From: a virus
Reading direction: 5' to 3' (one strand)
IMG/VR virus record: IMGVR_UViG_3300043313_001352
Span: 1 to 64,000 of that record
DNA: 64,000 nt
Below, piece by piece: positions 1 through 64,000 of the stretch; the first letter of the stretch is position 1; each line of letters starts with the position of its first letter. The notes under the pieces are model-generated. The model was not told the origin of the DNA. It searched no databases and saw nothing but the letters and a program-made list of their open reading frames with translations. The translations under genes and the position numbers were made by a program.

Positions 1-826
1 CCTCGATCGGGGGCTCGGGTTCGCCGACCATCGCGGGGTCGGGCTCGGCGGGCATCGCCGAGGCGGAGAGGCCATCAGGGATGAACATGGCGCCCGCGTT
101 CAGCCGGGACTGGGCGGTGGCCCGCGCGGCGTGGCTGAACAGCAGCAGATCCTCACAGGGCTGCAGCACGCCGATCATCGAGGAGTCGGCCTGCTGGCTC
201 CAGCGGGGGTGACTGCGCCAGATCCGACCGACAAACGCGGTCGGCGGCAGTTCGATGTACTCGTGCTGGCGGGCGTCCATCCGCTGCTTGAGCCGGACCT
301 TGCCGTCCGGGGAGACGATCACCTCGTCCACGCTCTTGATGTCCCAGGTTTCCGGCTCCCCACTGCCGAGCCGCTCGGGTACCTGGACCAAGTAGCACTC
401 CCCGGCCACGCACAGGTTCAACGCTGCGTCGCGGAGCAAGGTGGCCTGGCTGCCGGTGGTGCTGATGATCCGGTTGAGCACCGCTCGGCAGTCGTCAACG
501 TACTCCTGCGGCAGGGTCCCGTCCTCGATCAGGTTCTCCAGCTGGACCGGGGGCTGGTGCGGGTCGACGACGAACGCGGGGTAGAGCCGAGCGCGGCCGG
601 TGACGTTGCCGAGCAGCCCGAAGGCGTACTTGATCTCGGCGATGATGTCGAAGTACTCCCAGGCCCGACGCTGCCAGACCACTTCGCTGCGACGACGCAG
701 CTGCTCGACGTCACGGGGCTCGTTGAGCTTGACCCGCTGGGCGGACGCCTGGAGCGCGCGGGGCGCGTTGAAGGGGATGATCTTGGCAGCTTCAACGGGA
801 GCGGACTCCCGGACGAAAATGCCCAC
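1..826 (-). CDS. Portal protein (C-terminal part outside window)
   Basis: Forms the dodecameric ring at the capsid vertex through which DNA is packaged. The 275 residues visible run off the left edge with no stop. The GTG start at 826 has a good ribosome site (AGAGGAG) about 8 bases upstream. The sequence reads as an actinophage portal: an early segment with WEYFDIIAEIKYAF, then GECYLVQVPE, and a late segment FSHAARATAQSRLNAGAMFIP that resembles the portal stem/clip region. It lies downstream of the terminase and four small genes on the same strand, the usual head-gene order. Family assignment is by pattern recognition, but the context supports it strongly. Confidence 0.9.
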   Translation of the reverse strand, partial: MGIFVRESAPVEAAKIIPFNAPRALQASAQRVKLNEPRDVEQLRRRSEVVWQRRAWEYFDIIAEIKYAFGLLGNVTGRARLYPAFVVDPHQPPVQLENLIEDGTLPQEYVDDCRAVLNRIISTTGSQATLLRDAALNLCVAGECYLVQVPERLGSGEPETWDIKSVDEVIVSPDGKVRLKQRMDARQHEYIELPPTAFVGRIWRSHPRWSQQADSSMIGVLQPCEDLLLFSHAARATAQSRLNAGAMFIPDGLSASAMPAEPDPAMVGEPEPPIE

Positions 827-954
827 GACCGCTCCTCTCAGGTCCAGGCGTCATGCGACGTAGGCCAGAGGCCCCAGCGGGTGTCCGTGAACTGTACCTC
901 TAAACAGTGTCGAACGCGCATTGTAAACACGACCGAGCAGGGACGATCAGATGA
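827..954 (-). promoter_or_regulatory. Leader/promoter region upstream of portal
   Basis: 128 bases without a gene. On the minus strand it contains TTTAGAGGTACAG, near 893-904. The core TTAGAGGTAC is repeated just upstream of the terminase gene (near 4073-4082), so it may be a shared late-promoter -10 region. No hairpin terminator was seen. Confidence 0.35.
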
Positions 955-1236
955 TCAGAGGTTCTCGGCAGCCAGCCCGGTAAGGGCGGAGAACGCGAGC
1001 GCAGAGGCCGCCACGTTCCAGGTGCGAGGGGCCAGCTCACGGGCCAGCGCGACCGCGCCACCGGCGTAGATCGAGACGCACCACGGGCAGGTGATCAGGT
1101 AGCCGATCTTGGTGTCCTCTGGCGGGTACCGATCCAGCAGCTTGTCCCGGACGTCGCCAAGGATCTCGTCGTCGTTGACCAGCTTGGTCAGCCGGAAGAC
1201 CGCCAGCGCGTCGACGAGCAGGCCCAGTGGCGTCAC
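955..1236 (-). CDS. DUF1360-like membrane protein
   Basis: A 93-residue protein. The pattern LVDALAVFRLTKLVNDDEIL, then YLITCPWCVSIYAGG, then a hydrophobic alanine-rich C-terminus, matches DUF1360, a small two-helix membrane family common next to actinophage terminase and portal genes. Its function is unknown. The GTG at 1236 is chosen because it overlaps the upstream stop as GTGA; an in-frame ATG at 1302 would give 115 residues with a 70-base overlap and is less likely. Confidence 0.75.
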   Translation of the reverse strand: MTPLGLLVDALAVFRLTKLVNDDEILGDVRDKLLDRYPPEDTKIGYLITCPWCVSIYAGGAVALARELAPRTWNVAASALAFSALTGLAAENL

Positions 1237-1580
1237 CGGGACGCCATCCGCAGCGATCGGCTGAAGGGTCGGTAGCTGCGCAGGGAGGACCCGCAACCAC
1301 ACCCGCCCGCCCGGCTGATGGTGATCTGGCCATCGGCGGTGGTGGCCACGATCTGACGCCGATCCCCGACGAGATCCTCCAGCTTCTCGTCGTAGAGCAC
1401 CCCGGCGCCGCGAGCGCCGTTCTCGACCAGGACGAGCAGCCGGTCCGCGGTGACGATGGCTCGCGCGCGGTTGTAGGGGTTGACCCCGAAGGAGAAGGTC
1501 ACCTTGGCCGGGTAGACGTCGTTGCGCACCTTGACCGGACCCTCGATCACCTCGTGGGGGTAGGGAGTTTCATTCAGCAT
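1233..1580 (-). CDS. Hypothetical protein with Cys-rich C-terminal motif
   Basis: 115 residues, function unknown. A beta-rich body (KVTFSFGVNPYNRARAIVTADRLLVLVENG) is followed by RAGGCGCGSSLRSYRPF, a Cys-Gly motif I associate with a conserved small actinophage protein encoded between terminase and portal. ATG 1580 has a purine-rich GGAAGGAAG upstream; a GTG at 1583 is an alternative. The start overlaps the end of the HTH gene by 11 bases, suggesting coupled translation. Confidence 0.75.
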   Translation of the reverse strand: MLNETPYPHEVIEGPVKVRNDVYPAKVTFSFGVNPYNRARAIVTADRLLVLVENGARGAGVLYDEKLEDLVGDRRQIVATTADGQITISRAGGCGCGSSLRSYRPFSRSLRMASR

Positions 1581-2193
1581 CACCCGACCTGCTTCCTTCC
1601 GTGGTTAGCGGAACAAGTACCGCATCCACCATCGCACGGGGCAGGTACACCGCGGGAGGAACGCGCAGTCGGGTCGCCGTGGCCGAGGAGTCTCCAGCGG
1701 GTGGGGTGTCGCTTTCAGACTCCAGCCAGTCCAGGACGGTCCGGCGCTCCTCCAGCAACGGGATGCTCGGGATCATCGAGAGGTAGGCCGGACCGGCGTC
1801 CTCGGGTGGGTCGAAGACGTGCAGCCGTCGGTGCACTCCGGCGTCGGCCACCAGGGCCACGCCGGGGACCGGCTCGGTCAGCTTGGGCGCCCCGTTGAGC
1901 GAGGCCGGTGGCTTGGCCCGTTTCGGGCGACCAGTACGCGAAGTCTCCGTGGTGCTGCGCACCCGGACCCGGACGGCCTGATGGCTCAGGCCGACGATGT
2001 CGGCCAGCATGTGCAGCGGCACACCGCGGCGGTGCAGTTGTTGGAGGCGCTCTGAAAGATCGGCCGAGACTTTCCGGATCGGGCTGTGCGCGGGGACAGA
2101 CTTGTGCACTCTGCGTACCGAACGACGCAGCTCGGCGAGTTGCTCGACCTCTTCCGGCAGCACCGTGGGAATCGCAATCATGGGCTTCGGCAT
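1570..2193 (-). CDS. Helix-turn-helix protein of the packaging cluster
   Basis: 207 residues. Residues about 53-80 (HRRGVPLHMLADIVGLSHQAV) form a typical helix-turn-helix, preceded by a helical region rich in Leu, Arg and Glu. The C-terminal half is proline-rich with no recognised domain. Being between the large terminase and the portal, it could be a terminase accessory or DNA-recognition protein, or a transcription factor; nothing in the sequence decides. The small terminase subunit is a possibility but there is a separate candidate at 61.1-61.8 kb. Confidence 0.7.
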   Translation of the reverse strand: MPKPMIAIPTVLPEEVEQLAELRRSVRRVHKSVPAHSPIRKVSADLSERLQQLHRRGVPLHMLADIVGLSHQAVRVRVRSTTETSRTGRPKRAKPPASLNGAPKLTEPVPGVALVADAGVHRRLHVFDPPEDAGPAYLSMIPSIPLLEERRTVLDWLESESDTPPAGDSSATATRLRVPPAVYLPRAMVDAVLVPLTTEGSRSGDAE

Positions 2194-2247
2194 GGGGTCT
2201 GTGTGGTCCTCACCTTGGGCTACGGCGAGTGTACAGAGTGGGGATGG

Positions 2248-2559
2248 TTAGGGGTCCACTTCCGGCACCGGAGATTTCGTACGAGCGACGTCAGCCAGAC
2301 AGGCTGCGTAGCCTGCCACATCGAGTGCCGAATCGTAATGGCTCGGGTTGTTCGTCAACCGGGCGATCTTGAGCAGGATCATCATCTGGGCGACGTCGGC
2401 TGAGGTGATCTCCGGGGTGCGCTTGGCCGCGAGGTAGGCGTTCCAGAACCGGGCGATGTTGGCGAAGGAGTCCTCGGGCTCCTCATACGTGGTGGCCCGG
2501 TCCTTGGTGACGATCGTGGCCGCCTCCTCCAGGAGCTGTCGGCGCAGGTCAGCGTTCAT
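2248..2559 (-). CDS. DUF6378-like protein
   Basis: 103 residues. The pattern (A)xxIVTKDRATTYEEPEDSFANIARFWNAYL, then DVAQMMILLKIARL, then DSALDVAGYAAC fits DUF6378, a phage family of unknown biochemical role sometimes compared to nucleotide-metabolism folds. ATG 2559 overlaps the terminase stop as ATGA, so it is translated from the terminase message. Confidence 0.8.
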   Translation of the reverse strand: MNADLRRQLLEEAATIVTKDRATTYEEPEDSFANIARFWNAYLAAKRTPEITSADVAQMMILLKIARLTNNPSHYDSALDVAGYAACLADVARTKSPVPEVDP

Positions 2560-4061
2560 AGTGGGCGGTTCACCACCGTGAATCCGGGGCTGCGGGTACC
2601 GCGGCCGAACCGTCCGTGCACGGTGCTGCGGCGAGCGGGGATCGCCGAGGGCGTCGGCCGCGGCGGGATCCGCAGCGCGGCGGGTGAGTGAGCACGGATC
2701 GAGTTGAGGTAGAGGCCATCGGGGGGCTTGATCATCAGTGCGGTGGCGCCCCAGACCATCGCGTCGAGCCGGTCCGGAGACTTGCGGTCCATCGGGGTCC
2801 ACGAGGTCAGCTGGGACTCCAGGTCCGGCCACCAGCCGAGCAGGTGGCCACGGTGCTGCTCGAAGGCCAGAGACACGGGCTCCGCCCGTGTCTGCTTGCC
2901 GTAGCGCGCCCGGACGTCGAGCACCTTGATGTTCGGGTCGATGTTGACCAGCGCCGAGCGGACCAGCGCGCCGCCCTGGTTGATCTCGGCCACCACCGGG
3001 CAGCCGTACTCGCGGGCCTTGAGCACCACCTGGGAGGCCCAGATGTTCGGGCTGCCGAGCACCGAGGCATCCTCGACGACGTAGAACTGGCGCCGGTAGA
3101 GATCCTGCTCGGTGGTCGAGGCGCAGACCAGGATGCCGCACTCGTCGGTGGGCTCCTCGGCGACGGACGGGTCGACCGCGATGACGTAGACCAGTGGAAC
3201 GTAGGGAAGGCGCTCCACCCGGTCCACGTCGAGGATCAGCTGGGTCCACAGCGCGCCCTCGACGTCTTCGAGCATCTGCCCGTCCAGCTCCTGCTTGGAG
3301 AGCCGGGTCCCGCCGAAGAGGCCGTAGATCATCCGCAGGTACTCGGGGTCGAGGTTTCCGGCGTTGGCCGCGGTGGTGTCCCGGCGCAGCACCACCGCCG
3401 GGTTCTCCTCGACCAGCTCCAGCAGCTTCTTCATCACCGGGGTGCGCTTGGGGGTGGTCAGCGCCATGATCTGCGGGCGCTGCCGGTCCTTGCCGTAGCC
3501 CCAGGGCAGACGGGCGCCAATCCGGACGTGGTCCCAGGTGGTCAGGCCCGAGGCGTCCGGAGCCTGGCGCCAGGTGGCGATCTCGTCGCACAGCGCCCAG
3601 TGCCCCTGGGGACCACGCAGCACGTCGGGCTCCTCGGCGGTGAACAAGGTGGCCTGGGAGCCGTTGGGCCAGGTGACCCGGCGCTTGGAGGACTCGTAGT
3701 GGGCGCGCTCACCGGGGCGCCCGACCTTGAGCAGGCCGGAGTCACCTTCGACCAGGACGTCACGGGTGTCGGCCGCGGTACGGGCGACCAGCAGCCCGCG
3801 CGAGCCCGGCATCGTGATCGCCTTCTCGTGCGCCCACTCGGTGCCGGTGCGGGTCTTGCCCGCACCACGACCGGCCATCATCAGCCCGATCCACCAGTTG
3901 GCTTCCTCGCGGCTGGGGAAGGTCTGGCTGGGCCGTCGCCAGAACTTCCAGTCGTACTGCAGGTCGTCGAGGTCCAGCCCCTCCAGCGCGGCCTCGCGCC
4001 CCTTGTCGTCCAGCAGCGAGATCTGCTGGGCCAGAGACATCTCTTCGGGGGCGATTGTCAC
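2556..4061 (-). CDS. terL: Terminase large subunit
   Basis: 501 residues. The ATPase-nuclease motor cuts the concatemer and pumps DNA through the portal. The Walker A motif is GRGAGKT (64-70) and Walker B is LCDE (157-160). The RNase H-like nuclease acids are likely D297 (AVDPS), E359 (VAEIN) and D433 (RLDAMVWG). Length is normal for the family. The start is GTG 4061, with only a weak ribosome site; ATG 4040 is the alternative. It is first in the leftward packaging/head operon and is transcribed away from the gene at 4176. Confidence 0.95.
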   Translation of the reverse strand: MTIAPEEMSLAQQISLLDDKGREAALEGLDLDDLQYDWKFWRRPSQTFPSREEANWWIGLMMAGRGAGKTRTGTEWAHEKAITMPGSRGLLVARTAADTRDVLVEGDSGLLKVGRPGERAHYESSKRRVTWPNGSQATLFTAEEPDVLRGPQGHWALCDEIATWRQAPDASGLTTWDHVRIGARLPWGYGKDRQRPQIMALTTPKRTPVMKKLLELVEENPAVVLRRDTTAANAGNLDPEYLRMIYGLFGGTRLSKQELDGQMLEDVEGALWTQLILDVDRVERLPYVPLVYVIAVDPSVAEEPTDECGILVCASTTEQDLYRRQFYVVEDASVLGSPNIWASQVVLKAREYGCPVVAEINQGGALVRSALVNIDPNIKVLDVRARYGKQTRAEPVSLAFEQHRGHLLGWWPDLESQLTSWTPMDRKSPDRLDAMVWGATALMIKPPDGLYLNSIRAHSPAALRIPPRPTPSAIPARRSTVHGRFGRGTRSPGFTVVNRPL

Positions 4062-4175
4062 CGGGCGAGCGTACCTCTAACCACTGGCCCGTTTGACACT
4101 GGTGATAAGATGGTGTGAACAGATGTTGAAGATGGACGTCGGGCACAACAGCAGAGATGGAGAGACGAACAGACC
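4062..4175. promoter_or_regulatory. Divergent intergenic promoter region
   Basis: Separates the leftward head genes from the rightward operon. On the minus strand TTAGAGGTAC (4073-4082) matches the element before the portal. On the plus strand TTTGACACTGGTGATAAGAT (from 4092) contains -35-like and -10-like words, but their spacing is too short for one standard promoter. GATAAGAT recurs upstream of the leftward gene starting at 54446. Confidence 0.4.
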
Positions 4176-4664
4176 ATGTACGAGTCTGAAACAGAGGTCG
4201 CGATGCCCTGGGTTTACAACGATGCGGGGTACCCCGGACGCACCACCAAGCGCGGTCGGCACATCCCCGGCAACCAGGTGGTCACCGCGCTGGCGATCGC
4301 CAGCGGCCAGAAGTACTGGGACGTCCTTCACGCGATCCAGCGTCGGCAGATCAACTACGTGCGCGGCCTGCGGCACGGCCGGATCAAGGAGGCGGGCTCC
4401 GCGATCAGCGATGTCGGGGTGTGGCCCGAGGTGAGCAAGGGGTACCTGCGCGAGCTGGGCTGGACCTGGACGCCGACCATGTCGGTCGGCTCCGGGGTGA
4501 CGGTGCATCTCGCCTACGACGAGCTACCGGACGAGCCGGTGCTGGTGTGCAGCGTCAGCAAGAGCCTGGTCACGGTGTTCCACGGCGTGGTCCAGGCGCC
4601 CCACGACCCAAGCCGCGACGGGACCCGCGCGGTCTACGGCTACTGGACACCGCCGCGGGGATGA
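4176..4664 (+). CDS. Papain/C39-fold-like phage protein, probable catalytic Cys lost
   Basis: 162 residues. It recalls an actinophage family that starts MPxVxNDGG, has GDCVTRAIAIATG at the first helix and ends HDPSxxGTRxVYGYW. Here the helix reads GNQVVTALAIASGQKYWDV, so the cysteine expected at the helix start is replaced, while the C-terminal HDPSRDGTRAVYGYW is kept. ATG 4176 is used; ATG 4203 (MPWVYND) fits the family start and may be real. It opens the rightward operon. The role is unknown. Confidence 0.7.
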   Translation: MYESETEVAMPWVYNDAGYPGRTTKRGRHIPGNQVVTALAIASGQKYWDVLHAIQRRQINYVRGLRHGRIKEAGSAISDVGVWPEVSKGYLRELGWTWTPTMSVGSGVTVHLAYDELPDEPVLVCSVSKSLVTVFHGVVQAPHDPSRDGTRAVYGYWTPPRG

Positions 4665-4665
4665 C

Positions 4666-5040
4666 GTGCCTTCCACAGTGGTGTTAGATCAGACCTCACA
4701 GGTAATGACGAAGCGACCGCGGACGGTGGGACAGCAGGTGAGTGACCGGGCAGTGCTGAAGTGGCCGGTGGCTGTCGACGATCGGGTGCACCGGGTCGGT
4801 GGCGGGCCGGTGGTGCACGTGGACTGCCAGAACCCGCACGACCCGAGCGTGGTCACGATCTGGACGATCGAGCCCCGCTACGCCCAGCCCGAACCCAAGC
4901 GTCGGGTACAGGTCTTCGGTACCGGACAACCGCTGCCGTTCTTCGCCGAGCACCTCGGCACCGCGGTGGCCGCTGATGGGCAACTGGTCTGGCACGCGTT
5001 CCAGCTGCCGGACCCCAGGAAAGACGACGAGAGTGAGTGA
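4666..5040 (+). CDS. DUF7352-like protein
   Basis: 124 residues. The segment from LKWPV through VVHVDCQ, VTIWTIEP and FGTGQPLP to LVWHAFQLP matches a small all-beta phage family (DUF7352) of unknown function. GTG 4666 directly follows the previous stop with GGGGA upstream; ATG 4705 or GTG 4738 are possible because the conserved part begins near residue 31. Confidence 0.7.
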   Translation: MPSTVVLDQTSQVMTKRPRTVGQQVSDRAVLKWPVAVDDRVHRVGGGPVVHVDCQNPHDPSVVTIWTIEPRYAQPEPKRRVQVFGTGQPLPFFAEHLGTAVAADGQLVWHAFQLPDPRKDDESE

Positions 5041-5044
5041 CCTG

Positions 5045-5341
5045 ATGATGAAGAGCATCGACAAGCGCGAGGAACTGCTCGCCGCAGCCGCGGTGGGCCT
5101 CGGTGTGATGGCGCAGGGCCTGGTGAAGCTCAGCGACGTCACCCAGCACGCCGCGGTGGTGCTGGCGAAGGTGGCCGAGTCGCTGGAGGAGCAGCAGCGC
5201 GAGCAGACCGAGTCGGAGGCGCCCCCCACTCCATCCGACGGGTCGGGAACGGCATCGCCCGGCCCGTCGGGTGCTACCGGCCCCTACCCCGGCCCCACGT
5301 CGCAGCGGGCGCCGTGGGACCGGCCGACACCGCCGGTCTGA
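5045..5341 (+). CDS. Hypothetical protein with disordered proline-rich tail
   Basis: 98 residues. An N-terminal alanine/leucine-rich helix (about 8-50, REELLAAAAVGLGVMAQ) could be amphipathic or membrane-associated. It is followed by a Pro/Ser/Gly-rich tail. No family is recognised. ATG 5045 or 5048; GTG 5033 in frame with AGGAAAG upstream is also possible. The stop overlaps the next start as TGATG. Confidence 0.65.
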   Translation: MMKSIDKREELLAAAAVGLGVMAQGLVKLSDVTQHAAVVLAKVAESLEEQQREQTESEAPPTPSDGSGTASPGPSGATGPYPGPTSQRAPWDRPTPPV

Positions 5342-5667
5342 TGGAGTCGGAGTACCGGGGGCGCTCGCTGGCCTTCATCCGGAACCTGCTGGAGTGCCCG
5401 GCCCGGTGGGGCTCGGCCAAGGACGCGGCCGAGGCCATGGCCGAGCAGCGCCGCACCGGGTACCCGATGGTGCTCGGCGCGGTCTGCTTCTACGACATGG
5501 AGCCGTGGGGTGACATCGGCCTGCACGTCGGGAACGGCGAGGTGCTGCGGATCATCCAGGGGCGCCCGCAGCTGGTGCCGGTGATGCGCGACCTGAACTA
5601 CATCGGCTGGGTCACCACCGGGGAGTTCCGGGAGGCCAGCGGCGCTGAGGCACCGGTTGTGCGCTGA
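5341..5667 (+). CDS. Hypothetical protein, CHAP-like remnant possible
   Basis: 108 residues. The order CPARWGSAKDAAEAM, YPMVLGAVCFYD, GDIGLHVGNGEVLR and LNYIGW resembles small CHAP/NlpC-type phage proteins, where GHxALYVGxG and YxGW recur. The position usually occupied by the catalytic His is Asp here (GDIGL), so if the relation is real it is not an active peptidase. Start ATG overlaps the previous stop. Confidence 0.65.
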   Translation: MESEYRGRSLAFIRNLLECPARWGSAKDAAEAMAEQRRTGYPMVLGAVCFYDMEPWGDIGLHVGNGEVLRIIQGRPQLVPVMRDLNYIGWVTTGEFREASGAEAPVVR

Positions 5668-5673
5668 CGAAGT

Positions 5674-5703
5674 GATGTGCTAACGTTTACGTTGAAGGTA
5701 AAC
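5674..5703 (+). promoter_or_regulatory. Extended -10 promoter with palindrome
   Basis: TGTGCTAACGT gives an extended -10 (TAACGT at 5681-5686). It is followed by the inverted repeat GTTTAC/GTAAAC (5685-5690 and 5698-5703) and then a CAACGACG leader. This resembles the promoters of 26-49 kb. CGTTTACG, the core of their upstream motif, here overlaps the promoter itself. Confidence 0.6.
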
Positions 5704-5728
5704 CAACGACGTAGAGACGAGGCAGCAC

Positions 5729-6529
5729 ATGTACCACAAGGGCATCGACGAGCCGGACACCGAGCCGCGCCGCAACCGGTACTGCGATCAGAAGCGGAAG
5801 ACCGCGTTCACCGAGGAGGTCGCCGAGACCGTCGTCGACGGTGACCTGTACTTCTCCCAGCGCAGCCCCGCGCACGCGCGGTTCTACGTGCCGATCGAGG
5901 CCGGTGAGCACGGGATGACCGAGGCCGGGCTGCTCTGCGTGACGCACAAGTTCGAGAAGCCGTTCCCCGATCTCAAGGGTCGCTGGAAGCCCTACGACGG
6001 CGGCGGCAACCTGGTGATCAAGCTCAACAAGGCCGACGGCGACATCACCTTCGCCGCGCTGCGCGCGATCGAGGGGGCGCTGTACGCCACGCCGCTGGGC
6101 CGCGCCGTCGGCCGCGACACCCTGCGCGGGATGGCCGAGTCGCTGTGCACCACCTTCGGCATCAACATCGACCTCGACGAGGAGCGCTCCACCTTCACCG
6201 TGGACCCGGACACCGAGAAGCGGGCCAAGGACGCCCTGCGCGACCTGCTCCGCTACGCCCCCGAGGGCGGCTACGACGAGCGCCTCGGTGAGATCGGCGC
6301 CGACGCCGACGGGGTCGGCTTCGCCGCCGACGCGGGCGAGTACACCCAGCTGATCAACGGGCACACCGACGGCTTCGGCAACGCCGACGCCGGGCAGGGC
6401 AACCCGCTGCCGTTCCTGTGCCAGCCGGTGTTCTACGCGGTGCTCGGCTACAAGGGCAACGGCCGGTCCCTCCAGGCCCGGATCAACGCGCTGATGGAGG
6501 CCGTCGGCCTCACGGACGAGGAAATCTGA
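5729..6529 (+). CDS. Hypothetical protein, 266 aa
   Basis: No family recognised. The protein is soluble and acidic. A mixed N-terminal half (GDLYFSQRSPAHARFYVPIEAGEHG, HKFEKPFPDL, YDGGGNLVIKLNKADGDITFAAL) precedes a helical middle part and a Gly/Asn/Asp-rich C-terminal part (LINGHTDGFGNADAGQGN). It is first in the unit that starts at the 5681 promoter, with the CAACGACG leader and GACGAGG upstream of ATG 5729. It is followed by tightly coupled small genes. Confidence 0.75.
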   Translation: MYHKGIDEPDTEPRRNRYCDQKRKTAFTEEVAETVVDGDLYFSQRSPAHARFYVPIEAGEHGMTEAGLLCVTHKFEKPFPDLKGRWKPYDGGGNLVIKLNKADGDITFAALRAIEGALYATPLGRAVGRDTLRGMAESLCTTFGINIDLDEERSTFTVDPDTEKRAKDALRDLLRYAPEGGYDERLGEIGADADGVGFAADAGEYTQLINGHTDGFGNADAGQGNPLPFLCQPVFYAVLGYKGNGRSLQARINALMEAVGLTDEEI

Positions 6530-6798
6530 TGGGCGACTACCAGATCTACTTCCAGCAGACCGCCAACGAGCGCTACGACACCGACATGAACCAGCGGGTG
6601 CGCAGCCTGATCGAGGGTGCGGGAATCCCCATCGTCGAGGAGTTCGGCGGCACCGCGCTGAACGTGCCCGCCGACCAGCTGGGCTCCGAGTGCGGGTTCG
6701 TGGTGCGCACCCAGCTGGCCACGGTCACGACGATCACGGCGTCCATCACCGAGGTGCTCAACGGGCGCCCCGTCGAGTTCATGGAGGTAGACCAATGA
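6529..6798 (+). CDS. Hypothetical protein, 89 aa
   Basis: Start ATG overlaps the previous stop as TGATG. The fold looks like a small alpha/beta protein (YQIYFQQTANERYDTDMNQRVRSLIEG, then strands). It is unrecognised. Translational coupling puts it with the 266-residue protein upstream. Confidence 0.7.
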   Translation: MGDYQIYFQQTANERYDTDMNQRVRSLIEGAGIPIVEEFGGTALNVPADQLGSECGFVVRTQLATVTTITASITEVLNGRPVEFMEVDQ

Positions 6799-7313
6799 GC
6801 GGGTTCCAGGTACTGCAGGCATCGCTGCCGATGTGGGTTCGGATGGAGCGGCACACCGGCGACGCCGTGGTCAGCCAGCGCGAGGTCAACGGCATCGCCG
6901 TCACCGAGGTGATGGGTTACCCCGAGTCCCCGGCCGACACCGAGCCGGGCACCTTCGGTGACACGCCGCCGGACCGGGTGCGCGCCAACGTGCACTTCGT
7001 GGAGATCGCCCCGAACCCGGAGTTCCCGGACCGCGAGGAGCTGATCAGCGCGGTGCGCGACGCACTCGGGGAGGGCGAGTTCGGCGTCTCCATGGGCGCC
7101 GACGACCTCGCCGGTGGCCCGTCCTTCATCGCGCTGGGCGGCTGGCTCGGCTCGCAGGATCTGGCGCTGATGCTGATCGGTGCCGTGGAGCTGGCCGGGA
7201 TCGCCCCGGCGATCACTCCGGCGGCACTGGGCATCAGCGGTGAGGGCGCGGACAACCTGGCCGGGAACGGTCTGGTCATGCTCGGTCCCTCGAAGGTCTG
7301 GGGCGAGTCGTGA
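6795..7313 (+). CDS. Hypothetical protein, 172 aa
   Basis: ATGA overlap with the upstream gene. The C-terminal half contains Gly/Ala-rich, moderately hydrophobic stretches (FIALGGWLGSQDLALMLIGAVELAG, PAALGISGEGADNLAGNGLVML) but no clear membrane helix. No family is recognised. Confidence 0.7.
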   Translation: MSGFQVLQASLPMWVRMERHTGDAVVSQREVNGIAVTEVMGYPESPADTEPGTFGDTPPDRVRANVHFVEIAPNPEFPDREELISAVRDALGEGEFGVSMGADDLAGGPSFIALGGWLGSQDLALMLIGAVELAGIAPAITPAALGISGEGADNLAGNGLVMLGPSKVWGES

Positions 7314-7636
7314 CCGGCTTCACCGAGGTGCTGGACACCATCAACCAGCTGACCAAGGAGATCGACGAGCTGGACAACCAGCGCTCCGGGCTGACCGGGC
7401 AGCTGGAGTACCTGGCGCACCGCTGGGACGAGCGCTACCCGCAGCCGATGATGACACCCGGTCACGAGCACCGGCTGGTCTGCAGCCGGTGCCACTTCCG
7501 CTACATGGACACCACCGAGACTTCTGTCCGCTTCGGCACCGACTGCAGCTGGTGCGGCCGAGACGCCGGGAGGGGCGTGGAGATCCAGCGCACCTGGTTC
7601 GAGCGGCAACTGCAGGACGACAAGGCGACGACGTGA
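7310..7636 (+). CDS. Zinc-ribbon-like protein with N-terminal coiled coil
   Basis: 108 residues. Residues 1-45 form a helix with coiled-coil character (LDTINQLTKEIDELDNQRSGLTGQLEYL). CSRC and CSWC, about 21 residues apart, form a probable zinc site. GTG start, GTGA overlap. The role is unknown; a DNA- or protein-binding adaptor is plausible. Confidence 0.7.
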   Translation: MTGFTEVLDTINQLTKEIDELDNQRSGLTGQLEYLAHRWDERYPQPMMTPGHEHRLVCSRCHFRYMDTTETSVRFGTDCSWCGRDAGRGVEIQRTWFERQLQDDKATT

Positions 7637-7974
7637 CCGAGGAGCTGCCGGAGAAAAAGTACCCCGGCGAGGGTGACTGGGTGCTGGTGTGGGGACAGAT
7701 CCTGCGCCGCAAGACCCATCCCGAGGACGTGTGCGTCGAGTTCTTCAGCCACAACGAGCAGTACCACTGCGACGTGCGGATCGACCGGGTCCGGATCGTG
7801 GACGAGCAGCCGGACTTCATCACCACGTGCACCGCACTGTTCCGGTTCGCCGGAGGCGCCAACGGGCTCATCGTCCGGTGCGCGCGGCACGACCAGCACG
7901 GCGGCAAGCACCGGGACTCCGGCGGGACGCTCTACGACGACTCGCAGGTCATCGGCTACATCGAGGAGGCGTGA
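7633..7974 (+). CDS. Hypothetical protein, 113 aa
   Basis: GTG start with GTGA overlap. It is a mainly beta protein with several His/Cys residues (CVEFFSHNEQYHCDVRIDRVRIV, CARHDQHGGKH), which could bind metal. No family is recognised. Confidence 0.7.
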   Translation: MTEELPEKKYPGEGDWVLVWGQILRRKTHPEDVCVEFFSHNEQYHCDVRIDRVRIVDEQPDFITTCTALFRFAGGANGLIVRCARHDQHGGKHRDSGGTLYDDSQVIGYIEEA

Positions 7975-8189
7975 TGCCGGAGTCCAGGCTTGCGGAGGGT
8001 CAGGCGGTTCGGGCGTTCCTGCTCGGCTCCTTCCTCGGTGTGATCAACCGAGGGGACGTCCCGGTGAAGATCCGTCGCTCGGAGGAGTGGTTCGACGAGG
8101 ACGAGATCATCCAGGCGTTCTCGGTGATCACCGAGTCGGGACTCAAGTTCCGGATCAGCGTCGAGTTCGAGGGAGAGGAACCCGCATGA
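7974..8189 (+). CDS. Hypothetical protein, 71 aa
   Basis: TGATG overlap. A short protein with one helix (AVRAFLLGSFLGVINRG) and acidic strands. Unrecognised. Confidence 0.65.
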   Translation: MPESRLAEGQAVRAFLLGSFLGVINRGDVPVKIRRSEEWFDEDEIIQAFSVITESGLKFRISVEFEGEEPA

Positions 8190-8668
8190 GCTACACAGAG
8201 GGCGTCACCGTGCTGGCAATGCGCGACGGTGACAGCGAGAAGCTGTTCGTCTACGGCGAGGGCGTCTACGTGGGTGACCGGGTGATGCCGGGGACGCCGA
8301 CCGAGGGCGTGCCGCCGGACGACTACGAGGCGATCCTTGCGGTGATGGAGGAGGACGACATCGTCCCGATCGAGGAGCACCGGTTCGTGACCTGGTACGA
8401 CGAGTTCGTCCGCGACGGGCGCCCAGTGACCAAGACCCGCGAGCAGGTGATCGCCGACATCGAGGCCCAGCGTGTTCGGCCGATGGCCGACCGGATCCGC
8501 GAGCTGTACCTGGCCAGCCGGATGAACCCGTGCATCTACCTGGACTCCGGCGACGTCGTCTACGGCTACCAGTCATGGTGGGGGCCGCTCGACCGTGTCA
8601 GCCAGCGGTTCCCCCACGCCGAGCGGATCCTGGTGCCGGTGCCCGAGGGCAACGGGAGGTGGAAGTAG
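8186..8668 (+). CDS. Hypothetical protein, 160 aa
   Basis: ATGA overlap. It starts with an SH3-like beta segment (VTVLAMRDGDSEKLFVYGEGVYVGDRVMPG) and continues with a long charged helix (TKTREQVIADIEAQRVRPMADRIRELYLASRM). It ends GYQSWWGPLDRVSQRFPHAERILVP. I recognise no family, although the last segment looks well conserved. Confidence 0.7.
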   Translation: MSYTEGVTVLAMRDGDSEKLFVYGEGVYVGDRVMPGTPTEGVPPDDYEAILAVMEEDDIVPIEEHRFVTWYDEFVRDGRPVTKTREQVIADIEAQRVRPMADRIRELYLASRMNPCIYLDSGDVVYGYQSWWGPLDRVSQRFPHAERILVPVPEGNGRWK

Positions 8669-8868
8669 TGGAGGAGATCGAGAGGCTCCAGCCCGAGCCG
8701 ACGCGGGAGGTCCCAGCGCTGCACCGGTGCCGGTGTCTGATCCCGCCGTACGACCGGTGCCCGGCGATGGTCTCGCTGGACCAGCCGGTCTGTAACGACT
8801 GCGAGCACGATCACTTCGGGGAGAACCGCGTCAGGGACGGCCACCTGGTGCCGCTGGGGCAGCCATGA
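8668..8868 (+). CDS. Small Cys-rich protein
   Basis: 66 residues. GTG start shares one base with the previous stop (TAGTG). HRCRCLIPPYDRCPAMVSL...CNDCEHDH holds six cysteines and looks like a zinc knuckle. Function unknown. Confidence 0.65.
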   Translation: MEEIERLQPEPTREVPALHRCRCLIPPYDRCPAMVSLDQPVCNDCEHDHFGENRVRDGHLVPLGQP

Positions 8869-9131
8869 CCGAGGAGATCCGGCGGGAGGCGATGGCGTGG
8901 GTGAACTCGGTGATCGCCTCGGACGAGGCCGAGGCGTGGGAGAACGCCGAGCAGTTCGTGACGCTGACCACCAACGCCGAGACCAAGAGCATCCACATCA
9001 ACGGCACCTTCGACGACGCAGTCGACGCACTGGTCTGGGCCGACGCGCACGAGAAAGACCTGAACAAGGGGATGGCCCCCGACGAGGACCCGTTCGTGGT
9101 CACCGTGCACCCGGTCGTCCCGATCACCTGA
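8865..9131 (+). CDS. Hypothetical protein, 88 aa
   Basis: ATGA overlap. A compact alpha/beta acidic protein (TEEIRREAMAWVNSVIASDEAEAWENAEQFVTLTTNAETKSIHINGTFDDAVDALVW in outline). Unrecognised. Confidence 0.65.
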   Translation: MTEEIRREAMAWVNSVIASDEAEAWENAEQFVTLTTNAETKSIHINGTFDDAVDALVWADAHEKDLNKGMAPDEDPFVVTVHPVVPIT

Positions 9132-9160
9132 ACACCCAACGACGAGAGCAGAGCATCACC

Positions 9161-9460
9161 ATGAACATGCCGCACACACCCGAGCTGGAGAAGCAGAGCG
9201 AGATCGTGCGCTCCGGCAAGGCCCAGCTGATCCAGGAGTTCTACGACTGGCTGCACCAGGAGAAGGGCTGGGTACTGGCCCGCTGGGTGCCCACCGAGGA
9301 GCGATTCTCCGGTGACGGGATCTACGGGGAGCAGCCGGTGCCGGTCTACGTCCAGCCGGAGCAGCTGATGGCCGACTTCTTCGGCATCGACCGGGACAAG
9401 ATCGAGACCGAGCGCCGGGCGCTGCTAGAGGCCGTGCGGGAGGCGAACACCAGTGGCTGA
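9161..9460 (+). CDS. Hypothetical protein, 99 aa
   Basis: Preceded by the leader word CAACGACGA, found before many starts here, so translation probably begins anew at ATG 9161. The pattern QLIQEFYDWLHQEKGWVLA...MADFFGIDRDKIETERRALLEAV is reminiscent of small helical phage proteins of unknown role. Confidence 0.7.
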   Translation: MNMPHTPELEKQSEIVRSGKAQLIQEFYDWLHQEKGWVLARWVPTEERFSGDGIYGEQPVPVYVQPEQLMADFFGIDRDKIETERRALLEAVREANTSG

Positions 9461-9905
9461 GATGGAGATGGACCCGAAGGTCTACCGGGTGGTCTCGCGG
9501 AAGATCTGCTGGCCGAACCCGGACGCCACCTGCCTGCACGGCGGGTGCAGCTGGTGCGAGGACGGTGGCCGGTGGAAGACGCTGGATCAGATCATGCGCT
9601 ACGCCCGTGGTGCCGGAGTACTGCCGCATCGGGGGCGTGGGGAGCAGGACGCCGTCGAGGCGTTCAGCTACGGGGTGCGGAACGGCTTCTTCGGGAAGGT
9701 GCCGCTGCGCACCTCGAAGCAGGCGCTGAGCAAGTGGACGGTGATCCTGCCTGCGCTGGCGCTGAAGAAGATGGCCGAGGGGATGCCGTACCGGCACGAG
9801 TCCAACAAGGCGGAGATCGCGGCCTGGATGCTGCAGTACCGGCGCGACATCTTGGAGGAGTCCTACCGGAAGTCGGCGCGGACGATCCTGGTGGAGGTGG
9901 AGTGA
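9453..9905 (+). CDS. Zinc-finger-like hypothetical protein, 150 aa
   Basis: GTG start overlapping the previous gene by 8 bases. CWPNPDATCLHGGCSWC gives a likely zinc site near residues 19-35. The rest is basic and helical (LRTSKQALSKWTVILPALALKKMAEGM, RYDILEES-like helix), suggesting nucleic-acid contact. No family is recognised. Confidence 0.65.
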   Translation: MAEMEMDPKVYRVVSRKICWPNPDATCLHGGCSWCEDGGRWKTLDQIMRYARGAGVLPHRGRGEQDAVEAFSYGVRNGFFGKVPLRTSKQALSKWTVILPALALKKMAEGMPYRHESNKAEIAAWMLQYRRDILEESYRKSARTILVEVE

Positions 9906-10132
9906 TGGGCGCGGCAGTGACGTCAATCGAGGGCTACCTCCTGATCGAGTGCAAGTTCGACTACGACGAGGACTGGAGGCTGTACCAGAAGCTTCCCGAG
10001 AGCATGTCGATCGAGCAGGCTCGGCCCGTGGTCGAAGAGCTTGAGAAGACGGTTGCCAAGTCCCCGGACTTCGAGGAGATGAAGTTTCGTCTCGTCTACG
10101 TCCGGGTCGAGACCACGAAGGAGGTGCTCTGA
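9905..10132 (+). CDS. Hypothetical protein, 75 aa
   Basis: TGATG overlap on both sides. Strand-helix-strand layout with YLLIECKFDYDEDWRLYQKL and VRVETTKEVL. Unrecognised. Confidence 0.6.
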   Translation: MGAAVTSIEGYLLIECKFDYDEDWRLYQKLPESMSIEQARPVVEELEKTVAKSPDFEEMKFRLVYVRVETTKEVL

Positions 10133-10611
10133 TGGAGAACCCAGCATCGTGGAGCGAGGCCGAGCGGGCCGTGCAGGAAGTGCTGCTCGCGGACGCCCAG
10201 GACAAGGCCCAGAGCAAGGGCGAGATCCGGATGGGTCTCTCCCTAGCCCGCCGGATCACCAACGCGCTGCGCTCCCGGCGGCTGCTGATCGAGGGGGACC
10301 TGAAGGTCCAGGAGCTGAAGAACTGTGGCAACCACGCCGGGCTGTTCCGGACCGTCGAGGCGGCGATGGTCGCGGCCCAGAAGACGCTGGATGAGTACCA
10401 CGAGATGTACGCCGAGGCTGCGGCCGACCCGGACGACGACGGGACCAGCTACGAGCCGCTGACCACCACGCTGCTGCATTGGCGGATGGAGCGGATCGAC
10501 CACCACGGGGTGCTCACCGACCACCCCGACCTGGGTTGGCCCAGACTGACCGCGCGCTACTCCAAGCAGAACGGCTACTTCACCATCCACGAACAGGAGG
10601 TCGGATCCTGA
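10132..10611 (+). CDS. Hypothetical helical protein, 159 aa
   Basis: TGATG overlap. N-terminal half is helical and charged (SEAERAVQEVLLADAQDKAQSKGEIRMGLSLARRITNALR). A predicted beta segment closes the protein (LTARYSKQNGYFTIHEQE). No family is recognised. Confidence 0.65.
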   Translation: MENPASWSEAERAVQEVLLADAQDKAQSKGEIRMGLSLARRITNALRSRRLLIEGDLKVQELKNCGNHAGLFRTVEAAMVAAQKTLDEYHEMYAEAAADPDDDGTSYEPLTTTLLHWRMERIDHHGVLTDHPDLGWPRLTARYSKQNGYFTIHEQEVGS

Positions 10612-10847
10612 TGGACGCCGAGACCCGAGAGATGCACCTGACCGCAGGCGAGCACTACGGCCGCAAGGCGACCTGCGGTCTCAAGGTCGACTACAAGTCC
10701 GAGGAGTCGGCCAACAAGGCGGTGGCGGCGATGGGTGCCAAGGGCTCCAAGGTGATGGAGGCGTACCCGTGCTTCTGGTGCGACGGCTGGCACATCGGCC
10801 GGGCGATGACCGAGGCCGAAGTGTCCAGGTTCAGCAATGGTCGGTGA
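10611..10847 (+). CDS. Small Cys/His protein, 78 aa
   Basis: TGATG overlap. The motif YPCFWCDGWHIGRAM with the upstream Cys in GRKATCGLK resembles short phage proteins that carry a PCxWCxxWHxGR signature. It is probably metal-binding; the role is unknown. Confidence 0.7.
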   Translation: MDAETREMHLTAGEHYGRKATCGLKVDYKSEESANKAVAAMGAKGSKVMEAYPCFWCDGWHIGRAMTEAEVSRFSNGR

Positions 10848-11172
10848 GGAGGCCGAGCGCAAGGCGCGCGAGGACCACACCACCCAGTGCGAGGACGTCA
10901 ACTGCCGCGCACACGGGCCGTTCCTGCGCCGGATCCGGGTGCTGGAGATGGCCCTGGACCGGGAGCGGCAGTTCAGCCGCAAGCGGCTGGCTGTGGCGTG
11001 GAGCGCCTTCCTGGACCTGGCGCTGCAAGACACCTTGGAGGACGGCACCCCGGTGCTGGCCTACGTGCTGCTGGCCAACCCCGACCTGCGGCTGCGTCTC
11101 TCGGAGGCGCTGAACCCACCGAACCCAACGACGAAAGAGACGACTGATGAGCTACCCGACCAAGCCCGGTGA
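10837..11172 (+). CDS. Hypothetical helical protein, 111 aa
   Basis: Overlaps the upstream gene by 11 bases and the next by 26. CEDVNCRAHGPFLRRIRVLEMALDRERQFSRKRLAVAWSAFLDLAL in outline: a Cys/His cluster followed by a long basic helix. Its end contains the CAACGACGA leader of the next gene, which explains the long overlap. Confidence 0.65.
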   Translation: MVGEEAERKAREDHTTQCEDVNCRAHGPFLRRIRVLEMALDRERQFSRKRLAVAWSAFLDLALQDTLEDGTPVLAYVLLANPDLRLRLSEALNPPNPTTKETTDELPDQAR

Positions 11173-11683
11173 CACCTACACCGCGAAGGTGATCGGCACC
11201 TTCCCTGAACTGCCCGAGTTCCCCTTCGACACGAAGGAGGCGAACCCGACGTTCTACTTCGAGAAGGACTTCGACGAGGCGGGCAACCAGACGATGCGCT
11301 TCGGTGGCCCGAAGGGCGAGGTGGTGGTCACCCTGCGCGACGGGGTGTTCACCCACGCCCGCCCGGACGGCACCGTGCTGCGCCGCGCGGTGTGGAACGC
11401 CACGAACACCTGCTGGGACATCGAGACCCAGGCGTCCACGCTGGCCGCCCACGACGTCTACACCCACCGCGACGGCGTGACCTGCATCCTGCTGGAGGAC
11501 GGCACCTGGTTCGTGCCCTACGACGCCGGGGGCGAAGGCGTCACCTGCGAGCGCGAGCACGGACCGAGCCAGCGCGACGACCGGGCACTGGGCTGGGACC
11601 GGGCGCACACGATGCTGTGCCACGACGTCTACCCGAAGTGCCGACACCGCAACCCCTGGATGAGAACCCGAGCAACGACATGA
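11147..11683 (+). CDS. Hypothetical beta-rich protein, 178 aa
   Basis: Start ATG follows a CAACGACGA-type leader inside the upstream gene. The sequence is rich in short strands (KGEVVVTLRDGVFTHARPDGTVLRRAVWN, GVTCILLEDGTWFVPYD) and closes with Cys/His residues (CEREHG, CHDVYPKCRHR). No family is recognised. Confidence 0.7.
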   Translation: MSYPTKPGDTYTAKVIGTFPELPEFPFDTKEANPTFYFEKDFDEAGNQTMRFGGPKGEVVVTLRDGVFTHARPDGTVLRRAVWNATNTCWDIETQASTLAAHDVYTHRDGVTCILLEDGTWFVPYDAGGEGVTCEREHGPSQRDDRALGWDRAHTMLCHDVYPKCRHRNPWMRTRATT

Positions 11684-12207
11684 GTGAGGACTGGAGCGAC
11701 ATGAGCGACGACAACGAGAACGGAACGCAGGGCGAGCAGGGCGAGGAGCAGAAGCCTGAGCCGAGCCCCTACCTGAGCAGGTCCACGATGCTGCCCGTCG
11801 AGGGTGTCGTGTACTGCCTGGAGCACACCGTGGTGCACGCAGACACCGAGAACCCGTACGGCGAGGGACCGGAGAGCTGGTGCAAGAAGGACGAGCACCG
11901 GTCGATCTACTACCGCGGCCACAAGGGCGACCTCGACGAGCGCGTGGAGACCGAGCCCAACGGTGCACCCCGCCCGCGGATCGCCGCAGCGACCAGCAAC
12001 AACAGCAGGCTCACCAAGGCCGAGCGCGGGCTGGTGCTCCGGCTGACCCGGACGCTGCACACCACCCTGAGCAACACCCGCGAGACGCTGAGCCAGATCC
12101 TCGGCAAGGACGCTGTGGAGGGGCGTGAGAGCGACCCGCTGCTGAAGCTGACCGAGTCGATCCTGGACAAGCTCGGGGACGAGGGCGGTGAGCCCGATGG
12201 ATCATGA
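11680..12207 (+). CDS. Hypothetical acidic protein, 175 aa
   Basis: ATGA overlap. The first 40 residues are acidic and probably disordered. A middle segment with Cys/His (VYCLEHTVVHADTEN, SWCKKDEHRS) may bind zinc. The C-terminal 70 residues are a Leu/Arg-rich helix (AERGLVLRLTRTLHTTLSNTRETLSQIL). ATG 11701 is an alternative start. Confidence 0.65.
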   Translation: MSEDWSDMSDDNENGTQGEQGEEQKPEPSPYLSRSTMLPVEGVVYCLEHTVVHADTENPYGEGPESWCKKDEHRSIYYRGHKGDLDERVETEPNGAPRPRIAAATSNNSRLTKAERGLVLRLTRTLHTTLSNTRETLSQILGKDAVEGRESDPLLKLTESILDKLGDEGGEPDGS

Positions 12208-12331
12208 CGTTCTCATGCTGTGGGGAGTGCGGCTCCTGGCCGTGGGCTTGACTGTCCTCTTCGTGCACCTGCTGCTCTTGATCGTCCGGGAGTTCCGAGG
12301 CCCACGTCGGGAGCGGGTGCGCGATGAGTAG
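12197..12331 (+). CDS. Small single-span membrane protein, 44 aa
   Basis: ATG 12197 reads MDHDVLMLWGVRLLAVGLTV, continues with a hydrophobic run to about residue 30, then turns strongly basic (REFRGPRRERVRDE). It overlaps the genes on both sides (stop at 12331 lies inside the next start region) and has GGCGGTGAG upstream. One transmembrane helix with a basic cytoplasmic tail is predicted; function unknown. Confidence 0.65.
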   Translation: MDHDVLMLWGVRLLAVGLTVLFVHLLLLIVREFRGPRRERVRDE

Positions 12332-12698
12332 GCCGACGATCCCGGTCGAGCCGGTCCGGGTCGGGGACCGCTACGAGCGCTCGGACGGCGCCAAGGTCAC
12401 CATCACCGGGGTCGAGCTGCACCGCGCCGACTACTCGGTGCTCACCGAGGAGGGCACCATCTGGTCCTCCTACACCCCACTGCCAGTGCCGGAGACCTGG
12501 ACCAAGATCGCCTCCGGGCCAGTGCCGGAACGGCAGAAGAACTACTGCGTCACGCACCCGCTGCGCGAGGCCGAGCCGGGCCAGATCTTCTGCCCGGACT
12601 GCATCGACCAGGTGGCCGGGAGCTGGTCGAAGTACGCGCCGGACGAGGCCGCGGACCTGGTCGAGCACATGCTCTCGGAGCAGAAGGGGAAGTCGTGA
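12324..12698 (+). CDS. Hypothetical protein sharing a domain with the next gene
   Basis: 124 residues. Residues about 8-60 (VEPVRVGDRYERSDGAKVTITGVE... to PLPVPETWTKIA) align with the N-terminus of the following HTH protein (VKKGDRFAAMGAVAEVL... to PLPLPSDWRRLA), so the two arose by duplication. The C-terminal part carries Cys/His pairs (YCVTHPLRE, IFCPDCIDQ), a probable zinc ribbon. Confidence 0.7.
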   Translation: MSRPTIPVEPVRVGDRYERSDGAKVTITGVELHRADYSVLTEEGTIWSSYTPLPVPETWTKIASGPVPERQKNYCVTHPLREAEPGQIFCPDCIDQVAGSWSKYAPDEAADLVEHMLSEQKGKS

Positions 12699-13177
12699 GC
12701 AAGATGGAGGACGTGACGGAGAAGGTGGTCAAGAAGGGCGACCGGTTCGCCGCGATGGGGGCGGTGGCCGAGGTGCTGCGGGCCGGGAAGAAGTGGGCCG
12801 ACATCGAGGTGCGGCAAACGGGCGGCGCGACCTGGCGCAAGCGGCAGCCGCTGCCGCTGCCCTCGGACTGGCGACGGCTGGCGCCGCGCCAGGAGGTGGC
12901 GATCTGGGAGCCGCAGTGGACCATCCATCCCGGCGTGCACTGGCGCGAGATCATCGAGGAGTCCGGGAGGTCCCAGGCGAAGGTGGCCGAGGAGATGGGC
13001 GTCTCGGAGAAGCACCTGTCCCAGATCCTGACCTGCACGGTGATGCCCGGCGTGGAGGCGACGATGAAGTTCGCCTCGGTGATGGAGGTCTCGCCGCGGC
13101 TGCTCTGGCGGCTGGCCTGCGACCACAAGCTGGACCTGGCGCTGGGCAAGACCGACCTGACCAAGGATTACCTCTGA
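12695..13177 (+). CDS. HigA-like HTH protein
   Basis: 160 residues. The N-terminal 65 residues are the domain shared with the upstream protein. Residues about 75-150 (IHPGVHWREIIEESGRSQAK to LLWRLACDHKLDLALGK) follow the XRE/HigA antitoxin pattern, including the recognition helix region VSEKHLSQIL. No HigB-type toxin is adjacent, so it is more likely a regulator than an antitoxin. GTGA overlap; last gene before a promoter region. Confidence 0.75.
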   Translation: MSKMEDVTEKVVKKGDRFAAMGAVAEVLRAGKKWADIEVRQTGGATWRKRQPLPLPSDWRRLAPRQEVAIWEPQWTIHPGVHWREIIEESGRSQAKVAEEMGVSEKHLSQILTCTVMPGVEATMKFASVMEVSPRLLWRLACDHKLDLALGKTDLTKDYL

Positions 13178-13273
13178 GGTAAAGGTATAAAAATACCAGT
13201 CAGGGACAGTGTGGTAGACTGTGATCGTACCGCTCGTGATGAGAGACAGACCGAGACCGAGGATGCAGGAACG
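13178..13273 (+). promoter_or_regulatory. Promoter with TGTGGTA box after an AT-rich palindrome
   Basis: GGTATAAAAATACC near 13186-13199 is a perfect short palindrome, unusually AT-rich for this genome. GTGTGGTAGACT follows (TAGACT at 13215-13220), the same extended -10 as the promoters of 26-49 kb. GGTA/TACC arms flank it weakly. Confidence 0.6.
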
Positions 13274-13471
13274 ATGGACGACACTGAGCAGGAGAGGCCG
13301 CAGCGAGAGACCTGCGTCTACTGCAAGAGGGCCATCTACCTGGGCATCGTGGTCAAGGACGAGTGGGCGCACGCGTCCGGCTCTCGCTGGTGCCAGACCC
13401 CGAACGGCTTCACCGCCACGCCGCTGCGCGCGGCAACACCCACCTACCACGGAAACGAGGACGTGTTGTGA
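13274..13471 (+). CDS. Zinc-ribbon-like protein, 65 aa
   Basis: First gene after the 13.2 kb promoter. CVYCKRAIY...SRWCQTPNG provides a CxxC and a later Cys; a small treble-clef-like metal site is plausible. The start ATG 13274 has CAGGA upstream. Role unknown. Confidence 0.65.
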   Translation: MDDTEQERPQRETCVYCKRAIYLGIVVKDEWAHASGSRWCQTPNGFTATPLRAATPTYHGNEDVL

Positions 13472-13800
13472 CCGACTTCCCGACCCACACCATCACGGTC
13501 ACGAAGGTCTCCTACGAGGAGCCACGCGGCAACCACCTGACCGAGCTGCCGGTGTGCGAGTACGAGATCGACCACGGGGTCTGCGAGGTGCGCGGCGAGG
13601 AGTGCATCGTCGAGGGCCACGTGCAGGAGTTGGGGCTGCACGCCGCGCTGTACGGGGTCTGGGACAGCTGGGACCAGAACAACCGGCTGGAGGCCGGACG
13701 CGAGTACCGGGTCCGCGGCTGGGTCTCGAAGTACGACATCCCCGGCGAGCCGATCGAATACGACGCCGGGATCGAGGAAGTAGGAGATGACGATGAGTGA
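13468..13800 (+). CDS. Hypothetical acidic protein, 110 aa
   Basis: GTGA overlap. Strongly acidic, mostly predicted strands (TITVTKVSYEEP, EYEIDHGVCEVRGEECIVEGHVQELG, YRVRGWVSKYDI). Unrecognised. Confidence 0.65.
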   Translation: MTDFPTHTITVTKVSYEEPRGNHLTELPVCEYEIDHGVCEVRGEECIVEGHVQELGLHAALYGVWDSWDQNNRLEAGREYRVRGWVSKYDIPGEPIEYDAGIEEVGDDDE

Positions 13801-14188
13801 CATAGCGACCACGCACGGAACGGCGCTGGAGGAGCTGATGGCGGGGTGGATGCGCAACGAGGAGCGGTCCGCGGACTACCAGGACGCGCTCGCTGACGCC
13901 GCCGAGCAGCTGCGGGCGGTGCTGGAGGGCGAGCCCGGCACCGAGGTCGACGTCGAGGAGACCGTGCACTGGGGCTGCCAACTGCTACACGAGGACGGCA
14001 CGGTCTACCTGACCCGCTGGGACCCCGGCTACGGCTCGGGGATGTACATCCCCTACACCGAGGAGCAGGCCCGCTACGACGTCAACAGTGACGACCGGGA
14101 CTGGCCCTCCTCGCGCAAGCAACTGGTCACCCGGACCGAGACCGTCACCACGGTGACGACTCCCTGGAAGGTGAGCACCGATGCCTAG
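13793..14188 (+). CDS. Hypothetical protein, 131 aa
   Basis: TAGGAG lies about 7 bases before ATG 13793, which is preferred over ATG 13787. An N-terminal helix (ALEELMAGWMRNEERSADYQDALADAAEQLRAVL) precedes a beta segment containing HWGCQLLHEDGTVYLTRWDPG. Unrecognised. Confidence 0.65.
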   Translation: MSDIATTHGTALEELMAGWMRNEERSADYQDALADAAEQLRAVLEGEPGTEVDVEETVHWGCQLLHEDGTVYLTRWDPGYGSGMYIPYTEEQARYDVNSDDRDWPSSRKQLVTRTETVTTVTTPWKVSTDA

Positions 14189-14618
14189 CCAGCAGTCCTA
14201 CTGCTTCGGGCACTACCTCGACGAGGACGGTGAGGTGCAGCACTGCCTGGGTCCGTTCGAGCACTGGGGGGACCACGACAAGGACTGGCCCCGGAGCGAG
14301 CCGAAGCGTGCGAAGCCGGTGCCGGAGCCGGAGGACACCCAGGTCTCGGGCCGGATCCGCGAGCTGACCGAGTCCGTGGTCGGCGGGGCGCCGGTGGAGA
14401 TCGGCAAGCGCTACTGGCACCCCGAAGACGGGCTGATCGAGATCACCTCGGGGCAGTACTGGGGCACCCACGGGCTGTCCAACTTCTGGTACTGGACGGT
14501 GGTCGAGACCGGGGAGGAGAAGAACGGCTACGGCGGGGAGTGGGAGCGGGACTTCCCGTGCGCGCAGGGCTGCAAGCCGTCAGAGGGCAACGTGTGCGGC
14601 GGGCCGCGGTGCACCTGA
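14181..14618 (+). CDS. Hypothetical Cys-rich protein, 145 aa
   Basis: Opens with YCFGHYLDEDGEVQHCLGPFEHWGDH, a Cys/His pattern seen in small phage metal-binding proteins, and ends CAQGCKPSEGNVCGGPRC. Aromatic strands lie between. It is the last gene of this unit. No function can be assigned. Confidence 0.65.
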   Translation: MPSQQSYCFGHYLDEDGEVQHCLGPFEHWGDHDKDWPRSEPKRAKPVPEPEDTQVSGRIRELTESVVGGAPVEIGKRYWHPEDGLIEITSGQYWGTHGLSNFWYWTVVETGEEKNGYGGEWERDFPCAQGCKPSEGNVCGGPRCT

Positions 14619-14620
14619 CC

Positions 14621-14641
14621 TGTTTACCTATGTGGTAAAGT
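14621..14641 (+). promoter_or_regulatory. Promoter with TGTGGTA box and palindrome
   Basis: TTTACC/GGTAAA arms (14623-14628 and 14634-14639) span TGTGGTAAAGTT, which carries the extended -10 TAAAGT. A CCAACGACGA leader follows. Here the palindrome sits on the upstream side of the -10, unlike most other copies. Confidence 0.6.
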
Positions 14642-14684
14642 TCTGCCAACGACGAAACGACGCAGGACGAGAGAAGGACAAGTC

Positions 14685-15716
14685 ATGGGAGCGATTGACG
14701 CATTCCACGTGAAGCAGGTGATCTGGGAGACGCTGCACACCGCGCACTTCCACCGGTTCGCCGACATCTACAGCGCCTCGCTGCGCGGCGAGGCCCTGGT
14801 CGAGGAGACCGTGCCGATGGCCGAGATCCCGGACTTCGTGCGCAGCGGCGACGCCGCAGTGGCCCGCGAGGTGCGGGTGGCCCGGATGAGCGAGACGTTC
14901 TACGTGGCGCCGCTGATGTCGCGGCTGGTCACCGCCGCGGCCGAGTCCTGGCCCGAGGACGAGCCGGTGCTGGCCGAGGACTGGCCGACCACGCACGGGT
15001 TCATGTACATCCCCGGCGGGGTCTCCACCGTCGACGTGCGCGGACAGGTCAACGTCACCGAGATCTTCACCTGGGAGGTCCGCGGGTCCCAGACCGAGGT
15101 GGTCTGGTGGACCAACAAGAAGTACGACGCGCCGGTGATGCGCGAGCGGATCGGTTGGTCCGAGATCCCGCAGTACACGCCCTGGCACATCGTCGTGCTC
15201 AAGCACGGGCGGGCGCTGCCCCAGGCGATGGTGATGGGCACCGTGATCCCGCCCGAGGTCGGCCGGGAGATGCGCTGGATCACCGGTCCGAACGGGGAGC
15301 GCTCGCTGTACTTCCCGCAGGGCTGGACCCCGGAGCAGCTGCACCCGCACATCGGGGTGGACCGGGTCAGTGCCTGGCTGGTCTCAGCCTTGCGGATCAT
15401 GCAGCAGCCGCTGGCTGCCGTGGAGCGGAAGGGGATGCCCGCCAACCTGCGCAAGTCGCTGATGCGGCACCCGGTCCGGCTCAAGCAGAAGGCGGTCACG
15501 GTGATCGACTTCCGGCGACGGGTGGGCGACTTCGAGCACGTCGGGGAGCGGGAGTACTCGCATCGGTTCCTGCGCCGTGGGCACTGGAGACGTCAGCAGT
15601 ACAAGCGCGACGACGGGGAGTGGGATCGCCGCCGAATCTGGATCCATTCCACGATCGTGGGCGACCCCAGCAAGCCGCTGATCCTGCGCGAGCACGTGAA
15701 TGCGCTGACGCGATGA
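14685..15716 (+). CDS. Conserved phage protein with RRGHWRRQxY domain
   Basis: 343 residues. First gene after the 14.6 kb promoter, with GAGAAGGA upstream of ATG 14685. The C-terminal region (HRFLRRGHWRRQQYKRDD...RRIWIHSTIVGDPSKPLILREHVNALTR in outline) resembles a domain I know from several actinophage proteins of unknown function. The N-terminal half has WPEDEPVLAEDWPTTHGFMYIP and a beta-rich part. No catalytic motif is evident. Confidence 0.75.
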   Translation: MGAIDAFHVKQVIWETLHTAHFHRFADIYSASLRGEALVEETVPMAEIPDFVRSGDAAVAREVRVARMSETFYVAPLMSRLVTAAAESWPEDEPVLAEDWPTTHGFMYIPGGVSTVDVRGQVNVTEIFTWEVRGSQTEVVWWTNKKYDAPVMRERIGWSEIPQYTPWHIVVLKHGRALPQAMVMGTVIPPEVGREMRWITGPNGERSLYFPQGWTPEQLHPHIGVDRVSAWLVSALRIMQQPLAAVERKGMPANLRKSLMRHPVRLKQKAVTVIDFRRRVGDFEHVGEREYSHRFLRRGHWRRQQYKRDDGEWDRRRIWIHSTIVGDPSKPLILREHVNALTR

Positions 15717-16267
15717 CTGGCGCGCTCACCACCAGCGATCTCGTACTCATCGACCGGCTGACCAGCTGGACGGACTGGCACCACCTCATCAACCTTCCGC
15801 CCCGAGGACAGCATGTCGTGCGCCATGACCCAGGCGTCTACATGTTCCGGTTCGACTACGAGCCTGACGTCGTCGGCTACATCGGCAAGTCCCGCGACAT
15901 CCGGTCCCGCATGGGTCAGTACCGTCGCGGCGACAACCTGTTGCGGCCACCCTGCTACCAGGTGATCGACGCCGCCCGAGTCACGGGATCCGACGAGTGG
16001 CTCACGGGACCTGACGACCGGCCTGTCAGCAACAGGGTCCGGATGCGTCTGATGCGCCCTCCAGAGGATGTTTCGCCGTGGCTCGCGCTTGAAGCCTATC
16101 GTGAGGCGCTGCCCTGGTCGGGGCTCCAGGTCAAGATCGGGTACGCCCACGAGGACCAGATCCTGACCCTGGAGCGGCTGCTGATCCACCTCTACGACCC
16201 GCCGTGGAACCACCCGACCTACAGCAGGCAGCGCCATATTTTCGACGCGCCTGCATCCAGCCGCTAG
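15713..16267 (+). CDS. GIY-YIG endonuclease
   Basis: 184 residues. GVY (41-43) and GYIG (55-58) form the two core strands, followed by the conserved arginine region RDIRSRM. A late Glu in LTLERLLIHLY and the Asn in DPPWNHP complete the GIY-YIG active-site pattern. No DNA-binding domain typical of long homing enzymes is attached. It could be a homing or free-standing mobile nuclease, or a DNA-processing enzyme. ATGA overlap with the upstream gene. Confidence 0.8.
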   Translation: MTGALTTSDLVLIDRLTSWTDWHHLINLPPRGQHVVRHDPGVYMFRFDYEPDVVGYIGKSRDIRSRMGQYRRGDNLLRPPCYQVIDAARVTGSDEWLTGPDDRPVSNRVRMRLMRPPEDVSPWLALEAYREALPWSGLQVKIGYAHEDQILTLERLLIHLYDPPWNHPTYSRQRHIFDAPASSR

Positions 16268-16275
16268 GAGGAGCG

Positions 16276-16506
16276 ATGAAGTACCCCGGCAACATCAGCG
16301 GCGAGGCGTACGCCGCGATGGAGGAGGGCTACGACCAGGGCTACGAGAAAGGGTTCGCCGCCGCGCAGGGCGCGTTGGAGGAGAAGTGGCGGCACACCCT
16401 GCAGTACGCCGCCACCGCGTTGGAGGCCAGCTCGGACAACGGCGACCGGTACTGCGCCGCACAGATCCGTGCTCGACTCGCCGCAGACGGGGCCGCATCA
16501 GGTTAG
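16276..16506 (+). CDS. Hypothetical helical protein, 76 aa
   Basis: A strong ribosome site (AGGAGG) lies upstream of ATG 16276. GYDQGYEKGFAAAQGALEEKWRHTLQYAATALEAS suggests one long amphipathic helix. Unrecognised. Confidence 0.7.
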   Translation: MKYPGNISGEAYAAMEEGYDQGYEKGFAAAQGALEEKWRHTLQYAATALEASSDNGDRYCAAQIRARLAADGAASG

Positions 16507-16541
16507 GGTTGGCGAAGTTGAAGTGAGACAAGGACGTAGCG

Positions 16542-17099
16542 ATGACGGTTGACCCTCCAGAGGGGTACGAGCCGGACCCGGACGAGCCCGGCTACTCACC
16601 GGAGCCGGTCGGCAGCCGGTCGATCCCGGACCCTCCTCCAGGGCTGGACGTGCCGTTGGGCGAGGTCCGGGACTGGCTGCGTGGTCGTGTCGAGAAAGGG
16701 GTGCACTGCCCCGCGTGCGAGCAGTTCGCGAAGGTCTACCGACGGCAGATCTACGCCGGGATGGTCCGGGCGCTGGTGCTGATGTGGCGCGAAGGGGACT
16801 TCGGCAAGCGGCTGTACGTGCACGTCCCCTCGATCGACCCGGCCCGCGGTGGCGACGTCGCCAAGCTGGAGTTCTGGGGACTGATCGAGGAGGAGCGGGC
16901 CTCGCGGGTGGACGGGGGCCGGGCCGGGTTCTGGCGGGTCACCCGGCGCGGTGAGGACTTTCTGCAGCGCAAGACGACGGTGCCCAAGTACGCCCGGATC
17001 TACGACGGGCGGCTGCTCTCGCTGACCGGGCCGCTGGTGGGTGTTGACGACGCGCTGCGAGGTGCGTTCCGGTTGGACGAGCTGATGGAAGGGATCTGA
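16542..17099 (+). CDS. Conserved phage winged-helix-like protein, 185 aa
   Basis: Contains VHCPACEQFAKVYRRQIYAGMVRALVLM, then KLEFWGLIEEERASRVDGGRAGFWRVT, then TVPKYARIYDGRLLSLTG. I recognise this as a protein widely conserved among actinophages. The central part looks like a winged helix, with a Cys pair that may bind zinc. Its job is not established; DNA binding is inferred. Confidence 0.8.
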   Translation: MTVDPPEGYEPDPDEPGYSPEPVGSRSIPDPPPGLDVPLGEVRDWLRGRVEKGVHCPACEQFAKVYRRQIYAGMVRALVLMWREGDFGKRLYVHVPSIDPARGGDVAKLEFWGLIEEERASRVDGGRAGFWRVTRRGEDFLQRKTTVPKYARIYDGRLLSLTGPLVGVDDALRGAFRLDELMEGI

Positions 17100-17104
17100 A
17101 CGAG

Positions 17105-17296
17105 ATGACCGAGGACGAACGGGCCGAGCTGCAGGAGACGGCGAAGCAGAAACGCGACGAGGGGATGCGACGGCTCGTCGAGGCCGACCAGTACGAGACG
17201 GTCATGCCGAAGGGCGTGGCGAAGCGCGTCCCTCGCGGCGTGTGCCGGTGCCCGGTGCTGGACGTGGGTGACTTCTGCCCGGTGCACGGAGGATGA
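17105..17296 (+). CDS. Small protein with C-terminal zinc motif, 63 aa
   Basis: A charged N-terminal helix, then CRCPVLDVGDFCPVHGG, where CxC...CxxH may bind one metal. ATG 17105 follows the previous stop by six bases. Role unknown. Confidence 0.65.
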   Translation: MTEDERAELQETAKQKRDEGMRRLVEADQYETVMPKGVAKRVPRGVCRCPVLDVGDFCPVHGG

Positions 17297-17349
17297 CGGG
17301 CTGACGAACTGACCGAAGACCTGATGGGGGAGGAGCGAGGGAGTGACGC

Positions 17350-17565
17350 ATGACGAAGCGCCAACAGCGCAAGACACCAGGAGCGGACGAGGGAGAGCGG
17401 ACCTACACCCGGCGGCAGTGGCTGACCCGACGGGCGATCATGAACGGCGCCCCGGTGGTGATGGCGGTGGAGGCGGTCGCCTCGGTAGCGATCGAGCACG
17501 ACTGGGACATGGACACCGAGCGCAAGACGATGGCCGAGTGGGACATGATGGAGCATCCTCAATGA
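17350..17565 (+). CDS. Hypothetical protein, 71 aa
   Basis: GGGGGAGGAG lies upstream. Basic N-terminus, then a hydrophobic helix (APVVMAVEAVASVAIEH) and an acidic tail. It could be weakly membrane-associated. Unrecognised. Confidence 0.6.
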   Translation: MTKRQQRKTPGADEGERTYTRRQWLTRRAIMNGAPVVMAVEAVASVAIEHDWDMDTERKTMAEWDMMEHPQ

Positions 17566-17843
17566 CCCCAGCGACACAGACGACACACAGAACTCGGGAC
17601 CTGCACGTGCCTACTCAGCGAGAACCCTCGGAGCCTTCGCGCCCCGACCCCAGGACCAGCCCCCGCTCCCGTCCGGTGCTGCCGCCGGACCCCGACGCCG
17701 GGCCGCAGCGCTCGGTCGTGTGGGGCTACCGCACCCCCAAGCCGATCGCCGAGCAGCGCGCCGTGGCGCGCCGCAAGAAGGCCCAGGTGAAGCCCACCCA
17801 CCGTCGTCGGACGTGGTGGGACAAGCTGTGGGGGCGTCGCTGA
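17562..17843 (+). CDS. Basic, disordered protein, 93 aa
   Basis: ATGA overlap. Rich in Pro, Arg, Ser and Thr with little predicted structure, ending KKAQVKPTHRRRTWWDKLW. The basic tail could bind nucleic acid or a membrane. Confidence 0.6.
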   Translation: MTPATQTTHRTRDLHVPTQREPSEPSRPDPRTSPRSRPVLPPDPDAGPQRSVVWGYRTPKPIAEQRAVARRKKAQVKPTHRRRTWWDKLWGRR

Positions 17844-18523
17844 TGCCCGCCATCGGTGAGATGAAGGTCTACACCGGAGCCGGATGGATGCGGCTGGCGC
17901 CGGGGTCAGTGGTGGACCCGGAGACCGTCGGCTGGCCGCCCGCGATGCCCAAGCCGATGAAGTGGGACCCGGCCGCGCACGGGGAACGGGAGCCGGAGCC
18001 GGACGAGGATGGCGGGGTCGATGACCCGGTGATCTCGGAGCTGCTGGAGGTGCTGCTGTGCCCCAACTGCGACATGGAGCTGAGCGCTGCAGCGTGCACC
18101 CCGCAGCACGCCTACCTGGCCGACAACCCGATGGAGCACCGGCTGCTGGTGGGCCTGCTGACGCCGTACCTCAAGCAACTGCGCTTCGAGGAGGGGCGGC
18201 TGTGCTCCTCGTGCACGTTCGCGGCCGAGCACGACGTCGTGCTGGCGAGTGAGGAGTGCAACCACGTCGACGCCCGCGGGGACCAGGTGCTGATCAGCAC
18301 GGTGCAGTGGGCGGCGCTGGCCGTGGTGGTTGCCGACGCCCGCGGCGCGCTGGCTGGGATCGAGGACCGGCTGACCGACCAGGAGGAGTCGCTCGGGGAC
18401 CTGCTGATCTGGCACTACGAGCACCGCGACGTCGAGATCGCCCACCTGGGCGCGCACGCGTACTGGCGCAGAGTGGCGGGCACCGTGCTCGCCGTGTTGA
18501 CCAAGAGACTGGAGACGACATGA
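17843..18523 (+). CDS. Hypothetical zinc-ribbon protein, 226 aa
   Basis: TGATG overlap. The N-terminus has KVYTGAGWMRLAPGSV, a short segment often attached to phage structural or decoration proteins. LCPNCDMELSAAAC and LCSSCTFAAEHD give two Cys pairs, a probable zinc ribbon, and the C-terminal 80 residues are helical. Function unknown. Confidence 0.7.
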   Translation: MPAIGEMKVYTGAGWMRLAPGSVVDPETVGWPPAMPKPMKWDPAAHGEREPEPDEDGGVDDPVISELLEVLLCPNCDMELSAAACTPQHAYLADNPMEHRLLVGLLTPYLKQLRFEEGRLCSSCTFAAEHDVVLASEECNHVDARGDQVLISTVQWAALAVVVADARGALAGIEDRLTDQEESLGDLLIWHYEHRDVEIAHLGAHAYWRRVAGTVLAVLTKRLETT

Positions 18524-18996
18524 GCGACAAGAGCGACAGCAACGGGTCGGCACCGGCCCCGATGACACCGGTGCAGTACACCGAGTACCTGCAGAAGCGC
18601 GCCCAGACGCTGCTGGACGACGTCACCGGCGGTGGGGTGTCGCCGGAGGTGAGCAGGACGTTCCTGGAGCGGCTGGAGTCGATCATCGACGAACGCCGCG
18701 ACATCGAGATGTGGCACCAGGTCGGTCTCGGCGGCGCGCACTGGGTGGCGAGCTACCCGGACGCCGAGAAAGCGGCCGAGGCGGTGCAGTACCTGGCCAC
18801 GGACGGCCACGGGCACCACTTCGCGGTGCTCAACGAGGGGCTCAGCCTCTCGGTCTCCAAGATGGGCGTCGAGTGCCTGCGCAACTACCACCTGAAGGAG
18901 CGGGAACGCGCTGAGCGGCTGGAGAGGCGGCGCGGACCGGACCTGGGCGACGACCCGGACGGTGACGTCGAGGGAGCGGACTGGGGGTCGCCGTGA
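18520..18996 (+). CDS. Hypothetical protein, 158 aa
   Basis: ATGA overlap. A helical N-terminal part (YTEYLQKRAQTLLDDVTGGG...RTFLERLESIIDERRDIEMW in outline) is followed by an alpha/beta segment and a charged, probably disordered tail. Unrecognised. Confidence 0.65.
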   Translation: MSDKSDSNGSAPAPMTPVQYTEYLQKRAQTLLDDVTGGGVSPEVSRTFLERLESIIDERRDIEMWHQVGLGGAHWVASYPDAEKAAEAVQYLATDGHGHHFAVLNEGLSLSVSKMGVECLRNYHLKERERAERLERRRGPDLGDDPDGDVEGADWGSP

Positions 18997-19067
18997 TCGG
19001 GTTCTTCATCACCGTCGGGGTGGTCGTGTGGCTGGTCTGGCTGGCGAACTCGTGGTCTAGCTCGTGA
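18993..19067 (+). CDS. Very small single-span membrane protein, 24 aa
   Basis: GTG 18993 forms a GTGA overlap. The whole product is one hydrophobic helix (VIGFFITVGVVVWLVWLAN) with a short serine tail. Its end overlaps the next GTG start in the same manner, so it sits in a coupled chain and is probably translated. Function unknown. Confidence 0.5.
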   Translation: MIGFFITVGVVVWLVWLANSWSSS

Positions 19068-19195
19068 TCTGGTGGCACGAGCGGGTGCTGCGGCACACGC
19101 TGCGCCGGAACACGATGATCTCGGTGCCGATGTGGGACCGGGCGGCCAAGGGCGTGCTGGTGTCGTGCTCGTGCGGGAAGACGTGGGCTCGGTGA
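19064..19195 (+). CDS. Small basic protein ending in CSCGKTW, 43 aa
   Basis: GTGA overlap. Arg/His-rich N-terminus, then DRAAKGVLVSCSCGKTWAR. The CxCGxxW ending is found in short phage proteins that look like half of a zinc ribbon. Confidence 0.5.
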   Translation: MIWWHERVLRHTLRRNTMISVPMWDRAAKGVLVSCSCGKTWAR

Positions 19196-19198
19196 ACG

Positions 19199-19570
19199 GT
19201 GAGTGAGGTGGTCAGGGTGAGTGAGCCGGGTGAGCGGGAGAACTTCCGCACCTTCGACGACGTGCTGACCTGCTCGACCCCGGATTCGGTCGATGAAGGA
19301 AATCCGGCGTCGCTGGAGGCGTGGAAACGCCAGGCGGTCGGGATCGCCAAGCAGTACGTCTGGAAGCAGTACCGAGTACCGCCCTATGAGCTGCTGTTCG
19401 GCCGCGCGGACGTGCTGGTGACCGGCGATCCGGTCGCCGCGGCGGCGTTCCAGCCCGGTGATGCCTGCGAGACGTGCCGCGAGGGCACCGAGATCGCGGT
19501 GAAGTACCTGCGTGAGCACCCCGAGGCGTCGGTGACCCAGGTGAACATCGCGGTGACCGAAATCTGGTAG
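19199..19570 (+). CDS. Hypothetical protein, 123 aa
   Basis: GTG 19199 or GTG 19217. Has CETCREGTEIAVKYLREHPEASVTQ with a CxxC pair and an alpha/beta layout. Unrecognised. It ends this coupled group; a gene-free stretch of 76 bases follows. Confidence 0.6.
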   Translation: MSEVVRVSEPGERENFRTFDDVLTCSTPDSVDEGNPASLEAWKRQAVGIAKQYVWKQYRVPPYELLFGRADVLVTGDPVAAAAFQPGDACETCREGTEIAVKYLREHPEASVTQVNIAVTEIW

Positions 19571-19646
19571 GTGATGTTTGCCTAAACGGGTGGACAGTAG
19601 GGGTAGAGGGATAGAAGTGCAGGGCTCGGGGGAAAGGGGGGAGGGG

Positions 19647-19793
19647 ATGATCCGCCTGTGCAAGCAGATCTTTGTGTGTAGCCGTCGTGGGCACGTGGAA
19701 TGGCCCGAAGGGGCGGTCAACCCGCTGTGCTGGCGCTGCGGGAAGTGGCTGGAAGGGACTGAACCGGCTCCACTGAGCATGAGACGCCTGTAG
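19647..19793 (+). CDS. DUF1660-like small zinc protein, 48 aa
   Basis: ATG 19647 has GGGGGGAGGGG directly upstream. MIRLCKQIFVCSRRGHVEW...PLCWRCGKWLEG fits the layout of the small prophage family DUF1660 (Cys, Cys-x-x-x-x-His, then CxxCG). Function unknown. An in-frame upstream extension lacks a ribosome site. Confidence 0.6.
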   Translation: MIRLCKQIFVCSRRGHVEWPEGAVNPLCWRCGKWLEGTEPAPLSMRRL

Positions 19794-19808
19794 GAGGGGC
19801 CGGACCGG

Positions 19809-20054
19809 GTGCGGGAGCGCACACTGGTGGTTATGCAACCACGTCCGCGCAAGCGACTGATCTACGTGGGACTGACCGACCTGGTGCACCGCTACCGTGC
19901 CCGGTTCGGGGTGTGCCGCCGGGAGGGGCACTCGCCGTTCTGGTACGAGGAGTGGGGAATCTTCTGCTACCGATGTCATCGACGGGTAGCTGACGGCTGG
20001 TGGGAGATCAGTAGTGGCGGAGGCGGGCGGAGTAGCGAGGCTGGAGGCGGGTGA
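19809..20054 (+). CDS. Second DUF1660-like zinc protein, 81 aa
   Basis: GTG 19809 with AGGAGGGG upstream. The core FGVCRREGHSPFW...IFCYRCHRRV repeats the Cys/His arrangement of the preceding gene, suggesting duplication. Its last 40 bases overlap the next gene. Confidence 0.55.
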   Translation: MRERTLVVMQPRPRKRLIYVGLTDLVHRYRARFGVCRREGHSPFWYEEWGIFCYRCHRRVADGWWEISSGGGGRSSEAGGG

Positions 20055-20457
20055 GCTGGCCTACCTGGCCGGTGTGCTGGACACCCGTGCGATCGTGCGG
20101 ACCCGGCTCGCTCCTGGATCCGGGACGGTGCTGCCGTATGTCGCCATCTCCTGTGGAGATGGCGACCTCCTGCAGTGGCTGGGGGAGATCACCGGAGTGC
20201 GCTCGATCGTGACGCAGCGGTCCTACGACAAGCACCGGTGCCTGGAGCACTGCACCAAGGCGCACGAGCACATCCGGTCGGTCTCGGGGCGCTGGTCGCT
20301 GACCGGGATCCGGGCGACGGTGGTGCTGATCGGGACGCGGGAGTGGGTGCGGTTCCACGAGGAAGCCTGGGACCGGGGGATCGTGGCCGGGCTCGAAGCT
20401 CCGCGCAAGGAGGGGGTGCTGCGAAAGATGGCGGCGCTCGGCTGGCCGGTGCCGTAG
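20014..20457 (+). CDS. Degenerate LAGLIDADG-type protein
   Basis: 147 residues. ELAYLAGVLDTRAIVRTRL (14-32) matches the LAGLIDADG helix followed by a strand, but the acidic residue at the end is replaced (LDTR), so nuclease activity is doubtful. HCTKAHEHIRSVSGRWSLTGIRATVVL matches an actinophage family with a similar N-terminus. It may be a domesticated homing endonuclease acting as a DNA-binding protein. Confidence 0.65.
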   Translation: MAEAGGVARLEAGELAYLAGVLDTRAIVRTRLAPGSGTVLPYVAISCGDGDLLQWLGEITGVRSIVTQRSYDKHRCLEHCTKAHEHIRSVSGRWSLTGIRATVVLIGTREWVRFHEEAWDRGIVAGLEAPRKEGVLRKMAALGWPVP

Positions 20458-20502
20458 CCTGTTGGCGCAATGACAGCGACGAGACAGACAGATGATGCAG
20501 TG

Positions 20503-21186
20503 ATGAACGAGACCTTCAACTTCGAGGACTGGCGGGTAGGGAACACCTACTGGACCAGCGACTGGCACTGGGGCCACGAGCGGATCATCGAGCTGTGCAA
20601 CCGACCGTTCAAGTCGGTGAGCGAGATGAACCGGGAGATCCTGGACCGGGTGAACTCGGTGGTCACCGGCCGGGACACGCTGGTGATCCTGGGCGACGTG
20701 ATCATGGGCACGTTCGAGGAGACGGTGAAGCTGCTCGCGCAGCTGCGCGCCAAGCGGATCTGGATCATCCCCGGCAACCACGACCGGTTCTCCCGCGCCT
20801 ACTCCCACCGCGGCGGGCCGGAGGCCCAGCAGACGTCGCGCGAGCTGTGGCGGCTGAAGTACGAGGCGGCGCACGGTATCCGGGGACGGCTGATCCGCGC
20901 GGAGCCGGACGTGGTGCCCTCGGTGTGGGGCGGGGTGATCGCCGGGCAGCCGGTGGCGCTCTCGCACTTCCCGTACCAGGGGGACTCCGGCAAGACCGAC
21001 CGGCATCGCTGGCTGCGGCCGACCGATGAGGGGCTGCCGCTGATCCACGGGCACGTGCACACCGCGTGGCGGACCCAAGGGCGTCAGTTCAACGTCGGGG
21101 TCGACGTGAACGACTTCGCGCCGGTCTCGGAGGCGGTGCTGGCCGCGTGGCTGGAGCACCTGCGGATGGCGGAGTACGCGGGCTGA
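20503..21186 (+). CDS. Calcineurin-like metallophosphoesterase
   Basis: 227 residues. The five metal-binding blocks are visible: SDWHWGH (19-25), GDV (64-66), GNHD (91-94), H155 in SHFPYQ, and HGHVH (182-186). It hydrolyses phosphomonoesters or diesters of unknown identity; in phages such enzymes are proposed to act on nucleotides or nucleic-acid ends. ATG 20503 and ATG 20470 are both possible; neither has a clear ribosome site. Confidence 0.85.
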   Translation: MNETFNFEDWRVGNTYWTSDWHWGHERIIELCNRPFKSVSEMNREILDRVNSVVTGRDTLVILGDVIMGTFEETVKLLAQLRAKRIWIIPGNHDRFSRAYSHRGGPEAQQTSRELWRLKYEAAHGIRGRLIRAEPDVVPSVWGGVIAGQPVALSHFPYQGDSGKTDRHRWLRPTDEGLPLIHGHVHTAWRTQGRQFNVGVDVNDFAPVSEAVLAAWLEHLRMAEYAG

Positions 21187-21234
21187 GGGTCTAGCGTTGA
21201 CGTTGGGGAATCCTTATAGTGGCAATCCTATTGC
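21187..21234 (+). promoter_or_regulatory. Promoter element, copy 1 of 3
   Basis: GGGTCTAGCG, then GTTGGGGAATCC, then TATAGT (21215-21220) and GGCAATC. GCAAT/ATTGC arms (21222-21226, 21230-21234) form a small palindrome just past the -10. Related copies lie near 21981-22009 and 22160-22197. Confidence 0.6.
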
Positions 21235-21251
21235 TACTCAAAGGGGACCTG

Positions 21252-21749
21252 ATGGACATAACGACGAGAACGGGACGGGCTGGACTCGCGGCGCTGGCGC
21301 TGGTGGGGACGTTGGGAGTGGGTGCGGCAGCGCCTGCCTCGGCCGCCGGGTCGTCGTGCCGGGGCTACGTGAAGGCCGCGCACGACATCCGCTGGAGTTC
21401 GTTCGTCGGGCACCGGGTGGTCGCGGACTTCACGGTCTGCGGCTATCGGCACTACGGCCAGCCGATCGGGCCGGTCCGGTACGGGCTGCGCGGGATGAGC
21501 AAGCCGGTGATCGCGCTGCAGAACCGGATCCCGTTCGCGGGTGGGGAGACGCTGACGGTGATCACGCCGGTGTACCACTACTCGACGACGTCGCGGTACT
21601 TCAAGTACCGCTGGGTGCTGAGTCAGGGGCACGTGGCCACGCCGAAGCTGCACCAGAACTGGCACATGGAGCTGCAGGTCCGGCGGCAAGGCTCGCCGGT
21701 GGCCAGGATGTGCTTCGTGGGGCGCTCGTGCAGTGGCTGGCAGAACTGA
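21252..21749 (+). CDS. Exported protein, 165 aa
   Basis: ATG 21252 with AAAGGGGA upstream. The signal peptide has a basic start, a hydrophobic core (LAALALVGTLGVG) and a probable cleavage site after PASA near residue 33. Four cysteines in the mature part suggest disulfides. The mature domain is beta-rich and unrecognised. It sits behind its own promoter in a group of exported proteins. Confidence 0.75.
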   Translation: MDITTRTGRAGLAALALVGTLGVGAAAPASAAGSSCRGYVKAAHDIRWSSFVGHRVVADFTVCGYRHYGQPIGPVRYGLRGMSKPVIALQNRIPFAGGETLTVITPVYHYSTTSRYFKYRWVLSQGHVATPKLHQNWHMELQVRRQGSPVARMCFVGRSCSGWQN

Positions 21750-21762
21750 GATGGAGAGGGAG

Positions 21763-21990
21763 ATGGAGAGGGTGGAGACGATGGAGCGGACGATGAGAGT
21801 GCGCGTGGCCGCCGCGGCCGGGATCGCGGTGGGGCTGCTGTGCGCGGTGTGGCTGCTCGCGCACCCGGAGTCCCCGGTGCTGGTGTTCGTGGCGATGGTC
21901 GGGTTCGCGCTGTTCCTGGTGCTGGGGTTGGTGATGACGGTGGTCTGGGCGGTGCAGTGGGTCCGGGGGAGGCGGAGAGCCGGGTCGTAG
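21763..21990 (+). CDS. Two-span membrane protein, 75 aa
   Basis: Hydrophobic segments VAAAAGIAVGLLCAVWLL and VFVAMVGFALFLVLGLVMTV, separated by a short PESP turn, with basic residues at both ends (a hairpin topology). Several in-frame ATGs (21751, 21763, 21781) compete; 21763 and 21781 have purine-rich sites upstream. A holin is conceivable but nothing else supports it. Confidence 0.6.
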   Translation: MERVETMERTMRVRVAAAAGIAVGLLCAVWLLAHPESPVLVFVAMVGFALFLVLGLVMTVVWAVQWVRGRRRAGS

Positions 21991-22003
21991 GTTGGGGAAT
22001 GTG

Positions 22004-22143
22004 TATAGTGACAACGTGCTCGCGCCACTCCGCTCCGGTGGGCGACGTGGGTACGGACCTGGCGGGTCTACTCATGCGGGGGAGACCCGCCGGGGACAGG
22101 GAGAGCCAGGCCGGACCAAGGTGCTCTTGGTCCGGTCTGGTCT
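22004..22143 (+). ncRNA. Candidate phage small RNA with terminator
   Basis: A promoter element (GGGTCGTAG, GTTGGGGAAT, TATAGT at 22004-22009) is followed by no convincing reading frame. Instead come two hairpins: GGCGGGTCT/AGACCCGCC (22061-22069, 22083-22091) and CCGGACCAAG/CTTGGTCCGG (22111-22120, 22126-22135). The last one is perfect, has a five-base loop and resembles a terminator, though the U tract is poor. This would give a transcript of about 125 bases. Confidence 0.5.
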
Positions 22144-22159
22144 ATAGGGGTGCGCGCCG

Positions 22160-22197
22160 GGTCTAGCGGTGGGGTTGGAGAATCCCTAGGGTGGCAA
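22160..22197 (+). promoter_or_regulatory. Promoter element, copy 3 of 3
   Basis: GGGTCTAGCG, GGTTGGAGAATCCC, TAGGGT (22187-22192), GGCAATC. Same order as the element at 21187, with a weaker -10. It drives the exported-protein genes from 22231. Confidence 0.5.
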
Positions 22198-22230
22198 TCT
22201 CGCCTTGTCACCTACCTCTGGGGGATCCCC

Positions 22231-22653
22231 ATGCGTGTGCCTAGATCACTCCGCCTGTTCGCTGCTCTTCTGACCGGCTTCCTGCTGGTCCTCGGCACTG
22301 TCGTGGGGGTCGCCCCCGCTCAAGCTGCCAAGCCCTCGTGGCACGGCTCCTACATCCAGGTCACCAAGGTCAGTCCTGACACGGTGACCGCCCGGATCCG
22401 GTGTCCGCTCGACCCCAACCCCAACGGCACCCAGCACTTCTTCCTCACCGCCACCCGTGCCGACGGCACCCACGTCAGCTACAGCGCTGACGTGGTGCAG
22501 TACTGCGACATGCGGCGCCACCACGTCACCCTGCAGCGGACCACCACCGACGCAGCGCTGGTACCTGGTGAGCGAGTCGACCTGTACGGCTCGATCGCCG
22601 GAGACGGTGGCGAGGTCAACGTCTGGTACACCGGCTGGAAGGTGCAACGATGA
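22231..22653 (+). CDS. Exported protein, 140 aa
   Basis: Classic signal peptide (RVPRSLRLFAALLTGFLLVL, cleavage probably after AQA near 32). The mature part is beta-rich with two cysteines (TARIRCPLDPN, VVQYCDMRRHH). The layout is like the next gene and the gene at 56463. No known domain. Confidence 0.75.
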   Translation: MRVPRSLRLFAALLTGFLLVLGTVVGVAPAQAAKPSWHGSYIQVTKVSPDTVTARIRCPLDPNPNGTQHFFLTATRADGTHVSYSADVVQYCDMRRHHVTLQRTTTDAALVPGERVDLYGSIAGDGGEVNVWYTGWKVQR

Positions 22654-23126
22654 GGCCGCTGCGCGGACTCATCGTGGCTGTGCTGCTGGGGCTCGGTCTG
22701 GTAGCGGTCCCGTCGACCGCGCAGGCTGCACCGGCACCCTCGATCAAGGTCACCAACATCTCCCGCGGGGTGATCGGGGAGACCGACTTCGGGGCAGCGA
22801 CGGTGACGTTCACGATCACGTTCAAGTGCCAGCACACCTCAGATGACGTGTTCCTGCAGATCGAGACCGCGGTGACCCAGGGACCGGGCTCAGGGCACGT
22901 CGGACCGAACGGTGACGCGGCGTTCGGCTTCGGGTCGACCCGCTGCACCGGGTCGGCCCAGCACGCGAAGGTGGTGAACATCTCCGACCCGTTCTACGAG
23001 GACATCGCCTTCGAGCCGGGGACGGCAACCGCACGAGCCACCGTGTACGGCTGCCCGAGTGAGGAAACCGAGTTCTGCAACGGATTCATCAACGAGAAGA
23101 CCACAACGATCAGGCTGGTGAAGTGA
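22650..23126 (+). CDS. Exported protein, 158 aa
   Basis: ATGA overlap. Signal peptide RPLRGLIVAVLLGLGLVAV with cleavage near AQA (about 26). The mature part has four cysteines in FKCQHTS, TRCTGSA, YGCPSEETEFC. Probably an immunoglobulin-like beta sandwich; unassigned. Confidence 0.75.
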   Translation: MRPLRGLIVAVLLGLGLVAVPSTAQAAPAPSIKVTNISRGVIGETDFGAATVTFTITFKCQHTSDDVFLQIETAVTQGPGSGHVGPNGDAAFGFGSTRCTGSAQHAKVVNISDPFYEDIAFEPGTATARATVYGCPSEETEFCNGFINEKTTTIRLVK

Positions 23127-24478
23127 TGAGAAGGAAGAAGCTCGGAATCATCGCAGCGCTCAGTGCGCTGCTGGCGACCTGTCTGGTCGCCGTCGGAACG
23201 GGGACGGCCACCGCGGTGTCGTACCCGACGCTGGAGTCGATCACCTGGTCACCCGAGGCGGTGGTGTTCAGCTCGGATGACACCAAGGTGCACGTCACCG
23301 CCACGCTGCGGGTCACCAACGCCTCCGACAGCGCGTACAAGGTCTTCAAGGAGGCGTACGTCACCGACGCCAACTGCGAGTTCTTCTCCGTGTGCCCGCG
23401 CTACCTGATCGCCGACGCCCAGCCGACGCGAGTCGGTGACGTCGACATCATCAGGCTCTCGGGAGACATCCCGAACACGCACGCGAACGGGTCGCTGATC
23501 AGGTCCGAGGGAGCGGGGCTCTCGTCGGTCCGGGCCAGGTTCGCCTACGGGAACGCCGCCGGGGGCACCTACACCTCCGGCACCGCGGTGCTGCCTGCCT
23601 ACTCCGACCAGCGGATTCGGGTGGACGCCCCGAACACGATCCGGCAGGGCGGGGCGCTCACGGTCAAGGCCGTCGCGGAACGGTTCGACCGAGCCTGGGT
23701 GCCGAACGCGGCGACGCTGCAGCTGCAGTTCGCCCCGGACGGCGGCTCGTACTCCGGTGTGGGGTCGGCGGTGGCCACCGGGCAGGACGGGAACGCGGTC
23801 TTCAACGTGCCCGCCGTCGGGGACGCAGGCAACTGGCGAGTGGTCACCACCGCGCCGCCGGGTGGGCGGACAGTGGCTAGTCCCGCTGTCCATGTGGGCT
23901 TTGCGGCGGCGCCCCCGGCTACGCCGAGTGCACCGCTGGTGACGCTCGCGAACGCCTCGACGACCGCGCTGCTGTTCAACGTCGACGCACCGGCCGTCGG
24001 GGCACCGATCACCTCCTACCGGTGGACCTGGACCGGGGGCGGGCGGACCCGGTCGGCCGTGGTTCCGGCCGGGTCGCAGGGCGCGACCTACCGGATCGGC
24101 GGGCTGCGGCCGGGAACCGTGTACGCGGTCACGGCGCAGGCCGTGAACGCCTCGGGGCCGGGTGAGGTGACCCGGCTCGCCGGACGCACCAAGCGAGTGG
24201 CCCCCGCGGTCAACCCGCCCGGACCGCCGCGGGTGGCGGGCTCGGCAGGCAACCACCGGGTGACCATCCGCTGGACCACGCCGCGTGCTGGGGGAGCCCG
24301 GATCGACCGGTACCAGGTGCACCGCTACCGGGCCAACCGGTTCGTCGGGCCGCGGGTGCACCGGGTGACCTTCGGCGGGCTGGCCAACAACCGGACCTAC
24401 ACGCTGTTCGTCCGGGCGCACAACAAGGCCGGATGGGGCGCCTGGTCCCGCGGGGTGCCGCTGAGGCCGCACCGGTAG
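23126..24478 (+). CDS. Exported protein with fibronectin type III domains
   Basis: 450 residues. Signal peptide to about residue 33 (LGIIAALSALLATCLVAV, ending near ATA). The middle part resembles Ig-like beta domains (RVDAPNTIRQGGALTVKAVAERF). Two C-terminal FN3 domains lie at about 265-360 and 365-450, with the marks YRWTWTGGG, GLRPGTVYAVTAQAVNASG and GLANNRTYTLFVRAHNKAGWG. FN3 repeats suggest binding to the cell surface or polysaccharide. Last gene of the exported set; ATG 23126 overlaps the previous stop. Confidence 0.85.
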   Translation: MRRKKLGIIAALSALLATCLVAVGTGTATAVSYPTLESITWSPEAVVFSSDDTKVHVTATLRVTNASDSAYKVFKEAYVTDANCEFFSVCPRYLIADAQPTRVGDVDIIRLSGDIPNTHANGSLIRSEGAGLSSVRARFAYGNAAGGTYTSGTAVLPAYSDQRIRVDAPNTIRQGGALTVKAVAERFDRAWVPNAATLQLQFAPDGGSYSGVGSAVATGQDGNAVFNVPAVGDAGNWRVVTTAPPGGRTVASPAVHVGFAAAPPATPSAPLVTLANASTTALLFNVDAPAVGAPITSYRWTWTGGGRTRSAVVPAGSQGATYRIGGLRPGTVYAVTAQAVNASGPGEVTRLAGRTKRVAPAVNPPGPPRVAGSAGNHRVTIRWTTPRAGGARIDRYQVHRYRANRFVGPRVHRVTFGGLANNRTYTLFVRAHNKAGWGAWSRGVPLRPHR

Positions 24479-24507
24479 TAGGGGCAGCAGCTGAGCTAGC
24501 TGGCACA

Positions 24508-24542
24508 ACAGGGGCCGCGCCGGACCACCGGGCGCGGTCCCT
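24508..24542 (+). terminator. Terminator between convergent operons
   Basis: GGGGCCGCGCC and GGGCGCGGTCCC form a GC-rich hairpin between the FN3 gene and the leftward gene ending at 24568. It probably works from both sides. Confidence 0.6.
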
Positions 24543-24567
24543 GTTGCTGTGTCGGGGGTGGGGTGGG

Positions 24568-24996
24568 TCAGGTGATCTCGCGGCGCAGGGCGCGCGCCCG
24601 GTCGGGGGGAACGATGTCGTCTTGGGTGTCGGTGAAGGCGCGAGGGAGGCCACAGGTGAATACCAGAAGCCAGCCCAGGGAGAAGGCGGGGAGCACCCAG
24701 AGGATGGCCCAACCGAGTTGATCGGCGAGGTACAGGGTGGTGCCGACGATGGCGGTGAGGCCCGCGTAGCTGAGGATGACGCGGATCAGGGCTTGGCGCC
24801 GCCGGTGGGCGAGGTATCGGGTGCGGCGGGCGACGACGGTTGGGGCGGTGACGAGCCGGGTGTGGTCGCAGAAGCCCCACCGGGCGGCGTCGAGGATGCA
24901 CTGGTTGGTGTGCTGGGGGAGCGGCCCGAAGGATCGGTGCCGGGAGGGGTCGGAGGGGGAGGGGTCCGGGGGCGGCAGGTGGGGCTCGGGGGTCAT
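24568..24996 (-). CDS. Two-span membrane protein, 142 aa
   Basis: A Pro/His-rich cytoplasmic N-terminus of about 65 residues, two hydrophobic segments (VILSYAGLTAIVGTTLYLA, AILWVLPAFSLGWLLVF) and a charged tail. ATGA overlap with the gene upstream. No family recognised; possibly a superinfection or envelope function. Confidence 0.65.
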   Translation of the reverse strand: MTPEPHLPPPDPSPSDPSRHRSFGPLPQHTNQCILDAARWGFCDHTRLVTAPTVVARRTRYLAHRRRQALIRVILSYAGLTAIVGTTLYLADQLGWAILWVLPAFSLGWLLVFTCGLPRAFTDTQDDIVPPDRARALRREIT

Positions 24997-25601
24997 CAGT
25001 CGGAGGGGGTGGGGGTCGGGGTGAAGTGGAACAGCCAGTCCTGCTGGGTCGGGGTGTAGGAGGTGATCGAGAGCAGCCCGGAGGCGGATTGGTAGTCACC
25101 TGTTCCTCCGGTGATGGTGAAGGACAGGTCCGCGTCCGGGGGCTCCGCGAGCGCGTCGTTCTCGATCATCGCGCCCGCGAAGGTGATCTGGCCGCGCGGC
25201 GTGAGCGCCGTGCCCGTGCAGATGGTGCGGATGGCCTTGTCCGCGACCGCGGTGCAGTGCAGCGCCGCCTGGCCGGTCGGGGTCAGGCCGCGGGGAGTGT
25301 CGTTGGTCGTCTTCGAGTCGGGGTAGGGGCGGGGGAGTGGTTCGCCCGGCTCGGCGTGGAACAGGTTGGCGGTCAACACGATGTCCTGGGCACGGGCGGG
25401 AAGGGGTGGCTGGGGCGGGATCAGGGCGCGGACCTGGAGGTCGTCGAGGTCGGTCGGGTTGGTGTCGGCGGCCGGGGTGGAGGGGTCGTTGGAGGACGGG
25501 GGCCGGACCAGCAGCACGATCAGGATCACCACGGCGGTGGCGGAGAGGGTGATCAGCAGGGCCAGCAGCAGGGTCCGAGGCGTGATCCGGGTGTGCGACA
25601 T
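24996..25601 (-). CDS. Membrane-anchored AOC-barrel-like protein
   Basis: 201 residues. One N-terminal transmembrane helix (LLLALLITLSATAVVILIVLL), a Pro-rich linker, then an outside domain with LHCTAV, ICTGTALTPRGQITFAG and FTITGGTGDYQSASGLLSI. That last motif is characteristic of allene oxide cyclase/dirigent-type barrels. The role in a phage is unknown; cell-surface or lipid binding is possible. Confidence 0.75.
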   Translation of the reverse strand: MSHTRITPRTLLLALLITLSATAVVILIVLLVRPPSSNDPSTPAADTNPTDLDDLQVRALIPPQPPLPARAQDIVLTANLFHAEPGEPLPRPYPDSKTTNDTPRGLTPTGQAALHCTAVADKAIRTICTGTALTPRGQITFAGAMIENDALAEPPDADLSFTITGGTGDYQSASGLLSITSYTPTQQDWLFHFTPTPTPSD

Positions 25602-25884
25602 GGCTCAGTCTCGCATGGAGTGGGGAAGAGTGAGAGTCCAACCGGGGGGATTTGGTGGGGGGCGGGGAGGGGGTGGCGGGGGAAGCGGGGATTGGCGAGA
25701 TCGAGTTCGCCAAGGCGGGGGAGGCGGTGCGAGGGGTGGGAGCTGAAAGTGTGCCTCCTCAGGAACCCCTCAGGATCGTGTTCCGACCTGCGTCAGGGGC
25801 CGCACCCGCTCGCACCGGGCACGACCCCGGCGACGCGTCCCGAGCGTGTGTCTCAGCCTCTCAGACGCGCTGCAGCGTGCCTAG

Positions 25885-25924
25885 GGCGCGCTGGGAGCCT
25901 CGCAGGCGCGCTGGGAGCCTCGCA
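25885..25924. repeat. Tandem 20-bp direct repeat
   Basis: Two adjacent perfect copies of GGCGCGCTGGGAGCCTCGCA, inside the gene-free region. Confidence 0.85.
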
Positions 25925-26085
25925 GGGAGCACTGGGCACGTGCTGAGCACACGAGCGCGTGCACGACGAGCACAGGCACGAGCATGCCGATGCGCTGCAG
26001 CACTGAGCACGAGCATGCCTGTGCTGAGAGAGGCAGAGGCAGAGGCAGGCAAGCACAGGCAGGCACAGGCAGGGAGCAGGTGAGT

Positions 26086-26153
26086 GCACAGGCCAGCCTC
26101 AGGGAGGGAGCCCTGCCTCGTCAGGCAGGGATAAGGGAGAGGCTGGCCTGTGC
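26086..26153. repeat. Two-tier inverted repeat (cruciform or long hairpin)
   Basis: The outer arms are 15 bp and perfect: GCACAGGCCAGCCTC (26086-26100) and its complement (26139-26153). Inside lies a second perfect hairpin, CCCTGCCT/AGGCAGGG (26111-26118, 26123-26130) with loop CGTC. It has no U tract, so it is not a standard terminator. Confidence 0.85.
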
Positions 26154-26230
26154 TTCCCCTGGTCCTGTGTACCCCTGCCCTGCCTGTTCAGACACTGGGC
26201 TAGCACGATTGGTCAGTGTTTGGACGATGG

Positions 26231-26254
26231 TGTAGGCTGTTCCTAGGAACAGCC
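26231..26254 (+). promoter_or_regulatory. First early promoter, perfect 20-bp palindrome
   Basis: GGTGTAGGCT (-10 TAGGCT, 26233-26238) overlaps GGCTGTTCCTAGGAACAGCC (26235-26254). The leader has ACGACGTAAGGA. No upstream CTGACGTTTACGCAG motif is present, unlike the promoters that follow. Confidence 0.65.
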
Positions 26255-26276
26255 CACCACGACGTAAGGACCCACC

Positions 26277-26555
26277 ATGGCCACCTCCCTCTCCACCATC
26301 GGAGGCATCACTGCCTATCGCGAGACGCGTCCTGTCTGCGCGCACGACGCCTCGACTGCTGCGCGCGTGGGCACCGACACCATCGCCAGCGTCTGGGAGT
26401 GCGACGACTGCGAGCGTCAGGTCCCCTTCACCGGCGAGGACTACGCCTTCTGCAACGCGCAGGCGTGGACGCCTCGCGCACCCGAGGGGATCGCGCGCCT
26501 CGCGTGGACCCTCATGGGTGACGCGGCACGGCGCGCCCACCTGCTCGCAGGCTGA
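26277..26555 (+). CDS. Hypothetical protein, 92 aa
   Basis: First gene of the early region; ATG 26277 has TAAGGA upstream. CDDCERQVPFTGEDYAFC offers a CxxC and a later Cys, possibly a zinc site, preceded by a beta segment. Unrecognised. Confidence 0.7.
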   Translation: MATSLSTIGGITAYRETRPVCAHDASTAARVGTDTIASVWECDDCERQVPFTGEDYAFCNAQAWTPRAPEGIARLAWTLMGDAARRAHLLAG

Positions 26556-26625
26556 CCGCATCCCGCATCTGCCCGGTCCCGACAGGGGCCGGGCAGTGCT
26601 GCGTCCTGGGGTCACCGCATGCCAG

Positions 26626-26700
26626 CTGACGTTTACGCAGCGTCACCGCATCCCGCATCCCCTCTGACTGCACGCTGTGGTAGGCTTACGTCAGTAAGCC
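26626..26700 (+). promoter_or_regulatory. Phased activator-type promoter (gap 40)
   Basis: CTGACGTTTACGCAG (26626-26640), 40 bp, then TGTGGTAGGCT (-10 at 26681-26686) and palindrome GGCTTAC/GTAAGCC (26683-26700). Confidence 0.75.
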
Positions 26701-26722
26701 ACCAACGACGTAAGGACTCGCC

Positions 26723-27133
26723 ATGACTGCCCCCCTCGCCCCCGGCCACGCCCCCTCCATCCCCTGCCAGACCGAGCGCGAGCGGATGCTCAACTCCCTG
26801 TTCACCACTGCCCTTGAGGGTGGCATCGGCTACTGGTCGCAGTGCACGGAGTACCGGTGGCACGTGGCAGGCACCGACGCAGTCGAGGCTCTCGACTTCA
26901 TCGCGGTGATCATCGAGACCGGAGACGGAGACGGCACCGACCAGTTCGTGATCGACCAGTCGGTGATCAAGCGTGGCATCCGCAAGGCGCACGCGCGCGG
27001 CAACTGGAACGACTACGTCACCGCTGCGCTGCGGGACCTGACGTTCGGCAACTGGGACGAGGTCGACTACGACTCCGACGTGGCCGACATCGTCGTCCAG
27101 TTCGGGCTCTGGGACGAGTACCGCTACGCCTGA
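26723..27133 (+). CDS. Conserved phage protein, 136 aa
   Basis: GTAAGGA upstream of ATG 26723. LFTTALEGGIGYWSQCTEYRW, then FVIDQSVIKRGIRKA and DSDVADIVVQFGLWDEYRYA, match a small family seen in many actinophages. It is soluble, helical and of unknown function. Confidence 0.8.
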   Translation: MTAPLAPGHAPSIPCQTERERMLNSLFTTALEGGIGYWSQCTEYRWHVAGTDAVEALDFIAVIIETGDGDGTDQFVIDQSVIKRGIRKAHARGNWNDYVTAALRDLTFGNWDEVDYDSDVADIVVQFGLWDEYRYA

Positions 27134-27187
27134 CCGGCGAGCCCGGCGCCAGCTGCCTCGGCAGCTGGCGTGCGAGGCGGAACGTCA

Positions 27188-27286
27188 GTGACGTTTACGC
27201 AGCGGCCCGGCGGCCCGGCGCCTGGCCTGGAAGGCGCGCGATGCGCGGGATGGCTGCACGGTGTGGTAGGCTTACGTCAGTAAGCC
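27188..27286 (+). promoter_or_regulatory. Phased activator-type promoter (gap 64)
   Basis: Motif 27188-27202 (first base G instead of C), preceded by AACGTCA so that AACGTC/GACGTT arms form. Gap 64 to TAGGCT (27267-27272). Palindrome GGCTTAC/GTAAGCC ends at 27286. Confidence 0.75.
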
Positions 27287-27308
27287 ACAACGACGTAAGG
27301 ACAGAACG

Positions 27309-27503
27309 ATGCAGGTCGACACGAACTGGAAGCCGGGAGCCTCCGACCGCGAGCGCTCCGCCCGTGAGCACGGCGCATGGGTGGTTCGCCCGCACGGCAC
27401 CCGTGCTCGGGACAACCGCTCGCGTGAGGCTCGCGACTGGCAGGCTGAGGCTCGCGACGAGGTCGAGGCTCTCGGGCTGGCCATGGTCGGGGGTGCCCGA
27501 TGA
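27309..27503 (+). CDS. Hypothetical basic/acidic protein, 64 aa
   Basis: TAAGGA upstream of ATG 27309. Very rich in Arg, Glu and Ala; a single charged helix is likely. Its end overlaps the next ATG as ATGA. Confidence 0.6.
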   Translation: MQVDTNWKPGASDRERSAREHGAWVVRPHGTRARDNRSREARDWQAEARDEVEALGLAMVGGAR

Positions 27504-28003
27504 GCGTCACCTTCTCGATCGAGGCCAACTTCACCGGCGCCTTCACCGCGCACTGCTACGAGGGCGACGTCACCCTCGGGCCGGTCGAGGGCTACGAGGC
27601 GATCGTGCCGCTGCTCGACGCGCACAAGGCGACGTGCGAGGACTGCGCGGCGTACGGGCTGCACTCCCAAGCCGTGCTCGACGTGGACGACACGCTCGAC
27701 CTCAACGTCTCCAACCTCAACGCGCGCACCCTGCTGATCGCGCTCGGGCTGGACGACGGCGACGACCTCTGCGGCACGCTCGACGGCGAGGACTTCCTCG
27801 GCCGGGTGCTGCTCGCGCTGGCCACCGACCGCGACGACTCGGGCGTGCCGTACGCCATCGTCGGTGGCGCGGAGGTCGGCCAGTCCGGCGCGACCGTGAT
27901 CGACTGCGGCCGGTCGGTCGGTTACTTCGCGGACCGGTTCGGCGCGCTGCACGCGCTCGCGCTGGAAGCCGTGCGGCTCGGGCGGGGCGTGGTCTGGTCC
28001 TGA
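27500..28003 (+). CDS. Conserved phage protein, 167 aa
   Basis: FSIEANFTGAFTAHCYEGDVTLGPVEGYEAIVPLLDAHKATCEDC resembles an actinophage family starting with FSxxANxTGAxTAHC. The three cysteines in HCYEG and CEDC may form a metal site. The C-terminal part is alpha/beta. Function unknown. Confidence 0.75.
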   Translation: MSVTFSIEANFTGAFTAHCYEGDVTLGPVEGYEAIVPLLDAHKATCEDCAAYGLHSQAVLDVDDTLDLNVSNLNARTLLIALGLDDGDDLCGTLDGEDFLGRVLLALATDRDDSGVPYAIVGGAEVGQSGATVIDCGRSVGYFADRFGALHALALEAVRLGRGVVWS

Positions 28004-28013
28004 GCGCACCTCA

Positions 28014-28046
28014 GCGCGCCGTGGCCCCTCGCCGGGCACGGCGCGC
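28014..28046. terminator. Hairpin terminator
   Basis: GCGCGCCGTG and CACGGCGCGC, 10 bp perfect, between convergent genes. No U tract, as is usual for the terminators of this genome. Confidence 0.65.
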
Positions 28047-28064
28047 TAGGCGCGTCAGCTCGGG

Positions 28065-28271
28065 CTAGAAGTAGCCGGGCGTGTCCTTCTTGGGCGCGTT
28101 CATGTCCTCGCGCGTGTGCTCGCCCTTCTTGACGGGGTCCGCCTCGTCCTGCAGGTAGTACTCCTGCTCGCGGGCGTTGGCGTGCTCGTGCCCCGGCTTC
28201 TGCGTCCGGGTGCCCGGCATGTCGTCCCAGGACTCCGGGTAGGTGCTGGGCTCGTTGCTCGACTGGCTCAT
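28065..28271 (-). CDS. Small acidic leftward protein, 68 aa
   Basis: ATG 28271 has GAGAGGA upstream. Hydrophilic, rich in Glu, Asp, Lys, Pro, with EYYLQDEADPVKKGEHTREDMNAPKKDTPGYF at the end. Probably disordered. It is one of three short leftward genes embedded in the rightward early region. On its strand GCGTACCCTG lies upstream, as it does for the gene at 32478. Confidence 0.6.
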   Translation of the reverse strand: MSQSSNEPSTYPESWDDMPGTRTQKPGHEHANAREQEYYLQDEADPVKKGEHTREDMNAPKKDTPGYF

Positions 28272-28347
28272 CGGACTGATCCTCTCGGGGGTGGTCCTCG
28301 TCCTTGCAGGGTACGCGCTTGCGGCGTGGTTAGCGATACACAAAGCA

Positions 28348-28456
28348 CTGACGTTTACGCAGCCCTCCCCCTGCTCGCAGCCCCGACGATCGGGAGCGTG
28401 GGAGCCCGACGATTGGTAGCGGACGCAACGGTGTGGTACGCTTACGTCAGTAAGCG
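28348..28456 (+). promoter_or_regulatory. Phased activator-type promoter (gap 74)
   Basis: Motif 28348-28362, gap 74, TGTGGTACGCT (-10 at 28437-28442), palindrome CGCTTAC/GTAAGCG (28439-28456). Confidence 0.75.
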
Positions 28457-28551
28457 AGACACCCGCTACGGATGCGAAACCGTGGGGTCTGACTGGAATC
28501 TCAGACCGGGGGTCCCGCTCACTCCCCCGACACACGACGTAAGGACACCCG
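28457..28551 (+). promoter_or_regulatory. Long structured leader before the 28552 gene
   Basis: Other early leaders are about 20-30 bases; this one is 95. It carries three successive hairpins: ACGG/CCGT (28468-28471, 28480-28483), GGTCTGA/TCAGACC (28486-28492, 28501-28507) and CGGGGG/CCCCCG (28507-28512, 28524-28529). The second and third share a base, so they may be alternatives, as in an attenuator. Confidence 0.45.
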
Positions 28552-28875
28552 ATGACCGAGACCGTGACCCTCCTCCCGACCGTGCGCATCTGGCGCACCC
28601 GGTTCTTCGAGGCGGACGTCTGGGAGGGCGACTTCCCCCGCGACGACACGCGCAGCGAGGACTTCGACTTCGACGTCGAGGACTGCATCGAGGGCGCCGT
28701 GCGCGTGCTCCAGCGCGAGGGCTTGACCTTCACCGCCACCGGCACGGACTGGGCCGGGAATCCGGACGGCACCGTGATCATCGACTACGGCACCGCGCAG
28801 CGCGAGGAGACCACCGGTCACTTGATCGGCTTCACCGCTGAGCAGACCGCGACGATCATCGAGCGGGTGGGCTGA
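28552..28875 (+). CDS. Hypothetical acidic protein, 107 aa
   Basis: ACGTAAGGA precedes ATG 28552. RTRFFEADVWEGDFP, then DFDFDVEDCIEGAVRVLQREGLTFTATGTDW gives an alpha/beta acidic fold. Unrecognised; preceded by the structured leader. Confidence 0.7.
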   Translation: MTETVTLLPTVRIWRTRFFEADVWEGDFPRDDTRSEDFDFDVEDCIEGAVRVLQREGLTFTATGTDWAGNPDGTVIIDYGTAQREETTGHLIGFTAEQTATIIERVG

Positions 28876-28876
28876 C

Positions 28877-29158
28877 ATGCGCTTGCTCCCGACGCTGGAC
28901 TTCCCCGAGACCGAGACCGGTACCTTCCTCGCCCGTGCCTACGCCACGCAGGAGGAGGGCTTCCTGGCCGTCGAGCAGGACGAGTCCGGGGACATCGTGG
29001 ACCTGGCCTACTCCTGGGAGACCGCCGAGTCGCTCGCCCTGAACGGATCGCGGGTCACCGTGCTCTGGTCGGACGGCGACTACTGGGACGTCGAGCGGGT
29101 GCAGCGGTTGTGCGATACCTCGCGAGCGGCCTACCGCGACTGCTTCGACGTCGCCTAG
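28877..29158 (+). CDS. Hypothetical acidic protein, 93 aa
   Basis: Starts right after the previous stop. Aromatic, acidic, with YSWETAESLALNGSRVTVLWSDGDYWDVERVQRLC. Unrecognised. Confidence 0.65.
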   Translation: MRLLPTLDFPETETGTFLARAYATQEEGFLAVEQDESGDIVDLAYSWETAESLALNGSRVTVLWSDGDYWDVERVQRLCDTSRAAYRDCFDVA

Positions 29159-29169
29159 TCTGGGCGCAC

Positions 29170-29301
29170 GTAGCCGCTACTCTCCCCCGATGACGCGGCT
29201 ACGGGTCCCTCGCGTGGACGGGGCGAGCCCCGGCTGCTGACCCGAGACGGCGCCGGAGGCTTCCCTCCCGGAACGCCCCGCTTCCTCCACGCGAGGGACC
29301 C
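29170..29301 (+). ncRNA. Candidate structured RNA or complex terminator
   Basis: GTAGCCGC/GCGGCTAC (29170-29177, 29195-29202) forms a first hairpin. Directly next to it, GGGTCCCTCGCGTGGA (29203-29218) pairs perfectly over 16 bp with 29286-29301, and CGGGGCG/CGCCCCG (29219-29225, 29274-29280) extends the stem. About 48 bases inside can form further hairpins, giving a branched fold. Far larger than the simple terminators nearby. Confidence 0.55.
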
Positions 29302-29311
29302 CTCCCCCTCA

Positions 29312-29406
29312 CTGACGTTTACGCAGCTGGCTCCCTCGCCGCGGGCCGTGCGTCGACGCGCGGTTTCGACACTGACGGGAGAGTGTGGTATGCTTACGCA
29401 GTAAGC
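29312..29406 (+). promoter_or_regulatory. Phased activator-type promoter (gap 62)
   Basis: Motif 29312-29326, gap 62, TGTGGTATGCT (-10 at 29389-29394), palindrome GCTTAC/GTAAGC with loop GCA (29392-29406). Confidence 0.75.
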
Positions 29407-29426
29407 AAACGACGTAAGGACAGATC

Positions 29427-29885
29427 ATGACCAGCATCCCGACCGGCCCGCGGGCCGACAAGCATGGCAACCTGATCGCCCGCGAGGGTGCCGACCGTTG
29501 CGGCTGCGGTGCGAAATACTGGGAGGACGACAAGTGCGTCGACTGCGGCACGCACGTGCGGCACGCGATCCAGCCGGAACTCCCCGAGGTGCCCGCGAAC
29601 CCGATCATCGCGCTGGTCCGCGAGGACGACGTGGAGCACGACCCGTGGGGCACCGGCATGGCGTGGGCGTTCGCCGTCGCCGAGAACCTGCACTTCCGCG
29701 CGGGGGAGCCCGTGCCGGACTCGCTCGGCTACCGGCCGGGCATGGGCGCGACCGATATCGAGCCGGACGATTTCAACGCGCAGACCATCGCCGAAGAGGG
29801 TTTCGACTCCGGCACGATGACCGAGGCGGCCGAGATCTTGAGCGCTTTCCTCGACGAGTGCAAGCGACTCGGGAAGGACTACTGA
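29427..29885 (+). CDS. Zinc-ribbon protein, 152 aa
   Basis: Residues 24-42 (RCGCGAKYWEDDKCVDCG) hold two Cys pairs in a compact zinc ribbon. The C-terminal 110 residues are acidic and alpha/beta, with FNAQTIAEEGFDSGTMTEAAEILSAFLDECKRL at the end. GTAAGGA precedes ATG 29427. Confidence 0.7.
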   Translation: MTSIPTGPRADKHGNLIAREGADRCGCGAKYWEDDKCVDCGTHVRHAIQPELPEVPANPIIALVREDDVEHDPWGTGMAWAFAVAENLHFRAGEPVPDSLGYRPGMGATDIEPDDFNAQTIAEEGFDSGTMTEAAEILSAFLDECKRLGKDY

Positions 29886-30088
29886 TGGCGCGCGTGTGGC
29901 AGCGCGTGGTCACCACGCCCGAGTTCCGCGCGGGTCAGAACGCGGCGTGGGAGGACTTCCGCAAGGATCCGGACTCGACCCCCAACGTCGAGTTGCTCGC
30001 GCGGCTGCGCTCGCGTGAGTTCGCCGCTGGCTACACCGACGAGTGGGAGCACTTCATTGCCCCCGTGCTCGCCCGGCGCCAGGACTAA
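29885..30088 (+). CDS. Hypothetical protein, 67 aa
   Basis: TGATG overlap. Helical, with TTPEFRAGQNAAWEDFRKDPDSTPNVELLARLRSREFAAGY. Unrecognised. Confidence 0.65.
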   Translation: MARVWQRVVTTPEFRAGQNAAWEDFRKDPDSTPNVELLARLRSREFAAGYTDEWEHFIAPVLARRQD

Positions 30089-30141
30089 AGCGCGCGCCAG
30101 CTGACGGCCCCGGCCGCCAGCTGACGGCGCACGGAACGTCA

Positions 30142-30226
30142 CTGACGTTTACGCAGCTCCGGCGGCCTGGCGCCGCGGCCGTGCACTCGGAGCGGCGGGA
30201 CGGTGTGGTATGCTGACGTAGTCAGC
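30142..30226 (+). promoter_or_regulatory. Phased activator-type promoter (gap 52)
   Basis: Motif 30142-30156 with upstream half AACGTC. Gap 52, TGTGGTATGCT (-10 at 30209-30214), palindrome GCTGAC/GTCAGC with loop GTA (30212-30226). Confidence 0.75.
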
Positions 30227-30249
30227 ACGACACAACGACGGAGGACCGG

Positions 30250-30504
30250 ATGAGCGACGCAGTCGAGTGGATCTTCGAGGGTCCCGACCCCGAGGTGGGC
30301 ATCTTCGGCGACCTGATCGTGCACCCGTGCGCGAAGAACGTGGACGAGGAGCAGGCCGAGGAGGTCGGCACCGTGCACGCCGAGAAGGTGCACACGGTCC
30401 GGATCATCACCCGGTTCCGGTGCCCGGCCTGCGGCGCGGAGACCACCGCGACCGAGGAGCAGCCGCGTGAGCACTTCCTGGAGCCCGGCCGGGGTGGCTG
30501 GTGA
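30250..30504 (+). CDS. Zinc-binding protein, 84 aa
   Basis: ACGGAGGA precedes ATG 30250. The N-terminal 50 residues form strands; FRCPACGAETTATEE supplies a CxxC motif, and C28 (HPCAKN) may help. Unrecognised. Confidence 0.65.
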   Translation: MSDAVEWIFEGPDPEVGIFGDLIVHPCAKNVDEEQAEEVGTVHAEKVHTVRIITRFRCPACGAETTATEEQPREHFLEPGRGGW

Positions 30505-30872
30505 TGGCCAAGCCCGAGACCAGCACCCGTGAGAACGCAGTGATCGCGCTCGGCGCGGTCCTGCTGATCGTGATGTTCTACGGCGGCGGCGCGATCGGCA
30601 GCAACTACTCCGAGACCACCGGCGTGGGCACGCTGATCGGGCTGCTGGCTGGCACCGGCGCCTGGGCGCTCGTGTTCGGCACGGTGTGCTGGCTGCTGGC
30701 CCCCAAGCCCAAGCCGCTGGAGACCTCGCCGTTCGATGACGACCAGCCCGAGGAGACCGAGCCCGTCGAGGAGGAGGACGACCACGAGGAGCAGGAGCCC
30801 GTGGATCTCGACTACTTCGAGATGGAGCAGGCGCGGCAGGCCGAGGAGTACCCGACGCGCGAGGGCTGGTGA
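30504..30872 (+). CDS. Two-span membrane protein with acidic tail, 122 aa
   Basis: Hydrophobic segments VIALGAVLLIVMFYGGGAIG and LIGLLAGTGAWALVFGTVCW are followed by about 50 very acidic residues (DDDQPEETEPVEEEDDHEEQ). TGATG overlap. The acidic cytoplasmic tail could recruit a protein to the membrane. Unrecognised. Confidence 0.7.
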   Translation: MAKPETSTRENAVIALGAVLLIVMFYGGGAIGSNYSETTGVGTLIGLLAGTGAWALVFGTVCWLLAPKPKPLETSPFDDDQPEETEPVEEEDDHEEQEPVDLDYFEMEQARQAEEYPTREGW

Positions 30873-30876
30873 CGCA

Positions 30877-30917
30877 CGAAACCCCGCTAGATACACGAGG
30901 TGCCTAGCGGGGTTTCG
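30877..30917. terminator. Strong hairpin terminator
   Basis: CGAAACCCCGCTAG (30877-30890) pairs perfectly with 30904-30917. The A and T runs at the base give a usable tract on both strands. Confidence 0.8.
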
Positions 30918-31054
30918 CTCTGCCTTCACCCACTTTGGTCTGGGCCGAAGCCCGTCTCATCATGGGATCTGACTGCAGCCTTTGCCTTCACGCTCAAGGT
31001 CCCGAAGGACCGAGTGCTCTCCAGCTCTGGCAGGTCCCCAACGTAGCCAGGGCA
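30918..31054. other. Gene-free stretch
   Basis: About 137 bases between a terminator and the next activator motif. No reading frame, tRNA-like fold or repeat was recognised. Confidence 0.5.
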
Positions 31055-31149
31055 CTGACGTTTACGCAAGGAGCGACACGCCGCGCGCTGGCGTTTTGGC
31101 AAACAGGTTGGTGATGACGGGACGGTGTGGTACGCTTTCCTTGAAAGCG
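31055..31149 (+). promoter_or_regulatory. Phased activator-type promoter (gap 61)
   Basis: Motif 31055-31069 (last base A). Gap 61, TGTGGTACGCT (-10 at 31131-31136), palindrome CGCTTTC/GAAAGCG with loop CTT (31133-31149). Confidence 0.75.
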
Positions 31150-31174
31150 AACGACAACGACGAAGGGACACCCG

Positions 31175-31531
31175 ATGCGCGAGGACCACTACTCCAACAC
31201 GGTGGAGGACGCCGGTGCGTGGGAGCGCGAGCGTGGCATGGCCGAGGACGTGGACTACGACCGGCCCACCGCCGCCGAGGCGGAGGCTGACCGCTGGTTC
31301 ACCGGTCCGGAGACGGTGATCGGCTACGGCATCCGCTGCGCTCACTGCAAGAACCGCCACGCCACCGTGGCCGACGTCCGCTGGTGCGGGGACGTGCACG
31401 CCGAGGCCAAGGCTGAGGCGCTGGCCGAGGCCGAGGCGGACCGGGCCTTCGCCCGCGACCGCGAGGCGATCGCCGAGCGCGGCACCTGGTTCGGTCCGGT
31501 CACCGAGGCCGACTCGTGGGACGAGCGGTGA
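31175..31531 (+). CDS. Hypothetical protein with zinc motif, 118 aa
   Basis: GAAGGGA precedes ATG 31175. IGYGIRCAHCKNRHATVADVRWCGDVHAEAKA looks like a short treble-clef zinc motif (CxxC...H...C) in the middle of a highly charged, helical protein. The VADVRxC pattern recurs in actinophage zinc proteins. Function unknown. Confidence 0.7.
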   Translation: MREDHYSNTVEDAGAWERERGMAEDVDYDRPTAAEAEADRWFTGPETVIGYGIRCAHCKNRHATVADVRWCGDVHAEAKAEALAEAEADRAFARDREAIAERGTWFGPVTEADSWDER

Positions 31532-31827
31532 GCGCCCCGCTGGCGAGCGCGTGCGAGCACCACGACGCCGCGGGAGAGTGCGACGAGGAGTGCCTCGCGC
31601 TGGTGCAGGCGATGAACACCGACTTCAGCGAGCCGATGATCTACGGCGACTATCTCGGCGGCACGTCCTCGATCGACTGGTCGGGCTGCCACGCGCCGGA
31701 GCCGCGCGTCGAGCGGATCGCCCGGCTCGACCCCGTCACCCGGCGGATCTACTGGGAGGAGGTGTGCCCCTACGAGGACGAGCACGACGCCACCGACTGC
31801 ACCGCCTGCTCGTATCTGGGGATGTGA
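31528..31827 (+). CDS. Hypothetical Cys-rich protein, 99 aa
   Basis: GTGA overlap. Cys/His at both ends (ACEHHDAAGECDEEC and CPYEDEHDATDCTACSYL) suggests a metal-binding fold. The acidic middle part is unrecognised. Confidence 0.65.
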   Translation: MSAPLASACEHHDAAGECDEECLALVQAMNTDFSEPMIYGDYLGGTSSIDWSGCHAPEPRVERIARLDPVTRRIYWEEVCPYEDEHDATDCTACSYLGM

Positions 31828-31839
31828 GCCCCCGCTCGT

Positions 31840-31864
31840 CCGGCCGCCCCAAGGAGGCGGCCGG
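31840..31864. terminator. Hairpin terminator
   Basis: CCGGCCGCC/GGCGGCCGG, 9 bp, loop CCAAGGA, 16 bases before the next activator motif. Confidence 0.65.
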
Positions 31865-31880
31865 GCGGGTCGGAACGTCA

Positions 31881-31976
31881 CTGACGTTTACGCAGCCAGC
31901 TCGCCTGGCCGCCGGGGTACGACTCCCGCGTCGCGAGAGGTTCGACTGGACAGTGTGGTATGCTTTCCTTGAAAGC
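31881..31976 (+). promoter_or_regulatory. Phased activator-type promoter (gap 63)
   Basis: Motif 31881-31895 with upstream half AACGTC. Gap 63, TGTGGTATGCT (-10 at 31959-31964), palindrome GCTTTC/GAAAGC (31962-31976). Confidence 0.75.
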
Positions 31977-31996
31977 AAACGACGAAGGGACACACC

Positions 31997-32458
31997 ATGA
32001 GGATCCACTCCGACTCGGTCGACACGCTCGACATCCGCAAGGCCGCGACGCTCGCCGCCGTGGACTTCACCCGCTTCGACCTCAAGGGCAGCCGCTCACG
32101 CGCGCAAGCCTTCGACGTCATCTTGACCGGTGACTCCGGGCGCCAGCAGAACGGCGGCGGCGATGAGGCGGCGTCCTGGGACCAGTGGGGGATCTTCCTG
32201 GGCCACCTGTTCCGGCTGGACCAGCACCTCAAGACGCCCTACTACGTCGACGGGGAGCACTTCGTCTGGGTCACCGGCAACCGGTTCACCCCCGACTTCA
32301 CCCCCGGTGACTGCCACCGCCGCCACCGGTGGGGGATGGGTCACCCCGCGATCACCGGGACCTACTCGGTCGCCGAGTGCGAAGAGGGCAAGGACCCGTG
32401 CGGCGCGGTTCAGCGCTGGATGCTGCACGGGCGCACGTTCGCCGACCTCAACCGCTAG
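31997..32458 (+). CDS. Conserved phage protein, 153 aa
   Basis: SRSRAQAFDVILTGDSGRQQ, WDQWGIFLGHLFRLD and CHRRHRWGMGHP match an actinophage family of unknown function. The C-terminal Cys/His cluster may bind metal. GAAGGGA upstream of ATG 31997. Confidence 0.75.
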   Translation: MRIHSDSVDTLDIRKAATLAAVDFTRFDLKGSRSRAQAFDVILTGDSGRQQNGGGDEAASWDQWGIFLGHLFRLDQHLKTPYYVDGEHFVWVTGNRFTPDFTPGDCHRRHRWGMGHPAITGTYSVAECEEGKDPCGAVQRWMLHGRTFADLNR

Positions 32459-32467
32459 CGGAGCGGC

Positions 32468-32494
32468 GGCACCGGTGCTAGTAGTACCGGTGCC
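32468..32494. terminator. Hairpin terminator between convergent genes
   Basis: GGCACCGGT/ACCGGTGCC, 9 bp. It overlaps the stop codon of the leftward gene ending at 32478. Confidence 0.65.
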
Positions 32495-32621
32495 GGGTGC
32501 CGCCGACGGGCACGAACCAGAGCACCAGGCCGACGATGATCAGGATCGCGCCGATGATCGTCAGCCAGTAGATGCCGAGCACCAGGCCGAGCACCAGAAG
32601 GATGAGCCCGAGGATGACCAT
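32478..32621 (-). CDS. DUF6131-like membrane protein, 47 aa
   Basis: VILGLILLVLGLVLGIYWLT, then TIIGAILIIVGLVLWFV and GGTRHRYY. Two short hydrophobic helices and an aromatic basic tail match DUF6131, a tiny actinobacterial membrane family. Leftward in the rightward region; GCGTACCCTG lies just upstream, overlapping the activator motif of the opposite strand. Confidence 0.7.
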   Translation of the reverse strand: MVILGLILLVLGLVLGIYWLTIIGAILIIVGLVLWFVPVGGTRHRYY

Positions 32622-32639
32622 GGGCTCAGGGTACGCCCA

Positions 32640-32739
32640 CTGACGTTTACGCAGCTTTCCCACTCTGGAGCGGCCCGCTGGTCTAGTCCCGATTCGCGTG
32701 TGTCCGGACACTGGTGTATTGTTCTTCTTGTAAGAACAA
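32640..32739 (+). promoter_or_regulatory. Phased activator-type promoter (gap 62)
   Basis: Motif 32640-32654, gap 62, GGTGTATTGTT (-10 at 32717-32722), palindrome TTGTTCTT/AAGAACAA (32719-32739). Confidence 0.75.
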
Positions 32740-32764
32740 CGACGCACCGACCGAAGGACACCCC

Positions 32765-33205
32765 ATGATCACTGCCGAGTACCTCGCCCTTGTCGAGGGT
32801 GGCACCGACCACTTCACCGTGGAGTTCCACAGCGACACGAAGCCTGCGGCCAAGCACGCGAGCAAGCGGCTCCGCAAGGTCGTCACGGCGGTCGTCATGA
32901 CCGGCGCGTCGTACGCGAACCTCCGCGTCAACAAGGGCGTCGAGACCGGCCCGCTGCCGTGGGGTTCGTGGATGGACGGTGCCGAGCCGTTCGTGATCCA
33001 GCACAAGGGTCAGGACTACGCCCGCCTGTACTGCATCGAGCACGGCGTGCGGGCGATCTACACCGTGGACGGCGAGGTCGTCACGCGGGACGAGTACGAG
33101 TCCTACCTGACGCCCAGCCAGCGCTCCGCGCCCCGGCCCAACGGCGGCTGCATCACGGTCAAGATGAGCGGCGTGCGGCTCGTCGGCGAACCGGCGTTCG
33201 CATGA
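32765..33205 (+). CDS. Hypothetical protein, 146 aa
   Basis: GAAGGA precedes ATG 32765. FTVEFHSDTKPAAKHASKRLRKVVTAVVMTGASYANLRVNKG gives an alpha/beta N-terminal domain; a beta segment with YCIEHGVRAIYTVDGEVV follows. Unrecognised. Confidence 0.7.
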   Translation: MITAEYLALVEGGTDHFTVEFHSDTKPAAKHASKRLRKVVTAVVMTGASYANLRVNKGVETGPLPWGSWMDGAEPFVIQHKGQDYARLYCIEHGVRAIYTVDGEVVTRDEYESYLTPSQRSAPRPNGGCITVKMSGVRLVGEPAFA

Positions 33206-33618
33206 CCACGGTCCGCGTCCGCGTCCGCGTTCGTTGTGGCACCTGCGCCGACTGCACAGCCGCCGCTGCCCCGGCCAAGGTGGCCAAGATCGAAGCCCGC
33301 CCGGCTCGTCCGGCTCGTCGGAACGCCTGCGTGTACTGCACCACGCCGGGGTGCGCCGGGGACTGCCCGCGCGCCGTGGCAGCCAAGCGCAAGGCCGAGG
33401 TGCCCTTCTCATGGACGTCGTGGGAGTGGCTGGTGCCGTGGCTGGACTGGTGGCTGACACGGCTGTCCGCCACCAAGCCCCGCACCGCCTCGGCGATCGT
33501 CTACATCGGCCTCGGTCTGGTGATCCTCGCGATCGTCGCCGCCGTGCTTGCCTACTTGGCAGCGATGCTCCTGATGGTCCCGTTCGTGATCATCGGCTTC
33601 CTCATCTTGGTCGACTGA
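33202..33618 (+). CDS. Cys-rich membrane protein, 138 aa
   Basis: ATGA overlap. An N-terminal segment with seven cysteines (RCGTCADC and CVYCTTPGCAGDC) is a likely zinc domain. A Trp-rich interfacial helix (WTSWEWLVPWLDWWL) and two transmembrane segments (IVYIGLGLVILAIVAAVLAY, MLLMVPFVIIGFLILV) follow. Unrecognised. Confidence 0.7.
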   Translation: MTTVRVRVRVRCGTCADCTAAAAPAKVAKIEARPARPARRNACVYCTTPGCAGDCPRAVAAKRKAEVPFSWTSWEWLVPWLDWWLTRLSATKPRTASAIVYIGLGLVILAIVAAVLAYLAAMLLMVPFVIIGFLILVD

Positions 33619-33637
33619 CCCACTGCCCGCCACGCGA

Positions 33638-33660
33638 CCCGGCCCCGAAGAGGGGCCGGG
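33638..33660. terminator. Hairpin terminator
   Basis: CCCGGCCCC/GGGGCCGGG, loop GAAGA, 18 bases before the next activator motif. Confidence 0.7.
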
Positions 33661-33677
33661 AAGGAGGCCGCGAGCTA

Positions 33678-33763
33678 CTGACGTTTACGCAGGGCGGCGC
33701 CTGGGCCGCGGGCGCGCCTGGTTGGGGTCTGTCGGGACAGTGTGATATGCTTACGCAGTAAGC
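33678..33763 (+). promoter_or_regulatory. Phased activator-type promoter (gap 53)
   Basis: Motif 33678-33692, gap 53, TGTGATATGCT (-10 at 33746-33751), palindrome GCTTAC/GTAAGC (33749-33763). Confidence 0.75.
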
Positions 33764-33784
33764 AAACGACGAAGGGACACCCCC

Positions 33785-34315
33785 ATGGCACACACCGCCA
33801 CCCGCACCAACCGCTACGCCGCCGCCTGCGCCGACTGCCGCGGCTGGGTGCACGCCGACGCAGGCGTGCTCACCAAGTCCGCCGCTGGCAAGTGGGAGAC
33901 CCGGCACATGGGCGCGTGCCCCGCGCCCAAGGCACCGGCGAAGAACGCCGAGCCCGGCTACTACGTCCGCCCCGCCGACGGCCGCGCGGTCGTCGTGGTC
34001 GCGGGCAAGCGCCACCCCGAGCGCACCTACGGCAAGGTGCTCACCTTCCCGGCCGACGGCAGCCGCCCGTCGTGGGACTACGTGCGCGGCGCGGGCTACT
34101 CGGTCGCCGACCTGCGGCCGATGACCGCCGCCGACGCGGCCGAGATGGGCTTGAGCCATGGCTACTGCATCCGCTGCTGCGCACCGCTGGGCGGCGAGAC
34201 CCTGTCCGCCGCCGTGTCCGCGCTGGTCGGCTACGGCGAGACCTGCGCCAAGCGGATGGGGTGGGCCTACCCGAAGGGCGTCGCGGCCCAGCGCGCTCGC
34301 CTCGCGGAGGGCTGA
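33785..34315 (+). CDS. DUF6011-like zinc protein, 176 aa
   Basis: The C-terminal HGYCIRCCAPLGGETLSAAV...VGYGETCAKRMGW fits the DUF6011 type of zinc-binding domain (CxxC...GYGxxC). The N-terminal AACADCRGWVHADAGVL adds another Cys pair. Small zinc proteins of this kind are abundant in phages; their partners are unknown. Confidence 0.75.
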   Translation: MAHTATRTNRYAAACADCRGWVHADAGVLTKSAAGKWETRHMGACPAPKAPAKNAEPGYYVRPADGRAVVVVAGKRHPERTYGKVLTFPADGSRPSWDYVRGAGYSVADLRPMTAADAAEMGLSHGYCIRCCAPLGGETLSAAVSALVGYGETCAKRMGWAYPKGVAAQRARLAEG

Positions 34316-34326
34316 GCCCCGCGCAC

Positions 34327-34360
34327 GAAGACCCCCGACCCGTGAGGGCCGGGGGTCTTC
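34327..34360. terminator. Hairpin terminator
   Basis: GAAGACCCCCG/CGGGGGTCTTC, 11 bp perfect, directly after the DUF6011-like gene. Confidence 0.8.
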
Positions 34361-34425
34361 CCATGCCGTGCCATGCCCAACCAAGCCCCGCCTGACCGAG
34401 CCAGACCCCGCCATGCCTCGCCGCG
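34361..34425. repeat. Period-5 GCCNN repeat, 13 units
   Basis: Read as pentamers this is CCATG CCGTG CCATG CCCAA and so on to CCGCG: every unit begins with CC and usually ends with G. It is the reverse complement of the GGCNN array at 55.5 kb. Confidence 0.7.
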
Positions 34426-34481
34426 TACTCGGCTCCAGGCTAGCGCCAGCTGAAGGCCAGCTGGGCCGCCGCGGAACGTCA

Positions 34482-34576
34482 CTGACGTTTACGCAGGCGG
34501 CCAACCCTCCAGCTGGGCTTCAGCGTTGCGCACTGTTGCGATGGCGGGACGGTGTGGTATGCTTACTTCAGTAAGC
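34482..34576 (+). promoter_or_regulatory. Phased activator-type promoter (gap 61)
   Basis: Motif 34482-34496 with upstream half AACGTC. Gap 61, TGTGGTATGCT (-10 at 34558-34563), palindrome GCTTAC/GTAAGC with loop TTCA (34561-34576). Confidence 0.75.
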
Positions 34577-34606
34577 GACACAGAGACACAACGAAGGGAC
34601 ACCCCC

Positions 34607-35458
34607 ATGACCGCCAAGTCCGACGCCCGCGAGGCCCGCCTCGAAGCCATGCACGAGGTGCTGGTTGCCAAGACGGCCGAACTCGCCACGAGCGAGGGCT
34701 GGATGCAGTACTTGGAGTTCGCCTCCAAGTTCCGCCAGTACAGCCTCAACAACACGCTGCTGATCCTCTGCCAGCGCCCCGACGCGACGCACGTCGCCTC
34801 GTACAAGAAGTGGGGCGAGATGGGGCGTCAGGTCCGCAAGGGCGAGCGCTCCATGTCGATCTTCGCTCCGATGATGCGCAAGCGCGAGGACGAGAAGACC
34901 GGCGAGGAGAAGCGCTACATCTCCGGCTTCCGGCTGGTCCCGGTCTTCGACGTCGCGCAGACCGACGGCGACCCGATCCCCGAGCCCGTGCTCCCCGTGC
35001 TGCTCGACGGCGAGGCCCCCGAGGGTCTGTGGGATTCGCTGCTGACGATCGTGGACGCCTCCGGCTACCACGTCGAGCGCGGCGACTGCCACGGGGCGAA
35101 CGGGTTCACCCGCCCGAGCGAGCGGCTGATCATGGTCCGCGAGGACGTGAGCGACGCGCAGGCCGTCAAGACGCTGGTGCACGAGGTCGCGCACATGCTG
35201 CTGCACTGTGGCGAGGAGGGCGGGCTCACCGCCGATGCGATGCTGCACCGCTCAGTCGCTGAGGTCGAGGCCGAGTCGGTCGCGCACATCGTCGCCAACG
35301 TGCACGGGCTGCCGACCGAGACCTACTCGCTGCCCTACATCGCGGGCTGGTCCAACGGCAAGCCCGAGCAGGTCGCAGCGACTGCGGACCGCGTGCTCAA
35401 GACCGCGAAGCAGATCCTCGCGATCACCGAGCCCGCTGAGGAGGAGGTCGCGGCCTGA
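34607..35458 (+). CDS. ArdC-like anti-restriction protein with zincin domain
   Basis: 283 residues. The N-terminal part (FASKFRQYSLNNTLLILCQRP, SYKKWGEMGRQVRKGERSMSIFAP) is the ArdC-type single-strand-DNA-binding domain. The C-terminal part is a metallopeptidase-like domain with HEVAH at 192-196 and a downstream Glu-rich segment (VAEVEAESVAHIVANVHGL). ArdC proteins protect incoming DNA against type I restriction. Alone in its transcription unit, behind a strong activator-type promoter, it fits early expression. Confidence 0.85.
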   Translation: MTAKSDAREARLEAMHEVLVAKTAELATSEGWMQYLEFASKFRQYSLNNTLLILCQRPDATHVASYKKWGEMGRQVRKGERSMSIFAPMMRKREDEKTGEEKRYISGFRLVPVFDVAQTDGDPIPEPVLPVLLDGEAPEGLWDSLLTIVDASGYHVERGDCHGANGFTRPSERLIMVREDVSDAQAVKTLVHEVAHMLLHCGEEGGLTADAMLHRSVAEVEAESVAHIVANVHGLPTETYSLPYIAGWSNGKPEQVAATADRVLKTAKQILAITEPAEEEVAA

Positions 35459-35466
35459 GCGTGAGA

Positions 35467-35488
35467 GCCCGCCCCGAGAGGGGCGGGC
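35467..35488. terminator. Hairpin terminator
   Basis: GCCCGCCCC/GGGGCGGGC with loop GAGA, followed by TTTCTC. Confidence 0.75.
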
Positions 35489-35508
35489 TTTCTCGCGCCA
35501 GAACAGCA

Positions 35509-35594
35509 CTGACGTTTACGCAGCTCGGCTCTCCTTCAGGGGCCTGGGGCGGTGCGAGGTGCCGCGACAGTGTGGTATGCTTACATCTGTAAGC
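35509..35594 (+). promoter_or_regulatory. Phased activator-type promoter (gap 52)
   Basis: Motif 35509-35523, gap 52, TGTGGTATGCT (-10 at 35576-35581), palindrome GCTTAC/GTAAGC with loop ATCT (35579-35594). Confidence 0.75.
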
Positions 35595-35617
35595 AGGAAA
35601 CGACGAAAGGACACCCT

Positions 35618-36004
35618 GTGGACATCAACTTCAGCGTCGGTGACGTGGTCGCCTACGAGCCCTTCGGTGGCGGCGAGCGCATCGTGGTGGTCACCGACCG
35701 CGAGGTGCACAACGGGCAGGACGCTTTCGACGCCGACCTGATCGGCGCCGACGAGCCCTTCAAGGTCTGGGGCTACGCCGACCAGATCACCCGCAACCTC
35801 GGACCGGCCCGCATCGCGGTGGTCGAGGGGCAGGCCGACAAGGTCGCCACGATCGCCCGGTACCTGCCCAGCAACTACGCCGCGAGCGTCGACGGCGAGA
35901 ACGTGCGGATCTTCGGATTCGACTCGCGCGGGTGGACGCTGGACGACTACGTGATCCCGCGTCTCGCGAGCGGCATGTGGCGCGCCACTGAGGTGACGGC
36001 ATGA
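35618..36004 (+). CDS. Hypothetical beta-rich protein, 128 aa
   Basis: GTG start with GAAAGGA upstream. FSVGDVVAYEPFGGGERIVVVTDREV suggests an SH3-like barrel; DGENVRIFGFDSRGWTLDDYVIPRL closes it. Unrecognised. Confidence 0.65.
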   Translation: MDINFSVGDVVAYEPFGGGERIVVVTDREVHNGQDAFDADLIGADEPFKVWGYADQITRNLGPARIAVVEGQADKVATIARYLPSNYAASVDGENVRIFGFDSRGWTLDDYVIPRLASGMWRATEVTA

Positions 36005-36204
36005 GCACCGCCACCGTGAGCAAGGCCGCGACAATCATCGCGGGCGCTGACGCGGCGTATGGCCGCGAGGATCAGGCATGGTTCGACGCGCTCCCCACCG
36101 AGTCGCTCACGCTGCTGTGGGGCGTGGCAGTCGCCACCCTCGCCGGGGCGTCATGGGATGACGAGGTGTTCGACGCGCTCGCGTCTCGCGGATGGTTCGA
36201 CTGA
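36001..36204 (+). CDS. Hypothetical protein, 67 aa
   Basis: ATGA overlap. Helical, with FDALPTESLTLLWGVAVATLAGASWDDEVFDALASRGWFD. Unrecognised. Confidence 0.65.
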   Translation: MSTATVSKAATIIAGADAAYGREDQAWFDALPTESLTLLWGVAVATLAGASWDDEVFDALASRGWFD

Positions 36205-36500
36205 TGGCCGTGCGACTGATCAGTCAGAGCGAAGCCAAGCGCGCCACGGCGTCCGGCCACTGGTTGGGTTCGGAGATCTTCTACACCGAGGACGAGGACT
36301 TCTACACCGTCCGGTTCCACGCGCGCACCTACGACGGCATCAAGGTCGCGTCCTCCTACACGACCGGGGAGATCCGCCTCACCGGGCAGGGCGGCTTCCT
36401 CAAGTCCGAGGTCGAACGGCTCTTCCACCAGTTCGCCAGCCTCTACATCACCGAGCCCGATCTTGACGCGGTGCGCGAGTCGCGCAAGGACGAGGGCTGA
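36204..36500 (+). CDS. Hypothetical protein, 98 aa
   Basis: TGATG overlap. Strands DFYTVRFHARTYDGIKVASSY and a C-terminal helix VERLFHQFASLYI. Unrecognised. Confidence 0.65.
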   Translation: MAVRLISQSEAKRATASGHWLGSEIFYTEDEDFYTVRFHARTYDGIKVASSYTTGEIRLTGQGGFLKSEVERLFHQFASLYITEPDLDAVRESRKDEG

Positions 36501-36613
36501 TGGGGCAGAAGTGGTGGCCCACCTCGCCCGGCATCCCGGCGGCAGGACACGTCACCGCCAGCGGGTTCTGGCATCCCGGTGGGGGTCACAACTGCGATCG
36601 CTGCAAGGGCTAG
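36500..36613 (+). CDS. Tiny Gly/His-rich protein, 37 aa
   Basis: TGATG overlap with the previous gene. MGQKWWPTSPGIPAAGHVTA opens it, and it ends GGGHNCDRCKG, a His/Cys metal-binding pattern. Existence rests on the coupled start and the conserved-looking end. Confidence 0.45.
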   Translation: MGQKWWPTSPGIPAAGHVTASGFWHPGGGHNCDRCKG

Positions 36614-36655
36614 GGTGCGCCGCATGGATCCCCTGATCGCCTACCTCAAGCGTCG

Positions 36656-36682
36656 CGCCGCCCAGTTCATCACTGGGCGGCG
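36656..36682. terminator. Hairpin terminator
   Basis: CGCCGCCCAGT/ACTGGGCGGCG, 11 bp perfect, loop TCATC, followed by TGTTCGTTT. Confidence 0.8.
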
Positions 36683-36707
36683 TGTTCGTTTCGCCAGCGC
36701 GAACCCA

Positions 36708-36801
36708 CTGACGTTTACGCCGAGCTGCCCCAGGTGCCTGGCCGCGCATCCCTCGAACTCACAGCGTCTGCCGAGGTGATGTGATAAACTGACGGAGTCA
36801 G
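36708..36801 (+). promoter_or_regulatory. Phased activator-type promoter (gap 62)
   Basis: Motif 36708-36722 (ends CGCCG). Gap 62, GTGATAAACT (-10 TAAACT at 36785-36790), palindrome CTGAC/GTCAG (36789-36801). Confidence 0.7.
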
Positions 36802-36842
36802 AGAGACCAAACGACACAACGACGCACGACGAAAGAGACCAC

Positions 36843-37583
36843 ATGAAGCGCATCACCCTTGCCCTGTTCGCAGGCATCCTGGCCCTGAGTGGGCTGACTG
36901 TCGTCGCAGGCGCTGCCTCGGCCGACACCGCACCGATCCCCGACCCGGTGGGTGGCTCGGTCCGGCTCACCGTGGACGACGTCCGCTACGGGGCCGACGG
37001 CGGCTGCCGCAACGCCCCGGTCCGCATCTCGGTGCAGACTCCGGACGACTACGCCTACATGGAGTACGACTTCGAGTCGACCTATGACGGCCCGACCAGC
37101 CTCGCGGACTGGGTGTCCAGCAGCGGCGAGGGGTTCTCCGGTGTCTTCACCGACTCGTTCGTCGTCTGCCCCGAGTACGACAGCCCCGGCACCTACTACG
37201 GCAGGCTGAACGTCAAGTTCTACGACTACGAGTACAACGTGATCGCCGAGACCGACGCCAGCGATGTCTTCCACGTGCTGCCCCGGCTGCACACCTCCAG
37301 CATCGCGGCCTCGCGTGCCACCTACGGCGCCCACGGCTGGGCGCTCAAGGCAACCGCTCGCTACGACGGGCACGCCTGGCGCAACAAGACCGTGAAGCTT
37401 CAGCGCTACGCCGGGCACAACTCGTGGACCACGCTGCGCAACGTCCGGACCAACCGCTACGGCAAGGCGACGCTGGGCTTCACCCCGGCCAACCGCACCC
37501 TGCGCGGCTACCGAGTCCTGCTGCCCGCCAGCAACGGCGCCCCGAACCACGTGTCCAGCACGCACTGGCTGCGTCGCCGCTGA
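36843..37583 (+). CDS. Exported protein, 246 aa
   Basis: Signal peptide RITLALFAGILALSGLTVVA with cleavage near ASA (about 28). The mature part has two beta domains: residues 30-150 with two cysteines, and a C-terminal one (HGWALKATARYDGHAWRNKTVKLQRY, RTNRYGKATLGFTPANRTLRGYRVLLPAS) of the kind repeated in actinobacterial surface proteins. Alone in its unit. It is the only exported protein inside the early region. Confidence 0.8.
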   Translation: MKRITLALFAGILALSGLTVVAGAASADTAPIPDPVGGSVRLTVDDVRYGADGGCRNAPVRISVQTPDDYAYMEYDFESTYDGPTSLADWVSSSGEGFSGVFTDSFVVCPEYDSPGTYYGRLNVKFYDYEYNVIAETDASDVFHVLPRLHTSSIAASRATYGAHGWALKATARYDGHAWRNKTVKLQRYAGHNSWTTLRNVRTNRYGKATLGFTPANRTLRGYRVLLPASNGAPNHVSSTHWLRRR

Positions 37584-37604
37584 TCGACCCGCATCAACTC
37601 AAGG

Positions 37605-37631
37605 ACCCCCGGCGCCACTGGCGTCGGGGGT
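37605..37631. terminator. Hairpin terminator
   Basis: ACCCCCGGCGCC/GGCGTCGGGGGT with loop ACT and a G-T pair. Confidence 0.75.
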
Positions 37632-37657
37632 TCGTGCGTTCGAGGGGCGAGACGTCA

Positions 37658-37745
37658 CTGACGTTTACGCAGCTCGCCTGCACGGCCGCACCAGGCTGGG
37701 CTTGAGAACTGACGCGACGGTGTGGTATTCTTACGTCAGTAAGAA
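37658..37745 (+). promoter_or_regulatory. Phased activator-type promoter (gap 53)
   Basis: Motif 37658-37672 preceded by GACGTCA. Gap 53, TGTGGTATTCT (-10 at 37726-37731), palindrome TTCTTAC/GTAAGAA (37728-37745). Both arms changed together relative to the GCTTAC type. Confidence 0.75.
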
Positions 37746-37768
37746 CAACGACGAAGGGACACACCGAC

Positions 37769-38089
37769 ATGAGTTTCTCCATCCCGCGCCCCGACTGGGT
37801 GACCGACCAGTCGATCGGCCGCCGCGGCGAGTACGCCCAGTTCCAGATGTTCACGCGTGAGGCCAACGACGCCGTAGCCACCATGGTGCTGGCGATCCTG
37901 AGCGACGCGGTGCGTCTGGGTCCGCCGCGCACCGTGGTGATCGAGGCGATCCAGCAGGGCGTCCGCAACCTCACCCGGCGCTTCCCCGAGATCCACGACA
38001 CCGAGCCCGAGTGGGCGATCACCGACGCGGTGAACCACTACCTCGACATGCGTGAACTGCCCAAGACGAGCCGCGAGGAGTTGTTCTGA
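37769..38089 (+). CDS. Hypothetical helical protein, 106 aa
   Basis: GAAGGGA precedes ATG 37769. Mostly helical (NDAVATMVLAILSDAVRLG, TVVIEAIQQGVRNLTRRFPEI). Unrecognised. Confidence 0.65.
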   Translation: MSFSIPRPDWVTDQSIGRRGEYAQFQMFTREANDAVATMVLAILSDAVRLGPPRTVVIEAIQQGVRNLTRRFPEIHDTEPEWAITDAVNHYLDMRELPKTSREELF

Positions 38090-38454
38090 TGAGCGAGCCC
38101 GAGATCCACATCGACGTCGACCCGATGCTGTACCTGGCCGCGTTCATCGAGGACAACCTCGACACGATCGACCACCTCAAGAGCGCGGGCGACATGATGG
38201 GTGCGCCGGAGTTCGCCGGTGCTGTGGCGTCGGTGGGCCACGACGCGATCGCACACGCCCACGAGCAACTGGAGTCGCTGATCGCTGCGGACAAGACCTG
38301 GCAGCCCTGCTACGGGACGTGGTGCGTCATGGTCTACGAGGACACCGATCCCGAGATGGGCGACATCAACCGCTGCACGGTGCACAACTACCTGGTGCTC
38401 GGGGACATCTACGTCTGCGAGGGCTACCAAGCCCCGCCGTACGTCGGGCCATGA
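38089..38454 (+). CDS. Hypothetical protein, 121 aa
   Basis: TGATG overlap. Acidic helical N-terminus, then TWQPCYGTWCVMVYEDTDPEMG and CTVHNYLVLGDIYVCEGY with four cysteines. Unrecognised. Confidence 0.65.
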   Translation: MSEPEIHIDVDPMLYLAAFIEDNLDTIDHLKSAGDMMGAPEFAGAVASVGHDAIAHAHEQLESLIAADKTWQPCYGTWCVMVYEDTDPEMGDINRCTVHNYLVLGDIYVCEGYQAPPYVGP

Positions 38455-38738
38455 GCCGCACCAACGTCTACCGGGACGGCAAGGTGCACGTGATGGAGGC
38501 CAAGTGCTCCACGTGCATCTACCGGCCCGGCAACCTGATGCACCTCGAACCAGGTCGCAAGGACGCGATGCAGGCCGACGCGATCGCTGACGAGGGTGTG
38601 ATCCCGTGCCACAAGACGATCCACGGTGCGCGCGAGCAGGAGAGCGTCTGCCGGGGGTTCTTCGATGTCGCCAAGCACGAGGGGCTGCTGGCCGTGGCCG
38701 AGCGGATGGACATCATCGAGTTCACGCCCACCGCGTGA
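38451..38738 (+). CDS. Conserved Cys-rich phage protein, 95 aa
   Basis: ATGA overlap. KCSTCIYRPGNLMHLEPGR, then GVIPCHKTIHG and SVCRGFFDVAK. The CxxC, CH and C set resembles a metal or iron-sulfur site found in a small actinophage family with CSTCIxRPGNLMxL. Role unknown. Confidence 0.75.
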   Translation: MSRTNVYRDGKVHVMEAKCSTCIYRPGNLMHLEPGRKDAMQADAIADEGVIPCHKTIHGAREQESVCRGFFDVAKHEGLLAVAERMDIIEFTPTA

Positions 38739-38778
38739 GCCGCACGCCGACAGAGTTCTGTCGGTGCTGCGTGGTGGA

Positions 38779-38884
38779 CTGACGTTTATGCAGAGCTGGC
38801 CCGAGGTCCCCCCGCCACCACCTCCCGATCCCATGGCTGGATTGGGCAATCCAGATTCCCCATGTTACGATTACGAGGTAATCG
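38779..38884 (+). promoter_or_regulatory. Phased activator-type promoter, diverged (gap about 71)
   Basis: Motif variant CTGACGTTTATGCAG (38779-38793). The -10 is less clear (ATGTTACGAT near 38865). Palindrome CGATTAC/GTAATCG (38868-38884). Confidence 0.6.
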
Positions 38885-38913
38885 AACATGACCCAGAGAC
38901 GAAGGACGAAGCG

Positions 38914-39279
38914 ATGACCAGCACGATGGAGAAGCCCGCCAAGGGCAAGAAGGGCAAGGGCGCCAAGACGCCGACCACCAAGGACAGCCGCATCGCGGAC
39001 GTCACTGCGGTGCTCGCCAGCGTCGATGCAGGTGAGGCGCTGCGCGACCGGATCAAGGCCATGCAGGCCGAACTCAAGATCCACGAGGACAACGTCAAGG
39101 ACGCGCTGGGCGAGGCCACCACCGGCGTCGATGCCAAGGGCAAGGTCGTGGTGCGCTACCCGTTCCGCAACCGCTCGGGTCTGTCGAAGGAGAAGGTCAA
39201 GGACCGGCTCTCCCCGACCGACTACGCCGAGTGCGAGACGGTCACCGAGTACCGCACCCTGCTCTACGGCGAGGGCTGA
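38914..39279 (+). CDS. Hypothetical protein, 121 aa
   Basis: GAAGGA upstream. A Lys/Gly-rich N-terminal tail, a helical segment (DRIKAMQAELKIHEDNVKDALGEATTG) and VVVRYPFRNRSGLSKEKVKDRLSP. Related-looking proteins accompany phage recombination genes, but no nuclease partner is visible here. Confidence 0.65.
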   Translation: MTSTMEKPAKGKKGKGAKTPTTKDSRIADVTAVLASVDAGEALRDRIKAMQAELKIHEDNVKDALGEATTGVDAKGKVVVRYPFRNRSGLSKEKVKDRLSPTDYAECETVTEYRTLLYGEG

Positions 39280-39284
39280 GCGCC

Positions 39285-39647
39285 ATGTGGATGAACGAGC
39301 ACGAGGTCGAGGAGACCTTCGACCGCCTCGACAGCGCCCACCCGGCAGTGCCGAACCTCGCGGCCGGAGCATCCGTGCTGGACGCGCTGGTCGCCTGGAC
39401 CAACGCCAACTCCGACGGCTGGCCCTACTGGCAGAAGCCGTCCAAGGCTGCCAACAGCCTGATGACGGTGCTGCACAACCGGGACTACGCGATCCGGTTC
39501 GGCCACGACCGTGAGGGCAAGCCGCTGGAGGACATCACCACGGCTGAGCTGGCCCTGGTGCTGCGCCCGATCAAGGCGTTCCTGACCCGGCAGGAGATCG
39601 ACTGGAACGCCGACCTGCCGTGGGCGGCGCTGTTCCCGGCTGCTTGA
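39285..39647 (+). CDS. Hypothetical protein, 120 aa
   Basis: ATG 39285 follows the previous stop by five bases. Helical, Trp-rich (LDALVAWTNANSDGWPYWQKPSKAANSLMTVL). Unrecognised. Confidence 0.65.
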   Translation: MWMNEHEVEETFDRLDSAHPAVPNLAAGASVLDALVAWTNANSDGWPYWQKPSKAANSLMTVLHNRDYAIRFGHDREGKPLEDITTAELALVLRPIKAFLTRQEIDWNADLPWAALFPAA

Positions 39648-39665
39648 GCCTGTCGAGAGGATGGA

Positions 39666-39718
39666 CCTAGCCCGGCTTCCGCTGCAGTCCCCCCACTGCC
39701 GGAAGCCGGGTCTAGGCT
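39666..39718 (+). promoter_or_regulatory. Terminator hairpin fused to a -10 element
   Basis: CCTAGCCCGGCTTCCG pairs with CGGAAGCCGGG plus CTAGG across a C-rich loop (39666-39716). TAGGCT (39713-39718) lies on the 3-prime edge of the stem. No CTGACG motif precedes it; the hairpin replaces the usual palindrome. Confidence 0.55.
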
Positions 39719-39744
39719 GTCCCCAAGCGACGAAGGGACGAACG

Positions 39745-39948
39745 ATGTACGTGCACCGGGACAAGCGAGGCGGGGTCACCCTGACCCCCGACGAGGCAGA
39801 GATCACCGACCTGTTCTTGCTGTTCGTCCTCGAAGGCGAGGACATTCCGGAGGCCGCGCAGTACGCCCTCTCGGCGACTCCGAACCCGGACCCCAAGTTC
39901 GCTGCCTGGCTGCGCCAGGGGATGCTCAGCCACGAGCGAGCTGACTGA
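39745..39948 (+). CDS. Hypothetical protein, 67 aa
   Basis: GAAGGGA upstream of ATG 39745. Acidic, helical (DEAEITDLFLLFVLEGEDIPEAAQYAL). Its stop lies inside the next activator motif. Confidence 0.65.
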   Translation: MYVHRDKRGGVTLTPDEAEITDLFLLFVLEGEDIPEAAQYALSATPNPDPKFAAWLRQGMLSHERAD

Positions 39949-40020
39949 CGTTTACGCAGCCCAGGCGCACCGCACGAAGCGCAGGCTGTCCACGTCCTGT
40001 GGTAAACTGTCCTTAGACAG
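39945..40020 (+). promoter_or_regulatory. Phased activator-type promoter (gap 43)
   Basis: Motif 39945-39959 overlaps the stop codon of the previous gene. Gap 43, TGTGGTAAACT (-10 at 40003-40008), palindrome CTGTC/GACAG (40007-40020). Confidence 0.75.
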
Positions 40021-40040
40021 AACGACGAAAGGACACCCGC

Positions 40041-40226
40041 ATGGACCCGAACGAGACGCTGCAGATCATCCGCAACACCATCGCGCAGATGCGTGTGGAC
40101 GAGCACCCGGCCATCCGCAAGCAGCACGCTGACGACCTGGCCGAGCACTTCGAGGCGCTCGATGAGTGGCTGTCCAACGAGGGCTTCCTGCCCGGCGCGT
40201 GGGCGATCCCCGGCGAGCGTGGCTGA
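40041..40226 (+). CDS. Hypothetical helical protein, 61 aa
   Basis: GAAAGGA upstream. TLQIIRNTIAQMRVDEHPAIRKQHADDLAEHFEALDEWL is helical throughout. Unrecognised. Confidence 0.65.
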   Translation: MDPNETLQIIRNTIAQMRVDEHPAIRKQHADDLAEHFEALDEWLSNEGFLPGAWAIPGERG

Positions 40227-40375
40227 TGGACCCGTACTGCGAGGACTGTGGGCTCAGCCTGCACGCGCAGGCCGAGAAGGCGATCGCCTCCGGTGAGTGG
40301 CAGATGGTCTGGGCCGACGCCGACGGCTCCTGGATCTGCCCGCAGACCGGCAACGAGCACCGGCCGCAGAACTAG
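40226..40375 (+). CDS. Small zinc protein, 49 aa
   Basis: TGATG overlap. DPYCEDCGLSLHAQ...DADGSWICPQTGNEH is a compact CxxC...C...H motif. Its stop overlaps the stop of the convergent gene. Confidence 0.6.
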   Translation: MDPYCEDCGLSLHAQAEKAIASGEWQMVWADADGSWICPQTGNEHRPQN

Positions 40376-40620
40376 GCCGAGGCGCTGCTCTGCATCTTGT
40401 TCAGGCGCTCCTGCAGTTCAGCGATCTGCGACTGGATGTGCTCGGCATCCACGCGACCGCGAGGCTTCGGCTCGACACCCTCCAGCGCAGCCTGCTGGCT
40501 GTAGAGCGTGTCGAACTCGCCCTGGTGCTGGTTGATGAGCAGCTGCGTGGCGCGGTAGCGCGCCCGGTTCGCCGCACGCACCTGGGCCTTGTGCTTGTCG
40601 GGATCTGATCGAGTGACCAT
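40372..40620 (-). CDS. Leftward helical protein, 82 aa
   Basis: ATG 40620 has GAAGGAAG upstream. A basic N-terminus (SDPDKHKAQVRAANRARYRATQLL) and a C-terminal coiled coil (HIQSQIAELQERLNKMQ). Could be a small DNA-binding or regulatory protein. Third of the short leftward genes in the rightward early region. Confidence 0.65.
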   Translation of the reverse strand: MVTRSDPDKHKAQVRAANRARYRATQLLINQHQGEFDTLYSQQAALEGVEPKPRGRVDAEHIQSQIAELQERLNKMQSSASA

Positions 40621-40794
40621 GAGAGTTCTTCCTTCGGGTTGTCTTCCGTCGCTGGGCCAGTTGCTAGACCCCAGACAACCGGCTGTGCCGAATACGACCA
40701 GGGTCTAGGGTCGTGATCCTTGTGCGGATCCTGTTCGGTACTGCTGAGTGTACCGCAGTCCACGTCTCGTTCCGCCAAACAGGCCCAGAAGCTA
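40621..40794. other. Gene-free upstream part of a long intergenic region
   Basis: Contains the start region of the leftward 82-residue gene, with GGGTCTAG on each strand. No RNA gene is recognised. Confidence 0.5.
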
Positions 40795-41049
40795 CTGACG
40801 TTTATGCAGACAGGGCTGTACCCGCAACCACGCGGGGCAATCATGCGGGCTGTGGCAGGCTCAGCGTGCTGAGCCGGGACACACCTACTGAGCAGGGCAA
40901 ACGCCGCACGACGTTGTGTCGGTGGGGTGCCCTAGGGTCAGGACCGTTAGCCAACCTCAGTGCTGACCACACATCTAGACCAGCAGCAGACCACCCGCCC
41001 CGCGATTATGGGGTGACGCAATCCTGTGGTAGGCTCTGGGTACAGAGCC
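40795..41049 (+). promoter_or_regulatory. Activator motif and promoter of the MoxR gene (outlier gap 220)
   Basis: Motif variant CTGACGTTTATGCAG (40795-40809) lies 220 bp before TGTGGTAGGCT (-10 at 41030-41035), whose palindrome is GGCTCTG/CAGAGCC (41032-41049). Between them are GGCTCAGC/GCTGAGCC (40858-40875) and two GGTCTAG/CTAGGGTC-like words. Looping or a lost promoter may explain the distance. Confidence 0.55.
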
Positions 41050-41078
41050 AGACAGTGAACGACGAAAGGACGCATGAC

Positions 41079-42416
41079 GTGAGTACCAAGAGCACCGCCG
41101 TGATGATGCAACTCGCCACGGCCGATGGGGATTCCAAGCAGCAGATGGTGGTCTTCGCCAACAAGGCGGTCTACCGCCGCAGCCTGACCGAGGGCACCCG
41201 CACCCGCTGGCGCTACGCCAGCGTGGGCGACCTGCCGACGTGGGTCGAGGGCTACGTGAACCTCACGCAGGCCGCGCCCACCCCGATGAGCATCAGCCAC
41301 GGCGCCACCCTGATGGAGGTCACCGAGGACGAGGCAACCGAGGCCGAGGGCGGCGCGTTCCCGAGGAACGTGGGGCTGCGCTACTCCCGCGTGATCGACG
41401 CGATGGACGCGGACCCGACCAGCAACGTCCCGACACCGGACGTGAAGCAGTACGTGCAGGACTGGCTGGACGCGCAGGGCCGCGACGACAACGCGTGGAT
41501 CGACACGCACGTGCACTCCGCAGGCACGTGCGTGATCAAGCCCGCCGCACCTGAGCCTGAGCCGGAGGAAGAGCCGGAGGTCACCGTGGCCACCACGACG
41601 GGCGGCTGGACCTACCCCGAGACCAAGGGCGGCTACATCACCCGCCCGAACGGGACCAAGTACAAGGTCCGCACGCTGGACGGCACGCCCGACGTGCAGG
41701 TGATCCGCGAGGCTCGCCCCGACCGCGAGCACGTGTTCCTCTACGGCGAGCCGGGGACCGGCAAGACGGCACTGGTCGACTCCGCATTCGGCACCGATCT
41801 GGTGACCATGCTGGGCACCGAGGACACCGAGGTCGCGGACTTCATCGGCGGCTACACCGTGCGCGGTGGCGGCTCCTACGGCTGGACGGACGGCGCGCTC
41901 ACCGAAGCCATGGAGCGCAAGGTCCCGCTGTTCATCGACGAGATTGGGGTGATCGCTCCCAAGGTGCTCACCACCGTGTTCTCGGTGATGGACGGCCGCG
42001 ACGAGATTCGGATCACCGCGAACCCCGACCGGGGCATCGTGACCGCTGGGCACGGCTTCTTCGTGCTGGCAGCCACGAACCCGCACGCTCCCGGCGTGCG
42101 GCTCTCCGAGGCGCTGCTCTCCCGGTTCGCGATCCACCTTGAGGTCGGCAGCGACTACTCCGTGTGCCGCGAGATGGGGGTGCCGGACGTGCTGGTCACC
42201 GCCGCCGAGAACTTGGACAAGCGCCGCGCCACCGGCGAGATTGGCTGGGCACCGCAGATGCGTGAACTGCTCCGCGCCAAGGCGCAGTGGACCAAGCGCG
42301 GCGACGCGTTCGCGATCCGCAACCTGATCAGCGGCGCACCCGAGGACGACCGCGAGGTCGTGGCCGAGGTCATGGCCCGCACCACCGGGAAGAAGTTGAC
42401 CGGGCTGGTCCTCTGA
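41079..42416 (+). CDS. MoxR/CobS-type AAA+ ATPase
   Basis: 445 residues. GEPGTGKT (223-230) is Walker A, LFIDE (284-288) Walker B, N334 in ATNPH sensor 1, and SRF (348-350) the arginine finger. The first 210 residues are a separate domain with an acidic Pro/Glu linker near 156-170. MoxR ATPases remodel partner proteins and work with VWA proteins; the next gene is such a partner. GTG start with GAAAGGA upstream. Confidence 0.9.
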   Translation: MSTKSTAVMMQLATADGDSKQQMVVFANKAVYRRSLTEGTRTRWRYASVGDLPTWVEGYVNLTQAAPTPMSISHGATLMEVTEDEATEAEGGAFPRNVGLRYSRVIDAMDADPTSNVPTPDVKQYVQDWLDAQGRDDNAWIDTHVHSAGTCVIKPAAPEPEPEEEPEVTVATTTGGWTYPETKGGYITRPNGTKYKVRTLDGTPDVQVIREARPDREHVFLYGEPGTGKTALVDSAFGTDLVTMLGTEDTEVADFIGGYTVRGGGSYGWTDGALTEAMERKVPLFIDEIGVIAPKVLTTVFSVMDGRDEIRITANPDRGIVTAGHGFFVLAATNPHAPGVRLSEALLSRFAIHLEVGSDYSVCREMGVPDVLVTAAENLDKRRATGEIGWAPQMRELLRAKAQWTKRGDAFAIRNLISGAPEDDREVVAEVMARTTGKKLTGLVL

Positions 42417-42421
42417 GACTT

Positions 42422-42451
42422 CCGCCCCGCGTCGTTGCAGGCGCGGGGCGG
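42422..42451. terminator. Hairpin terminator
   Basis: CCGCCCCGCG/CGCGGGGCGG, 10 bp, between the ATPase and VWA genes, so the two are separate transcription units. Confidence 0.7.
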
Positions 42452-42532
42452 GGGACCGTTCACAGTGAACGGCTCTGTAGTCGCTGGCGTCAGCTCGCAG
42501 TCGAGCTGGCGCCAGCGCAGCCAGGAACCGCA

Positions 42533-42640
42533 CTGACGTTTACGCAGCCAGGCGCGCTGGACACGGCGCAGGCGTGGACAGGGCGAGGGTGCACCAGTTT
42601 GGTAATGACTGGCTCATGGTGTAAACTGAGGTTACGAGGT
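42533..42640 (+). promoter_or_regulatory. Phased activator-type promoter (gap 74)
   Basis: Motif 42533-42547, gap 74, GGTGTAAACT (-10 at 42622-42627). The downstream palindrome is weak (CTGA/TCAG around GGTTACGAGG). Confidence 0.65.
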
Positions 42641-42687
42641 CAGGGTGACTCCCGGCCACACAGACAGAACGACGAAAGGACAGGGCC

Positions 42688-44523
42688 ATGGGCCACATCT
42701 TGTACGGCAAGGTCGAGAGCACTGTGAACAAGAGCGACGACGACTGGTACGGCGTCGCGGCGCAGGTCGGCAAGTTCACGAACAAGCGTGCGCACCGCAC
42801 CGATATCACCGCAGTCGTGTCCAGCACTGCTGGCATGGGCGCTCCCGCGTGCTTCATCCCCTCGCTCGCTGAGATGCACATCAACACCGAGGCCGCTCCC
42901 ATGGGTCCTCCCGACAAGGTCAATCTGGACGACCGCATGTGGATGCTCACCTACGCCCCGAGCGTGGGCGCGTGCACCCACGAAGCGGCACACGCCCGCC
43001 ACACGCACTGGGACCCCCGCGACCTGATGGAGAACTACGAGGCCACCCGCAAGATGGTCGACGTGATCACCACGCTGGAAGAGCCGCGCATCGAGGCACA
43101 GGCGCTGCGCTTCCACCCTGACTCGCGTCCCTTCCTGCGGGGCTGCGCGATGGAGATTGTCGGGCGCGACTTCGTGATCCCCGACTCCCGGTACGGCGCT
43201 GCCGCTGCTGCTGGTCTGCTGCTGGCGCGGGTCGATGCCAAGGTGCTCACGCGCCGCGAGGCGTCGACGTTCCGCCGCGATATCGCTGCGGTGCTGGGCG
43301 AGACGCTGGACGTGTTGGAGCCGCTGTGGCAGCGCTTCCTGATGCTGCACGACCACGACTACGCGGGCATGGTGGAGATTGCCGCCGCGTGGCTGGACGC
43401 GCTGGGCGAGGACCCCGAGGACGCCTCCGAGATGGTGGGCGAGTCGATGATGGGCGAGCCGCTTCCCGGCGACCCCGGCGAGGATGACGGCTCTGGCAAG
43501 GGCGAGGGCGGCGAGGGTGAGGGCGACGAGTCCAAGGGTGAGGCGTCCGGCTTCGGCGACAAGATCATGGGCAAGGTGCACATCACCGAGTCCAAGATGG
43601 ACAAGGAGGTCACCGAGGCTCGCGGCGAAGAGCGCGCCGAGCGTGCTCGCGCCGAGCGCCGCACCGACGCCGAGCGCCGCAAGGCTGCCGAGGGTCCGCA
43701 CGCCGAGGCGTTCGCGCACACCGGGCTGCACGGCTACACGCCGGACGGGTTCGCGCACTACGCGGGGTCACGCCCGCCGAGCGCCGACGAGCGCCGTGCG
43801 GCCAAGTCGCTGGCCCGGTCCTTGGAGAAGATCGACTACCGCGACCGTGCGGTGACCAAGGTCCGCAGCGTGGTGCCTCCCGGCCGTCTGGTCGGGCGGG
43901 CTGCGGTGCAGGCCGACGCGATGACCGAGCAGGGCCGGGACGCCTCCGGTGTCGAGGTCTGGTCCGGCAAGCGCCGCAAGCGCGTCGAGTCCACGCCGCT
44001 GACGATCGGGTTCCTCGGGGATATCTCGGGGTCGATGAACGCAGCCATGGAGCCGCTGGCATCGAGCCAGTGGGTCGTGAGCACCGCAGGCGCGCACGTG
44101 GATGCCAAGGTCGCCAGCGTGCACTTCGGTGATCAGGTGCACGGCATCACGCCCGCTGGCGTGCGGGAGAAGGACGTGCGCCTGTTCGCGCCGTACGACG
44201 GCAGCGAGGCGTTCAAGGACGCAGCGCTGGCGATCGACAAGGAACTGAACCTGCTGGACGGGCGGGGTGCTCGCATCCTGTTCATCGCCAGCGACGGGCA
44301 GTACGTGAACGGCACCGATATGGCCTACGCCGCGAAGTGGATTCCGTTGGCCAAGCGCAAGGGTGTTGCGGTGATCTACCTCAACTTCCTCGGGTCGATG
44401 AACCCGACCGGCGTGGCCGGGTCCAAGGTGATCGACTGCGTCCGCAAGTCTCCCGCCGAGGTCGCCGCGCTGTGCGGGAAGATCGCGATCGCGGAGGTCC
44501 GCAAGATCGACCAGCGGGTCTAG
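42688..44523 (+). CDS. VWA-domain protein with zincin-like N-terminal domain
   Basis: 611 residues. THEAAH (97-102) followed by LEEPRIE (131-137) fits a zinc metallopeptidase-like domain (HExxH plus downstream Glu). An acidic Gly/Asp/Glu linker (about 245-290) and a basic helical part follow. The C-terminal VWA domain carries DISGSM (445-450), the metal-binding MIDAS motif. The layout resembles CobT-like partners of MoxR/CobS ATPases. Probably forms a remodelling or proteolytic complex with the upstream ATPase; the substrate is unknown. Confidence 0.85.
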   Translation: MGHILYGKVESTVNKSDDDWYGVAAQVGKFTNKRAHRTDITAVVSSTAGMGAPACFIPSLAEMHINTEAAPMGPPDKVNLDDRMWMLTYAPSVGACTHEAAHARHTHWDPRDLMENYEATRKMVDVITTLEEPRIEAQALRFHPDSRPFLRGCAMEIVGRDFVIPDSRYGAAAAAGLLLARVDAKVLTRREASTFRRDIAAVLGETLDVLEPLWQRFLMLHDHDYAGMVEIAAAWLDALGEDPEDASEMVGESMMGEPLPGDPGEDDGSGKGEGGEGEGDESKGEASGFGDKIMGKVHITESKMDKEVTEARGEERAERARAERRTDAERRKAAEGPHAEAFAHTGLHGYTPDGFAHYAGSRPPSADERRAAKSLARSLEKIDYRDRAVTKVRSVVPPGRLVGRAAVQADAMTEQGRDASGVEVWSGKRRKRVESTPLTIGFLGDISGSMNAAMEPLASSQWVVSTAGAHVDAKVASVHFGDQVHGITPAGVREKDVRLFAPYDGSEAFKDAALAIDKELNLLDGRGARILFIASDGQYVNGTDMAYAAKWIPLAKRKGVAVIYLNFLGSMNPTGVAGSKVIDCVRKSPAEVAALCGKIAIAEVRKIDQRV

Positions 44524-44537
44524 CCCGCACCCAAGCC

Positions 44538-44613
44538 GGGGTCCGGCTCACCGACTCGTCATCGGGCTGCGTGAGGTCGTTACGTCCTTTCGTCCCTCAC
44601 CGAGCCGGACCCC
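44538..44613 (+). ncRNA. Structured intergenic element (terminator or leader RNA)
   Basis: Outer arms GGGGTCCGGCTC (44538-44549) and its complement (44602-44613), 12 bp perfect. Inside, GTGAGG/CCTCAC (44571-44576, 44594-44599) flanks a U-rich loop. The 131 bases between the VWA gene and 44655 lack both the CTGACG motif and a TGTGGTA box. Confidence 0.5.
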
Positions 44614-44654
44614 ACCTAGCACGACAACGACACAACGACAGAACGGAGCACGGC

Positions 44655-44849
44655 ATGTTGAACACAACGATCAAGGACTGGCAGGTGGTCTGCGGGCTGC
44701 GTTGCCGGTGGGGCTTCCGAGCCGCTGACGGCACGGAGGTCTGGCGGCAGCGCGGCATCGCGCTGGCAGTGCTGCGCAAGGACACCACCGTGTTCCTGCT
44801 GCGGGTGCCCTACACGCTGCGCACCTACCCAGGGGTGGTGTGGTCATGA
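44655..44849 (+). CDS. Hypothetical protein, 64 aa
   Basis: ACGGAGCA precedes ATG 44655. DWQVVCGLRCRWGFRAADGTEVWRQRGIALAVL is beta-like with two cysteines. Unrecognised. Confidence 0.6.
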   Translation: MLNTTIKDWQVVCGLRCRWGFRAADGTEVWRQRGIALAVLRKDTTVFLLRVPYTLRTYPGVVWS

Positions 44850-45187
44850 GCACCCCTGACTTCCGCAACGAGGACCCGGTCTGGGTCCGGTACGCCGAGA
44901 TGACCAGCGGCGGGCACGACAAGTTCTACGAGCTGACCATCCACCTGCACGACGACGGCCTCTTCTACGTCCAGAAGCGGTGGGGCCGACGCCCCGACGC
45001 GGGCGGCGGGCAGATCAAGGTCGAGTACTACGCGAGCCTGGACTCCGCGCAGGGCATCGCGATCGGCATGCTCCGCGAGAAGTTGGCCAAGGGCTACCGC
45101 GAGGTCGAGCGCCCCTTCGGCGCCGGGCAGCGAGTCCGCCGTGAGCACGGGCCGGACTTCTACGCCGAGGGCACCGAGGCGTTCTAG
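44846..45187 (+). CDS. WGR-domain protein
   Basis: 113 residues. YELTIHLHDDGLFYVQKRWGRRPDAGGGQIKVEYYASLDSAQGIAIGML...KLAKGYREVE in outline: the WGR motif is explicit, with the GQ strand, the helix and the KGY ending. WGR domains bind nucleic acid ends in PARPs and occur in bacteria beside MoxR/VWA-type genes. Here it lies just downstream of the VWA gene. ATGA overlap. Confidence 0.8.
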   Translation: MSTPDFRNEDPVWVRYAEMTSGGHDKFYELTIHLHDDGLFYVQKRWGRRPDAGGGQIKVEYYASLDSAQGIAIGMLREKLAKGYREVERPFGAGQRVRREHGPDFYAEGTEAF

Positions 45188-45195
45188 CCGCATCA

Positions 45196-45219
45196 ACCGG
45201 CCGCCGCCTGGCGGCCGGT
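45196..45219. terminator. Hairpin terminator
   Basis: ACCGGCCGCC/GGCGGCCGGT with loop GCCT, followed by TTCGG. Confidence 0.8.
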
Positions 45220-45236
45220 TTCGGCAGTGACGTCTA

Positions 45237-45320
45237 CTGACGTTTACGCAGCCTGGCGGCTACCTGGTGGGCTGGCCTGGTTTGCCTGCTGATCTAGATG
45301 GTGTAGACTGTTCTCAACAG
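45237..45320 (+). promoter_or_regulatory. Phased activator-type promoter (gap 52)
   Basis: Motif 45237-45251, preceded by a partial second copy (GTGACGTCTA). Gap 52, GGTGTAGACT (-10 at 45304-45309), palindrome CTGTT/AACAG (45308-45320). Confidence 0.75.
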
Positions 45321-45346
45321 CCCAACGACGACAAGGACACACTGAC

Positions 45347-45709
45347 ATGGCTACTGCTTACAGCCCGCCCGAGGGTTTCGAGCCCCCGCAGATCACGCTG
45401 GAGAACATGCGTGATGGCTCCTACGAGCGCGAGGAGGCTGCCTTCCTCGAACGGCTCGCCGACCGCGCCAAGATGAACGGCACCAGCCCGCTGCTGGGCG
45501 AGGTGGTCCGCTGGTCGCGTGCCGACGGCTACGCGCAGTACATGGTCTGGAACACCAAGCCGCTGCAACTGATCCACCTCAACCTCATCGACGGCTACTC
45601 GATCGAGCCCGCGCTGATCCGGGGCCTCCGGGTCGCCGACATCCGCGACATGGTCGAGAGCGCTGCCCGGCTGCGCGCGCTGTTCAGCCGGAAGCGGGAC
45701 GAGTCATGA
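45347..45709 (+). CDS. Hypothetical protein, 120 aa
   Basis: ACAAGGA precedes ATG 45347. Helical N-terminus and a segment VVRWSRADGYAQYMVWNTKPLQLIHLNLIDGYSI. Unrecognised. Confidence 0.65.
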   Translation: MATAYSPPEGFEPPQITLENMRDGSYEREEAAFLERLADRAKMNGTSPLLGEVVRWSRADGYAQYMVWNTKPLQLIHLNLIDGYSIEPALIRGLRVADIRDMVESAARLRALFSRKRDES

Positions 45710-45975
45710 GCACGATCTCCCGGACCATCTTCACCTTCGAGGTGCTGCACCGCACCGACCAGCCGTGCGTCGAACTGGACGAGGCGCTGGAGCGTGCCTC
45801 GGACGGCCACGCCGTCGGCATGGTCACCTCCGAGAAGACCGTCGAGGTCCCGGACACCGAGGTGCCCGAGACGCTGATCGACTTCGGCAGCGATGGCGAG
45901 TTCTTCGATGACGACCTGGGTGTCGGCACCGAGACCTACACCGTCGTCATCGACGAGAAGAACTGGGACAACTGA
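45706..45975 (+). CDS. Hypothetical acidic protein, 89 aa
   Basis: ATGA overlap. Beta N-terminus (RTIFTFEVLHRTDQPCVELDEALE) and a very acidic C-terminal half. Unrecognised. Confidence 0.65.
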   Translation: MSTISRTIFTFEVLHRTDQPCVELDEALERASDGHAVGMVTSEKTVEVPDTEVPETLIDFGSDGEFFDDDLGVGTETYTVVIDEKNWDN

Positions 45976-46214
45976 TGGCCGAGCAGCAGTACACCCAAGA
46001 GCAGGTCAGCGCCGCGCTGAACAAGGCCGCCGACGACATCATCGAGGCCACCGAGGCGGAGGACGAAGGGCTGCGCGACGCGCTGAACCTGATGGTCAAC
46101 GCCGTCGGCTCCTACCTCTGGGACGGCGCTGAGGATCTGGGTGAGGTGGCGGTCAAGAACTACGACGCCGACCTCGACTCGATCGTCGGCTGGATCCAGC
46201 AGGGGACCCGATGA
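45975..46214 (+). CDS. Hypothetical acidic helical protein, 79 aa
   Basis: TGATG overlap. YTQEQVSAALNKAADDIIEATEAEDEGLRDALNLMVNAVGSYL is helical and acidic. Unrecognised. Confidence 0.65.
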   Translation: MAEQQYTQEQVSAALNKAADDIIEATEAEDEGLRDALNLMVNAVGSYLWDGAEDLGEVAVKNYDADLDSIVGWIQQGTR

Positions 46215-46483
46215 GCGAGGAGCCCCGCGATCGGGTCAAGAACCCCTCGATCAACTTCCCGCAGACGGCGGAGGAGGCGCAGCGCGCCATCGTCCAGCAG
46301 GTCCGCCGGATGCTGTTCGAGGAGCACAGCGCGGGCTACTCGCCGCTGACCAAGACCCGCACCGACGACGCTGGCTTCGGCACCGTCCGCAGGCCGCAGC
46401 AGACCAAGTGGCTCAACGACGCCGCCGACCTGATCGGGGCCGTCATCGGCGACAAGCTGGACGAGATCGAGGCGGTGATCTGA
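46211..46483 (+). CDS. Hypothetical protein, 90 aa
   Basis: ATGA overlap. Basic to acidic helical protein with TAEEAQRAIVQQVRRMLFEEHS. Unrecognised. Confidence 0.65.
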   Translation: MSEEPRDRVKNPSINFPQTAEEAQRAIVQQVRRMLFEEHSAGYSPLTKTRTDDAGFGTVRRPQQTKWLNDAADLIGAVIGDKLDEIEAVI

Positions 46484-46794
46484 TGACCGACGTGAAGCAG
46501 TGGATCGTGATCGGCACCTCGATGATCATCGAGGACGAGCCGGACGCTGAAGCGGCCATCAACCGCGCCCAGGACATGAGCGGCTGGAACTGGGAGGCCA
46601 TCCCGGCGGTGGACCTGAACCCACTGGTGCACTACGCGAACGTGCTGGAGGCCGCCCAGGAGGCCCAGGACGCTGCGCTGGGCGACTCCAACGACACCGA
46701 GATCGAGTTGCTCCGGGACGCGCTGGAGATGGCGCTGAGCGCACTGCACCTCGAACTGCCCGAGCCCCGCGACCCGGACGACGAAGACGCGTAG
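46483..46794 (+). CDS. Hypothetical acidic protein, 103 aa
   Basis: TGATG overlap. Alpha/beta: QWIVIGTSMIIEDEPDAEAAINRAQ followed by an acidic helix. Unrecognised. Confidence 0.65.
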   Translation: MTDVKQWIVIGTSMIIEDEPDAEAAINRAQDMSGWNWEAIPAVDLNPLVHYANVLEAAQEAQDAALGDSNDTEIELLRDALEMALSALHLELPEPRDPDDEDA

Positions 46795-46805
46795 GTTAGG
46801 TAACC

Positions 46806-47405
46806 ATGGACGGCATCCGGGACGGCTTCGGCGACGACCCCACCGTGGACGAGGTGCTCGCCGAGGAGGAGGAGTTCCTCGTCCGCAACGCCCGCAACGC
46901 GCTGGTCAAGAAACTGGGCCGGGGCTTCCCCGCCGGAGCCGATGAGGACGCTGTCCAGGAGGCCCGCATTGCGGCCTGGCAGTCCTGGGAGAAGAACCAC
47001 AACCGGGCCTACCTGAACATCGCCGCCCGGCAGCGGCTGATGCAGCACGTCTACCGCGACCAGTGGTTCGGCACCAAGCCGACGGCGCACGAGAAGGACC
47101 CGATCCGCCGGGCCAACCGGGACAGCTTCGATGACCCGGACAACGGCATTGACGTTCTGGTCAACTCGGCGACCTGGGTCGACCAGGTGCTGCTCGCCTA
47201 TCACCACGGCGAGATCCACCAGGCGCTGGACGCACTGACGTTTACGCAGCGCGAGTACGTGGTGCTGCGCTTCTGGGGCGGGATGTCGGACACCGAGATC
47301 GCTGCGCACCAGGGGAAGACACGGGGCGGAGTGTCTTCGGTGTGGCACAAGACCATCCGCCCGGCGCTCGCCTCTCAGTTGGAGTTGTTGAGCGACCTGT
47401 GCTAA
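46806..47405 (+). CDS. Sigma-70-family (ECF-like) sigma factor
   Basis: 199 residues. Region 2-like helices lie at about 47-88 (ADEDAVQEARIAAWQSWEKNHNRAYLNIAARQRLM) and region 4 at about 137-190 (REYVVLRFWGGMSDTEIAAHQGKTRGGVSSVWHKTI), including the HTH that reads promoter DNA. It would redirect host RNA polymerase to phage promoters. The DNA encoding LTFTQ (144-148) is exactly the CTGACGTTTACGCAG motif. No ribosome site is obvious before ATG 46806. Confidence 0.8.
   Translation: MDGIRDGFGDDPTVDEVLAEEEEFLVRNARNALVKKLGRGFPAGADEDAVQEARIAAWQSWEKNHNRAYLNIAARQRLMQHVYRDQWFGTKPTAHEKDPIRRANRDSFDDPDNGIDVLVNSATWVDQVLLAYHHGEIHQALDALTFTQREYVVLRFWGGMSDTEIAAHQGKTRGGVSSVWHKTIRPALASQLELLSDLC
47235..47249 (+). 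promoter_or_regulatory. Activator motif inside the sigma gene
   Basis: Exact CTGACGTTTACGCAG within the coding sequence, 153 bp before the -10 of the next gene (TAAACT at 47403). Confidence 0.65.
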
Positions 47406-47422
47406 ACTGTTCCTAGGAACAG
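47399..47422 (+). promoter_or_regulatory. Promoter with perfect 16-bp palindrome
   Basis: TGTGCTAAACT (-10 at 47403-47408) overlaps CTGTTCCTAGGAACAG (47407-47422) and the stop codon of the sigma gene. The palindrome is nearly identical to that at 26235. Confidence 0.7.
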
Positions 47423-47446
47423 ACCAACGACGAAGGACGAACTGAC

Positions 47447-47932
47447 ATGACTGATCTCCCCACCGGCTACCGCTGGGCCACCGCCGAAGAGACCGAGGCG
47501 CACGCCGTCACGGAGAACCCGATGATGGTCGTGGTGCCCCGCACCGTGGACTCCTCGGGTACGCCGTACACCGAGGGCGAGGCTGACCTCGCGCTGCCCA
47601 TCGACCTGCCCCGTGACGAGGACGGTTTCATCGAGACCTCCGCCGTGCACGGCGAGATGTGGATGGTGCACATCCAGTGGACCGAGGACCACGACGGCCG
47701 CGTGATCGACCCGGAGCACGAGGAGTACCCGGAGACCTTCCACGGACCGTTCTTCAGCCAGCAGGAGGCTGCTGACTGGTCCAACGCCTACCCGGAGTTC
47801 ACCGAGATCCACGACATGTACGTCAAGAACCTCAACCTGGTACGGCCCACCGGGCTGCCGACGATCACCGCGAAGACCGTGGCGTACGCCGACGGCATGT
47901 CCGCCGCCCGTGCCGACCTGGGGCTCCGATGA
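47447..47932 (+). CDS. Hypothetical acidic protein, 161 aa
   Basis: GAAGGA upstream. Acidic, beta-rich (HGEMWMVHIQWTEDHDGRVIDPEHEEYPETFHGPFFSQQEAADW). Unrecognised. Confidence 0.7.
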   Translation: MTDLPTGYRWATAEETEAHAVTENPMMVVVPRTVDSSGTPYTEGEADLALPIDLPRDEDGFIETSAVHGEMWMVHIQWTEDHDGRVIDPEHEEYPETFHGPFFSQQEAADWSNAYPEFTEIHDMYVKNLNLVRPTGLPTITAKTVAYADGMSAARADLGLR

Positions 47933-48336
47933 GCACGCTGCCTGCCCTGGTCAAGGACGTCTCCGGCCAGTACTACGGCGGAGCGTTCTGGAACAGCGCC
48001 GACTACCGCGTCAAGATCGTGGCGCTCGACGGCACCGGGAAGAACTTCCGGATGACCGTGGAGACCGCCAGCGGCAGTGAGGTCGGCGAGTACGAGTTCG
48101 GCATGGCCGAGGTCGAGGGCATCGCCCGGATGGCCTCCACCGACCACGGGCTCGGCGCCTACCAGGACGACTGGACCATCCCGTTCGGGATGGGCCGGGT
48201 GCTGACCTGGGACCTGCCCACCATCGAGCACCACCTGGTCACCGTGGACGAGGACGTCGTCGAGGAGATCGCCGCGTGGCTGGAGTACGCCACCGGCGAG
48301 AAGGTCTGGGATGGCGGAGAGGACTGGGAGTACTGA
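47929..48336 (+). CDS. Hypothetical protein, 135 aa
   Basis: ATGA overlap. Mixed alpha/beta (WNSADYRVKIVALDGTGKNFRMTVETASG), acidic C-terminus. Unrecognised. Confidence 0.65.
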   Translation: MSTLPALVKDVSGQYYGGAFWNSADYRVKIVALDGTGKNFRMTVETASGSEVGEYEFGMAEVEGIARMASTDHGLGAYQDDWTIPFGMGRVLTWDLPTIEHHLVTVDEDVVEEIAAWLEYATGEKVWDGGEDWEY

Positions 48337-48569
48337 TGAGCACCTTCATCCGCAGCGCCGAGCACATCATGGCTTCAGTTGCTGACGCCATCGACGCCAT
48401 CGACGACGGCGACATCGACATCCACACGATCAGCCTGGTGCTCAACGGCCAGCACGGGGAGTTCGACCTCCGCATCGAGGCCACCGACGACGACATGGAA
48501 GACCGGCTGTGGACCGGCATCGCACACCGCGGTGGCGGCATCACCGATCTCGGGGAGGTGCTGGACTGA
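48336..48569 (+). CDS. Hypothetical acidic protein, 77 aa
   Basis: TGATG overlap. SVADAIDAIDDGDIDIHTISLVLNGQHGEFDLRIEATDDD is acidic and alpha/beta. Unrecognised. Confidence 0.6.
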   Translation: MSTFIRSAEHIMASVADAIDAIDDGDIDIHTISLVLNGQHGEFDLRIEATDDDMEDRLWTGIAHRGGGITDLGEVLD

Positions 48570-48766
48570 TGGTGCTGCCACTGACGGTCACCGTGGTCGC
48601 CTGCCTGGCCATCATCGTGATGACCAGGCCGACGTTGCAACGCGACGTCGATGGCGTTGTTCAGCCACGCACCGTGGTCGTGCTCGCGAAGCTCTCGATG
48701 CTGGCCGCCATCATCGTCGGCGGCTGGTCGATCTTCGTGCTGATCGCCATCCAACTCACACCCTGA
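48569..48766 (+). CDS. Two-span membrane protein, 65 aa
   Basis: TGATG overlap. Hydrophobic segments LPLTVTVVACLAIIVM and VVVLAKLSMLAAIIVGGWSI, then IFVLIAIQLTP. Unrecognised. Confidence 0.65.
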   Translation: MVLPLTVTVVACLAIIVMTRPTLQRDVDGVVQPRTVVVLAKLSMLAAIIVGGWSIFVLIAIQLTP

Positions 48767-48777
48767 CTGACAACAAC

Positions 48778-48798
48778 CCTGTGGTACTCTGTTACCAC
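48778..48798 (+). promoter_or_regulatory. Promoter with GTGGTA/TACCAC palindrome
   Basis: TGTGGTACTCT gives -10 TACTCT (48785-48790). GTGGTA (48781-48786) and TACCAC (48793-48798) form the palindrome. No CTGACG motif upstream. A CAACGACGCAACGAC leader and AAGGAG follow. Confidence 0.65.
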
Positions 48799-48827
48799 GC
48801 AACGACGCAACGACAAGGAGAACTGAC

Positions 48828-49697
48828 ATGGCACGTGTGACCCACGTCCGCAAGGCGCAGCAGCGCTACGAGACCGTCCCCGTCATCGACGAGGCCACCG
48901 GGGAGCCCAAGCGCACCCAGGTGATGAAGAACGGCGAGCCCAAGATGACCCGCGCGAAGGCCGGTCGCCCCGCCCGCCCGGTCTTCATGACCGTCACGGT
49001 GCAGGACAAGACCAAGCCGCTGCCGCCGTACACCTGCGACTCGTGCCACCAGCCCATCGAGGTCGGCACGCCGTACAAGCACATCACCCCGAAGAGCGGT
49101 CCGTACGGCGGGCACAAGCGCACTCGGCACGAGTCCTGCCCGACCTGGCAGGTCTGGGAGTACAGCAACTCCTGGAGCGCTCGGATCGCCCAGGCCACGC
49201 ACGACTTCGACGTCAGCAACGCCGAGTCCACCGATGACGTTCAGAGCGCTCTCGACGACGTGGCGGCTGCCATCAAGGAGCTGGCCGAGGAGTCCCGTGA
49301 GACCGCTGGCAACATCGAGGACGGCTTCGGTCACCCGACGTCGCAGTCGGAGGAGGCCGAGCAGCGTGCCGACGACCTGGACGGCTGGGCCGACGAGATC
49401 AGCGGTGCCGACATCCCGGACCTCCCGGAGCCCGAGCCGCGGTGGTTCGTCACCAACGGCGACGGTGTCGCCTCGGACCTGTTCGAGGAGGACGGCTACG
49501 ACTCGGAGATGGACGCCGAGCAGGCGCTCGCCTCTCACCGTGACGACAACGACGAGGAGCCTGGCGAGGACGGCGAGTTCGACGACGGGTTCGAGATCGA
49601 GGAGATCACCCCGGACGAGCCCACCGAGGAGCAGCTGAACGACTGGCGTGACGAAGTCCTGGACGCTTGCTCGATCGTCGACGAGAGCCCCGTCTGA
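48828..49697 (+). CDS. Conserved phage protein with zinc motif and acidic coiled coil, 289 aa
   Basis: ARVTHVRKAQQRY at the start is typical of an actinophage family. YTCDSCHQPIEVGTPYKHI...KRTRHESCP gives a treble-clef zinc motif near 64-107. An acidic helical part (about 135-185) and a very acidic, disordered C-terminus follow. Function unknown; an interaction scaffold or nucleic-acid-binding protein is plausible. Confidence 0.75.
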   Translation: MARVTHVRKAQQRYETVPVIDEATGEPKRTQVMKNGEPKMTRAKAGRPARPVFMTVTVQDKTKPLPPYTCDSCHQPIEVGTPYKHITPKSGPYGGHKRTRHESCPTWQVWEYSNSWSARIAQATHDFDVSNAESTDDVQSALDDVAAAIKELAEESRETAGNIEDGFGHPTSQSEEAEQRADDLDGWADEISGADIPDLPEPEPRWFVTNGDGVASDLFEEDGYDSEMDAEQALASHRDDNDEEPGEDGEFDDGFEIEEITPDEPTEEQLNDWRDEVLDACSIVDESPV

Positions 49698-49999
49698 TGG
49701 CCGCCGAGGAACTGACGACCTACCAGGTCGAGGTGCTCGTCGAGGTGAAGATGGCCGGTGACGAGAACGCCGCGTACACCGCGGTCGACGAGATCATGCA
49801 GCGTGCCTGGGACACCGATGACGGTCGCAAGTGGGTGCAGCCCAAGTGGCACTTCGAGATGCTGGAGGGCTGCGTCGGTCTGGCCGATGCGCTCCGAGAT
49901 GTCGTCGGCGATGCGTGTGAGTCGCACGCTGAGTTCGAGCCCGGCTGCTCCACCTGCGTGGCACTGAGCCTGCTCGCCACCCGTGAGGTGACGTCATGA
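49697..49999 (+). CDS. Hypothetical protein, 100 aa
   Basis: TGATG overlap. Alpha/beta N-terminal part (YQVEVLVEVKMAGDENAAYTAVDEIMQRAW) and a Cys/His ending (CESHAEFEPGCSTC). Unrecognised. Confidence 0.65.
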   Translation: MAAEELTTYQVEVLVEVKMAGDENAAYTAVDEIMQRAWDTDDGRKWVQPKWHFEMLEGCVGLADALRDVVGDACESHAEFEPGCSTCVALSLLATREVTS

Positions 50000-50349
50000 G
50001 GCAACTGGACCTCACCGTCTTCGAGCCCGGCGACACCGTCGGCACCCTGTCCCAGGACGGCCGGGTCTCACTGTGGACGGTCTCCCCTGAAGGCGGGCTG
50101 ACCCGTGCCGACAACCGGCTGTTCGGAAACGCCACTGGGTTCGACCTGGACACCCCCATCGAGCAGCTCAACCTCCAGGTGCGCACCTTCAACCTGCTCA
50201 AGCGCGAAGACGTCAACACGGTCGGCGACCTGCTGACGTTTACGCACGAGAAGGGCGACGAGGAGATGCTCGCGATCCGCAACATGAGCCAGAAGAACGT
50301 CGACGAGATCAGGAACTGGGCCACCAGGCTGAGGAGCGAACGACCGTGA
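49996..50349 (+). CDS. RNA polymerase alpha C-terminal-domain-like protein
   Basis: 117 residues. Residues 52-112 (PIEQLNLQVRTFNLLKREDV, NTVGDLLTF, EMLAIRNMSQKNVDEIRNWATRL) align with bacterial alpha-CTD. R63, N66 and K100 match the DNA-contacting R265, N268 and K298 of the E. coli domain; the conserved Gly before the Lys is Ser here. The N-terminal 50 residues are unrelated to alpha. It could bind promoter DNA, replace or imitate host alpha-CTD, or be an activator in its own right. The DNA for LLTFTH carries a copy of the CTGACGTTTACGCA motif. ATGA overlap. Confidence 0.75.
   Translation: MRQLDLTVFEPGDTVGTLSQDGRVSLWTVSPEGGLTRADNRLFGNATGFDLDTPIEQLNLQVRTFNLLKREDVNTVGDLLTFTHEKGDEEMLAIRNMSQKNVDEIRNWATRLRSERP
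50233..50247 (+). promoter_or_regulatory. Activator motif inside the alpha-CTD-like gene
   Basis: CTGACGTTTACGCAC, one mismatch to the consensus, in the same reading frame (LTFTH) as the copy inside the sigma gene. No -10 follows at a standard gap. Confidence 0.6.
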
Positions 50350-50567
50350 GCGACGAGAAGCAGCTGCCGCCGGGAGAGAAGCGGTTCATCGCCAAGCCGC
50401 GGACCCAGGGCAAGCACACCACCTGGAACGTCTATGACCGGCAGCGGGCGAGCTTGCCAGCGAGCTTGCCAGGCTTCGGTGTGGTCGCCTCCGGGTTCAC
50501 TGACGAAACCGAGTGCCAGGCTGAAGCTGACCGTCTCGCCGCGTTCGTCGAAGGAGCCACCCAGTGA
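50346..50567 (+). CDS. Hypothetical protein, 73 aa
   Basis: GTGA overlap. KRFIAKPRTQGKHTTWNVYDRQRASLP then GFVDE-like strands; a small beta protein. Contains a short tandem repeat (SLPASLP). Unrecognised. Confidence 0.6.
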   Translation: MSDEKQLPPGEKRFIAKPRTQGKHTTWNVYDRQRASLPASLPGFGVVASGFTDETECQAEADRLAAFVEGATQ

Positions 50568-50872
50568 GCATGCTGCTGAAGACCGCCCTGGTGCTGTACA
50601 TGCTCGCCACCGCAGCGACCGGTGCGTTGTCGGCCTTCGCCATCGCGGTCGACGCCTGGCCGTTGGCGATCGCCATCATCGCGGTCTGGATGTTCGGCTG
50701 GAGCCCGCTGGTGATCGTGGGCTACGCCGAGCTGGAGCGGCGCCTCGACGCAGAAGCTGGAGCTGGCCCGCCTGCGCAAACGTCAGTGGGACGTCATCGG
50801 GCCGACGGCCCAGCTGACCCAGCTGGCGACCAGGTGGAGCGGTTCCATCTCCTTGAGGAGCTGGCCTCGTGA
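50564..50872 (+). CDS. Two-span membrane protein, 102 aa
   Basis: GTGA overlap. Hydrophobic segments LKTALVLYMLATAATGALSAF and AWPLAIAIIAVWMFGWSPLVIVGY, then a soluble tail with low-complexity Ala/Gly/Pro. Unrecognised. Confidence 0.6.
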   Translation: MSMLLKTALVLYMLATAATGALSAFAIAVDAWPLAIAIIAVWMFGWSPLVIVGYAELERRLDAEAGAGPPAQTSVGRHRADGPADPAGDQVERFHLLEELAS

Positions 50873-51192
50873 GCCCGATGCACGGCGCCGACGGTCAGGA
50901 CCCGTCGGTCCCGCCGAACAGCCGGACCGATGATCAAGAGCTGCTCGACACCAAGCACCGTCGGTTGGCCCTGGTCGGTGTCCTGGAGCTGGTGCAACGT
51001 CAACACACCGACGCGGTCGACCTGGTCACCGTCGTCGACATCCTGGGCTTGAGCGATCAGCTCGACGAGCTGGCTGGAGCTGGGCGGTCAGCTCGACGAG
51101 CTGGGGAACGTCATCGACGTTTGGCCGCAGCTCGCCAGGCAGCTGGCCTGGCGGAGGCCCAGCTCGACGGGACCGTCGGGCGGGTGGAATAA
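50869..51192 (+). CDS. Hypothetical helical protein, 107 aa
   Basis: GTGA overlap. KHRRLALVGVLELVQRQHTDAVDLVTVVDILGLSDQLDELAGAG is helical. The DNA is rich in the word AGCTGG/AGCTCG. Unrecognised. Confidence 0.55.
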   Translation: MSPMHGADGQDPSVPPNSRTDDQELLDTKHRRLALVGVLELVQRQHTDAVDLVTVVDILGLSDQLDELAGAGRSARRAGERHRRLAAARQAAGLAEAQLDGTVGRVE

Positions 51193-51197
51193 CGTCA

Positions 51198-51280
51198 CTG
51201 ACTTTTCCGCTGTAGCTAGCACCGTTGCGCCAGCTGAAGCTACCCGTCGGTCGACATCCCGTGGACCGGTCGGTTAGAGT
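51198..51280 (+). promoter_or_regulatory. Diverged activator-type promoter (gap 62)
   Basis: AACGTCA then CTGACTTTTCCGCTG (51198-51212), a degenerate copy of the motif. TAGAGT (51275-51280) follows at a gap of 62, the most common class. A clear palindrome is missing. Confidence 0.5.
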
Positions 51281-51331
51281 AGTACAAATCAACCATCAAC
51301 ATGAACCATCAACGACATGAAGGACAGCACC

Positions 51332-51865
51332 ATGACCCGATTCATCACCGTGCACGTCGGCTGCGACTGGCCGACCTGCGAGACCGTCGCCCCTGAAGGC
51401 GAAGGCATCGTCATCGAGAAGGTGCTGTCCATCGACGGCAAGCAGGGACGGTCGTTCCTGCTCTGCAAGAAGCACGTCGACGAGTTCGAGTCGGTCGTGC
51501 TGCCGTTGATGCAGGCCGGGGTCAAGGTCGAGCAGCCCAGCTCCAGCTCGCGGTCGCGGTCGAAGTCGGCCGGAACGTCATCGACGTCCGGCAGCTCAAG
51601 CCCAGCTGCGCCGCTGAAGGCCGACGAGGATGGCACCCATCCGTCGCTGGTCTGCAAGGTCGACGGCTGTGAGCGTCACGGTCGCCCGCTGTCCAACCGG
51701 ACCGGGATGGCCCAGCACGCCATCCGTAGCCACGGCTACGCCGATCTCGCCGCCTACGAGGCGGAGTTCGGGCCGGTCGCCACCGTCCCGCGCAAGAACA
51801 CCAAGAACACCTCACCGTCGGTCGAGGGCACGGTTGCCCCGGTCGACGAACCATCCATCAGCTGA
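51332..51865 (+). CDS. Zinc-finger DNA-binding protein, Lsr2-like layout
   Basis: 177 residues. An N-terminal beta/alpha domain (about 1-70, FITVHVGCDWPTCETVAPEG...LLCKKHVDEFESVVLPLMQAGV), a Ser/Arg-rich linker (75-97) and a C-terminal C2H2 finger (VCKVDGCERHGRPLSNRTGMAQHAIRSHGY). The split into dimerisation-like domain, flexible linker and DNA-binding domain recalls Lsr2, but the sequence match is weak. GAAGGA precedes ATG 51332. Confidence 0.65.
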   Translation: MTRFITVHVGCDWPTCETVAPEGEGIVIEKVLSIDGKQGRSFLLCKKHVDEFESVVLPLMQAGVKVEQPSSSSRSRSKSAGTSSTSGSSSPAAPLKADEDGTHPSLVCKVDGCERHGRPLSNRTGMAQHAIRSHGYADLAAYEAEFGPVATVPRKNTKNTSPSVEGTVAPVDEPSIS

Positions 51866-51883
51866 AGGTCCCAGGAGGCCACC

Positions 51884-52636
51884 ATGAGTACCCCGACGCA
51901 CTACGAGCGAGCTGCCGCGGTCGCGGATGAGCTGCTGGCTGCGCACGAGCGTGGTGAGTCGGTCTCCGCGATGGCCGAGGAGCACGGTCTCCGTCGCGAG
52001 GCGATCGCCAGCGAGCTGGCCAAGCACGGCATCGGTGAGCCGTCGCCCGCACGGGAGGCGGTCCTGGAGTACGTCCGGGCCAACCCCGGTCTGTCGGTCG
52101 ACGACCTCTCGCTGCGCCTGGACCTGAGCAAGTCATCGGTCTCCCGGTACCTGCGCGGGACGCCGGAGCATCGGTTGGTGGTCAGCCGCAAGGTCTCGCC
52201 GACGCAGCGGTTCACTGATCAGCAGATGGCGGATGCTCTCAAGGCTGCGTTCCGGCAGCTCGACGATCGGTCGAAGGGCCTGTCCCGGAAGCGGTACCGC
52301 GAGATCATGGAGGGCCAGGACGTGCCCGCGGCGGCCACCTACATCCGTCGCTACGGGACCTGGTCGGAGGCGTGTCGGTTGGCCGGGGTCACCGCGGCGA
52401 AGGCCCGGCGGACCAACTACGTCCAGGACTGGAGCAACGACCAGATCGTCGACGCGGTCGCCGAGTTCGTGAACACCACCGGTCAGCTCAGCTACCACGC
52501 TTACGCAGCGTGGGCGCGCGAGCACGACAAGCCGTCGGGTCCCCTCCTCGTCCAGAGGCTCGGCGGTTGGGCCAAGGCGAAGACCCTGGCCATGTCCCAG
52601 TTCGAGACCGACGACCGGACGGTTGCGGTCGCCTAG
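51884..52636 (+). CDS. HTH protein with homing-endonuclease-associated repeats
   Basis: 250 residues. Two N-terminal HTH-like units (ESVSAMAEEHGLRREAIASELAKHG, and LSVDDLSLRLDLSKSSVSRYL) are followed by two repeats ending YIRRYGTWSEACRLAGV and LVQRLGGWAKAKTLA. These match the repeat often attached to HNH homing enzymes. No nuclease domain is present, so a transcription regulator is more likely. CAGGAGG upstream. Last rightward gene of the early region. Confidence 0.75.
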   Translation: MSTPTHYERAAAVADELLAAHERGESVSAMAEEHGLRREAIASELAKHGIGEPSPAREAVLEYVRANPGLSVDDLSLRLDLSKSSVSRYLRGTPEHRLVVSRKVSPTQRFTDQQMADALKAAFRQLDDRSKGLSRKRYREIMEGQDVPAAATYIRRYGTWSEACRLAGVTAAKARRTNYVQDWSNDQIVDAVAEFVNTTGQLSYHAYAAWAREHDKPSGPLLVQRLGGWAKAKTLAMSQFETDDRTVAVA

Positions 52637-52656
52637 CGCCTCTCCGGTAGAGGACC

Positions 52657-52702
52657 AGCAGCCCCGTCTCACGGTCGCCATGTCCACTGAGGCGGGGCTG
52701 CT
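52657..52702. terminator. Hairpin terminator
   Basis: AGCAGCCCCG/CGGGGCTGCT, with CTCA/TGAG extending the stem around a 16-base loop. Closes the early region. Confidence 0.75.
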
Positions 52703-53193
52703 GTATGCCCTCTTGGCAAGCGGTTGCCGGTCTAGATAGGCTTAGGTCACCTTGGCCAAGGTGCCGTTGACAAAGCCGGTACCCTCACGCACGGGACGTC
52801 GTCGCGGCGGAAGGGTGCCGAACGGGACGTTCGGTCGCCTCGAATGGTCTGGTACCAGGCCGGTCGCCAGCTGGCGGTCGCCGATCGAACGTCACTGACG
52901 TTTATGCAGGGTGGCCCAGCTCACCGTCGCCTGGCGGCCTCTGCTGAGGATCCACCGATATCGCCCGGCAGCTCGGCGAGCTGGCGGCCAGCTGGGCGCC
53001 CCGGTGCGTTTCGTCAATGACGTTGGCGTTCAACGGGCGCCTGGCGGCCCAGCTGGCCGCGGCCCAGCGACCTGGTCGAGGAGCTACCCGTCGGTCGCGA
53101 TCGCCGATAAGGGTCATTATGTAAGCCAGATACCGGATAAGTCGGACACGGTCGACCCGTTGACGACGGAATCAGTTGTACAGCGGTACAGAT
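52703..53193. other. Gene-free convergent region with orphan motif and palindrome
   Basis: About 490 bases without a gene. It has a perfect 16-bp palindrome CACCTTGGCCAAGGTG (52748-52763), an orphan activator motif CTGACGTTTATGCAG (52895-52909) with AACGTC upstream but no -10 at a standard gap, and GGGTCATTATGTAAGCC near 53113, which looks like a leftover right arm of a promoter palindrome. Probably a decayed promoter-gene unit. Confidence 0.5.
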
Positions 53194-53838
53194 TCAGCGG
53201 TCGGGCGGGTGCACGGACGTCCGCTTCAGCGCCTCTGAGAAGCCCATAGCGGCCTTGCCGACGGACTGGAAGGACTCCCGCAGGCTCGGGTTGCTCCAGG
53301 CCGCTGCTGCGTGCGCCAGGGCGTCCAGACGGTCGTTCACGGCCGTGCGCCCAGCGGTTGCTTCGGCACGGTCGGCCTCGTCTTCCTCGATCGCCTGGCG
53401 GATCGAGTCCCACTCACCGTCGTGGCGGGGCGCCATCGCCACCTCCAGGCGCACCAGGTAGAGCCCGTGCGGGTCATCGGGCAGGCTCATCTCCCAGGAG
53501 ATGGACTCGCTGGTGTAACCGTTGGCATCCATGTAGCGCTGCGCGGTCGCCACCAGCCGAGCGCGGGCACCGTCGACCATCGCGGGCTCGTGCGCGTGAT
53601 CACGCAGCAGCTGTTCGACGCCGACCCAGCGGTGCGGCTCCGGGCGCAGCGATCGCGGGCGCCGTCGAGGGCTCCCCATCGGTCCGTAGTCGTAGTCGGA
53701 GAACCCGGCCATGACCTCAGCGTAGGGCTCACCGTCGGCCAGGCGGCGCATCGCTGCGAACAGCTCGCGAGCGGTCGGCTCAACCGGTCGGCGCTCGGGG
53801 CGGAGATCCTCCAGGCTGATCAACGGTGTGCTGCACAC
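53194..53838 (-). CDS. Hypothetical protein, 214 aa
   Basis: GTG 53838 overlaps the upstream gene by 19 bases. Mixed N-terminal half (ELFAAMRRLADGEPYAEVMAG), a central alpha/beta part (YMDANGYTSESISWEMSLPDD, LYLVRLEVAMAPRH) and a helical C-terminus. Unrecognised. Confidence 0.65.
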   Translation of the reverse strand: MCSTPLISLEDLRPERRPVEPTARELFAAMRRLADGEPYAEVMAGFSDYDYGPMGSPRRRPRSLRPEPHRWVGVEQLLRDHAHEPAMVDGARARLVATAQRYMDANGYTSESISWEMSLPDDPHGLYLVRLEVAMAPRHDGEWDSIRQAIEEDEADRAEATAGRTAVNDRLDALAHAAAAWSNPSLRESFQSVGKAAMGFSEALKRTSVHPPDR

Positions 53839-54446
53839 CTCAGCTCGGACTGCTCCTCGTCGATGAACACCGGCCACACATCAGCGGTCTCCCGGCACCG
53901 GGAGATCCCGCAGACACGGGCGCCGTCGACCCAGGCGAACCGTCGCTCCAGCTCCTGCTCGGCCCAGGCCGGGTTGCTCAGTGCGGCCCGGCGCTTGGAC
54001 AAATGGGTCGAGAACGCCCTCAACCCGGTCAGGAACGGGTGTCGTCCGTGGTCCTTGCGGTCGATCGGCAGCCGTTGGTTCCAGTAGCGGTTCGGTCGGT
54101 CGATGTCGGCGATCGGCCGGAACTCGACGCACGGACACGTGGGGTGCACCACCGTGGTCTGCGTCTGCGCCTCCCGGTCCATCGACTTGGTCTCGGTCTG
54201 AAAGCCGCGGTCCGGCATCGCACCGACGCAGCCGTCGAGGATGGCACTCACGGTCACCTCCAGGCCGCCGATGTTCCGCGGGAACGGCGCCGGTACGTGA
54301 TACGCACCGCCGATCGACTCGCCGTGATAGCGGTCGAGGTGGCCACACACGCAGATCTTGAACCAGTTGTGGTACCCAGCTCGCTCACGCTTCCTGGTGA
54401 AGAAATCCTGTCCGAAACTGTTCTTGACCTCGTCCGAGATGCCCAC
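53820..54446 (-). CDS. Hypothetical Cys/His-rich protein, 208 aa
   Basis: GTG 54446 with AGGAGT upstream. FKICVCGHLDRYHGE, HPTCPCVEF and CGISRCRETADVWPVFIDEEQSELRCAAH supply several Cys/His pairs, so one or more zinc sites are likely. No family is recognised. Its DNA is less GC-rich than the rest. Confidence 0.65.
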   Translation of the reverse strand: MGISDEVKNSFGQDFFTRKRERAGYHNWFKICVCGHLDRYHGESIGGAYHVPAPFPRNIGGLEVTVSAILDGCVGAMPDRGFQTETKSMDREAQTQTTVVHPTCPCVEFRPIADIDRPNRYWNQRLPIDRKDHGRHPFLTGLRAFSTHLSKRRAALSNPAWAEQELERRFAWVDGARVCGISRCRETADVWPVFIDEEQSELRCAAHR

Positions 54447-54907
54447 GGTTGTGACTCCTATGTGCCAATCTGTTCAACGGTTGGTGTGATCTTATCATAG
54501 TCAAACCAGGGTCGTACATGCAAACCAGATTCATACCAGTAGATCAAGCAGGAGACGGCCCAGGAGACGGCCCAGCCTGCGCCCAGCCTGAACCATTCAC
54601 GCAACTCATAGAACGGAATGCTTTTTGGGGGTGCCGCGTGACGAGCTGAGGCGACAAGGATCCGCGCCGACACCCTTTTTGGCTGGGCCACCACTGGGCC
54701 GTCCACTGCTTCATCACTGCTTTGATGTCCGTTTCCTCCCTAGTCACCTGTGCCTCCCGACCCCGTCCTCCCCCACCGTCGCTGACCCCTTAGAACCCGC
54801 ACTCCAGATTGCTCGTCTGAACCCTTAGTCCCCACACTTCCAAGTGGTTGTCCCCGTCCACCATCTCTAGGGATTCACCTGTCGGACGATGTGCTACTCA
54901 GATCCCC
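54447..54907 (-). promoter_or_regulatory. Gene-poor region with leftward promoter
   Basis: About 460 bases, lower GC. On the minus strand TTGCAT, 18 bp, TATGAT lies near 54500-54530, a good sigma-70-type promoter for the gene at 54446; GATAAGAT overlaps it. Tandem GGAGACGGCCCA (two copies near 54552-54575) and GCCCAGCCTG (two copies) follow. A minus-strand frame of 82 codons (54458-54706) is not convincing. Confidence 0.5.
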
Positions 54908-55435
54908 TCAGACCAGCCGCACCCCGACGAACACCCTCGCCTTCCCGTCCCACGTCGCACCCGCCGCCAGCAGGTGCTCGCGCAGCACCTCGCGCTTCAT
55001 CCGCAGACTTCCCGGCAGCTCCCGGAACCTCTCGCGCTCCGTGAACGCCAGCCAGGTCGCGAACGACACCTCCACGTCCCTCGGCGCCACGGTGTCCCCC
55101 TCCGGCCCCGTCCTCCCGGTCACCTCCACGCACGCCTCCCCCCACGCGCGCACCACCGGCTCCACCTCGGCCCGCCACTTCTCCTCGCGCGTCACCGCGC
55201 CGGGCACCGGCACCGTGTCGACGTGCACGTGCGTGATCCGCCACGCCCCCGGTCGCCCCAGCCAGGACTCGCGCTGGGTCTGGCTCATCAGCAGGAACCG
55301 CCCGAGTGCGGCCTGCCACTCCGCCCCGTACCGGGGCTCGGCCTTCCCCTCCGCGACCGCTGCGTCCCAGCACAGCCCCCAGCCCGCCAGCGCCTTGCTC
55401 AACCTCGCCGTCCCCACCATCTCAGCCGTCTCCAT
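54908..55435 (-). CDS. Stand-alone paralogue of the primase-helicase C-terminal domain
   Basis: 175 residues. The last 85 residues (WGEACVEVTG, VEVSFATWLAF, LRMKREVLREHLL, ARVFVGVRLV) align with the end of the primase-helicase at 62.3 kb (WSGACLEVTG, MVVSFNTWVMF, LENTCRTLRM, KLMVGGRLV). That part looks like a winged-helix domain. It may modulate the helicase or bind the same DNA. ATG 55435 has GGAGGAGAG upstream. Confidence 0.75.
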   Translation of the reverse strand: METAEMVGTARLSKALAGWGLCWDAAVAEGKAEPRYGAEWQAALGRFLLMSQTQRESWLGRPGAWRITHVHVDTVPVPGAVTREEKWRAEVEPVVRAWGEACVEVTGRTGPEGDTVAPRDVEVSFATWLAFTERERFRELPGSLRMKREVLREHLLAAGATWDGKARVFVGVRLV

Positions 55436-55496
55436 CGTCGCTCTCCTCCACGTTGATTGGTGATTCACCTGTTGCCAACCTACCGAGCCCGCCCCG

Positions 55497-55870
55497 CTGG
55501 GCTAGGCTCTCCCCGCCCTCGGCAAGTCGGGGCAAGGCTTGGCTTGGCATGGCAGGGCAGGGCTCCCCCTAGGCCAGGCGCGGTCAGGCAGGGTTCGGCT
55601 CGGTCAGGCAGGGCAGGTTCGGCAGGGCGCGGTGTGCTGAGGTCCGGCGTGGCGAGGTGGGGCAAGGCACGGCAGGCTCGGAGCGGCTCGGCACGGCTAG
55701 GCATGGTGAGGCAGGCACACCCAGGCGGGGTCCGGCAGGGCACGTCAGCATTTGGCAGGGCATGGCAGGTGGGGCAAGGCTCGGTGTGGCCTGGCGGCGT
55801 ACGGCATGGTTGGGTTCGGTTCGGCGTGGCAGGCACGGTTAGGCATGGCAAGGTGAGGCGTGGCGAGGCG
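55497..55870. repeat. Degenerate period-5 GGCNN array
   Basis: About 370 bases. Example: GGCTT GGCTT GGCAT GGCAG, continuing with GGCAG, GGTTC, GGCTC, GGTCA. GGC or GGT recurs every five bases with drifting dinucleotides and occasional one-base slips. No believable reading frame. The same repeat in inverse orientation is at 34361-34425. Confidence 0.75.
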
Positions 55871-55919
55871 CGAGGGAACCCGCTCGCTCGTCGTCAGGGT
55901 GGTGTGTACTCTTCTCCCC

Positions 55920-56324
55920 ATGGGAGGGAACAAGCGCGGGTCGGTATTACGGTCACTGACCTGCCACTACTGCGGTGAGCGGGCCGAGGGCGAAGACCAC
56001 ATCGTGCCGCGAGCCGACCTGCCCAAGCCGCTCTCGAAGCTGCCCTACTGGTTCCGCGCCAACGACGTCGTTCCGGCCTGCCAGCCCTGCAACGGCGACA
56101 AGGCGTGGTTCAGGTCCGACTGCGTCTGCTCGCACTGCACATGGGCTTGGTCCACCGCTCACGCGCTGTTCCTGCCCGAGGGCTACACCGAGCGCGGTTG
56201 GGTCGCCATCCAGCAGAACCCGACCATCGCGATGCCGCTCGCGGTCCCGCGCCCCGACCGGTCCGCCTACCCAGGCACCCGCGAAGGCCGGTCCGACCGC
56301 GAGTCCCAGGCCCTGTCGAACTAG
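55920..56324 (+). CDS. HNH endonuclease
   Basis: 134 residues. CHYCGERAEGEDHIVPRADLPK gives the zinc Cys pair and the His/Asp of the first strand; NDVVPACQPCNGDKAW gives the Asn and second Cys pair. A late CSHC may be structural. HNH enzymes near packaging genes assist cos cleavage; here it is alone on the plus strand, so homing or another nicking role is equally possible. It starts close behind the GGCNN array, with TGTGTACTCT as possible -10. Confidence 0.8.
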   Translation: MGGNKRGSVLRSLTCHYCGERAEGEDHIVPRADLPKPLSKLPYWFRANDVVPACQPCNGDKAWFRSDCVCSHCTWAWSTAHALFLPEGYTERGWVAIQQNPTIAMPLAVPRPDRSAYPGTREGRSDRESQALSN

Positions 56325-56462
56325 TCTCCGCCCGCCGCTCCGACTAGCTCGGCAGGGCCGCTCGCGCTCTACCTAGACCACCCCGTCCCCCTGGCGCGAG
56401 CGTTGGTCAAATGAGAGAGTGCCAACTCATTCACCTGTCACTCACCTCCTGGGAGTTCCTCC

Positions 56463-56942
56463 ATGCGCCGTCGACTCGCGCTCCTGCCCACCGTCCTCGC
56501 TGTCGCCTTCACCGGGCTGTTTGCCGCCGCACCAGCTCAAGCCGCACCACCGGTCGACTACACGCACCAGGGACTCAACGACGCGACGGCTCACATCGAG
56601 CTGAAGGGTCCGATCAAGGTCACCGGCAAGACTGCCACCGTCAAGCTCCAGGTCGACTGCACCAAGGGTCGTCAGGCCAGCGTGGGTGGTGGCGTGTACC
56701 TGGACCCAGACAACTCCTGGCCCCCGGTCTACTACTACTACTCGCCCTTGACCAGTGCGTTCACCTGCACGGGTCATCCTCAGAACGTCAGCTTCACCGC
56801 GGTGGCGGGAGCAGGCCCCGCCGAGGGCAATCAGACGCTGGCGCCGACCAAGGGCATCACGCAGTTCTACGCCTATGTCGTCTACGCCAACGAGGACGAC
56901 GTGACCGATGACTTCATCGGAGGCACCGCTCGCCTGGGCTGA
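56463..56942 (+). CDS. Exported protein, 159 aa
   Basis: Signal peptide RRRLALLPTVLAVAFTGLFA with cleavage after AQA (about 28). The mature part is beta-rich with two cysteines and YYYYSPL. Similar layout to the exported proteins at 22231 and 22650. CCTGGGAG precedes ATG 56463. Confidence 0.75.
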   Translation: MRRRLALLPTVLAVAFTGLFAAAPAQAAPPVDYTHQGLNDATAHIELKGPIKVTGKTATVKLQVDCTKGRQASVGGGVYLDPDNSWPPVYYYYSPLTSAFTCTGHPQNVSFTAVAGAGPAEGNQTLAPTKGITQFYAYVVYANEDDVTDDFIGGTARLG

Positions 56943-57407
56943 CTACCGCCCACCCCAGGCCCGGTTCACCTCGTCGAGCACCGTCCACGGCGCCCGCCCG
57001 GCCTCGTTCGAGGTGAACCGGACGATCCGCCAGCCCAGCGCCTCGATCTCGCGCTGCCGCTTGTGGTGCTTGGCCCAGGCTTCCTGCGGCCCGTGGAAGG
57101 CCAGCCCGTCGATCTCGATCCCGAGCTTGCGCCCGGCCAGCCCGAAGTCCAGGTAGTAGCGCCCCACGCGCACCTGACGACGCAGCCCGGCCAGTGCAGG
57201 CCACCGGTCCGGCGATGCCGTGTACGCCGCCCACAGCACGTCCTCGGACGGCCCCACCCACGGTCCGCCGACCTTCTTCTCCCCCGCCCCGCCAGCCGTC
57301 CCAGCCACAGTGAACCGGCCGTCCTTGCCCCGCGCCCGCCCCCGCACCGGGGTCCCCCGGACCAGGATCATCCGGGGAGTCCGCACCACCCTGCGCCGCC
57401 GCGCCAT
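56943..57407 (-). CDS. DUF559/Vsr-type PD-(D/E)XK nuclease
   Basis: 154 residues. LRRQVRVGRYYLDFGLAG holds the first acid (D), LGIEIDGLAFH holds the ExD pair, then RQREIEALGWRIVRFTS closes the core. This is the pattern of DUF559, a Vsr-like restriction-fold nuclease. The N-terminal 45 residues are very basic and may bind DNA. It is convergent with the exported-protein gene, stop beside stop. Confidence 0.8.
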   Translation of the reverse strand: MARRRRVVRTPRMILVRGTPVRGRARGKDGRFTVAGTAGGAGEKKVGGPWVGPSEDVLWAAYTASPDRWPALAGLRRQVRVGRYYLDFGLAGRKLGIEIDGLAFHGPQEAWAKHHKRQREIEALGWRIVRFTSNEAGRAPWTVLDEVNRAWGGR

Positions 57408-57475
57408 GTGTCCACGCTACGGGACCTTCGGCGTCACCTGTCGCTCACCTGCCGCAACGGTCTACCATCCTCACT

Positions 57476-57856
57476 ATGCGCGCCACTCTCTCGGGCACCC
57501 TCACTGGAGTCCTCTCAGCCCTGCTCACCGTCTCCGTGTTCGCCGCCCTGTGCCTGCTTGCCGCCCCCGCTCAAGCCGCCGACCACCGCCGCTGTGTCAC
57601 CGTGCGTGAGTACCGCGCCGTACACGTCGGACAGCCCGCCCGCCGTGCGGTCCGGATCCTGGACGGTTACGGCGCCGAGGGTGACCTGGGCCGGGTCTAC
57701 CGGATGTGCCGAGGCGGGCACGCGGTCATCGGGTTCTCCGGTGCCCCGGCGATCGTCACGATGAAGTTCCGCCTCGCCCCCGGCTCCGACCCGTGGGGCC
57801 GGGTCTACCTGCTGCCCAGCCTCAGCCCGGCCGCTCCGCTCTCCCAGCTGCTCTAG
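57476..57856 (+). CDS. Exported BLIP-like protein, 126 aa
   Basis: Signal peptide with core VLSALLTVSVFAALCLLAA, cleavage after AQA (about 35). CVTVREYRAVHVGQPARRAVRILDGYG, then YRMCRGGHAVIGFSG, follow the BLIP/SmpA-type layout of small actinobacterial and phage secreted proteins. Possible binding to a cell-wall enzyme; function unproved. Confidence 0.7.
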   Translation: MRATLSGTLTGVLSALLTVSVFAALCLLAAPAQAADHRRCVTVREYRAVHVGQPARRAVRILDGYGAEGDLGRVYRMCRGGHAVIGFSGAPAIVTMKFRLAPGSDPWGRVYLLPSLSPAAPLSQLL

Positions 57857-58164
57857 CCGTTCTGGACGACCCGCGCCGCTGCGGCGAGCGCCCGCTGCGC
57901 GCTGGTGTTCCCCGCGGCCTGCCGGGCCATCACGCCCAGCTTGCGGACCAGCCGGGTCCGCAGCCGCGCCTCGCTGCGCAGGACGTGCTGGTCGTAGACC
58001 ATCACCAGCTCGTCGGCCACGTGCGCCTTGAACTCGTTTGCCGCGTCCGACCGGGACTCCCAGGTCCCGCACGAGCAGCGTCCGTGGTAGGGCCGGACCC
58101 ACTGCAGCTCGTGCGCCCGGAGCACCCGCATGATGGCCTTGGTCACCGAGTCCGGCTCCGTCAC
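57853..58164 (-). CDS. Hypothetical protein, 103 aa
   Basis: GTG start. VTKAIMRVLRAHELQWVRPYHGRCSCGTW (zinc-like CxC) and a long basic helix LRSEARLRTRLVRKLGVMARQ. Unrecognised; DNA binding possible. Confidence 0.65.
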   Translation of the reverse strand: MTEPDSVTKAIMRVLRAHELQWVRPYHGRCSCGTWESRSDAANEFKAHVADELVMVYDQHVLRSEARLRTRLVRKLGVMARQAAGNTSAQRALAAAARVVQNG

Positions 58165-58167
58165 CGC

Positions 58168-58332
58168 TCAGTCACCTGTGCCTCGGGTCCGCCAGCCGGG
58201 CTCCCCACAGACCGTGCAGACCACCGAGTCGAACGTCGTGATGGGGTACGCCCTGGACCCCCACACCGTCCGCCACCGGTGCGCCCGGTCGAAGCTCTGC
58301 CGCAGCACGTGCTGCCGGATCCAACACCTCAC
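58168..58332 (-). CDS. Small zinc-motif protein, 54 aa
   Basis: GTGA overlap with the upstream gene. VRCWIRQHVLRQSFDRAHRW, then SVVCTVCGEPGW. One CxxC and an upstream Cys. Unrecognised. Confidence 0.55.
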   Translation of the reverse strand: MRCWIRQHVLRQSFDRAHRWRTVWGSRAYPITTFDSVVCTVCGEPGWRTRGTGD

Positions 58333-58655
58333 TCCACCACTGTCTCTTGGATCTGCTCGATGATGTGCGCCAGCGCACTGAACGCGTCGCGGTAGTTGAT
58401 CTCCCGGAACGCGGGCGGCAGGTGGTTCTGGCCGGTCTTGAAGTCCTCGGGGCGCAGCGCGTCCGCTGCCGCTACCAGCTCGCGCACCCGCTGCAGCTTC
58501 GCCGCGTCCGACGCCTCCGGCTCCTTCGGTGGTGGCGGCGCCTCGCATCCGTCGCACCGGGCCAGGTGGTTGTCGATCACGTCGACCGGCATCGAGGCCA
58601 GCGCCGGGTCGTGGTTCTGCAGCTTGGCCTCGCGCCTCTTGCTCTCCCTGCTCAT
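58329..58655 (-). CDS. Hypothetical protein, 108 aa
   Basis: ATG 58655 (GTG 58658 alternative). LARCDGCEAPPPP gives a CxxC; the rest is helical, including NYRDAFSALAHIIEQIQETV. Unrecognised. Confidence 0.6.
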   Translation of the reverse strand: MSRESKRREAKLQNHDPALASMPVDVIDNHLARCDGCEAPPPPKEPEASDAAKLQRVRELVAAADALRPEDFKTGQNHLPPAFREINYRDAFSALAHIIEQIQETVVE

Positions 58656-58659
58656 CACG

Positions 58660-58941
58660 TCACCGTCCTGGTTCGCTCAGCTCGTGCGGCCGGTCGCACA
58701 CCGTGCGCACCCGCTGCACGGTGGCCCCGTCGTTGTCGGTGTACCAGCAGCCGTTGGCCGGGTTGTACAGGCACAGGGTCCCGTCACCGTGGGAGAACGC
58801 CCGCGACCAGGCCATCGTGGTGCCGTGCTCGTCGGTGCCGTAGTGCCCCTCGATCCCGTGCACCGGACAGTCCGGGGCCGGATTGGACGTCGACAGCGCG
58901 AAGCCAGGACCGCAGGTACACCCAGCCGCCAACGGACTCAC
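58660..58941 (-). CDS. Hypothetical Cys-rich protein, 93 aa
   Basis: GCTCGPGFALSTSNPAPDCPVHG near the start is a CxC...CxxH metal motif; a beta segment with LCLYNPANGCWYTDNDG follows. Unrecognised. Confidence 0.6.
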   Translation of the reverse strand: MSPLAAGCTCGPGFALSTSNPAPDCPVHGIEGHYGTDEHGTTMAWSRAFSHGDGTLCLYNPANGCWYTDNDGATVQRVRTVCDRPHELSEPGR

Positions 58942-58951
58942 CCCTGCCCTC

Positions 58952-59167
58952 TCACGGGTTCATCAGCTCCCTGGCCAGGTCGAGCACCTTGCCCGACAGC
59001 TCTTGACGGACCCGGACCTCGGCCATGTGCGAGCCCAGGTCAGCAACCACCCCGGTCACGTCCAGCACCCCGCGCAGGTGACCGATCGCCGCCATCAGAG
59101 ACTCGGCGTCGTCCTCACGGATGTCCTTCTCCAGCACGACGGTCAGGGTGTGATACCGGTCCGTCAT
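58952..59167 (-). CDS. Hypothetical alpha/beta protein, 71 aa
   Basis: ATG 59167 overlaps the upstream stop as ATGA. YHTLTVVLEKDIREDDAESLMAAIGHLRGVLDVTGVVADLGSHM is a small ferredoxin-like fold by pattern. Unrecognised. Confidence 0.65.
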   Translation of the reverse strand: MTDRYHTLTVVLEKDIREDDAESLMAAIGHLRGVLDVTGVVADLGSHMAEVRVRQELSGKVLDLARELMNP

Positions 59168-59772
59168 CGCTCACTCCGCGGCGTCCCGATCTTGCGGGCC
59201 GGTGACGCCGGACGTCCCCAGGTCCAGCCGCAGCTGTTGCACCACGGTGAGCGCCCGTCTCGGTGCTGCACCTCGTGGTGGGTCGGGCAGTCCGGCGCCC
59301 GCTCCCGCGCCCTCGTCAGCGCCTCTGACACCTCTGACGCCTCGGGCGCCAGCTCACCCTTGCGCCGCCCCACCGCGAGCGCGTCCCCGTCGTCGGGGTT
59401 GAGGTGGTTCGCCGCGTCCCACAGCGCCGCCCCACGGGCGTCGCCCGAGCCGTGCTCGTCGAAGCGCAGCACCGCCGTGTGCCGCAGCTCACCCGCGGCC
59501 CGGTACAGGATCTCCACCTGCGCCGCCTGCTCGGCCGCGTCCACGATCGAGGCCACCGCCGGAGCCAGCGCCGCCACCTGGTTCAGGTCGGCCGCCACCT
59601 CGGTGACCTCATCGACCTGATCGACCTGCATGCTCCCGGCCACCCCGTCCCACCCGGCGCGCCCGATCAGCAGCAGCACCGCATCCGCGGTCTCCCGCGG
59701 TGTCTCCTCGCGGGTCTTCCCGTCCGCGATCCGGCGCGCGATCAGCCGGGACATCCCCTCGACGCTCGGCAC
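59164..59772 (-). CDS. Hypothetical protein, 202 aa
   Basis: GTG start sharing a base with the upstream stop (TAGTG). Helical N-terminal part (SRLIARRIADGKTREETPRETADAVLLLI), Ala-rich middle, and a C-terminal Cys/His cluster (DCPTHHEVQHRDG, CNSCGWTWG), probably a zinc ribbon. Unrecognised. Confidence 0.65.
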   Translation of the reverse strand: MPSVEGMSRLIARRIADGKTREETPRETADAVLLLIGRAGWDGVAGSMQVDQVDEVTEVAADLNQVAALAPAVASIVDAAEQAAQVEILYRAAGELRHTAVLRFDEHGSGDARGAALWDAANHLNPDDGDALAVGRRKGELAPEASEVSEALTRARERAPDCPTHHEVQHRDGRSPWCNSCGWTWGRPASPARKIGTPRSER

Positions 59773-60212
59773 TACTGCTCATCCTCCGGCTCGGCCGGTG
59801 CGAGCCCGGCCACCACCGCACGGGCGTAGGAGGCCCAGCGGGCACAGTTGCCGCACTGGTCGGCGGTGTAGCCGTCGCGCTCCATCCAGGAGAACTCGCG
59901 CAGGTGCTCCTCGTGGATCGCCTCCTTGGTCAGCGCCTCGACCACCCGGCCCCGCTCGATCTCCTCGGCGCCCTCGCGGACCGCGGCCAGCCAGCCGGGC
60001 GGGTCCGGGTAGGGCATTTCGGAGCCGTCCAGCCCGCGCAGCACCAGCATCGTCGGCACCCGCGGATCCTCGCGCAGCTCACGCAGCGTCGGCCGGACCG
60101 CCTCGTCCTCGATCGGCGGCACCGAGACCCGCGGTCCGTTCGGGTCCGGGGCCACCTCGTCCACCGGCCCAGGCTCGGGCGCCACCGGCGCCTGCTCGTC
60201 CTGGGTGCTCAC
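59772..60212 (-). CDS. Hypothetical acidic protein, 146 aa
   Basis: GTGA overlap. Pro/Glu-rich N-terminus, then a helical charged segment and a C-terminal CGNCARWASYARAVV. Unrecognised. Confidence 0.6.
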   Translation of the reverse strand: MSTQDEQAPVAPEPGPVDEVAPDPNGPRVSVPPIEDEAVRPTLRELREDPRVPTMLVLRGLDGSEMPYPDPPGWLAAVREGAEEIERGRVVEALTKEAIHEEHLREFSWMERDGYTADQCGNCARWASYARAVVAGLAPAEPEDEQ

Positions 60213-60388
60213 AGCACCATCACCAGCCCGTACACCACAGCAGCCATCCCGTTGATCATCATCGTGTTGTCGGCCTCCAGCCGTTCGGTATCCACGTCAC
60301 CCGGCTCGCGCAGGTGGTGCATCCCGAGCACGTCACCTGCTGCCATCGACCCGAAGAACACCCCGAGGATCATGGTCAGGTAGGGCAT
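60209..60388 (-). CDS. Two-span membrane protein, 59 aa
   Basis: Hydrophobic YLTMILGVFFGSMAAGDVLG and NTMMINGMAAVVYGLVMVL flank an acidic loop. Unrecognised. Confidence 0.6.
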   Translation of the reverse strand: MPYLTMILGVFFGSMAAGDVLGMHHLREPGDVDTERLEADNTMMINGMAAVVYGLVMVL

Positions 60389-60426
60389 GCGTGGACAATA
60401 GCGGTTCCCCACTGGAGAATCTGCCA

Positions 60427-60669
60427 ATGTCCGAATCCGAGCCCGAATCCGAGTGCGAGATCTGCCAGCACCCGTTCGACCCGCACGCGATGATCGCCAC
60501 CACCGGCAACCCCCTGGACGGCGGGGTGATGCTGTGCCCGGATCCGGGCTGCATGTGCTTCGCGACCTGGTCAGCACCAGGCAGCGACGGCCGGACCCAG
60601 GTGGTGCTCCCGGACGCCGAGGAGCTGGCCGCGATGCGCGCCTTCATCCAAGGGATGCACCTGAACTAG
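60427..60669 (+). CDS. Small zinc protein, 80 aa (rightward)
   Basis: CEICQHPFDPHAMI...LCPDPGCMCFATW gives a CxxC and a CxxxxCxC. Short, acidic N-terminus. ATG 60427 has CTGGAGAA upstream. A lone rightward gene among leftward ones; its 3-prime end overlaps the convergent gene by four bases. Confidence 0.65.
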   Translation: MSESEPESECEICQHPFDPHAMIATTGNPLDGGVMLCPDPGCMCFATWSAPGSDGRTQVVLPDAEELAAMRAFIQGMHLN

Positions 60670-60812
60670 CTGCCGTCCTCAGCCAGCCCGGAGACCACCG
60701 CCACCATCTCGTGCCCGAGCCCGTAGGCCACCGCGATCACGAACCCCACCAGCACCAGCACACACCCGGCGAAGAGGGCAGCCTGAAGCAGCCCCCGTGT
60801 CGTGATCTTCAT
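60666..60812 (-). CDS. Small single-span membrane protein, 48 aa
   Basis: MKITTRGLLQAALFAGCVLV, then LVGFVIAVAYGLG and an acidic tail. ATG 60812 overlaps the upstream stop. One transmembrane helix. Confidence 0.6.
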   Translation of the reverse strand: MKITTRGLLQAALFAGCVLVLVGFVIAVAYGLGHEMVAVVSGLAEDGS

Positions 60813-61030
60813 CAGGCGGCAGGATCGCCTGGTTGCCCGCGCAGCGTCTCCACCAGGCAGCGCAGCCGGGTCAGCCGGATCTGCCGCGCCCGGTTGGTCT
60901 CCAGGCGCAGCTCGGCCTGCAGTCCGGCGTCCAGCTCGACCAGCAGCATCGCGGTGTCCGGTGGTGTATGTGAGACGCGCGCGCCCGACGAGACGGACGG
61001 GACGGGTGGGATGTCCATGGTGAGGACCAT
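60812..61030 (-). CDS. Hypothetical protein, 72 aa
   Basis: Disordered N-terminus, then a charged helix (MLLVELDAGLQAELRLETNRARQIRLTRLRCLVETLR). Possibly a coiled coil. ATG 61018 is an alternative start. Unrecognised. Confidence 0.6.
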   Translation of the reverse strand: MVLTMDIPPVPSVSSGARVSHTPPDTAMLLVELDAGLQAELRLETNRARQIRLTRLRCLVETLRGQPGDPAA

Positions 61031-61072
61031 GCTGCCACCCCCGCCTGAGGCAGCGCTACTGGGCCAACACCC

Positions 61073-61765
61073 CTACGGCAGCGGGGCTCCCGGCTCCACC
61101 ACGACCTCGGCGTCCACCGCTGCCTCGGCCTCAGCCGCTGCATCAGCTTCGGCCGCGGCCTGCGCCTCGGAGAGGATCGAGACCGCCTCGGTGTGCGCGT
61201 CCTTGAGTGCGTCCAGCCGGTCCTTGATCACCGCGGTGATGTCCACTGTGGCGATCTGGGCGTCCACCCGGACGTCGACGCCGCGCACGTAGCCGGTCCG
61301 GTCCAGGATCTCCGAGGCAGCCTTGGCGCGCACCCCCATCGGGGAGTCCTCGTCGTCCATCGCCATCTCCAGCGTGCGGGTCGCCTTGGGCACCAGCCGG
61401 GTCAGGTTGGTCGCGGTCTCCTTGGCCACCGCCTCGGCCAGCTCCGGCGGGGCGTAGTAGTCCACCCCCATCTGCCGGGCGTGGTCCAGGCAGTAGCGGC
61501 TCTTGGTCGGGTCGGCCAGCAGCACCTCGCACTGGATCCGCTTGGCCCCGGAGTAGTAGCCGATCCCGTCCTCGGAGTTGCGGTTGAACATGCACGCCCA
61601 CGGGTTGAAGGTGCGCACCTCCCACGGCAGCCCGGCGTAGTAGTCCAGCTCGCTCTGCAGGAGCGGCTTGGCGGGCAGCCACGGGCGCGGCGCACCGGCG
61701 CTCGTCGTCCCCTCCTCGGGCTCAGGAAACGGCGAGGGCTCCATCCCCAGCGGTTCGCTTGTCAT
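61073..61765 (-). CDS. Candidate terminase small subunit, 230 aa
   Basis: A Cys-containing middle part (CMFNRNSEDGIGYYSGAKR, CEVLLADPTKSRYCLDHARQM), then a helical part with TRTLEMAMDDEDSPMGVRAKAASEILDRTGYVRG, resembling the VRxxAAxxILDRxGY segment of several phage small terminases. The Ala/Glu-rich C-terminus is a coiled coil. The assignment is tentative: the gene is more than 57 kb from terL in this window, but close in a circular map if little lies outside. Confidence 0.45.
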   Translation of the reverse strand: MTSEPLGMEPSPFPEPEEGTTSAGAPRPWLPAKPLLQSELDYYAGLPWEVRTFNPWACMFNRNSEDGIGYYSGAKRIQCEVLLADPTKSRYCLDHARQMGVDYYAPPELAEAVAKETATNLTRLVPKATRTLEMAMDDEDSPMGVRAKAASEILDRTGYVRGVDVRVDAQIATVDITAVIKDRLDALKDAHTEAVSILSEAQAAAEADAAAEAEAAVDAEVVVEPGAPLP

Positions 61766-61819
61766 AGTCGCAAGATACCAACCTTGGGCTCGATTGCACC
61801 CGTCTCAGTGGTTGCAGTT

Positions 61820-61846
61820 TTCCACAGGTTGTTGACAAACCTGTGG
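61820..61846. promoter_or_regulatory. Palindrome with DnaA-box-like half-sites
   Basis: TTTTCCACA is one mismatch from the DnaA box TTATCCACA. It starts the 9-bp inverted repeat CCACAGGTT/AACCTGTGG around GTTGACA. On the leftward strand TTGTCA could serve as a -35 for nearby genes. Confidence 0.45.
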
Positions 61847-61854
61847 ACTCAGGG

Positions 61855-62031
61855 TCAGCCTGCGCCGCCGCACCGGGACACCGAGTAGAACCAGGACAGC
61901 TCGTGCAGCTCGGTGACCTTGGACTGCGCCGAGGTCACCGCGGCGGTGTCGAACGTCTCGTCACGCTCGCGCGCCGCGAGCACGGCCTCCCAGATCTCGG
62001 CCCGACTCGCGGCGCCGTAACCGTAGGTCAC
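61855..62031 (-). CDS. Hypothetical protein, 58 aa
   Basis: GTGA overlap. Helical: SRAEIWEAVLAARERDETFDTAAVTSAQSKVTELHEL. Unrecognised. Confidence 0.6.
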   Translation of the reverse strand: MTYGYGAASRAEIWEAVLAARERDETFDTAAVTSAQSKVTELHELSWFYSVSRCGGAG

Positions 62032-62351
62032 GTCTCCCCGTTGCCCTCGTGCTGGCGTGGACCGTCCTCCTCGACGCGCCGGAACGTCACCGGCGTGCCG
62101 AGCAGCTTGTAGATCTCCTGGGCCTTCTCGGCGTCGATCGCCACCCACAGCCACTTGTCCCCCCACGGCGACATCATCTCGATGTGGAAGTCCTCGCCGA
62201 CGATCCCGGCCAGCACGTCGACGGCCTCACCGTCACCGGTGGCCTCCTCCAGCTGCTCCAGCACCTCGGCGTCCAGCTCGGGTTCCTTGCCGTAGTCCTC
62301 GGCGCCCTCCTGGGTGGTCACCATCACCACCGGCTCGTTCATCTCGCTCAT
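62028..62351 (-). CDS. Hypothetical acidic protein, 107 aa
   Basis: ATGA overlap with the primase-helicase end. Acidic N-terminal half; then FHIEMMSPWGDKWLWVAIDAEKAQEIYKLLGTPVTFRRVEE, alpha/beta. Probably translated with the helicase. Unrecognised. Confidence 0.65.
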   Translation of the reverse strand: MSEMNEPVVMVTTQEGAEDYGKEPELDAEVLEQLEEATGDGEAVDVLAGIVGEDFHIEMMSPWGDKWLWVAIDAEKAQEIYKLLGTPVTFRRVEEDGPRQHEGNGET

Positions 62352-64000
62352 ACCAGCCTCCCGCCAACCATCAGCTTCCTCTTCTTGTCGTAGGTCATCC
62401 GCAGTGTTCGGCAGGTGTTCTCCAGCTCGTCGCGGGTCGCTGCCTTGCTGAGCTTGGGTGCATCCTCACCGGCGAACATCACCCAGGTGTTGAACGAGAC
62501 CACCATGTCGGCGTGGGTGAAGGTGTCCAGCGCACTGCCGGTGACCTCCAGGCAGGCGCCGGACCACTTCGCGAAGATGTTGTGCTTGGCCCGCTCGTCG
62601 GTGGCGGTCTCGGCCCACGCCGAGGTGTCGCCCCAGCCGTGCTCGGCCCACGCCTTGGCACCCTCCAGCATCCAGGCCAGCGCCAGTCGTAGCTCGGCCG
62701 GTTGCCGGGTGATCTGTGACCTCAGGTCGGGGATCACCTCGCGCTCGCTCATCGAGTACTCGAAGGGGAAGAACTTCAGCCGCCGCCAGACCGCCTCGTC
62801 GGGGATCTCCAGCGCGTGGTTGGTGGAGAGCCACAGCGAGCACTCCGGCACGAAGGAGATCTCCTCCTTGCCGTAGGGCAGCCGCCCGGACAGCGAGTCG
62901 CCCCCGGACAGGCTCTTCAGCATCGGCAGGTTGACCTCGGCCTTCATCGGCGGCTCGGAGAAGGTCAGCACCCGCTGGCCCACGATCGCGGCCACCGAGA
63001 AGTCCGGGTTGCCCTTGTCCCCGAACAGCAGGTTGTGGCTCATCGCCTTGCCGTAGGAGCCGACCACCTTGAGCAGGATCTCGCTGAACGTCGACTTGCC
63101 CGAGCGGGTCGGGCCTTTCAGCACGAAGACCGCGTCCACGTCGCCGTCCACACCGCGGCGTCCGTACAGCGAGGCTCCGGCCGCGCGTTGCAGCAGCCGG
63201 AGGTTGTCGGGTCCCATCTGGTGTTCCAGGTCGGTGACGAACTTGTGGAACCAGCGTCCTTGCCCACCCTCGGAGGCCACGTCCCACAGGTGCTTGAACT
63301 CCCCACCTGGCCCGTCGTCGTACGGCGCCCCCAACGCCTTCGAGACCCGCCTGGTCCGGGCGTCCAGCTCGCATTCACCTGTCCGCAGATTCACCAGCCG
63401 CCCGATCCCGGCCGTCACCGGCAGCCCGGCGATCCAGCCCTCGGCGTCCCAGTTCAAGGCCGAGGGCACCAGCACCCGCTCGTCGGACTGCAGGTCGCCC
63501 AGGATCGAGGCGGTGGGTCGCTGCTGGGCCTTGCCCGCCCACTTGAACGCGTCCTTGCTCAGAGTGTCCTTGCCGTCCAGCTTGGACTGCCTGCCCTCGG
63601 CCAGGTGGATGTCGGGCATGTCCATGCAGTAGGACTTCAGCATCGTCTCGCTGCGCTCCGGCCCACCCCAGCCGGACTCGGTCCAGACCCGCCAGGACAA
63701 CCCTGGTGTGTAGAGCATCTTGTCGCCGTGGGTGTCGATCAGCCGCCGTACATCGCCGCGTCGGGTGTAGGTCCGCGGATCCCCGCCCACCAGCGGAGTC
63801 CCAGGACGTGTCCGCCACGGGTCGTCCCGGTCGATCCGGGCGACGTCGTCGACCAGCCCGGCCGCGGTCAGACGCATCATCAGCGCCGAGGTGGCATTGG
63901 TCAGTCCGGCGATCGGGTCGACCAGCACCTTCGAGCCGCCGGACCACTCATAGCCTGCCCTGGGCGCCAGTACCGCGAACGCGCCGTCACCGAGCACCCA
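62348..64000 (-). CDS. D5/SF3-type primase-helicase (N-terminal part outside window)
   Basis: At least 550 residues are visible and the frame is open to the right edge, so the primase part may lie beyond it. Walker A is GPTRSGKST (about 63090-63115). CSLWLSTNHALEIPDEAVWRRLKFFPF is the SF3 motif C and arginine-finger region, and the segment before it (RVLVPSALNWDAEGWIAGLPV) is the D5_N type. The C-terminal domain (LEVTGSALD to MVGGRLV) recurs as a stand-alone gene at 54908. It unwinds DNA at the replication fork and loads on the origin. Confidence 0.9.
   Translation of the reverse strand, partial: WVLGDGAFAVLAPRAGYEWSGGSKVLVDPIAGLTNATSALMMRLTAAGLVDDVARIDRDDPWRTRPGTPLVGGDPRTYTRRGDVRRLIDTHGDKMLYTPGLSWRVWTESGWGGPERSETMLKSYCMDMPDIHLAEGRQSKLDGKDTLSKDAFKWAGKAQQRPTASILGDLQSDERVLVPSALNWDAEGWIAGLPVTAGIGRLVNLRTGECELDARTRRVSKALGAPYDDGPGGEFKHLWDVASEGGQGRWFHKFVTDLEHQMGPDNLRLLQRAAGASLYGRRGVDGDVDAVFVLKGPTRSGKSTFSEILLKVVGSYGKAMSHNLLFGDKGNPDFSVAAIVGQRVLTFSEPPMKAEVNLPMLKSLSGGDSLSGRLPYGKEEISFVPECSLWLSTNHALEIPDEAVWRRLKFFPFEYSMSEREVIPDLRSQITRQPAELRLALAWMLEGAKAWAEHGWGDTSAWAETATDERAKHNIFAKWSGACLEVTGSALDTFTHADMVVSFNTWVMFAGEDAPKLSKAATRDELENTCRTLRMTYDKKRKLMVGGRLV

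Follow-up and report, generated by a model that had tools for sequence, protein, structure and literature searches.

A large virus of actinobacteria, a GC-rich actinophage, encodes a genuine free-standing homologue of the RNA polymerase alpha C-terminal domain (alpha-CTD). The gene for this protein and that for a putative sigma factor nearby each contain a 15-mer, CTGACGTTTACGCAG, other copies of which stand upstream of helically phased promoters. The window analysed here, 64,000 nt long, belongs to a 114-kb virus record whose terminase has its best matches in large actinophages (DSL-LC01, 55%; Microbacterium and Gordonia phages, 43–50%). One 177-kb IMG/VR contig, IMGVR_UViG_3300043313_001192 (G1), is collinear with this virus and keeps both genes. 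The two ORFs have ATG starts and lie 2.6 kb apart (Table 1). Among GenBank phages, those nearest in terminase (DSL-LC01, A3Wally and GMA2) yielded no alpha-CTD.

Table 1. Positions of the genes, promoters and 15-mer copies discussed in the text.
Feature	Position	Strand	Remarks
First upstream 15-mer site	26626..26640	+	
Example promoter	26681..26700	+	Extended -10 TAGGCT; repeat GGCTTAC-GTCA-GTAAGCC from hexamer base 3
Upstream 15-mer sites	starts 27188, 28348, 29312, 30142, 31055, 31881, 32640, 33678, 34482	+	
Further upstream 15-mer sites	starts 35509, 36708, 37658, 38779, 39945, 40795, 42533, 45237	+	
15-mer and -10 promoter of the gene run ending in the sigma gene	45237..45309	+	Hexamer at 45304
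Sigma-70/ECF-like protein, putative, 199 aa	46806..47405	+	Regions 2 and 4; 95% identical in G1
15-mer in sigma gene	47235..47249	+	Exact; codes LTFTQ; identical in G1
Extended -10 TAAACT with inverted repeat CTGTTC-CTAG-GAACAG	47403..47422	+	Overlaps sigma stop codon
Free-standing RNA polymerase alpha-CTD protein, 117 aa	49996..50349	+	CTD is residues 51–107; 78% identical in G1
15-mer in alpha-CTD gene	50233..50247	+	14/15; codes LTFTH; identical in G1
15-mer copy	50772..50786	-	1 mismatch; counterpart nearby in G1
Degenerate 15-mer copy	start 51198	+	
Winged-HTH and HNH_repeat DNA-binding protein	51884..52636	+	93% conserved

A free-standing alpha-CTD homologue

The C-terminal part of the 117-residue protein matches PF03118 (RNA_pol_A_CTD) at 56.4 bits (E=2.5e-15; cut-off 23.8), covering profile positions 11–63 of 67, and its G1 homologue scores 58.7 bits. 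No other helix-hairpin-helix family was matched in the profile search. The alpha-CTD homology proposed in a first-pass annotation, which had called for this profile comparison, is thus borne out. NCBIfam returned RpoA models plus one weak match to BREX PglW, and the sequence matches in the PDB are nearly all RpoA, led by actinobacterial (mycobacterial) ones. An AlphaFold model built with a 25-sequence alignment reached an overall pLDDT of 81 (above 90 in the CTD, about 54–76 in the N-terminal part); this model leans on RpoA CTDs, because the alignment contained them. Foldseek placed RNA polymerase alpha-CTDs first, with 8hih_G and 7vpd_S at an rmsd of 1.5–1.8. A model from the two phage sequences alone had a pLDDT of 43 and was discarded. 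The N-terminal stretch of about 50 residues, in which three strands are predicted, matched no family in the profile search, and no alpha N-terminal domain (NTD) was matched anywhere in the protein by Pfam or NCBIfam profiles. Without that domain, the protein cannot assemble into polymerase as an alpha subunit.

R63, N66, N96, K100 and E104, the equivalents of R265, N268, N294, K298 and E302 of E. coli alpha, are invariant. The earlier observation that R63, N66 and K100 are kept extends well beyond this phage, as none of the three varies across the phage pair and 80 actinobacterial RpoA CTDs. Of the 38 columns with conservation of at least 90% in those 80 domains, the phage alpha-CTD retains 20. 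In E. coli alpha, the 265 determinant contacts DNA and the 287 determinant activators. The phage loop corresponding to the latter carries a 4-residue insertion. Both acidic residues of the 261 determinant are gone (Q57, N59); G1 has E and D. The fold is shared with the alpha-CTDs of actinobacterial RpoA (M. tuberculosis, S. coelicolor), from which the phage protein differs by its lack of an NTD, by the insertion, and by Leu and Ser at the equivalents of Cys269 and Gly296 (the latter is Gly in G1). The equivalent of S299 is Asn.

Bacterial genomes, searched with an RpoA-containing alignment, yielded no free-standing relative: the matches proved to be RpoA genes, or ends of RpoA lying at the edge of a contig. 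Several matches from "phage" records that carry no annotation were discounted as apparent bacterial contamination.

A divergent sigma-like protein

The product of the upstream gene matches TIGR02983 (3e-12) and TIGR02937 (9e-11; 41.6 against a cut-off of 42.9), both across regions 2–4 and both under the curated cut-offs, in keeping with the sigma-like homology proposed earlier. The two sigma signatures fared differently as profiles: region 4 (PF04545) is recovered at 24.2 bits against a cut-off of 24.1 (23.6 in G1), whereas region 2 (PF04542) reaches 18 bits against 24. Like members of the ECF/SigE family, the protein holds regions 2 and 4 within about 200 residues; unlike them, it falls under every NCBIfam family cut-off. 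We treat it as a putative, divergent sigma-70/ECF-like factor whose scores lie near the curated cut-offs. When over-represented words were sought as signs of another class of promoter, one that this sigma might read, only AACGAC leader and ribosome-site words emerged. The early promoters described below resemble ordinary host-sigma promoters (TGnTAnnnT, weak -35), and the phage sigma is therefore probably not what reads them. With no sigma promoter class found and no NTD in the alpha-CTD protein, the idea that the phage "rebuilds" host polymerase is not supported.

Phased promoters of the early region

With up to 3 mismatches allowed, the 15-mer matches at 26 places where 1.5 would be expected; almost all of these are on one strand, between 26 and 53 kb. 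Most copies stand upstream of an extended -10 element, TG(n)TAnnnT, with a weak or missing -35, and about twenty promoters have a 15-mer upstream. The distances from 15-mer to hexamer fall in groups (40/43, 52–53, 61–64 and 72–74 bp), which places the centres at about -60 to -63, -72/-73, -81 to -84 and -92/-94 when the hexamer is taken as -12 to -7, the start site being inferred. The sites are helically phased at 10.5 bp in this genome (Rayleigh R 0.83, p 1.7e-5) and in G1 (R 0.75, p 1.2e-4). When orthologous promoters are paired by their downstream gene, spacings in the two genomes differ by 9, 10, 12, -12 or 22 bp, or by no more than 2 bp. The promoter near 42.6 kb departs from whole-turn spacing, at 74 bp in this genome and 89 bp in G1.

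Class I promoters of E. coli CRP include a site centre near -92. Their centres near -61, -72 and -82 likewise fall on one helix face, with optima at -61.5, -71.5/-72.5 and -81.5/-82.5 and loss of activity at -66.5 and -76.5 (PMC6301791). The phage set has the features of class I promoters, namely a site upstream of the -35 region, on one helix face and at several phased distances. The class I activator geometry described in the first-pass annotation is right, since both the centres and the phasing, in both genomes, match the CRP optima. The phage site itself differs from that of CRP, and the host is actinobacterial. One candidate binder of the 15-mer is the winged-HTH protein encoded downstream (Table 1); none of the results points to the alpha-CTD protein in that capacity. 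When viral contigs were scanned for the 15-mer together with the -10 pattern, G1 alone had repeated sites, single matches elsewhere being chance-like. A PF00940 search for an N4-type single-subunit virion RNA polymerase gave no match, nor did the control genomes give any.

An inverted repeat at the -10 hexamer

At these promoters, an inverted repeat with arms of 5–8 bp begins at base 3 of the -10 hexamer (base 4 or 5 in some promoters). Repeats with arms of at least 6 bp number 16 on the + strand in each genome and 0 on the - strand, against about 0.7 in shuffles. The arms covary, there being 16 distinct arm pairs, and the repeats at promoters 37658 (here) and 37615 (G1) show compensatory differences; the percentage of paired positions is inflated by the selection of the repeats as hairpins. 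About half of the promoter repeats contain CTKACG, which may be compared with the 15-mer halves CTGACG and TTTACG. A 5′ RNA hairpin is disfavoured: the invariant TAnnnT overlaps the first repeat arm, so that the usual start would come after that arm.

Copies of the 15-mer within genes

Both the sigma and the alpha-CTD genes contain the 15-mer, a physical link between them that the first-pass annotation did not include. The copy in the alpha-CTD gene coincides with the 287-determinant loop bearing the 4-residue insertion. In both genomes, a -10 element lies 153 bp past the copy in the sigma gene, at the stop codon; downstream of the copy in the alpha-CTD gene, no recognisable promoter was found. 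Given the peptides encoded, the codon probability of the two copies is 9e-4 each, a low value because TTT makes up 2% of Phe codons, and synonymous reshuffling yields 0.08 expected coding copies per genome where 3 are observed. The third of these lies on the reverse strand near 50.8 kb, where the ORF is doubtful. It is very improbable that the intragenic copies are coding coincidences in common peptide motifs: sigma region 4 does often begin LT..Q, but the codon usage, the excess over reshuffled sequences, and the LTFT peptides of other genes, which are written without the motif codons found in the sigma and alpha-CTD genes, all speak against it.

Discussion

We tentatively favour, with a probability of roughly 0.4, a reading in which the early region operates as a class I-type regulon, the alpha-CTD protein works in trans, the sigma redirects core polymerase and the 15-mers provide feedback. 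A DNA-binding protein bound to the 15-mer would share a helix face with polymerase at the -10; this activator, whose existence we infer, would use the host alpha-CTD to recruit host RNA polymerase carrying its primary sigma. Where activator, alpha-CTD and sigma meet, the phage alpha-CTD protein would intervene, most probably serving as a decoy or an adaptor that changes activator-dependent transcription of the early genes or brings it to an end; the phage sigma would direct core polymerase to other promoters. Through the 15-mers in their genes, expression of the sigma and alpha-CTD proteins, the components of this switch, may depend on whether the same regulator is bound. In line with such a role, the DNA contacts of the alpha-CTD protein are kept and its activator-facing loop appears, from the alignment, to have been remodelled by the insertion. 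Set against this reading are the sigma scores near the profile cut-offs and the missing sigma promoter class, the loss of the acidic 261-determinant residues in this phage, and the 15-mer in the alpha-CTD gene that lacks a recognisable promoter downstream.

A further caveat is that the phasing fits a looping repressor equally well and cannot by itself separate activation from looping. A phage repressor would then use the 15-mer as its operator and form a loop to another site over the -10/+1 repeat; phasing would reflect loop geometry, and the intragenic copies, which stand without promoters, would be auxiliary operators or roadblocks, like lac O2 or the L5 stoperators. The CTKACG shared by about half of the promoter repeats with the 15-mer halves also fits. 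Yet many repeats are without it, covariation of the arms is not needed by a single sequence-specific repressor, the -35 elements, weak or absent, point to promoters that require activation, and the promoter-linked 15-mers lie upstream, at class I-type positions. We consider such a repressor unlikely, if a serious contender.

The alpha-CTD protein may instead be a positive co-activator, its N-terminal domain docking on RNA polymerase or the activator and adding a phage-specific activator contact. The possession of such a domain, with its three predicted strands, the altered 287-determinant loop and the retained DNA contacts would all suit this role. The domain, however, matches no family and is modelled at low pLDDT, and no partner is known, which leaves the co-activator doubtful. 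No less doubtful is that the protein could be simply a small RpoA-derived helix-hairpin-helix DNA-binding protein, without polymerase contact. The DNA-contacting residues are indeed the best preserved, and the related proteins of the Akonivirus phages Atraxi and Mazun are annotated as "DNA binding protein"; but the similarity spans the whole CTD, actinobacterial RpoA matches best, and the gene contains the regulon's own 15-mer. Finally, the alpha-CTD protein might provide a replacement class I contact in trans, retargeting RNA polymerase together with the sigma, with the 15-mers autoregulatory and host activator control bypassed completely. We regard this as quite improbable.

Among known proteins, the closest in architecture carry an alpha-CTD at the end of a small polypeptide, as here. 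The "RNA polymerase subunit alpha" of Bacillus phage vB_BmeM-Goe8 (QDP42789.1; Herelleviridae) matches PF03118 at 78 bits and has no alpha NTD match, but is 210 aa long with a different N-terminus. In the actinophages of the Akonivirus group, the "DNA binding protein" of the Microbacterium phages Atraxi (gp24, 43 bits) and Mazun (gp26, 50 bits) has 139–141 aa and a C-terminal PF03118 domain; it differs in its N-terminal region and lacks the 4-residue insertion. Entries titled "RNA polymerase alpha subunit C-terminal" in a structure library come from uncultured phages and Mycobacterium phage Mithril. A free alpha-CTD in a phage is therefore not unprecedented, given Goe8, Akonivirus and Mithril. 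Literature searches turned up no functional work on a free alpha-CTD from a phage, and we found no precedent for one combined with a phased regulon and intragenic sites. What is new here are the conserved 15-mers in the sigma and alpha-CTD coding sequences and the covarying repeat at the -10 hexamers.

Asymmetric sites repeated across a phage genome, like the 15-mer, are seen in the stoperators of mycobacteriophage L5, and T4 acts on sigma and alpha-CTD through AsiA/MotA and Alt/ModA. We know of no sequence relation between any of these and the present system. T4 modifies or remodels the host subunits and, unlike the phage described here, supplies no copy of the alpha-CTD.

More generally, host alpha and sigma are known targets of phages, which modify, cleave or block them. 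A free copy of the alpha-CTD, tied by a shared site to a set of phased promoters, would represent another route, mimicry of the contact surface. The promoter set also provides about twenty naturally occurring promoters of class I type, with whole-turn spacing changes across two genomes, on which the decoy, co-activator and repressor models can be tested directly.

Promoter-associated repeats

Each −10 hexamer (the TAnnnT of the extended −10) within 26681-45320 carries an inverted repeat with covarying arms, which begins at or near base 3 of the hexamer and ends, on its 3′ side, beyond the presumed start site. Repeats of this kind are also seen at the −10 hexamers of the collinear relative, IMGVR_UViG_3300043313_001192 (26524-45240).

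At 40795-40880, the window's virus and the relative both retain the 15-mer (a repeated putative control site) and a perfect repeat, GGCTCAG/CTGAGCC, and in both the TA of the −10 is lost (CAGGCT in the window, GAGGCT in the relative). The first early promoter (26233-26276) has the repeat and lacks the 15-mer in both genomes; the gene downstream, which encodes 92 amino acids, may be immediate early.

Near the sigma-like and alpha-CTD genes, a promoter-like stretch preceding gene 48828 (48779-48799) lacks the 15-mer and contains a covarying repeat, GTGGTA/TACCAC in the window and GTGATA/TATCAC in the relative, positioned unlike that of other promoters. Upstream of gene 51317-51865, a degenerate 15-mer with three mismatches is followed 62 bp on by TAGAGT (51198-51280), at identical spacing in the relative. 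The non-coding stretch between converging gene blocks (52850-53010) contains a 15-mer preceded by ACGTCA, forming the palindrome ACGTCACTGACGT, and numerous repeats resembling GGCGGTCGCC/CAGCTGGC.

Other proteins of the virus

The 611-residue protein beside the MoxR-type ATPase looks like a von Willebrand-type partner, and the 4116-residue protein is probably a tail or fibre protein.

Other predicted proteins and their positions
Protein	Position	Location
Antirestriction ArdC-type	34607-35458	early region
MoxR-type AAA ATPase and adjoining 611-aa protein	41079-44523	
4116-aa, collagen-like repeats	82384-94734 of the virus record	outside the window, minus strand
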